Of a stretch of DNA of 28,583 bases, positions 1 to 28,583 are shown in pieces. The position numbers were made by a program, and so were the translations under genes. The first letter of the stretch is position 1. Each line of letters opens with the position of its first letter. The stretch spans positions 1 to 28,583 of the IMG/VR virus record IMGVR_UViG_3300028925_010946; one strand, 5' to 3'. The notes beneath the pieces are model-generated. The model worked only from the letters and a program-made list of their open reading frames with translations, ran no database searches and was not told the origin of the DNA. The stretch comes from a virus.

Positions 1-1035
1 ATACTTACCTTCTACAAAGTATCCTAAATTCTTATTCATCTTTATGCCATATATTAAGCCCGCTGAACAATCATACCATTGTTCTCCATTATTATACTTG
101 TGGTAAGAAAACTCACTAGCATCATCATAATGATATGGCATTAAATTTCCCCAAGCATGTAGCCATCTACTTTTTGTATACTTATAATAATCAAACCCTA
201 CTACCACTGAATGTTGTATTGTATTTTTTAATTCATCTCTTTTTCTCTCTGTATAGTCTGCTAAAACCTGTGGTATAACTACTTCTTTCCAAACTTCTGA
301 ACTAGTTGCTACTACATTTCCATTAGGATCAGTATATTCATTCGCATATAAATCATAACTATATCCCTCTTCTATAGCTAAATGCGTATAATGTAAGCTA
401 CCATTATCTAGCATCCATTCATCTAAAGCATTGTATCCATAAGGTTCTGATAACCTATGTGCAAGTCCTATACTAAGAGCAAAGTTCTTATTTTTTTTAA
501 TTCTGTATTTTTCTGAGAGTTCAAAATATTCTATATCCGCAAATCCATTTTTTAAATACTCTACTTTTGCAGCAAACTCATTCATACATAATTTACCAAC
601 ACAATCATCATCAGAACTATATCTAATGAAATGATGTTGATCAATATAATCTACTCCCTGTTGTCTAGAATAATCCATTTCAAATAGATACTCAAAACCT
701 TGAACTTTACCTACAGTAGCATTATCTGACCAAGACTCTTCTGTTCCATCGTAAAATGTATTAGCCTTATTCTCATATCCAAATCTAGCTATTTTTCTAA
801 TACCAATAGTCACAGAATAGTCGTAAGGAGTCTCAATAACTGAGGTCTCTAGACCGTTATTGACAGAATAAACTTCTACGTCTGAGATAGAAGTACCTCC
901 ATTAACTGCTCCATAAACAGTAGAAAACTTTAAATGCTTCTTAAGATCAAATTTCAAATCTGATATATCTCTTAAAGTAATTTGAGCCTCAACAATAGTT
1001 GAGAGACATATAAATATAACTATTAGTTTTTTCAT
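1..1035 (-). CDS. Secreted, probable outer-membrane beta-barrel protein (3' end beyond window)
   Basis: Reading the minus strand from an ATG at 1035 gives 345 codons with no stop up to base 1, so the C-terminus lies outside the window. The N-terminus, MKKLIVIFICLSTIVEAQ, is a clear Sec signal peptide. The mature part alternates aromatic/hydrophobic and polar residues in short strands, such as YDYSVTIGIRKIARF, FEYLFEMDY, FALSIGLAHRL and SVVVGFDYYK. It ends at the window edge with LGYFVEGKY. That pattern is typical of outer-membrane beta-barrels or barrel-like Bacteroidota envelope proteins. The start overlaps the stop of the upstream gene as TAATG, so the two are probably translationally coupled. 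I do not recognise a family. The barrel assignment is inferred from strand pattern and signal peptide; a secreted beta-sandwich is the alternative. The place to test it is the missing C-terminus, where barrels usually end in an aromatic residue. Confidence 0.8.
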   Translation of the reverse strand, partial: MKKLIVIFICLSTIVEAQITLRDISDLKFDLKKHLKFSTVYGAVNGGTSISDVEVYSVNNGLETSVIETPYDYSVTIGIRKIARFGYENKANTFYDGTEESWSDNATVGKVQGFEYLFEMDYSRQQGVDYIDQHHFIRYSSDDDCVGKLCMNEFAAKVEYLKNGFADIEYFELSEKYRIKKNKNFALSIGLAHRLSEPYGYNALDEWMLDNGSLHYTHLAIEEGYSYDLYANEYTDPNGNVVATSSEVWKEVVIPQVLADYTERKRDELKNTIQHSVVVGFDYYKYTKSRWLHAWGNLMPYHYDDASEFSYHKYNNGEQWYDCSAGLIYGIKMNKNLGYFVEGKY

Positions 1036-3209
1036 TAGTATGTAATTATTTTTCTTTCTACAGTCCCGTCATTATATATATAAAACAGAACTTGATTTTT
1101 AACTTCTTTTGTTTCTCTTCCTAATAAATCTGTAATTCTAACAACTTCTTTTCCTTTTGTTATTCTAGCTGTAGGCATAGGTAATCCTTCTGCACAATGG
1201 TTATATGTTAATTGACAAATAGTATCCCATTCATTATCACAACAATATTCATCTACTTCTATAACCCAAGCATAACAAGCGTCATTTAACCAATATGGTA
1301 TACTATCACCAGATACGCAATAAGCGCTATATAAACAAGAAGCGCTGTCACTATAGTTAACCAGTCCTGAATAATTATAGGCTGACGGATCCATGCAGCC
1401 TGCAACCACAGCCATACACGAACCATTATCAGTATTAGCCAGCGAATCATAATTAATAGAAGTACTATCGGTACAGCCGTACATATAAGGTATACAGCTA
1501 AAATCTTCTGTAGTGGCCATGGAGTTGTAGTTAAGAGAAGAGGGATCGGTACAACCATACACATAAGGAATACAAGAATTATTGTTAACATTTGCTAAAG
1601 GGTTATAATTAAACATTGTGCTATCAATACAACCATATATAGGTAATATGCAGCTGAAATCGTCTGTATTACAACTATCACAATAATTTAAAGCTATTGG
1701 ATTTGTACATCCTAACATCACTTCTATACAGGTAGTATTATCTGTATTAGCTAAAGGATCATAATTAAATGCTGAAGTATCCATACACCCATATACGTAT
1801 TCTACGCAAGAACCATTGTCAGTATTAGCTAAAGGATTATAATTGAATTGAGATCCATCCATACATCCATATATATAAGATAAGCAAGATTCATCATCAG
1901 CATTAGCATTAGAAGAATAATTCCACATAGTAGAGTCTGTACATCCATATATAACTCCAATACAACTACCATCATCTATATTAGCTAAAGAGTCATAGTT
2001 TATAGCTATAGAACTCATACATCCATAAATAATAGCAATACAAGTATCTGAAGTATTAGCTAATGGCTCATAATTAAAGGCTAGTGGTTGCATACATCCT
2101 AAAATCACAGGAACACATCCACCGTTATCTATATTTGCTAATGAATTATAATTAAAGGCTAATGAATCTATACATCCCCATTCAGCATTAATATTACAAC
2201 TACCATCATTAGTATCAGCTACAAATCCCTGAGTGTAGTATTCTAAGTAAGATGAATTAGTACAACCAAGAACATAAAAACAAGATGTATTTGTATTAGA
2301 TGTATCTACGTAGTTAAGCGCTAAAGGATCCATACAGCCAAATATTCTATCGATACATAAGTTACCACAATAAGTGATTACAGTACGTTTTAATAATGGC
2401 TGTATAAAAGGAGGTGCTATTTCTATTATAGTCTGCCCTATAGGATTTGTTAATTTGAAACCACAATGAGCAGCTGATTGCATTGCTTGTTGTGCTATTG
2501 AAAATTTAAATGATACTGGTTCAGGTGAGTTTAAGTGTAATACATACTCTTTAAAGAAAGCTGCTGTGTCTAATGTGAAGTTCCATATACTATCTCCCTG
2601 TGTTACTTCTAAGTTTGAAGCTATCCATCCGTCTCCTACTAAATCAGTTAGTGTTAATATAAAGTCACAATCTGGTATTAAGTCCATTGTGTTAGCTAGA
2701 GCATCATAATTATACATTGTAGAATCAATACATCCAACTACTATTAAAGTTAAACACGAGCCATCGCTTGTATCGGCTCTAGGATTAAATTCCACATAAG
2801 AAGAATCCATACAACCAAATATTGGTGGACATGGATCTGATAAGATAACATGAGTGGTGTCATAGAAGAAGTTAGGGACAGTTCCGTGTACTATGGTGTC
2901 ATAACACTGCACTACATAATAAGATCCATCTAAACCTCCCCAAAGAGCTCCATTTAGACCATCACCATAAGAATCATATATTGTAAATGTTAAATCCCCA
3001 ATAGGTAAGCATCTTTGTTCTACTACAACTCCATAATCAGGTTGAGAATAATAGCCACTACCAGCAGCTACTATAAATCCAGCTGTATCTCTTACATCCC
3101 AAGAAGTCTCACTTTGATATTGATCTAAACTTATGATAATTGTAGTAGGAACACAGTTTTGCCCTAACAATGTTAATGGCAATAATAATAGTAGTAGTAG
3201 TTTTTTCAT
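1035..3209 (-). CDS. Secreted Cys-repeat surface protein with T9SS-like C-terminal signal
   Basis: The 724-aa product starts with a signal peptide (MKKLLLLLLLPLTLLGQ). Residues about 20-125 form a domain with the motif YDSYGDGL, and about 180-280 a related domain with DLVGDGW; both resemble beta-sandwich modules of secreted Bacteroidota proteins. There are 15 copies of a GC(M/T/I)D..x.NY..LANxDxGSC repeat, 13 of them in tandem at residues about 290-625. These repeats are familiar from flavobacterial T9SS cargo. A Cys-rich knot containing CCDNEWDTIC follows near residue 655. The last 35 residues contain ITDLLGRE and FYIYNDGTVERKI, which match the ending of many T9SS type A sorting domains, although this one is short. 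Expected fate (inference): Sec export, then T9SS-mediated outer-membrane passage or surface attachment in the host. The gene sits in a run of exported products. Its role in the phage is unknown; adhesion, superinfection exclusion or host-surface alteration are possible. Confidence 0.88.
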   Translation of the reverse strand: MKKLLLLLLLPLTLLGQNCVPTTIIISLDQYQSETSWDVRDTAGFIVAAGSGYYSQPDYGVVVEQRCLPIGDLTFTIYDSYGDGLNGALWGGLDGSYYVVQCYDTIVHGTVPNFFYDTTHVILSDPCPPIFGCMDSSYVEFNPRADTSDGSCLTLIVVGCIDSTMYNYDALANTMDLIPDCDFILTLTDLVGDGWIASNLEVTQGDSIWNFTLDTAAFFKEYVLHLNSPEPVSFKFSIAQQAMQSAAHCGFKLTNPIGQTIIEIAPPFIQPLLKRTVITYCGNLCIDRIFGCMDPLALNYVDTSNTNTSCFYVLGCTNSSYLEYYTQGFVADTNDGSCNINAEWGCIDSLAFNYNSLANIDNGGCVPVILGCMQPLAFNYEPLANTSDTCIAIIYGCMSSIAINYDSLANIDDGSCIGVIYGCTDSTMWNYSSNANADDESCLSYIYGCMDGSQFNYNPLANTDNGSCVEYVYGCMDTSAFNYDPLANTDNTTCIEVMLGCTNPIALNYCDSCNTDDFSCILPIYGCIDSTMFNYNPLANVNNNSCIPYVYGCTDPSSLNYNSMATTEDFSCIPYMYGCTDSTSINYDSLANTDNGSCMAVVAGCMDPSAYNYSGLVNYSDSASCLYSAYCVSGDSIPYWLNDACYAWVIEVDEYCCDNEWDTICQLTYNHCAEGLPMPTARITKGKEVVRITDLLGRETKEVKNQVLFYIYNDGTVERKIITY
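1335..2339 (-). repeat. Thirteen tandem GC(M/T)D Cys repeats (coding)
   Basis: Each unit is about 26 residues. It begins GCMD, GCTD or GCID, continues with an aromatic NY and LAN core, and ends in a Cys after DNGS or DDGS. Thirteen units run without interruption here. Two more copies lie further upstream in the same gene, the first starting at 2816; the second, near 2740, is split by a domain insertion. The units are diverged at DNA level, so the array is old or under selection for the protein motif rather than a recent slippage product. Two Cys per unit suggest a disulfide within each unit. Confidence 0.9.
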
Positions 3210-3210
3210 T

Positions 3211-3573
3211 TTAAAAATCGCTCATTAGTATATTATCTATTTCTTGTTGTACGTCTTGTTTTGTTGCTAGCATTTTAAAACTAAGATCTGCTTGAAACCT
3301 AGCTACCTCTATATCATCTTTAAATATAATAATAGTAGGTATAACAGCTATCTTGTGTTTCTTTTGTATCTCTGGACTAGCACTTATGTCTATATACATA
3401 ATTGTTTTACAATCTTTTAAATCTTGAATCCAATCAACAGCATTAGCATTATTCCAACTAGCATTAAACTGTGCCACTGATATTTGACCTGAAGCTTTGC
3501 CACATACACACATGAAAAGTACTACAAGCATATACATACCAAAAATCTTCCATGTAACGCTAGGCTCTTCCAT
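3211..3573 (-). CDS. Membrane-anchored thioredoxin-fold protein lacking CxxC
   Basis: The 120-aa product has an N-terminal hydrophobic segment (residues about 9-28, ending CVCGKASGQ), which could be a membrane anchor or signal peptide. Residues about 50-110 read like a thioredoxin fold: beta-strand KTIMYIDIS, helix PEIQKKHKI, then the cis-proline loop and strand VIPTIIIFKDD. The normal CxxC redox site is absent; the only Cys residues of the fold region lie before the first strand (DLKDCK). It is therefore unlikely to be a classical dithiol reductase and may act as a binding or folding domain. The start overlaps the upstream stop as TAATG, and its stop lies one base before the next gene. The fold call rests on the IPT...F pattern and the length. 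Confidence 0.8.
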   Translation of the reverse strand: MEEPSVTWKIFGMYMLVVLFMCVCGKASGQISVAQFNASWNNANAVDWIQDLKDCKTIMYIDISASPEIQKKHKIAVIPTIIIFKDDIEVARFQADLSFKMLATKQDVQQEIDNILMSDF

Positions 3574-3854
3574 TATCTATTATAAAGCTTATCCTCTATT
3601 CTTTCTAGGGTTTTCTTCATCTCATCTACATCTTTTTTTGTCTCCATAATAGTAGCCCGTATCATTTGGTCTTTCATATCAAATTCCATTCTTGTGACTT
3701 CTGGATCTGGAGCAGCTGGTAATGTTTTTGCTTCTGCAATATCGGCTTGTAGCATGAACCACATACTGATAACAGTGGCCATAGCAGCTCCAATACCTGT
3801 TAATGTTTTGATGCTTACTTTAAATCCACTATCTTCAGTTAGTTCTTTAGTCAT
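3573..3854 (-). CDS. Small single-TM coiled-coil protein (holin/spanin-like candidate)
   Basis: The 93-aa product has a short polar N-terminus and one hydrophobic segment at residues about 15-36 (including GIGAAMATVISMWFMLQ). A Pro/Ala linker (LPAAPDPE) follows, then a strongly charged C-terminal helix with heptad character (residues about 55-93, ending MKKTLERIEDKLYNR). One transmembrane segment plus a coiled coil suits a holin, an inner-membrane spanin component or a membrane-anchored assembly factor. No sequence motif decides among these. It lies two bases after the upstream gene and overlaps the thioredoxin-fold gene as TAATG. The lysis role is inferred only from size and topology. Confidence 0.75.
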   Translation of the reverse strand: MTKELTEDSGFKVSIKTLTGIGAAMATVISMWFMLQADIAEAKTLPAAPDPEVTRMEFDMKDQMIRATIMETKKDVDEMKKTLERIEDKLYNR

Positions 3855-3856
3855 AA

Positions 3857-4417
3857 TTATTCGGTAAATAGTGCGCCTGCCACTAATGCTTGTGCTTCAG
3901 TTTTTGTTAATACAGAATTATTTGGATAAACCATTCCAGCACCTAAATCTATTATTGCAGATAACTCACCAGTTCTTAAACTAAATTCTCCCTTTACTAT
4001 AATCAAGTTACCATCTAAACTTACTCTTGGTGATCCTAGCTTTCCTTTAAAGGCTGATTCTTTCCATGTTGGGGTGTAAGCAGTTGTAGTATCTATCTGT
4101 TGTTCTATATAAGTATATGACTCTTCTACTTGTGGAGCAGTTACAGCTCTATCTCGTGCATTAGCCTTAATAATTAGTTCAGCTTTATTATCACCTGAAG
4201 AGTAGTCTATACTTGCATCATCCATATAAGCTTTAATTTCAACTACAGTATTATCTTCTGAAGGAAAGTAATCATATTTATTTACCATTCTTGTAGCTGT
4301 TCTCTCTACATCTACATATGTGTAGTTATCCCAGCCAAGTTTAGGTTGTAATACACTAGGTATCGCAGACTCGTAAGTTGTTTTCTTTAAACACGTGTAT
4401 AGTTCGTAATTTGCCAT
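3857..4417 (-). CDS. Hypothetical virion protein (186 aa)
   Basis: The 186-aa product has no signal peptide and no membrane segment. It is rich in predicted beta strands (NTVVEIKAYM, KAELIIKANAR, GNLIIVKGEF) and in Tyr, Thr and Asp, which suits a structural or tail-associated protein. It ends with a short helix, TKTEAQALVAGALF. I do not recognise a family. It follows the large LamG adhesin at a distance of ten bases and has its own A-rich leader at 4418-4430, so it is not stop-start coupled. Its place directly after the adhesins suggests a fibre-associated protein, chaperone or decoration protein, but nothing in the sequence proves this. Confidence 0.8.
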   Translation of the reverse strand: MANYELYTCLKKTTYESAIPSVLQPKLGWDNYTYVDVERTATRMVNKYDYFPSEDNTVVEIKAYMDDASIDYSSGDNKAELIIKANARDRAVTAPQVEESYTYIEQQIDTTTAYTPTWKESAFKGKLGSPRVSLDGNLIIVKGEFSLRTGELSAIIDLGAGMVYPNNSVLTKTEAQALVAGALFTE

Positions 4418-4430
4418 TTTTTATTTTTTA
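4418..4430 (-). promoter_or_regulatory. A-rich translation leader, copy 1 (TAAAAAATAAAAA)
   Basis: The minus strand reads TAAAAAATAAAAA directly before the ATG at 4417. The first three bases are the stop codon of the upstream adhesin gene. No Shine-Dalgarno sequence is present. A-rich leaders of this kind are known to drive initiation in Bacteroidota. The identical 13-mer occurs at 27257-27269. Confidence 0.55.
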
Positions 4431-7400
4431 ATTTCTGTGACTACCTTTTGTTGCTTTATAATTTCTCGTTACTTCTGCTTGGGTTAATACGTCATCATAT
4501 ATTAACACGCCGTCTATTGCTCCTTCAAAAGAAGCTGTATGACCAAATCCTATAGTAAGCGGTACGCTAGCTGACTCATCCATAAAAAGCCCATCAGTTG
4601 CATTGGTAGTTGTACCACCACCAGTTACACCATCAAGATAAAGTTTTATATTACCGTCTCCATCTCCCGCATCAGTGGTTGCGACTATGTGATACCAAGT
4701 ATTTAGAGAAAGTGCGCCCGTTATGGCTTCTTTTAAAGTACCATTTTTTTCTACTTGTAATTTAAGTCTTTCACTTCCATCAAACCCAACTCTCCAACCA
4801 TCTGTAGCATCGTTTCTATTGATCACCCACTCACCACTACTTACATTGTTTTTCTTTACCCAACAAGATATAGAAAAAGCATTATCTTCACCAATAAATG
4901 CTAAATCATCATCAGCGGTTCCACCAGCTGTTGTAACAGGTATATCTACGTAATCGTCAGTACCAACTGTTAAATTCAAACAACTAGTATTCTTCTCTCT
5001 ATTCATTATAAATCCTTGCGAATCTCTTGAGCTATCGATTCCTTGTGGGATTAATAGGGTTTCGGTTACACTTGTTGGTGTACCATCATGGGTTCCTGGG
5101 TCGTTAAGATTTACCCAAGTACTCAAGCCATTATTCCTCCAATAACCTTTTATATTAGCAGCTGCAGAGTGTGTTAAAGCATCTAGAGCTTTTCCGTCAT
5201 TATATAATTCATTCACTTCTGCTTGAGATAATTCATCTGCCCATATAGACGTTTCTGTTATAGCGCCGTTAGCGTATGAAGTTGCTCTTTCGTTAGATCC
5301 AATACGAATTCCCGCTGTTTTATTTTCCATAGCAGTATAAGAACCACTACTATTATCTACATTATCTACCAATACTCCGTTTATATAAAGATTGATTCCC
5401 GCATCTGCATCGGCTTGATTGCCACTATATGTAGCTACAACATGTAACCACTCTCCTTCCCGAGAAGTAATAGCTGTATTATAAGATCTACCTTGATAGG
5501 CATCGGTACTATCATCCCAAAGCATAAAAGTAAGCGTATCACCACCCGTGGTTCTAAGTTGCCATTCTCTTTGGTCAGCACTATCTTTACAAATAACAGG
5601 AAATGTAGTTGCATCATTCATATATATCCAAGCGGATATACTCATAGCGCTATCAGTAGTGGCATTACCAAAACTAAAATCATTATGATCTGCAATCGCA
5701 ACATAATCCGCTAATCCATCAAACCAAGCCAACTCATTATACGATTGCAACGCTGTTTGCGGTATATGTAATTGTTGATCTGCATCTGTCCAGCCTGAGG
5801 CTACACCTACTTCTTTAATACTAATATTATCAACGTAAAAATAATTGTTATTTACAGCAATAAATCCACCCGATCCATCAGGTTTAAAACCTAAAATTTG
5901 AATGTTTGCTATATCATCATCAGTAAACGTTACTGATATTTTAGTCCAAGTATTTGTAGCATCAGTTGTGTTTGATGCTACCGTGGTACCACTGTTGTTT
6001 TGTGCTTTTATTTCTAATCTCGACATGGTTTGAGAAGCAGGTAGATAAACAAAACAAGAAGCTTCATATGTACGTCCAGCTATAAGACCCATATCACTAC
6101 CATCAACGAACCTTAAAGCTGGAAAGCTAGAACTACTATCTGCTGTTACTTTTATAGACTTACTTCCACCCGATGCTTGTTCCGTACTGTCGTCCATTGT
6201 AGCATCAGCAACACTCATTGGTTCATTACCTATTTGTATCGTTGTTGGATCTGTAACTTCACAATCTCCATTAGTAACCAACTCATCCCCATGAAATACA
6301 GTTGTTGCGTGATGTTTGTCGTTTATAGCTTTTACCGAGACGTTGTCTACGTTTAATTTTGTTGACGAGGTGCCTGCTGATAGTACTACCTCAGTATAAT
6401 CCGCGTCTGCAACCCCTGTAAATTGGAAGGTGCCATTAGCACCCATCGTCTGAGTTGTGTTGTTATGAGGCATTCTAAAGTAAACAAAGCCAGAAACAAA
6501 GTCTGATATTGTGGCTGTAACTATATAACTAACCCCGCTCTTAATAGATTGGGGGGAGTTTGTTAACCTTGTGTAAACACTCGGATTATCAAACCTACCC
6601 TTCCCATTGCTAACGGTTATATTAGCGTGGTTAGTTGTCCAGCTTGATGCGCCGTCAAAATCTCCATTAGCAACCATCTCAGAGCTCAACCCACTATTAG
6701 CTCCATCTAAAATATAAGATTGTTGGCCTCTATGACCATCTTGCATTGGATACCATAGTTTAAGATTGGATTCAGTTAAAGCTGTACCACTACCGCTTAT
6801 AGCTGTTTCTTCTGGATTTAAGTAATCGAATGTTACGTCTGCTTGTGTGAATGCTTTATCCCATAATTGGAAGTCAGACATCATGCCATTGTAATATGCA
6901 CCGCCATCATGAGCATTATAGCCTATTTCCAAAGTGTTTGTTGAGAGGGATCCTAGGTGGTTGTTGCCGCTAGTACCAGTTTGTAAAATACCATTTATAT
7001 ATAATTTTATATTTGAGTCATCACAAGTGCAAACTATCCTATACCAAGTATTTATATTTATTGTCCCTGAGGCATGTACATAAGATCCATTATAAATAGT
7101 GTGTGATATTGCGCCTGAAGCACCAAGAAGCAAACCCATCCTACTAAGACCACTAACGCCACTGGGATGAATAGACCAAGCGGTGCTTCTAGGGCTGCCA
7201 GAAGAAACAACGGGAAACGCGGGGATATTTATCCACCCAGCCATAGTAACCTGCTTAGCTACAAGTACATCTGGATAATCTGTTGATACGCTTGTGCTTG
7301 CGGTTAATTTATCTCCAACCCCATCAAACTCTAGCGCACGTCCAGAATATATTTGACCGTGATTGTTGTTTGAGAAAAACTCGACTTCATGTAGTTCTAT

Positions 7401-7883
7401 GTTGTCTATTTCTAATGTCTCGCCAGTATCGTGATTTAGCCAAAGGAATAGAACGTCTCCAGATCCAGTACCTGTATCCGTTCTTACTTGTAATATTACT
7501 TCATGATATCCAACTGTACTGATTAGAGCTGTTGTGTTTTCAAATATTCCAGTAGATGGAGAAAAACCACCTGTATTAAGAACTATACTATCGGAATTAG
7601 CAACTATTTGATATTTTAAACGCACCATTTTACCAGCCATAGAATCCGCGGCCCACAGATCAGCCGCTGTCTTAAGTGATTGGTTTTCCCCGTCGGTTGT
7701 AATCACACATTTATTACTGTCACTACCATCTATTGTGATACCTCCACCAAATGCAGTCCAATTAGCGTCAGTAGTGAAAGTTCCGTTTATAATGTAATTA
7801 CCACTTATATCTTGCCGTCCGCTAGACGTATCTCTAGCTCTAGCTAATTTTGGTAACTCTATATGTTGTATTGTTGTTGCCAT
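4428..7883 (-). CDS. LamG/CBM modular adhesin, probable receptor-binding or fibre protein
   Basis: The 1151-aa product is a chain of beta-sandwich modules. Residues about 28-168 look like a CBM4/9-type jelly roll (NGTFTTDANWTAF ... LEIDNIELHEV). Residues about 180-350 are a LamG/concanavalin-like domain (ALEFDGVGDKL, NTWYRIVCTCDDSNIKLYING). Two more jelly rolls follow at about 405-520 (NGDFDGASSW ... LNVDNVSVK) and 535-695 (NGDCEVTD ... FYVDNISIK). LamG copies lie at about 718-890 (AWFDGLADYV, LYINGVLVD) and 970-1140 (VDIPVTT, IKLYLDGV). LamG and CBM modules bind glycans, so host polysaccharide or lipopolysaccharide recognition is the expected role. It overlaps the shorter paralog upstream as TAATG. 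No enzymatic motif was seen. Alternative: a decoration or head-fibre protein. Confidence 0.93.
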   Translation of the reverse strand: MATTIQHIELPKLARARDTSSGRQDISGNYIINGTFTTDANWTAFGGGITIDGSDSNKCVITTDGENQSLKTAADLWAADSMAGKMVRLKYQIVANSDSIVLNTGGFSPSTGIFENTTALISTVGYHEVILQVRTDTGTGSGDVLFLWLNHDTGETLEIDNIELHEVEFFSNNNHGQIYSGRALEFDGVGDKLTASTSVSTDYPDVLVAKQVTMAGWINIPAFPVVSSGSPRSTAWSIHPSGVSGLSRMGLLLGASGAISHTIYNGSYVHASGTININTWYRIVCTCDDSNIKLYINGILQTGTSGNNHLGSLSTNTLEIGYNAHDGGAYYNGMMSDFQLWDKAFTQADVTFDYLNPEETAISGSGTALTESNLKLWYPMQDGHRGQQSYILDGANSGLSSEMVANGDFDGASSWTTNHANITVSNGKGRFDNPSVYTRLTNSPQSIKSGVSYIVTATISDFVSGFVYFRMPHNNTTQTMGANGTFQFTGVADADYTEVVLSAGTSSTKLNVDNVSVKAINDKHHATTVFHGDELVTNGDCEVTDPTTIQIGNEPMSVADATMDDSTEQASGGSKSIKVTADSSSSFPALRFVDGSDMGLIAGRTYEASCFVYLPASQTMSRLEIKAQNNSGTTVASNTTDATNTWTKISVTFTDDDIANIQILGFKPDGSGGFIAVNNNYFYVDNISIKEVGVASGWTDADQQLHIPQTALQSYNELAWFDGLADYVAIADHNDFSFGNATTDSAMSISAWIYMNDATTFPVICKDSADQREWQLRTTGGDTLTFMLWDDSTDAYQGRSYNTAITSREGEWLHVVATYSGNQADADAGINLYINGVLVDNVDNSSGSYTAMENKTAGIRIGSNERATSYANGAITETSIWADELSQAEVNELYNDGKALDALTHSAAANIKGYWRNNGLSTWVNLNDPGTHDGTPTSVTETLLIPQGIDSSRDSQGFIMNREKNTSCLNLTVGTDDYVDIPVTTAGGTADDDLAFIGEDNAFSISCWVKKNNVSSGEWVINRNDATDGWRVGFDGSERLKLQVEKNGTLKEAITGALSLNTWYHIVATTDAGDGDGNIKLYLDGVTGGGTTTNATDGLFMDESASVPLTIGFGHTASFEGAIDGVLIYDDVLTQAEVTRNYKATKGSHRN

Positions 7884-9049
7884 TATGATAAAGTTCCTGT
7901 GTTACCGTTAATTTTTTGTATTGTTATGTTATCTATTGTGACTGTGAAAGTTGCTCCTGAAGTATTTTTACCTCTTATATTAAAAGTTTCTCCATCACTA
8001 CTAATAGCCGATCTAAAAAAAACTTCATAACTACCGCTTCCAGTCGCGTGGGTAATAGTGGCATAGTTACCACTATTATTAGCAAATCCCGATGAGCCAA
8101 TGTAGAGCTCTCCAGAACCAGCATCGAAGGTAACATCTAAACTAACTTTATACCAAGTGCCCTGCGTTAAAGATGCAGTTGTTTCTCTTATATCTTGATT
8201 ATTTGTAGTACCACTTAGTGTTGCAATTCCATTGTCTACAACCCAGTCCGCTGAGGTTGTCCAATTAGTACCAGCTGTATTAGCTGCTGTATCAACATTA
8301 AATACACCATCTACAGTTTGATCATTGGAAAGTGCCGTGCTACCACCATAATGATTATCGTAAACATATCCACTTCCACCTACATAGGTTTCAGCAGGGT
8401 TATCTAAATTCCACCATGAAACTAAATCTGTTTTCTCGCTATTAGATAAACCTGCATAATCTTTTTGCATTATTGATTTGACTTGAGGTTGGGATAGTAC
8501 CTTTCCACTCCACAACCCTACGTTACATATATATCCAGAGAAATACCTTGAGCCTTGATAACTCCCTATCGTGCCAGTTCTAAGAGAAGTATCTGGAACA
8601 GAATCAGACACCGTTGTAGATTCTATAAATACACCATCCGCATATACCTTTATAATACTATCATCACCACTCACTTCCAGTGTTGCAGCTATATGTCTCC
8701 AGTTGTTTAGCGCGGTAGGGGTATCCCCGTCACCAGTATCGTCGGAGACATCCGCCCAAACAGTCACCTCTGTAGCGGTGGTCATTTCAACCATAACATC
8801 TCCAAACCTCAAAATCGCACCTCGTTGATTTGCCGTCATGTAAACCCAAGCGGTAATAGATTTATGTCCAATTATTCCAGGTCGAGATTCTAAATTTATA
8901 AAGTCATTAGTACCGTCGAAAAATGCAGCTCCAGAACTAACGGGTTGCACTGGGGCTACTCTATAGTCATGCTTTAATACTAAGCCATCAGTTACAATAG
9001 ACGTACCTACCTTAGAAATACTAGTTATATTTGAGCCTAAGCCTAACAT
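7883..9049 (-). CDS. Short LamG/CBM adhesin, paralog of the downstream fibre gene
   Basis: The 388-aa product has one LamG domain at residues about 40-200 (AAFFDGTNDFINL, SITAWVYM, LNNWRHIAATLE, IKVYADGVFIE, FSGYICNVGLW). A CBM4/9-like jelly roll follows at about 245-383 (TNWTTSADWVVDNGIA ... FTVTIDNITIQKI). The same LamG-then-jelly-roll order occurs in the 1151-aa neighbour, which points to module duplication. The N-terminal 38 residues, which resemble nothing else in the window, may attach it to the virion. The start overlaps the upstream stop as TAATG and is preceded by GGAGAG, one of the few Shine-Dalgarno-like strings here. Likely role: receptor binding or bridging to the larger fibre. 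Confidence 0.9.
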   Translation of the reverse strand: MLGLGSNITSISKVGTSIVTDGLVLKHDYRVAPVQPVSSGAAFFDGTNDFINLESRPGIIGHKSITAWVYMTANQRGAILRFGDVMVEMTTATEVTVWADVSDDTGDGDTPTALNNWRHIAATLEVSGDDSIIKVYADGVFIESTTVSDSVPDTSLRTGTIGSYQGSRYFSGYICNVGLWSGKVLSQPQVKSIMQKDYAGLSNSEKTDLVSWWNLDNPAETYVGGSGYVYDNHYGGSTALSNDQTVDGVFNVDTAANTAGTNWTTSADWVVDNGIATLSGTTNNQDIRETTASLTQGTWYKVSLDVTFDAGSGELYIGSSGFANNSGNYATITHATGSGSYEVFFRSAISSDGETFNIRGKNTSGATFTVTIDNITIQKINGNTGTLS

Positions 9050-9405
9050 TACTCTCCTATATAAGCAATGACCATTCCTCCAGTCATATCAATTTCTGTC
9101 CATCTACCATATATAGTAATCCCAGCAGGGAATACATCATTAACATCTATAGCGTCTCCACCAGTACCTGAAATAGCAGTTGCAGCGCCTGCATCATGAG
9201 CGGCTGCATTAGTGCCAGGAAATTCAACACTGTAATGATTAGTATCAGCTACTAAACCACCAGAAGAATCTAAAGTTGTTTCTGCTAAAAATGTGATTGC
9301 TATAAATACTTTATTTGAAGGAGGTGTAATTGCTCCAGCTACAGATGTGAATATAGAGCCTATTTGACCAAAACCTTTTCTTACTAAATCATCTACGTTT
9401 GCCAT
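9049..9405 (-). CDS. Small virion-associated protein (118 aa), first gene of the adhesin block
   Basis: The 118-aa product has no signal peptide. It contains short strands (NKVFIAITFLAETTLD) and ends in a compact motif, FPAGITIYGRWTEIDMTGGMVIAYIG. Small proteins with this pattern next to tail-fibre genes are common in marine phages, where they are usually annotated as hypothetical or structural. The gene directly follows the only real intergenic gap of the window, so it is probably first in a transcript that includes the adhesins. Its leader is A-rich (AATAAATAAATAAAAGACA). The FPAGITIYGRW segment suggests an exposed beta-hairpin. Function is inferred from position and resemblance only. Confidence 0.85.
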   Translation of the reverse strand: MANVDDLVRKGFGQIGSIFTSVAGAITPPSNKVFIAITFLAETTLDSSGGLVADTNHYSVEFPGTNAAAHDAGAATAISGTGGDAIDVNDVFPAGITIYGRWTEIDMTGGMVIAYIGE

Positions 9406-9467
9406 TGTCTTTTATTTATTTATTATAATATTGTTGGAATTTAAATTTTTACAAATATACAAATTTT
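9406..9467. other. Only intergenic gap above 60 bp
   Basis: This 62-bp, almost pure A/T spacer separates the giant gene from the adhesin block. It holds the -7 candidate at 9452-9459, a 10-bp palindrome AATTTAAATT at 9438-9447 and an A-rich leader for the next gene. No GC-rich hairpin followed by a T-run was found, so I do not call a terminator. The other gene junctions visible in the window are overlaps or gaps of at most 13 bp. Confidence 0.8.
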
Positions 9468-9480
9468 TTATCTTATTAAA
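9452..9480 (-). promoter_or_regulatory. Candidate Bacteroidota-type promoter
   Basis: On the minus strand, 9459-9452 reads TATATTTG, an exact match to the Bacteroidota -7 consensus TAnnTTTG. Upstream, TTTA at 9480-9477 lies 17 bases away; it is a weak and slightly close match to the -33 TTTG element. The box is about 47 bases before the ATG at 9405, in the only real gap of the window. It would drive the structural/adhesin block and the exported-protein genes beyond. Because the region is so A/T-rich, a chance match is possible. Confidence 0.5.
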
Positions 9481-12400
9481 GAGCTTGTTTCTTTTTTACC
9501 TTTAGGTCCTTGATAGAAAGCGTTTAACACATCTTTTCTAATTTCTGCCAAAGGAGCTATACCAGTTAAAAATGTTTTAGTAGCTTGTGATGTTCCTGAC
9601 TCTCCATAAGCGCCTGTACGTTGAACTTTATCTCCTCTAACAGCTTCACTAATTACTTTTGTTGAATTTTTAAGTGTGCTATAAGAAGATGGCACTAGAG
9701 TATAATTAGCAAATCTATTCATATCTGTAGTTACAAATACATCATGAGAAAACTTCTTTAATCTCCTTAGAGTTCCTTGGTCTGATTCATCATCATCTTC
9801 CATTATAGCTATAAGACTAAGTAAAGTAACGCCTATTCCTATACCTCTAATATGATTAATGATTTCTTCTTTTCTTTGTTTGCTTGACTCATTAAATATA
9901 TCCATAATATTCTTTTTTGTCATTTCACCAGCAAAATACTTTCTAAATATTCCTACTACAAATTCACCAGAAGCCCTATAACTACCAACATTAACCTCTC
10001 CAAATCTATTAATATCTTCAGCTTTAATTCTATCTTGTATTAATGTAATAAACCATTTCTTAAATTGTAATAGAGCTTTACCATAAGAGTACATAGAAAG
10101 CATACTAGCATCTAATGCAGAATACCCCTCACCATGTAGAGTGGATATCTTATGATTAATATACATAACTCTTTTGTCTGTTATAGGAGTTGTGCCAGCA
10201 TACTCTTCATTTGTAAGCATTCCTAAGAAAGCCGAACCTTGTATATATCCCTCAGACGCATCCATAAACACATAAGACCATCTCTCTATTGTACCATAAA
10301 GACCTTTCTTTTCAGACAGGTGAATAAATTCATCAAAACTGTATTCTATAATTCTATGTTCTTTAAGGATAGCTTGAGATTTAAAATAATCTTTCCAATA
10401 TCTCGTTTCACCTTTTATAAATTGAGCGCCTCCTCTCTTACGTAGTTCCTGGTATTTACCTGCTAGTATATTACCTACACCAACACCCATATTAAAACCA
10501 AGTAATCTTAAAGAGGTAAGCCTTACAAATCCATTTATAACTTTATCTCCTGTTTTACCAAAGATACCCTCTTGTGTTTTCTTCTCTAAGAAGCCTTCCT
10601 TCCACCACTTAGTTAAATACTGTACAGCATTCTTATTGTCTATACCTTTATTAAATCCTATAATAGAGTCTGTAAGTATAGCTAATTTACCCATACCAGC
10701 AAATCCATCTTTCTCTCCATGCATAAATAATGAGCTTCTAACAAACTCTAGTAAAGAACTATTAATATCATAAGTCATGTTCTGAGCTCTCATGCCTTGT
10801 CTTCTCTCATACTCTTGTATTAACTCAGCATCAATATCACTTACACCTTCATCGCCAATCATTCTCTTGATCATAGCTCCGTTATTAACTAAAGCATCAT
10901 ACTCTACATCAGAAAGCATAATATCACTACCATCATGATGTTTACCTTTAGCTTTTTGTTGCTTAGCTATCTTTCTTAATTTATCTAATTCATATATCTG
11001 TTTACCAGAAGCTAGTGTAATCTTAGAGGTTCTTCCTTTATATACTTCGTACTTCCATTCATAGAAAGTCTTTAATACTGTATCTCCATTCTTATCCGTT
11101 CCTCTTACTTTAACTCTATCATAATCATAAGAATCAATTGTAGAATCGTATAAGCTAAATAATCCACTTCTAGAAATACTCTCTAAGTCTCCCATTTGAG
11201 TTCCTGGGATTGAAGGATCTTGAACATTAAGAAGGTCAGTTGCTACTTGCTTGTAAGCTCTATAATAGTTAATCTCTTCTTCTGTGAGGCTCTTTTCTAA
11301 TATCTCTTGTTCTGTAAGTAATCTAACAGTACCATTTGATACAGTAGCTATATTACCGTATATGTATTGGTATCTTGCATTGGCATCAAATCCTTTTCTA
11401 ACTCTCTCTAGAACAGTAAGGCTTTTTAATTTAGATCTTACTAAAGCTTTATTAGCTCCTTCTACAATATTTTTGTATTTAGTGAATGATCTAAGGTATT
11501 GTCTATACTGTTCTTGAGCTTCGTTTATTAAATACTGTATCTCAGGTCTTTTAGATGTCATATCATTAGAACCTAACCATGCTCTGAAGTTAGATAGGTC
11601 TTCTTGTTCTACGCCATTCTCTCCTGGAACATTGTATTCGTATCCTTGTTTAGCTCCAGCTTTTCTTAACTTCTCTGATTGTAGTTTAAATGCTCTTTGT
11701 CCTATCTCCTTCTCTATAGTATAAGCAATCCCTTTAGTAGCTGAATTATCCATAGCTCTAAACTTAACAGCTATATTATAAAGAGATTCTATGTTGTATT
11801 TAGATAAAGGTTTCTTTTCTAATTTAGATTCAAACTCTCTAACTATTTTAAGTTGCTCTCTATATGATGAATACTTATTTCTTAAGATTGTATAAGTCTC
11901 AGATTCAGGTGACACTTTAGATAGATTAATTCCTTTATCAGCAGCCCAAGTATCGAATGATAATGTTCTTACTCCATCTCCTATGTAATCATTATTGTAA
12001 GAAGTCTCAGATGATATTATCTTTTTAGCTTTTTTAGTAGGATCTATAAAAGAGTTCTTTTGTTTAGCTGCTTTATCTATCTTATCTAAGACTGTAAAGT
12101 TGTTACCTTTATTTTTAAAGTTGCTTATAGCATCAGTAAATTCAGTGGATAGTCCACCTACATCATTAGGTTCTTTAGTTTGATTATCTTGTATTATTGT
12201 AGATATCTCTTTGTTTATATTATTTAAATAATCATTATCAAAGAAAGGGGTGAATGAACCAGCAGAACCAGCACCTCCAGTAAATCCAAAGCCATTGAAC
12301 TCAGCCTCTAATTCAAATATAAAGTTTTTATCTTGTTCTGTTAATTCAGCAAAAGATTCTTTTATTTGTTCTATAGCTTTATAAGAAGTAAACTCTGTTA

Positions 12401-15400
12401 TCTCGGCTCTATTAATAACTACTATATTACCATCCTTACTAGGAATAACATCTAGAACTCTATTTAAGAACTTATTTGATTTATTACGACCTTGCAGTAG
12501 TTTAAACTCTTCTATTAGTGTAGGCCTGTCTTTAATTAGATTTAAAAAGCTTATATTTTGCTTTAAGTTATCTATGATTATCTGATTAATAATTTTATTC
12601 TTAGTATCTTTATTCTCATTCAGCGTTTCTGTAGCAGTCTCATTAATAATCTTCTGCATATAAGGAGTATACCTTATATCTGTCTTTGTAGCTCTCTCTA
12701 AAACACTGTCAAATAAAGACATTGCATGCTGTACTATATTATTATTTCTACTCTTACCTAGTGAGTATGATAAATTTAACCCTCCTGATCTTTCTTTTGG
12801 ATTAATCAATACAGGACCTTCTTGTATTCTTCTAATATCATCTCTTATCGTTCTTAACTCTAAAGGATTCTTCTCTATAGTCTGGTGAACAGTGAACGCT
12901 TTTGAGAATGGTCTTACTACGTCTTGATTAAATTTACTTAAACCATATAACATTAGTATGGCGTCTATCTCTGAACCTTTATGTTTTTTAGATAATTTAT
13001 CTATATCTAACTCTATGCCTGATTCTATTCTGTCAGCGAGTTTCTGCCAAGCTCTTTCATTATAAGCTCCTTTTATTTCACCTGTATCTATAGCCCTATA
13101 TTGTTTAGTTAATCCTTTTACCCCTTGTTTTTTTAAAAACATAACAAGCTCATTAAAGTTTACATCCTGATCTTCATTGAACATATCATTAATATCACTA
13201 TCTTTAGATATATAATTCTTAGACCTACTTCTTTTAAACTCCATATATTCCTTTACTATAGGAGAGTTAAACAGAACAGATAGGTCTGTTAAAGAATATC
13301 CTAGTCTTCTAAGTAGTACATAAGGAAATACACTTTGCATATCCATTCCTAGCTTACTAGCAAATTGCCACTTAGCGTTATCTAAAGCAACATTAAGTAA
13401 TTGAGCGACACCAAACCAGTTACCTACACCTCCTTCTAAACTAGAGTCATCAAAGAATCTAGAATTAGTTACAGATTTACCCCCTCTCTTAAGTGTTATA
13501 TCAAATGGTAATCTTTCCTTACTGTTAGAGAGTATATTAAAGGTTCTTTGTAATGCAGCTATTATACCAACTAAGTTTTTTGCTGGTACATTATCCTCAA
13601 ACATCTGTGCATCTCCCATAGGCGTTAGCTGAGACTCTTCACTGCCCTCTGGCTTACCATATATACTATCTGATTCATTAATAGCGTTCTTAGTATCTTG
13701 TACAAAGTCTATATCGGCTTTAATTTCTTTCTGTCTTTTCTCTTGACTAATTAATTGAATGTATTTATCAAAGAACTCGTTAGACCATCCTCTCCATTCT
13801 TTCTTATTTACTTCTTCTTGAGTCCACTTAAAATTCATATGTATTGAATCCCCATCTAAATCAGCACCCCAATTCTTACTAACATGTGCAGGTATAGTAA
13901 TATTAGATGTAGGAGAATCTCCTATCTGATCATGGAAGTCTTTAACTACAAATGCAGAACTAGATACTTTTCCGTGAGCTGGTACTCTTGTACCTATAAA
14001 TAGATCACCTACTTTAATACCTTGTTTCTTTAGGTATCCAGGAACAATAGCTTCTGAAGCAACTACATTTTCATCTCCTTTAAATAATCCTTTTTTATAT
14101 GATTGTAATCCCATACCTAAACTAGCAGATTGGTAAGCGATAGAACCTTTAGTATACATCTTAGTTCCTTTATGTGTAATACGTCCTGTGGCTATAGAGT
14201 TATGCACAGCATTTACAAAAGGATATCTAGGATCTATATTATTATATATAGAATCTACAAGAACACCAAAGACATCTGCACTTACAGAAGACTTAAAAGC
14301 ATCTCTCTCATTTAACACAGTTTTTTCTGTTGCTGTATCATTCATAATAAGGTCTTGATTCCTTCCAGCGTTATTAGCCTCCATTACTTTTTTTCTCAAA
14401 GCAAACATCTCGTCTACTATAACTTGCTCTTCTTTTGTTTCTATATTAGTAGCTAAATTATAGAATAACTGAGAAGGGAAGAATCTCTCACTAGTTTCTT
14501 TATCTAACTCTAATTGTATACCAAATCCTTCTCCAGATAAACCTCTATATCCGTTCTCATTTGTATATATCTCATCTTGCTTAGACATAATATGATCTAT
14601 GTTTTCAGATGAAGTTATATCATATATATGCTCTTCAGTTCTAACACCATCTAAGAATAGTTTAGCAGCAGACTCTGAAGCAGCAATTACAAGATTACCA
14701 GGAGTTCCTGATTTTTCTTTAACTTGTGCTTGTCGTTTCCTAAGTACATCTCCTATATTTTTAAGGTAAGGACTTGTAGATTCTAACTTAGGAGTTAATG
14801 TATGTATAGCAAATTTTAAGTAAGTTGTCTTACCTTTTAATTTACCTTCTGTTTCTGTGTAGTGATATACAAACTTAAATACATTACCTACTTTCTGTAC
14901 TTCACCATACTTAGCTCTTACAAACTTAGCTTGCTCAGGAAGTATATACCCCATTGCATCATTTTCTATAGCAGTGCCTTCATTCTCTTCTGTACCTATA
15001 TTACCTTCTTCGTCTACAAAATAGTCTTTTATAATAATAGGTTCTATTGTAGTGTTTCTATCAAATACAATATGACTAGCTATTGATCCAGCAGCACGTT
15101 TGATATAGTCAACTTGATTTTTAGACTGTCTATGGTCATGAACAAATAATTGCTGAGCCATAAACTTATTAGCTATGTAAGATGTTAAGAATGCATCTAA
15201 AGCAGCATCAATATTACCTGTATTCTTTAAGTCTTGATTATTTTGGTATAATTCATTATTCTTTTTTATGTAACGCTTAAAGTCTCTTACAAGCTTTGGC
15301 ATTTCTACAATCTTATTATTTTCAATAGTAAAAGGAAATATCTTGTCTCCATTTTGATACTTAGCATTATATGCAGGGTTATTCTTAACCTTAGATAATA

Positions 15401-18400
15401 ATAGTTTTTTGCTTTTAGTGTCGTGAGCTACAATACTCTCTACATAATACCTTCTGCTTTTATCAGAGAATACAGCAATAGCTTGATCATATATAATAGT
15501 ATTGTCTTTATTTTCTATACCAGTGTTATATTGAGATAAGAAGCTAAAGAAGTCTCCTGCTATAAGCTCATTAGGAGTGACGTTATTTAACTTAGATGCT
15601 CTACCTTCATACTTAACACCTTCAGCTTTAATTATTAATGCTCTCATCATACCAGAGTGAATACTAAAGTTAAATGGATTGTTATTTACCTTACCATCAC
15701 TACCTGTTAGCATACCTCTAGATTTCTTATTATGTAGTATATCAGAGTATATGTTATTATTAGGATGCATAACATCATTCTTATCTATGATTGTTTCATC
15801 ATTGATTATATTAGCTACATTTTTAGCTCTATTATGTAATCCATTCTCTTTATTAAATACACTTACACCGTCACCTTCTACATTATCTACCATAGATAAG
15901 TAATTCATTGCTCTAGAAGCAACAAGACCTTCAGTTAGTATAAACTTTAATTCTCCTTGCTTACCATGTACTAAACCAGCAGCTTTATATTTACCTACTT
16001 GCATAGAGAATCCTTTATCTTTAGTCATACCTATTAAAGATTGGTGCTTTAGGTTAGGCTTACCATTCTTATAATTAGTGTGGTCAAATAATACATTCCA
16101 TAGGAACTGTCTTTTACCATCAAATAGTATCTCTGTCTGTAATAATGCTTGTTTGTTAATTAGAGCTCCTTTTGGATTGGTATCTAATAATACATCTAGT
16201 ATTTTATGAGCAGCACTATATCTATCTCTTTTACTATTAGGATCCTTCTTGTAAAACAACTCATTATAAATGTCTGCTATTTCTTTACCTTTTGAAGCAT
16301 TATCTTTAACTTCATTCATAACATCTCTAACCACACTAGCTTCTAATGTCTTGCTAGTAGTTTTATATTTCTTCCATTTTCTAGCCCCATCATATCCTAT
16401 CTCTAAAGCTTGGTGAGTTAGAACCTCTATATTAATTCCTTCTATAGGTCCTTTTAATTCCATCAACTTAGCATTGGTAAGAACTTTGTCTTTAGCATAT
16501 ACTTTATCTAATACACTTAACATAGCCATTATTTCATTACTATCTGATTTTCTTAAAGCAGGTATGAAATTATAAGGATCATACATTGTTGTTTTAGATA
16601 GAACGTATAAGTCATATAATAACTTCTTTCTATTAATAACATTTTCAGGGTTCTTATGGTTGTATAATTCTGTTATCTTTTTAATGAAGTTAGCTGTAGT
16701 GGTTGGTAATGCAATTACTTTACTACTCTCATTATGTTTACTCATTTCATCTCCAGCTTCAGAGTCTTCAGAAATATCTTCTTTTTCTCTAAAGTCTAAT
16801 CCTATCTTAGAAAGCTCTTGATCTAATACTTCGTCAGCTAATTTTAAATCTTGAGGTCTAGTTAATTGTACTATAACAGCCTTAACATATTCTCTTAATT
16901 GTTTTATGTCAGCTACTTTTAAACTAGAATCCTTTGCAATACTCTTCATTACCTTACTAGTGATTTGCGCTGGAGTTAAATTAAGTCCTATAAAGTCACC
17001 TACATAAGTTGATACTGCTGCGTATGTAGATCTTGAATCGTATGCTTTCTTATTAGCCCTCTTAATATCTCCATAGGCAGAGTTCTGTACTACAGGGACA
17101 GTTCTTTCTCCAGAATTAAAGTCCAGTAATATATGTTTAATAGAAGCTTCTAGATCTAAACTCTGTATGTTGTCTACAGATAAGTCTAATAACATTTTAG
17201 CTTCTTCTTCTGTAGCTAAATCCTTAGATTTCTTGTAAAATTCTATTAAGTCTTTCTCTAACATCTTTTGAGCCGCTGATCCTTTTACTACAGCATCTAC
17301 TGTACCATAAGAGAATGCTTCTAATGTTCTTGTGAATGTTTCTTCAAGTAAGTGTTTCTGTTGATCTACTCTAACATCTGTAACTCCTTGTGCTTTTAAC
17401 TGTATTCTTAAGTTATTGAATAATTCAGTACTTCTAGTGCTATCACCAGCTTGTTCTGCTAATGCAATGTTTTCAGATATACTTATTAAATCACTAGTAG
17501 AATCCATACTATTCTCTAATATGTTTCTGTATATATGACCAAGAGTTGTTTTAAACCCCTTGTAATTCATTAAAGTTAATTCAGGATACTCTTCTCTTGT
17601 TTTTTGATATAAAGAAGATTTAGGTAATAGTTTTTTAATCCTTTTCATTAATGGGGTGTCTTCCATTAAGACGTAGTAAATATGTCCTACTTCATGAATC
17701 AGATCTGTTTGAGCTACTTGATTTTCATTAATCAATACAACAGAACCTATAGCTAGAGATGTAGCTTCTTGACCAAAATCATCCATAAGTCTTCCTTGAA
17801 CTGCATATCCTCTTGCTCCTGGGAATTGTTTCTGAACAATTGATCTTATTAATGCAGAAGCTCCAAGTCCTGAATCAGAGTATACTTCAAGATTACGATT
17901 TATAAATACATTATCTTGTTCTGGAATATTCTTAAAGGATTTACTAAGTAGCTTTTTAAAGTTTTCTTTAGTCTGCTTTATGTTACCTATAATTTTGTCT
18001 ATAGTACGAACATCTTTCTTCTTAGCTTTTTTAGTAGCCTCTTTATTATCGTAAGATGCTTGCTCTAGTTGACCTACAACCTCTCCGTTAATAACAACAT
18101 CTATCTTGCTTTCGTATAATTTACCTCCGTTTATATATTGGAAGTAAAGCTTACCCTCAACTTCTACAACATTAGCTTGTCCAGCTATAGGTTCTACTAA
18201 GCTAAGCTTAACATTTACATTTTCTTTTGTGAAATCTTCTGCACCTAAAGCTTTATAAGCAAAGAATTTGATAGTCTTACTACCAGCCTTTATCATATAA
18301 CTATAGGCGTTAGCGCTTACTCCTTGAACTTTAGATATAGTAGCAGCGAAACTAGGTATTCCTTTGTCTTTTAGAGCGTCTTCAGTGTCTTTATACTGCT

Positions 18401-21038
18401 GACTTTTAGTAACTACTTCGGATTTATCTTTTTTTTTTACCGCTTCCTTATTAATAACTTCTCCATCTCCAGCAACAACATTTTTAATAATTTCTTCGTT
18501 AGTTAAGGTATTATCTTTGTTAAATGTTTCTGTTTGATATCTATTTTCAAATTTAGCTTCTCCAAGAAAATAAGATACTTCCCTACTCCCATCAGAAAGT
18601 TTTTTTACTGTAATAGTTACAGCTTCACCGTCATCATTTTTAGTAGTATAGGTATCTTTTTCTTTTGTTTTAGATTCTTTTTCTACAGCCTTCTCTACAT
18701 CTTTATTATTGATAATCTTATCTATACCAGTGCCAATAATCTCTTTAGCTTTCTTAGCTAGTATCTTTCCAGACTCTAATGCTTGAATTAGTTTAGCTTT
18801 AGCTCCAGAAGTTATCTTACTCTTATCATAATCCTTAACTTCTTTTATAGCTTTCTTAACCTCTTCAGATGTAGCTTTTTCTTTTGTCTTACTTACTAAT
18901 CCTTTAGCTCCCTCTATAGCTTTCCCTCCTAATTCCTTAGCACCTTTAATTACTTTTGATATTAAAGATGGATCCTCTACCTTATCTTTCTTAGCAGCTT
19001 CAGATTCTTTTTGAGAATATTCCGTCATCTCTTCTTTGGTAAGACCTTGTTTTTTAAACCTACTATCTCTTTGTCCAGTAGATTTAGCAATAGGAGCTTT
19101 ATCAACTCTTAATGTGTATATATCTTCTATCTCTGTTTCTATAGTTACTTGCTCATCTTTTAGGACTTGCATTATAGCTTCGTGATTCGCTTTAGTTATC
19201 TCCAGTGCTTCTTTTTGTTTTTCAGGATTCTTTATATTCTCTTTGATTACTTCAGTGTCATTATTATATGAAGCCTCTTGTAGTGATTGATTCTTCCCAT
19301 TTCTAGACTTTCTAGTCTCTCTAAAGAAAGCTTGTTTAGCACCTGCTTCAGTTAATAGACTATTAACAGTGTGTTTCTCATAGTTCTTTTCTGATTCTTC
19401 TATTGCTTGTATATATTCATCAGCAGTTTCTTGAGACATTTTATTATCCTTAACCATGTTATTCACATACTCTATAACTACAGAACCATCTCCACTATAA
19501 TTCCAAATATTAGCAGATATTATATTATCCTGTACTTGTTGCTCCGCTACATATTGTTGGTCTGGAGTTTTAGCATTATCTAATAACTCAGCATTTATTT
19601 TCAATGCATTATGATTGTCAGTTAAAGCTTTTGATCTCTCAGCGCTAGCGTCAAAATAACCTCTAGCTCCACCCATAGAAGATCCTAATCCTACAGAAGA
19701 CCAAAATATATCTCTTATTTCTGGCTTATAATTTCCATACTCATCTTTAACCCAGTCAGTCATAGCCTCATACTCTTCACCTTTAGCTTCTTGTATGTTA
19801 GCATATTTAATCCATTCTTGATATGTTTCTTGTATACCTTCAGTTACACCCTCTATACCTGCATAAGCTGCAGTTGCAGGAAGTTTAGGTAATACACCTC
19901 TTGCTGTCCATGCGGTTAATCCTTTTATACTCGCCTTAAATGGAGTTGTTTTTAATGGGTTCACTAATAACCTTCTTGCCATTGTTTTACCTATACCACC
20001 AAATAGAAGTCCATATTGAACCATATCTACCCCCATCCATTTTGCATTATCAGTCATAACACCAGCAGCATGATCAGCAGCCTCATTAGGAGTAAATAAT
20101 TTATTTCCTTGTTCATCTACCTCTCCTAACATTTGGGAATAAGCTTCTCCAGAGAGATATGCACCTTCAGCTAAATTGGCTCCAGCACCACCACCAATAA
20201 ACCCTCCTGTATTTCTCATGAATTTTGATGTTAGTATTCCTTTCTTACCTCCATCAACAGCTAACTTACCTAAAATGCCTGAGCCTTTAATTCCATTACC
20301 GCCCATACCTATACCCCTTCCCATAGCTCCTACAGGTACACCTATCTTTTTAACCTTATTTGCTTTAGATATTGCTTTAGCAGAGTACACTCCAAATCTA
20401 CCAAGTAAAGCTCCTCCAAGTTTAGCTCCACCAGCATAAGGTATCATAAAAGATGCAGCATAAGGAACTAGTCTTGAAATCTTAGATGACCAGAACTCGC
20501 CTTTAAACATATCTTCAAATGTAACATCCTTTAATCCTTCTGAGAGAACTAATAGGTTCTCATTCTGATATTCTGTTCCTACTTTTTGAAAGTATTCACC
20601 AACAGATGTTGATGGTTCAGGATCTCCTGGTCTTGCCCATGCATTTATAAAGTCTACAGTTTCACCAGTTCCATATAATAAATCACCCCAACCTGCTTTA
20701 AGTCCTCTAGCAACTCTTGTAGCTGTAGAACCTATCATTGCGTTAGGATCCATTATCTCTTGATTAGGTGTAGATCCGTAGTTTAGTTCATCTAATTTAC
20801 CATATTCATCAGAAGCTATTTGTCCTGCTGCTTGTCCTCTAGCGTATCTATCAAGCGTAACATTTTCTGCATTAGAATTTGCCATTCCTTGAACCATATT
20901 ACCAAGTGTAGATGGTCCTTCTGGTTCGTTATCATACTGCTTTATAGCCTGCTCAGGCGTAGGTACTTGTACTTGCTCAGCATTACCTAAATCTTTTAGC
21001 AAGATATTAAGTCCTGATGTGTAATCATCTTCTCCCAT
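9468..21038 (-). CDS. Giant virion protein: zincin protease plus two-barrel RNA polymerase-like domain
   Basis: This 3856-aa protein is the largest in the window. Residues about 188-300 are hydrophobic and Gly-rich (YAASFMIPYAGGAKLGGALLG) and could contact or cross a membrane. Residues about 650-770 are Lys/Glu-rich. HEVGH at 1115-1119 is a zincin zinc site; LEETFTRTLEAF near 1232 may supply the third ligand. DLDGD at 2393-2397, in the context RVPAHGK...ITIP...NWGADLDGDSIHMNF, matches the Mg-binding loop of the beta-prime-like double-psi barrel. Upstream lysines K2075 (LKFAIHTLTP) and K2126 (ESAAKLF) could be the partner-barrel lysines. LNVALDNAK near 2547 resembles a motif following DxDxD in related phage giants. 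A hydrophobic helix lies at about 3731-3747. By analogy with crAss-like phages it is a virion RNAP that enters with the DNA and transcribes early genes. The start overlaps the upstream stop as TAATG. The RNAP call rests on motifs. Confidence 0.95.
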   Translation of the reverse strand: MGEDDYTSGLNILLKDLGNAEQVQVPTPEQAIKQYDNEPEGPSTLGNMVQGMANSNAENVTLDRYARGQAAGQIASDEYGKLDELNYGSTPNQEIMDPNAMIGSTATRVARGLKAGWGDLLYGTGETVDFINAWARPGDPEPSTSVGEYFQKVGTEYQNENLLVLSEGLKDVTFEDMFKGEFWSSKISRLVPYAASFMIPYAGGAKLGGALLGRFGVYSAKAISKANKVKKIGVPVGAMGRGIGMGGNGIKGSGILGKLAVDGGKKGILTSKFMRNTGGFIGGGAGANLAEGAYLSGEAYSQMLGEVDEQGNKLFTPNEAADHAAGVMTDNAKWMGVDMVQYGLLFGGIGKTMARRLLVNPLKTTPFKASIKGLTAWTARGVLPKLPATAAYAGIEGVTEGIQETYQEWIKYANIQEAKGEEYEAMTDWVKDEYGNYKPEIRDIFWSSVGLGSSMGGARGYFDASAERSKALTDNHNALKINAELLDNAKTPDQQYVAEQQVQDNIISANIWNYSGDGSVVIEYVNNMVKDNKMSQETADEYIQAIEESEKNYEKHTVNSLLTEAGAKQAFFRETRKSRNGKNQSLQEASYNNDTEVIKENIKNPEKQKEALEITKANHEAIMQVLKDEQVTIETEIEDIYTLRVDKAPIAKSTGQRDSRFKKQGLTKEEMTEYSQKESEAAKKDKVEDPSLISKVIKGAKELGGKAIEGAKGLVSKTKEKATSEEVKKAIKEVKDYDKSKITSGAKAKLIQALESGKILAKKAKEIIGTGIDKIINNKDVEKAVEKESKTKEKDTYTTKNDDGEAVTITVKKLSDGSREVSYFLGEAKFENRYQTETFNKDNTLTNEEIIKNVVAGDGEVINKEAVKKKDKSEVVTKSQQYKDTEDALKDKGIPSFAATISKVQGVSANAYSYMIKAGSKTIKFFAYKALGAEDFTKENVNVKLSLVEPIAGQANVVEVEGKLYFQYINGGKLYESKIDVVINGEVVGQLEQASYDNKEATKKAKKKDVRTIDKIIGNIKQTKENFKKLLSKSFKNIPEQDNVFINRNLEVYSDSGLGASALIRSIVQKQFPGARGYAVQGRLMDDFGQEATSLAIGSVVLINENQVAQTDLIHEVGHIYYVLMEDTPLMKRIKKLLPKSSLYQKTREEYPELTLMNYKGFKTTLGHIYRNILENSMDSTSDLISISENIALAEQAGDSTRSTELFNNLRIQLKAQGVTDVRVDQQKHLLEETFTRTLEAFSYGTVDAVVKGSAAQKMLEKDLIEFYKKSKDLATEEEAKMLLDLSVDNIQSLDLEASIKHILLDFNSGERTVPVVQNSAYGDIKRANKKAYDSRSTYAAVSTYVGDFIGLNLTPAQITSKVMKSIAKDSSLKVADIKQLREYVKAVIVQLTRPQDLKLADEVLDQELSKIGLDFREKEDISEDSEAGDEMSKHNESSKVIALPTTTANFIKKITELYNHKNPENVINRKKLLYDLYVLSKTTMYDPYNFIPALRKSDSNEIMAMLSVLDKVYAKDKVLTNAKLMELKGPIEGINIEVLTHQALEIGYDGARKWKKYKTTSKTLEASVVRDVMNEVKDNASKGKEIADIYNELFYKKDPNSKRDRYSAAHKILDVLLDTNPKGALINKQALLQTEILFDGKRQFLWNVLFDHTNYKNGKPNLKHQSLIGMTKDKGFSMQVGKYKAAGLVHGKQGELKFILTEGLVASRAMNYLSMVDNVEGDGVSVFNKENGLHNRAKNVANIINDETIIDKNDVMHPNNNIYSDILHNKKSRGMLTGSDGKVNNNPFNFSIHSGMMRALIIKAEGVKYEGRASKLNNVTPNELIAGDFFSFLSQYNTGIENKDNTIIYDQAIAVFSDKSRRYYVESIVAHDTKSKKLLLSKVKNNPAYNAKYQNGDKIFPFTIENNKIVEMPKLVRDFKRYIKKNNELYQNNQDLKNTGNIDAALDAFLTSYIANKFMAQQLFVHDHRQSKNQVDYIKRAAGSIASHIVFDRNTTIEPIIIKDYFVDEEGNIGTEENEGTAIENDAMGYILPEQAKFVRAKYGEVQKVGNVFKFVYHYTETEGKLKGKTTYLKFAIHTLTPKLESTSPYLKNIGDVLRKRQAQVKEKSGTPGNLVIAASESAAKLFLDGVRTEEHIYDITSSENIDHIMSKQDEIYTNENGYRGLSGEGFGIQLELDKETSERFFPSQLFYNLATNIETKEEQVIVDEMFALRKKVMEANNAGRNQDLIMNDTATEKTVLNERDAFKSSVSADVFGVLVDSIYNNIDPRYPFVNAVHNSIATGRITHKGTKMYTKGSIAYQSASLGMGLQSYKKGLFKGDENVVASEAIVPGYLKKQGIKVGDLFIGTRVPAHGKVSSSAFVVKDFHDQIGDSPTSNITIPAHVSKNWGADLDGDSIHMNFKWTQEEVNKKEWRGWSNEFFDKYIQLISQEKRQKEIKADIDFVQDTKNAINESDSIYGKPEGSEESQLTPMGDAQMFEDNVPAKNLVGIIAALQRTFNILSNSKERLPFDITLKRGGKSVTNSRFFDDSSLEGGVGNWFGVAQLLNVALDNAKWQFASKLGMDMQSVFPYVLLRRLGYSLTDLSVLFNSPIVKEYMEFKRSRSKNYISKDSDINDMFNEDQDVNFNELVMFLKKQGVKGLTKQYRAIDTGEIKGAYNERAWQKLADRIESGIELDIDKLSKKHKGSEIDAILMLYGLSKFNQDVVRPFSKAFTVHQTIEKNPLELRTIRDDIRRIQEGPVLINPKERSGGLNLSYSLGKSRNNNIVQHAMSLFDSVLERATKTDIRYTPYMQKIINETATETLNENKDTKNKIINQIIIDNLKQNISFLNLIKDRPTLIEEFKLLQGRNKSNKFLNRVLDVIPSKDGNIVVINRAEITEFTSYKAIEQIKESFAELTEQDKNFIFELEAEFNGFGFTGGAGSAGSFTPFFDNDYLNNINKEISTIIQDNQTKEPNDVGGLSTEFTDAISNFKNKGNNFTVLDKIDKAAKQKNSFIDPTKKAKKIISSETSYNNDYIGDGVRTLSFDTWAADKGINLSKVSPESETYTILRNKYSSYREQLKIVREFESKLEKKPLSKYNIESLYNIAVKFRAMDNSATKGIAYTIEKEIGQRAFKLQSEKLRKAGAKQGYEYNVPGENGVEQEDLSNFRAWLGSNDMTSKRPEIQYLINEAQEQYRQYLRSFTKYKNIVEGANKALVRSKLKSLTVLERVRKGFDANARYQYIYGNIATVSNGTVRLLTEQEILEKSLTEEEINYYRAYKQVATDLLNVQDPSIPGTQMGDLESISRSGLFSLYDSTIDSYDYDRVKVRGTDKNGDTVLKTFYEWKYEVYKGRTSKITLASGKQIYELDKLRKIAKQQKAKGKHHDGSDIMLSDVEYDALVNNGAMIKRMIGDEGVSDIDAELIQEYERRQGMRAQNMTYDINSSLLEFVRSSLFMHGEKDGFAGMGKLAILTDSIIGFNKGIDNKNAVQYLTKWWKEGFLEKKTQEGIFGKTGDKVINGFVRLTSLRLLGFNMGVGVGNILAGKYQELRKRGGAQFIKGETRYWKDYFKSQAILKEHRIIEYSFDEFIHLSEKKGLYGTIERWSYVFMDASEGYIQGSAFLGMLTNEEYAGTTPITDKRVMYINHKISTLHGEGYSALDASMLSMYSYGKALLQFKKWFITLIQDRIKAEDINRFGEVNVGSYRASGEFVVGIFRKYFAGEMTKKNIMDIFNESSKQRKEEIINHIRGIGIGVTLLSLIAIMEDDDESDQGTLRRLKKFSHDVFVTTDMNRFANYTLVPSSYSTLKNSTKVISEAVRGDKVQRTGAYGESGTSQATKTFLTGIAPLAEIRKDVLNAFYQGPKGKKETSSLIR

Positions 21039-23062
21039 TATGAATTTTGATATTTAGATATAGTTTTACTTAGTGATCTACTTTTTTTGTATGTTTTTTC
21101 TGGCATTATAGATTGACTATATATATCATAATTACCCTCTTTGATTGCTTTTAACATATCTGCTACCTGTGGACTACCATTTATTAATCCTTTCTTTAAA
21201 ATTTGAGTTGAATAAGCCATATACTGAGAGCTGTTATTCGCCACCATATTCTCTCCTAATTTAATTGGATATTCTCTTTCTTGTATTGACTCAATATATA
21301 AGTCTGACATTAATAAAGGAATTGCTTGTTGTACCTTTCTAGATGGTACGTTAGCCATTCCTAGCCCAATAGAGAGTGATTGATCATATGCATTTACTAT
21401 TTGACCTACAGCAGCCTCATTAGGAAGTTGCATTTGTTTTTGTAGTATAGCTCCGTTAGCAATCTGTCGTTTATTGTTATATGTTTTTTGAGCTACTTGT
21501 TGTTCGTAGGTAGCCATTTGATTCTTAACTTGATTTAGATTCTCTGAATCCACCGATTCATTTATTAATCCCTGAATAGTAGCATCACCCATCTCTACTT
21601 TTTTATAATAAGCATCATCATGACTAACTAAATCATCATCTATAAGCTCAGCTACCATAACATAATCAAATACAGTATTTTTATACTGGTCTCTTAATTT
21701 AGCCAGGTCTTCTTTGTTTGATACATCTGTAAGTAAGAAAGAATTTCCATCCTCTCCTTTACCTTCTAAAGCGATATGATATCCTGTTAATCTTAAATCA
21801 TCTGTTTCGGATTCTTGCCATGATCCAGAACCTGTAATCCAGGTTGAGCCTATATCAGAATCTGTTATATTATGACCTCTAGAGTCATATAGTCCTTGCA
21901 TGTTAACGCCTTTTACTTGACGATCTTTTTGATCATATCTAGATGATTTAGATTCGTCTCCAAAGTCTCCAGCCCAAGTTTTTGTGATTGCACTTTCTAA
22001 GTTAGGGTTATTAGCAAATATTCTACCACTACCAACTAACTGTCTTCCTTTAGAGAATATTGCTTTAGAGCCTTTATAACTCTTCATCTCAGTATTCTTA
22101 TCATAACCACCTAATCTATCCCAATCTATAGCTGCTGTCCCATCAAATTGCTCTTTGAATGAACTTCCTGCATCTACTGTTCTAAAGTAATCACCACCTG
22201 TAGTAATACCTGTTTGTCCTACAGCGTCAAGAGATCTTATTATTTCTGTTGAGAATTGAGTATCTACTTCTTTTTGTCCATAAATACCTTTATCATTAAA
22301 GAATTGAGAGCTTTCATCATAGTTTAACTCTTTACTTACCCAGTTTCTAATATCTTCATGACTTAACCCCTGCATATATTCTTGTGCGTTTTCAGGATTT
22401 TGATCATTAATCATATCCTTAATAATAGCTTGATAGTTACCACCTATTACTTCATCTATATCTAATTGGTCTGCTTGAGTTAATACCTTACTAGCTTGAT
22501 CTAAATAATCAGACCTTCCTCCATTAAATATAAAGTTATCAGACTTACCTTCTACAAACTCGTTATATCTAGCCCTAGCTCCTCCTGTTAAGAATTGAGA
22601 GTTTTTATTATCTAATGCTAAAGAATGATATAGTTCTAGTGAAGCTTTATTTTTTTTAGTTCTTTGAGATACGGGGTTATCTTTTAAACCAGCCTTATAA
22701 TCTTCTAATAGATAATCTAAATTACCATAAAGTCTAGCGTTGTCTATACTTCCATGTTGTCTTAATACTTCTTGGATGCCATTCCATCCTGAATCACTAT
22801 TATGCCAATCAGTGAAGTCATCTACATCTTTCTTCCTAGCAAAATTATTAGTAGTATATATATCAGATAAAGCTTGTTGTGTAGCAGCATTTAATTGTTG
22901 TTGTTGTTGCTTTTGCCTATCTAATGATTGAAGTTCTTGTTGCTTTTGCTGTTGCTCAAACTGCATTTTTTGCATTGCTTGTGCATCACGATTAGCTTGT
23001 ATAGCCCCAGCCTCCTTCATAGGTCCAGTTAAAGCTTTAAAAAATCCGTAATCTACTCCCAT
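21038..23062 (-). CDS. Gln-rich internal virion (ejection) protein
   Basis: The 674-aa product begins with a helical, Gln-rich coiled coil (residues about 27-62, several QQQ runs) and continues as a long, mostly helical polar protein without signal peptide or membrane segment. It has charged, Asn-rich stretches and no enzyme motif that I recognise. The C-terminal 20 residues are basic and Ser-rich (EKTYKKSRSLSKTISKYQNS). It sits between the lysozyme-bearing protein and the RNAP giant, overlapping the giant's start as TAATG. Position, size and composition resemble internal core or ejection proteins of short-tailed phages such as the T7 gp15/gp16 set, though no homology can be claimed from reading alone. 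It could be packaged with the giant or act as its scaffold. Confidence 0.9.
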   Translation of the reverse strand: MGVDYGFFKALTGPMKEAGAIQANRDAQAMQKMQFEQQQKQQELQSLDRQKQQQQQLNAATQQALSDIYTTNNFARKKDVDDFTDWHNSDSGWNGIQEVLRQHGSIDNARLYGNLDYLLEDYKAGLKDNPVSQRTKKNKASLELYHSLALDNKNSQFLTGGARARYNEFVEGKSDNFIFNGGRSDYLDQASKVLTQADQLDIDEVIGGNYQAIIKDMINDQNPENAQEYMQGLSHEDIRNWVSKELNYDESSQFFNDKGIYGQKEVDTQFSTEIIRSLDAVGQTGITTGGDYFRTVDAGSSFKEQFDGTAAIDWDRLGGYDKNTEMKSYKGSKAIFSKGRQLVGSGRIFANNPNLESAITKTWAGDFGDESKSSRYDQKDRQVKGVNMQGLYDSRGHNITDSDIGSTWITGSGSWQESETDDLRLTGYHIALEGKGEDGNSFLLTDVSNKEDLAKLRDQYKNTVFDYVMVAELIDDDLVSHDDAYYKKVEMGDATIQGLINESVDSENLNQVKNQMATYEQQVAQKTYNNKRQIANGAILQKQMQLPNEAAVGQIVNAYDQSLSIGLGMANVPSRKVQQAIPLLMSDLYIESIQEREYPIKLGENMVANNSSQYMAYSTQILKKGLINGSPQVADMLKAIKEGNYDIYSQSIMPEKTYKKSRSLSKTISKYQNS

Positions 23063-23067
23063 ATTTA

Positions 23068-25242
23068 TTATTCGTTTGTTCCTGTTGTTCCCGTGTTATT
23101 CATCATTTTTTCTATATTACTGAAGAATTGTTTTGGACTACCCATTTGTTTGTTTAATAAAGAACTAGCACCTCCTCCTAGCCCTGCCATTACATTTGTA
23201 AATGCAGCTGATGTAAATTCTGCTGCCGCTTGTTTGTTAGCTACTTGATTAGCCATATCCTCAGCTCTTTCTTTTTCAGTTTGTTGTATGTCAAAATTTT
23301 CCTTAAACATAATTAATTTTTCGTACTTATCAGCATTTTTTCTTTGTAAATCTGCATCCTTAGCAGCGTACTCTATTAAAGCAGAAGATCTTTGAGAGTC
23401 TAATACTCCTGATTGAGCTAAGAACGTAGCTCTCTGACCACCAGAACCTCTTACAGCGTTCTCTAATCCCATTTGATAAGCACCATCCATTTCCTTTTGC
23501 ATTGCTCTAGCTTCATCTGGATGAAATCCTTTCTTAGCTAATTCTCTACTTTGTCTTAAGTGTTGCATAAACATAGGAGATAGTTGAGCACTAGTATGAG
23601 GTTTGACTTCTTTCATAGCCTCCTTTAAACCTTTCTTACCCATTACATAAGATATGATAGCTCCAGGTCCACCTATAGAATCTAAAAGAGCAGCCCCACC
23701 TTGTAATAATCCTTTACCTATACCTCCTATTGATTTACTTTTTTTATCTTTTCCTTTTTCTGTGTCATCTACAGGATTTTCTAAGTAATCAGGAACTCCA
23801 TTTCCATCAGCATCTACATCTCCAATACCTTCCTCTTGAGGTTCTTCTACTGGTAGAACTTCTTCATCCACCACTGTAGTTGCACTTGGATTTACTATTT
23901 CGTTTTCTATTATTTCTTGATTAGAAGGTCCTTCTTGATCTCTACCTCCTTTTACTTGAATTGGATTTTCACGGAAAATATCATTAAGCTCTCTGTTGTT
24001 TACTTGTACATCATCAGCAAGATACCCTCCATCTTTATCTACTAACTGTACTTGATCTTTTTCTTTATTCCATTTATATCTTTTTTTAAAAGCCCCTTCT
24101 CCTATGTAGAATGGTAAGTCTTTATCAAAGTTATCCATGTTTTTCTCAAGCTCATTCCAGCTATCATATGTCTGTTCGCCTTTTTCGCTTCCTCTTAAGT
24201 CTGATTCTGAAACATCTTCACCAATTGGAATCATTATCTCTTCACCGTTTGGCCCTAAAACTATTTGTTGTTGAGGTGTTGTATTTTTTTCTTTTACTAC
24301 TACAGGAGGTGTTACAGGATTTACCACTACAGGAGGTGTTACAGGATTTACCACTACAGGTTCTGGTAACGGTTCTGGTAACGGTTTTAATTTCTTTTTT
24401 GGAGCAGTGGTAGGATCAACATGTTGAGTTTGTATTTCTGCTTGTGTAGCAGAATAACCCTCATCTTTATCTAGAACATTAACACCTTCGGTACTTGTAG
24501 ATATTAATGGATGTCCCTTATCATTAAGCACAATTTTTCCATCATAATCTTTTACATATGATAAATCAATGTTTGAATCTTTATGTTTTGTTATTTCTCT
24601 ATTAAATGTATTACGATTTTTTGGACTTAAATATTCTTTGTCTGTTCCTTTTGTACTTACACCTCCAGATACATCACGGGCAGTTTCTAATGCTTCTTGA
24701 AAATCTTCATCAGTTACAAAACCTTTTTCTTTTATAATTTTATCTAATTCTTCTTTAAAGGTCCAAGCGGACTTATTTTTTCTTTTCGCTCCACCAGTTA
24801 GTGTAGAAATTGTAGGATCTTGCGCATTACCTGTAAAGTGCTGCATAGAAGTCATAGTAGTCATAGACTCTTCCGACATTTTACCTTTATAACTTGCAAT
24901 TTTAGGAGCTATTTCAGCAAGAGTATTCTTGAAAATAGCTTTTTTTTGTGCATCTGTATCTGCAATTGTTACCTTTGCTAATTTTGCATTTACTGTAGCT
25001 ATTGTTGCTCCTTTTTCTGCTAATAATTCGGTTTTAGTTTTTCCAAAAACCCCTAACTTCTTCCACTCTTTAGCTTTAGCTCTAGGAATACCTAAAGCAA
25101 CTAATGACTCTACAGTTTGAAATTTCAAATCAATACCGTTTGCTATTGTCATTCCAGACCCTCCACCTATAAAGTATGCTTTTACTTTATAGCCTTCCAT
25201 TATAGCTATATGATCTTCGGGTTTTCTTGTAGGTTTTGGCAT
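23068..25242 (-). CDS. Virion protein with N-terminal pesticin/T4-type lysozyme domain
   Basis: The 724-aa product opens with a muramidase-like domain: IMEGYKVKAYFIGGGSGMTIANGIDL. E16, T32 and D38 can be matched to the catalytic Glu, Thr and Asp of pesticin-type lysozymes, and the Thr-to-Asp distance of six is the same as in pesticin (T201/D207). The domain spans roughly residues 8-180. It is followed by a low-complexity Pro/Val linker (about 285-315), a Ca-binding-like loop DVDADGNGVPDYLE (about 473-487), a Gly-rich hydrophobic segment (about 505-540) and a C-terminal helical region (about 550-700) typical of internal virion proteins. Fusion to a structural C-terminus implies local cell-wall cutting during DNA entry, not general lysis. 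It lies five bases before the 674-aa gene and one base after the 669-aa gene. The enzyme assignment is from motif spacing. Confidence 0.92.
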   Translation of the reverse strand: MPKPTRKPEDHIAIMEGYKVKAYFIGGGSGMTIANGIDLKFQTVESLVALGIPRAKAKEWKKLGVFGKTKTELLAEKGATIATVNAKLAKVTIADTDAQKKAIFKNTLAEIAPKIASYKGKMSEESMTTMTSMQHFTGNAQDPTISTLTGGAKRKNKSAWTFKEELDKIIKEKGFVTDEDFQEALETARDVSGGVSTKGTDKEYLSPKNRNTFNREITKHKDSNIDLSYVKDYDGKIVLNDKGHPLISTSTEGVNVLDKDEGYSATQAEIQTQHVDPTTAPKKKLKPLPEPLPEPVVVNPVTPPVVVNPVTPPVVVKEKNTTPQQQIVLGPNGEEIMIPIGEDVSESDLRGSEKGEQTYDSWNELEKNMDNFDKDLPFYIGEGAFKKRYKWNKEKDQVQLVDKDGGYLADDVQVNNRELNDIFRENPIQVKGGRDQEGPSNQEIIENEIVNPSATTVVDEEVLPVEEPQEEGIGDVDADGNGVPDYLENPVDDTEKGKDKKSKSIGGIGKGLLQGGAALLDSIGGPGAIISYVMGKKGLKEAMKEVKPHTSAQLSPMFMQHLRQSRELAKKGFHPDEARAMQKEMDGAYQMGLENAVRGSGGQRATFLAQSGVLDSQRSSALIEYAAKDADLQRKNADKYEKLIMFKENFDIQQTEKERAEDMANQVANKQAAAEFTSAAFTNVMAGLGGGASSLLNKQMGSPKQFFSNIEKMMNNTGTTGTNE
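24302..24384 (-). repeat. Tandem repeats in Pro/Val linker of the lysozyme protein
   Basis: A 27-bp unit occurs twice perfectly (24302-24328 and 24329-24355) with the start of a third copy. A 12-bp unit (TTCTGGTAACGG on the plus strand) then occurs twice at 24361-24384. They encode NPVTPPVVV-type and PLPEP-type repeats. Perfect copies indicate recent slippage expansion of an extended linker between the enzyme and the structural part. Confidence 0.9.
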
Positions 25243-25243
25243 A

Positions 25244-27253
25244 TTAATTATTCATATTGTTAGATTGCCACTTATTTATATTTTTTTGAGCTACCATTGA
25301 TATTTCTTTATCACTCATCTTTGAATTAAATTGATCTGTTGCATGATCATAAATACCAGCCCCTTTATTAACTCTAAATGGTAGTTTACCACCAGCTGCG
25401 TATATATTACCATCACTATCTACTGGCATAGGATTATTGTTATGTGTTTCTGGTCCTGGAGTTACTTGTTTATCCCCCATTGCTCTTCTAATAGGGGCAG
25501 CAGCGGCGGCATAATTACCATTAGCCAAAGCTTCTTCCACTTGTGCTTGTTCGTTTACAATTAATTCGTTTCCTGTAAATTCAGCTACTACATTCATTTT
25601 ACCTCCATCAGCATACTTATATTTCATTCCTTGTGCAGCGTAATCAATCTCTTCTTCTACATTAGGTGCTATATAAGGGTTTTCTTTATCTGATACCCAA
25701 TTACCAGATTTATATGCTTGCTTATCTTTATCTCCTTTTAGTTTAACATTAGCATTAAACTTAATACCAGATGTAGGCACTGCACCTTCTTTCGTTCTTA
25801 CGTTAGCTTCTCTTTTAGTTGGATCCATAGCCTCTCCTGGATTAACTTGAACTTGACCATCATCTCCGCCATCGAACATACCAGCTATTCCTTGTAGTAC
25901 GTCTATCCCAGCTCCTAGTATAGGTTTCGCTAATGGTATTAATACATCGTGTCCTAATGCTTTAACACCATCCAGAGTTCCATCTATTAAATTACCAGCT
26001 GCATCTAAAGCTCCTCCGAGTACGGGATCTATAACATTATCAGTTAAAGCTCCTCCTACAGCACTAACACCATCACCTATTGCGCCTATAGGATCTCCTA
26101 AAGCATCATTTCCACCACTAATACCATCTAATATACCTCCTCCTACAGTTGAAACAACATTACCAATACCACTTAAAAAACTATTAAACAAGTTTCCATA
26201 TTCTCTTAATCCAGTGTAAGGGTTAATGGTACCACTACCTCCCATTGCTTTTAACATTTCAGCTTCTTGCGGGTTTATATGAGCAAGCATAGTATCTCCT
26301 CTTCTTCCTAGATTTTGAACCTTCTTCATTTCTTTTGGAGAAAGTTTACCTCCTTCATTATATTGATATCTATTACTATAATTTCCTCCGTATTGATTAT
26401 CATATCTAGAAGCATCTTGACTATGTTGATAGCTTCCTGCTTGAGCTAACATATCATCTCTATTTTCTTGCAGCTTATCTGAACGCTCCGTATATAGTCT
26501 AGTATCTTCTTCTCCTATTTCTCTGGCTACTTTTTGATTTAATTTTTTTACCTTCTTTTTCTTACTCTTATTCCTAAGGTAAGAGAATGCTGCTACAGCT
26601 AACATTACGTATGGATTTACTCCCATTGCGGCAGGAACAGCTGCGGAACCTGCAACTGCTGGAATAGCTGCAGAGGTTGCTGTTGCTGCAACTGCTGGAA
26701 CGGCTGCAACTGCTGGAATGGCTGCGGTACTTCCTAAAGAAAGTGCAGTCCCTCCTGAAAGAGCACTAGTTGCTGGTAATAGTTTAGATGCTTGATGAGC
26801 TAACATCATATTTGATGTAGTATTACCCATTGCTTCTCCACGTGTATATGTGTATGGATTATTATCTGTTCCAAACACTCCTCTTACAGCCATAGCGGGC
26901 CCAAGATTAAAATTAGATGCAGCAGTGGCTCCAAAAGCATCTCCTATATAAGGACTTGCCATATTCCCCATTTTATATCCTTGCATTCCTGCAGCTCCTC
27001 TTACTAAGGTTTTATCAAAATTAGTCATACCAGAGTTCATATCATTATACATAACTCTATCATCATATATATCTGGTTGTCCGTTAGCAAAGCCTCTGTA
27101 ATTACTCGTAGTATACGCTCCAGAAGACCAAGGATTAGTTCCTTGAGAAGCATAACTATTTATATTATTACCTTTATTACCAAAGCTTGACATGGTTTTA
27201 TTAAGAGCACCACCATGCATATCTACCGCTTTTATAACATCTGAATATGACAT
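25244..27253 (-). CDS. Gly/Ala-rich virion protein, probable ejection-conduit component
   Basis: The 669-aa product has an Asn/Tyr/Gly-rich N-terminus (residues 1-130). An Ala/Val/Pro-rich low-complexity hydrophobic tract follows (about 168-221) and then a very basic patch (NKSKKKKVKKLNQK, about 228-241). At about 318-340 lies GDTMLAHINPQEAEML, a segment I associate with virion proteins of marine Bacteroidota phages. Residues about 365-470 are Gly-rich and amphipathic (GGALTDNVIDPVLGG) and could associate with membranes. Near the C-terminus, EFTGNELIVNEQ precedes Ala-rich and Pro/Asn-rich segments. It starts the ejection gene group and has its own A-rich leader at 27257-27269. No catalytic motif was found. 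The conduit role is inferred from composition and neighbours. Confidence 0.9.
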   Translation of the reverse strand: MSYSDVIKAVDMHGGALNKTMSSFGNKGNNINSYASQGTNPWSSGAYTTSNYRGFANGQPDIYDDRVMYNDMNSGMTNFDKTLVRGAAGMQGYKMGNMASPYIGDAFGATAASNFNLGPAMAVRGVFGTDNNPYTYTRGEAMGNTTSNMMLAHQASKLLPATSALSGGTALSLGSTAAIPAVAAVPAVAATATSAAIPAVAGSAAVPAAMGVNPYVMLAVAAFSYLRNKSKKKKVKKLNQKVAREIGEEDTRLYTERSDKLQENRDDMLAQAGSYQHSQDASRYDNQYGGNYSNRYQYNEGGKLSPKEMKKVQNLGRRGDTMLAHINPQEAEMLKAMGGSGTINPYTGLREYGNLFNSFLSGIGNVVSTVGGGILDGISGGNDALGDPIGAIGDGVSAVGGALTDNVIDPVLGGALDAAGNLIDGTLDGVKALGHDVLIPLAKPILGAGIDVLQGIAGMFDGGDDGQVQVNPGEAMDPTKREANVRTKEGAVPTSGIKFNANVKLKGDKDKQAYKSGNWVSDKENPYIAPNVEEEIDYAAQGMKYKYADGGKMNVVAEFTGNELIVNEQAQVEEALANGNYAAAAAPIRRAMGDKQVTPGPETHNNNPMPVDSDGNIYAAGGKLPFRVNKGAGIYDHATDQFNSKMSDKEISMVAQKNINKWQSNNMNN
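26586..26725 (-). repeat. Ala/Val/Pro low-complexity coding tract
   Basis: Degenerate copies of GCTGCAACTGCTGGAA and GCTGGAATAGCTGC (plus-strand reading) encode repeated AAIPAVA, AAVPAVA and SAAIPAVAG segments. The tract is hydrophobic but Pro-interrupted, more like an amphipathic or fusion-type segment than a classical transmembrane helix. Confidence 0.7.
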
Positions 27254-27256
27254 AAC

Positions 27257-27269
27257 TTTTTATTTTTTA
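27257..27269 (-). promoter_or_regulatory. A-rich translation leader, copy 2 (TAAAAAATAAAAA)
   Basis: The minus strand reads TAAAAAATAAAAA three bases before the ATG at 27253. Its first three bases are the stop codon of the upstream gene. It is identical to the leader at 4418-4430. Both stand before genes that are not stop-start coupled, consistent with SD-independent Bacteroidota-type initiation. Confidence 0.55.
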
Positions 27270-28583
27270 GTATATTTTACGATACTTTGCGAGTATTGCA
27301 AAGATATTAAATTTATCTGTAGTTTGAGCACTATATTTTATTTTTGACCACGTACCTCTAGATCTACGAACGCTCTTCTCAGTTCTTAATGGTATTTTCA
27401 ATACACCGTCACTATATTTAGATGCTTTTAAGCCACCCATTTCTATCCAATCAATTTCAAATACTGAGGTGTCTTCTGCAAGATCTATTCTAATTTGATC
27501 TATTCTAGAGTTATCCCATTCAGAAGTTCCACTCATATCCCACTCTACAATTACAAACTCAGTATCTATATTACTAGGCTGTACTGCTAAACCCTTTCTA
27601 GCGCTTGATTCGCCAAAAGGATTATAACTAGAAGATCCTGCAAATTGATCTTTAGGATCATATCCGCTCCAAAATAATTTACCTCCCCATCCTGATCCCG
27701 AAGTCCTTTTTACTCTCATTCTAATAAGGTTATTAAACATTCCTTGATGACCATGAAGTTGCTTGGGTAATCCTGTTTCAGCACCTGCATTAAACATATC
27801 CCTACCTGCAGGACTTCTAAAGCGACCATCACCATTATATGTTGTGGTTATAGTTGAATCGCCTACATTTATCATACTAGCTGTTGTTGGGTATGAGGAC
27901 CCATCATAGAAGAACCAACCGTCCATTCCATCATTAAAGTCCCACCTTCTATTAATAACTAATTCTTCTTCATCATCAAAAATAGTATAACCATCATGTG
28001 TATCAGAATAAATAGAAAGAGCATCGTGTGTTGTGTCAGTCGTGTACTTTACACTACTAAAAGGAACGTCTGAAGGAGTCATTACTATCTGAGCATTATC
28101 AAATACCTTACTTGAAGCAGCTTCACTGTTAATCACTTTTACAATATAGCTTTCATCTGCAAGATCATTTTGTCCAGGCCTCCAATTAACAAGTCCAGTA
28201 TAATTAGTAAGGTCCACAGGGGACTGCACGTTAGCATCCATTTTTACAAAGTCATCTTTCTTTCCAAAGAAATGAGTTTTCTTTTTCTTCTCGTGTGTAC
28301 CCCATAACCATAATTTTAATGGATTAGATCTGTATAGTTTGTATGAGCTTGAATTACTAGATCCAAATGTACTGTAAGGACGGTGAATGTAGTCAGGATT
28401 TATTATTGTTTTTAAGCCTATCTCATTTTCTGGGCAAACTATAAATGATCCTTGACCTCCAGTTAGCCATTGAGGAGGCGCTACGCTATACTTAGATGTA
28501 AATGCATTAATACCTTCATTATATACTAAAGTTTGACTCTCTTGTATTGGCTGCCCATCTACTGAGCTACCCATTGAATGTAA
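27267..28583 (-). CDS. C-terminal part of a large virion/tail protein (5' end beyond window)
   Basis: The first in-frame Met is at 28574, but the frame stays open to the window edge (codons for Leu, His and Ser precede it). I therefore treat the gene as 5'-truncated. The 435 residues from that Met contain LVYNEGINAFTSKYS, a phrase like the NE..NAFTSFYS pattern found late in tail-tube/stabilisation-type proteins of crAss-like and related phages. The rest is beta-rich: RRWDFNDGMDGWFFYDGSS (about residue 210), GRFRSPAGRD and FVIVEWDMSG ... FEIDWIEMGG, which together resemble a jelly-roll carbohydrate-binding module at about 205-385. The C-terminus is basic. It is immediately upstream of the ejection genes, separated by a 13-bp gap. 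Candidate role: tail or ring protein with a terminal glycan-binding module. Family assignment is tentative. Confidence 0.85.
   Translation of the reverse strand, partial: LHSMGSSVDGQPIQESQTLVYNEGINAFTSKYSVAPPQWLTGGQGSFIVCPENEIGLKTIINPDYIHRPYSTFGSSNSSSYKLYRSNPLKLWLWGTHEKKKKTHFFGKKDDFVKMDANVQSPVDLTNYTGLVNWRPGQNDLADESYIVKVINSEAASSKVFDNAQIVMTPSDVPFSSVKYTTDTTHDALSIYSDTHDGYTIFDDEEELVINRRWDFNDGMDGWFFYDGSSYPTTASMINVGDSTITTTYNGDGRFRSPAGRDMFNAGAETGLPKQLHGHQGMFNNLIRMRVKRTSGSGWGGKLFWSGYDPKDQFAGSSSYNPFGESSARKGLAVQPSNIDTEFVIVEWDMSGTSEWDNSRIDQIRIDLAEDTSVFEIDWIEMGGLKASKYSDGVLKIPLRTEKSVRRSRGTWSKIKYSAQTTDKFNIFAILAKYRKIY

Follow-up and report, generated by a model that had tools for sequence, protein, structure and literature searches.

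The stretch of DNA analysed here (the window) is a 28.6-kb IMG/VR fragment of 28,583 nucleotides from an uncultured phage, in which the main genes all lie on the minus strand. Its edge cuts through a gene (27267–28583) encoding the C-terminal part of a muzzle protein, 44–50% identical to residues 1761–2287 of the muzzle proteins of relatives (Pfam crAss_MUZ, 3.7e-134). This gene is followed, on the same strand, by those for three large proteins of 669 aa (25244–27253), 724 aa (23068–25242), and 674 aa (21038–23062), and then by a 3856-aa ORF (9468–21038), along the length of which 16–30 relatives could be aligned and which carries an RNA polymerase (RNAP). The same order, from muzzle C terminus through three large proteins to RNAP, was found in complete relatives, in which the 674-aa protein, the immediate upstream neighbour of the RNAP, has homologues of 40–63% identity. 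It also agrees with the muzzle–cargo–RNAP order of crAss001, where the muzzle protein gp44 is followed by the cargo proteins gp45/gp46 and then by RNAP-associated proteins that were detected in virions (PMC10172136). The original prediction had placed the giant ORF next to ejection proteins. Its neighbours are indeed the muzzle C terminus and three proteins in the crAss cargo position, but the word 'ejection' is a label given by position, the functions of the 669-aa and 724-aa proteins being assigned by synteny.

Residues ~276–545 of the 669-aa protein matched a separate gene of 380–610 aa located elsewhere in the relatives and resembling tape-measure proteins; the middle part of the protein thus appears to be a domain that was transferred between tail-related genes. 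We found no support for a reading of the 724-aa protein at 23068–25242 as a lysozyme. Of the remaining minus-strand genes, the one at 4428–7883 encodes a protein of 1151 aa, in which three stretches match Laminin_G_3 (E 2e-61) and another match is to CBM_4_9. Since no full counterpart of this gene or of its neighbour at 7883–9049 was found in the three complete relatives described below, the two occupy a variable slot, which is probably adhesion-related. A second 724-aa protein (1035–3209), secreted-looking and with homologues of 740–972 aa in the complete relatives, contains 13 copies of a GC[MTI]D..x..NY..LA..D.GSC repeat. Secreted proteins of marine Bacteroidota often contain repeats of this type, which is a hint at the host.

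As the original prediction stated, the 3856-aa ORF contains the motif DLDGD at residues 2393–2397 (13848–13862, minus strand), in the context TRVPAHGKVSSSAFVVKDFHDQIGDSPTSNITIPAHVSKNWGADLDGD. It is the sole D-x-D-G-D of the ORF, and it is suggestive rather than decisive by itself, because 0.064 such motifs are expected by chance, given how long the protein is and how it is composed. Relatives were collected by scans of IMG/VR, with identities in the core ranging from 99% down to 34%. D[LM]DGD was kept in every relative covering the site, including those that are 34–39% identical in the core, and the fuller form G[AS]D[LM]DGD was present in every relative.

Comparison of the whole protein with Pfam, PHROG, and NCBIfam disclosed no RNAP family, and a phmmer search of PDB sequences disclosed no RNAP. 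Profiles built from the window clade only (A2, 6 sequences; A8, 29 sequences) also found no RNAP among PDB sequences and did not reach 6VR4, the virion RNAP of phi14:2. Because the window-clade HMM missed 6VR4 and the curated libraries gave no match, the relation to known RNAPs is very distant. The first lead was obtained by tblastn of residues 2100–3200 against 50,697 phage records, which gave 20 weak matches, all of them to crAss phages and several annotated as RNA polymerase. An early profile comparison of 16 relatives with three crAss RNAPs, including that of phi14:2, gave a probability of 96.3% (E 2e-9). With a profile of 30 relatives aligned by hhalign to 81 crAss-like RNAPs, the match extended over 616 columns (residues 1941–2604; 13227–15218, minus strand) with a probability of 99.8% and an E value of 2.5e-27, while control profiles (one reversed, ten column-shuffled) did not exceed 0.5% and the rest of the 3856-aa protein did not exceed 6%. 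The original prediction had staked itself on a profile match to some RNAP family, and the crAss RNAPs provided it.

The two halves of the core matched crAss profiles independently (residues 1940–2240 at 1.5e-11 and 2240–2620 at 4.5e-19), and masking of the motif block (residues 2345–2405) left a match of 99.5% (E 3.6e-22). One could have taken DLDGD for a coincidence in a giant ejection protein that has nothing to do with RNAPs, in keeping with the expected motif frequency and with the lack of a match in curated families. This reading, to which we give practically no credence, is refuted by the profile match, which persists with the motif masked, by the controls, and by the fold match to 6VR4 described below. 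A match of a mixed profile (A7) to 6VR4 at 1e-247 was set aside as evidence because A7 includes crAss RNAPs; its matches to calmodulin were noise. No relatives of the core were found in bacterial and archaeal genomes, and no convincing crAss homologue was found for residues 1–600, 1250–1950, and 2600–3100.

Further evidence for a catalytic core was provided by a joint MAFFT alignment of 104 sequences (29 window-clade relatives and 75 crAss RNAPs), in which R2351, P2353, G2391, D2393, D2395, D2397, and D2553 were invariant. K2075 aligned with a lysine in 75 of 76 crAss RNAPs, corresponding to K1027 of phi14:2, and K2556, R2578, and G2580, like D2553, were common to the window protein and the crAss RNAPs. 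A parallel with the R.P..H stretch of the cellular enzyme, proposed originally, stood for the Arg and the Pro (R2351 and P2353), which extend to the crAss RNAPs, but not fully for the His, which is kept in the window clade and missing from the crAss enzymes. In every crAss RNAP of the comparison, the residues aligned with DLDGD read DFD[IV]D, a uniformity that is biased because the crAss set was partly chosen by this motif. The form GSDFD[IV]DK, which is usual in crAss RNAPs though not defining, was absent from the window clade. In a tree of the RNAP core, the window clade formed one group, separated from all 75 crAss enzymes by a stem of 1.7 changes per site. So long a stem could suggest that the barrel domain was kept as a structural or inactive remnant, for instance in a DNA-binding ejection protein; this is most improbable, as no relative departs from the catalytic triad, R2351, K2075, or D2553, and the motif is of the canonical DxDGD type.

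We predicted the structure of residues 1935–2615 with AlphaFold2. A run with six close relatives only was poor (pLDDT 40), while the joint alignment gave a pLDDT of 88.8 and a pTM of 0.86. The best Foldseek match in the PDB was the phi14:2 virion RNAP 6VR4 (E 1.7e-17; TM 0.67 by query length), followed by QDE-1 (3.1e-7) and then by RDR2 and P23-45 gp96 (E 2.8e-3). The fold match confirms the homology described above but is partly tied to it, because 75 of the 104 rows of the folding alignment were crAss RNAPs. In the viral model library BFVD, 53 proteins matched at E ≤0.001, and the named ones were mostly crAss-like. A double-psi barrel had been expected around the motif. The model was strand-rich at ~2290–2410 (13809–14171, minus strand), with DLDGD in a loop surrounded by six strands (~2295–2304, 2326–2333, 2346–2352, 2360–2369, 2379–2381, and 2398–2403), which we assign, with the matches to 6VR4 and QDE-1, to the second (beta-prime-like, DPBB-A) barrel. 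Modelled strands and the conservation of K2075 place the first (beta-like, DPBB-B) barrel at ~2015–2130 (14649–14996, minus strand; limits approximate), so that two double-psi barrels are predicted within one chain. The LLNxALDNAK...RRLGYSL...NSPIVK block at ~2541–2604 (13227–13418, minus strand), which holds D2553, K2556, R2578, and G2580, is the probable bridge-helix region.

These data support the reading of the protein as a two-barrel RNAP of the crAss virion type. In all likelihood, the 3856-aa protein is packed as cargo, injected, and transcribes the first phage genes without the host RNAP, although its DNA-dependent activity, packaging, injection, and early-gene role are deduced from homology and gene order. 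Residues 1941–2604 would form the single-chain core, homologous to that of the phi14:2 enzyme, for which a virion role is cited (PMC7886860). The catalytic Mg would be bound by the three aspartates D2393, D2395, and D2397, with K2075 of the other barrel serving as the corresponding catalytic lysine. Packed into the particle, the protein would exit by way of the tail (portal, ring, and muzzle) along with the neighbouring cargo proteins, refold after arrival in the cell, and start transcription of the first genes on the incoming DNA. A genuine crAss-type RNAP could also be expressed early or in the middle of infection rather than delivered with the DNA, and the P23-45 study shows that related enzymes may or may not be virion components (PMC10770324). 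We consider this unlikely, since the gene lies in the late structural block, on the same strand and right after the muzzle and cargo-position genes; since the crAss001 proteins in a like position were detected in virions; and since the three complete genomes hold no DxDxD candidate apart from the polymerase ORF.

Besides the polymerase, the virion-type protein contains two other recognisable domains. A zincin-like domain (~1099–1240; 17319–17744, minus strand) was detected with a crAss zincin profile (1.4e-6); it carries HEVGH at residues 1115–1119 (17682–17696), of which H1115, E1116, and H1119 were invariant among the aligned relatives. The C-terminal domain (~3640–3840; 9519–10121, minus strand), which includes a hydrophobic stretch at 3725–3748, is homologous to the C terminus of a separate crAss protein adjacent to the RNAP (hmmsearch i-E from 1.3e-9 to 1e-4, about 18 loci; phi14:2 gp076 is among the proteins matched). 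In crAss loci with a recognisable zincin, this is mostly located in that same separate protein, downstream of the RNAP. The downstream ORFs of two loci (L154, L155) match the zincin profile but have no HExxH, and the proteins are apparently inactive versions. Fusions as such are not new, because an N-terminal zincin and RNAP share one ORF in L113 and L143/L148, and one ORF fuses RNAP with the downstream protein in L147. The three-part chain of zincin, RNAP core, and C-terminal domain, in that order, was restricted, among the loci examined, to the window clade. It is conceivable, though we would not bet on it, that the transcription block of crAss phages was merged into one injected polyprotein and that the zincin on the N-terminal side cleaves the chain after entry, freeing the active polymerase.

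To place the phage, we used three complete relatives (G001, G002, and G004; loci L036–L047) of 67.2, 65.9, and 65.0 kb, whose ends overlap by 129/130, 99/100, and 59/59 bases, respectively. The set of crAss structural and packaging genes was scanned in the 65.9-kb genome, G002, the window holding the muzzle end alone. G002 matched Crass_capsid (PF23898, 1.5e-37), CrAss_Ring_2 (PF25702, 2.9e-7), and crAss_MUZ (PF25731, 3.7e-134), and the best matches of its portal and TerL were crAss phages. Its other genes include those for a DnaB helicase, Rad52, and a DnaA-C-like protein; a non-exhaustive scan of the G002 ORFs disclosed no DNA polymerase. The TerL tree, midpoint-rooted for drawing only, put the window clade outside Suoliviridae and Steigviridae, and the terminases of Pachyviridae and Elemovirus (L170, L172, L174) joined the window lineage across a long branch. 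The complete relatives (65.0–67.2 kb) are smaller than the named Crassvirales listed, which have ~90 kb or more, a size that is usual but not defining. Gene content indicates that the phage is crAss-like, and its lineage is a deep one that probably falls outside the Crassvirales sampled.

The closest known system is that of phi14:2, whose virion RNAP (gp66 of Drobysheva et al. 2021; KC821624 gp077) is also a single-chain two-barrel enzyme encoded in the structural gene block. It is collinear with the window core over the 616 columns and shares its catalytic residues, but the identity is about 14–17%, its motif is DFDID instead of DLDGD, the 2180-aa RNAP and its neighbour gp076 are separate proteins instead of one 3856-aa ORF, and the genome is 100 kb, against about 65 kb in the window lineage. 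In crAss001, the RNAP-associated cargo follows the muzzle and cargo genes as in the window and the protein next to the RNAP in this type of phage is matched by the window C-terminal domain, but three separate proteins (gp47, gp49, and gp50) correspond to one chain. P23-45 gp96 (PDB 8H2M) likewise has a two-barrel RNAP inside a giant virion protein with a metallopeptidase domain; it differs by its weaker fold match, by being a siphovirus tape measure, and by belonging to another RNAP subgroup. The RNAi polymerases QDE-1 and RDR2, the next best fold matches, are cellular and smaller. The N4-type virion RNAP resembles the window protein as a giant injected polymerase, but it has a T7-like single-subunit fold.

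The original prediction described early transcription by an injected RNAP as a strategy of few phage groups. It was already demonstrated in phi14:2, and since the phage of the window is itself crAss-like, the strategy is not newly found here. A transcription block with a DxDxD protein has been described for every crAss-like group but epsilon (PMC7886860), and giant-protein virion RNAP fusions have been noted in crAss-like, N4-like, and P23-45 phages (PMC10770324). The window protein is therefore a deep branch of a known kind of enzyme. What distinguishes it from the crAss enzymes compared is its canonical DxDGD and the presence of zincin, core, and the neighbour's C-terminal domain in one ORF. 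The finding widens the range of crAss-type virion RNAPs to small phages (about 65 kb) of a deep lineage, which go unrecognised in ordinary sequence searches. It offers, in the DxDGD loop versus the DFD[IV]D loop of crAss RNAPs, a natural comparison of active sites, and it joins in one chain domains for which other crAss-like phages mostly have separate genes.
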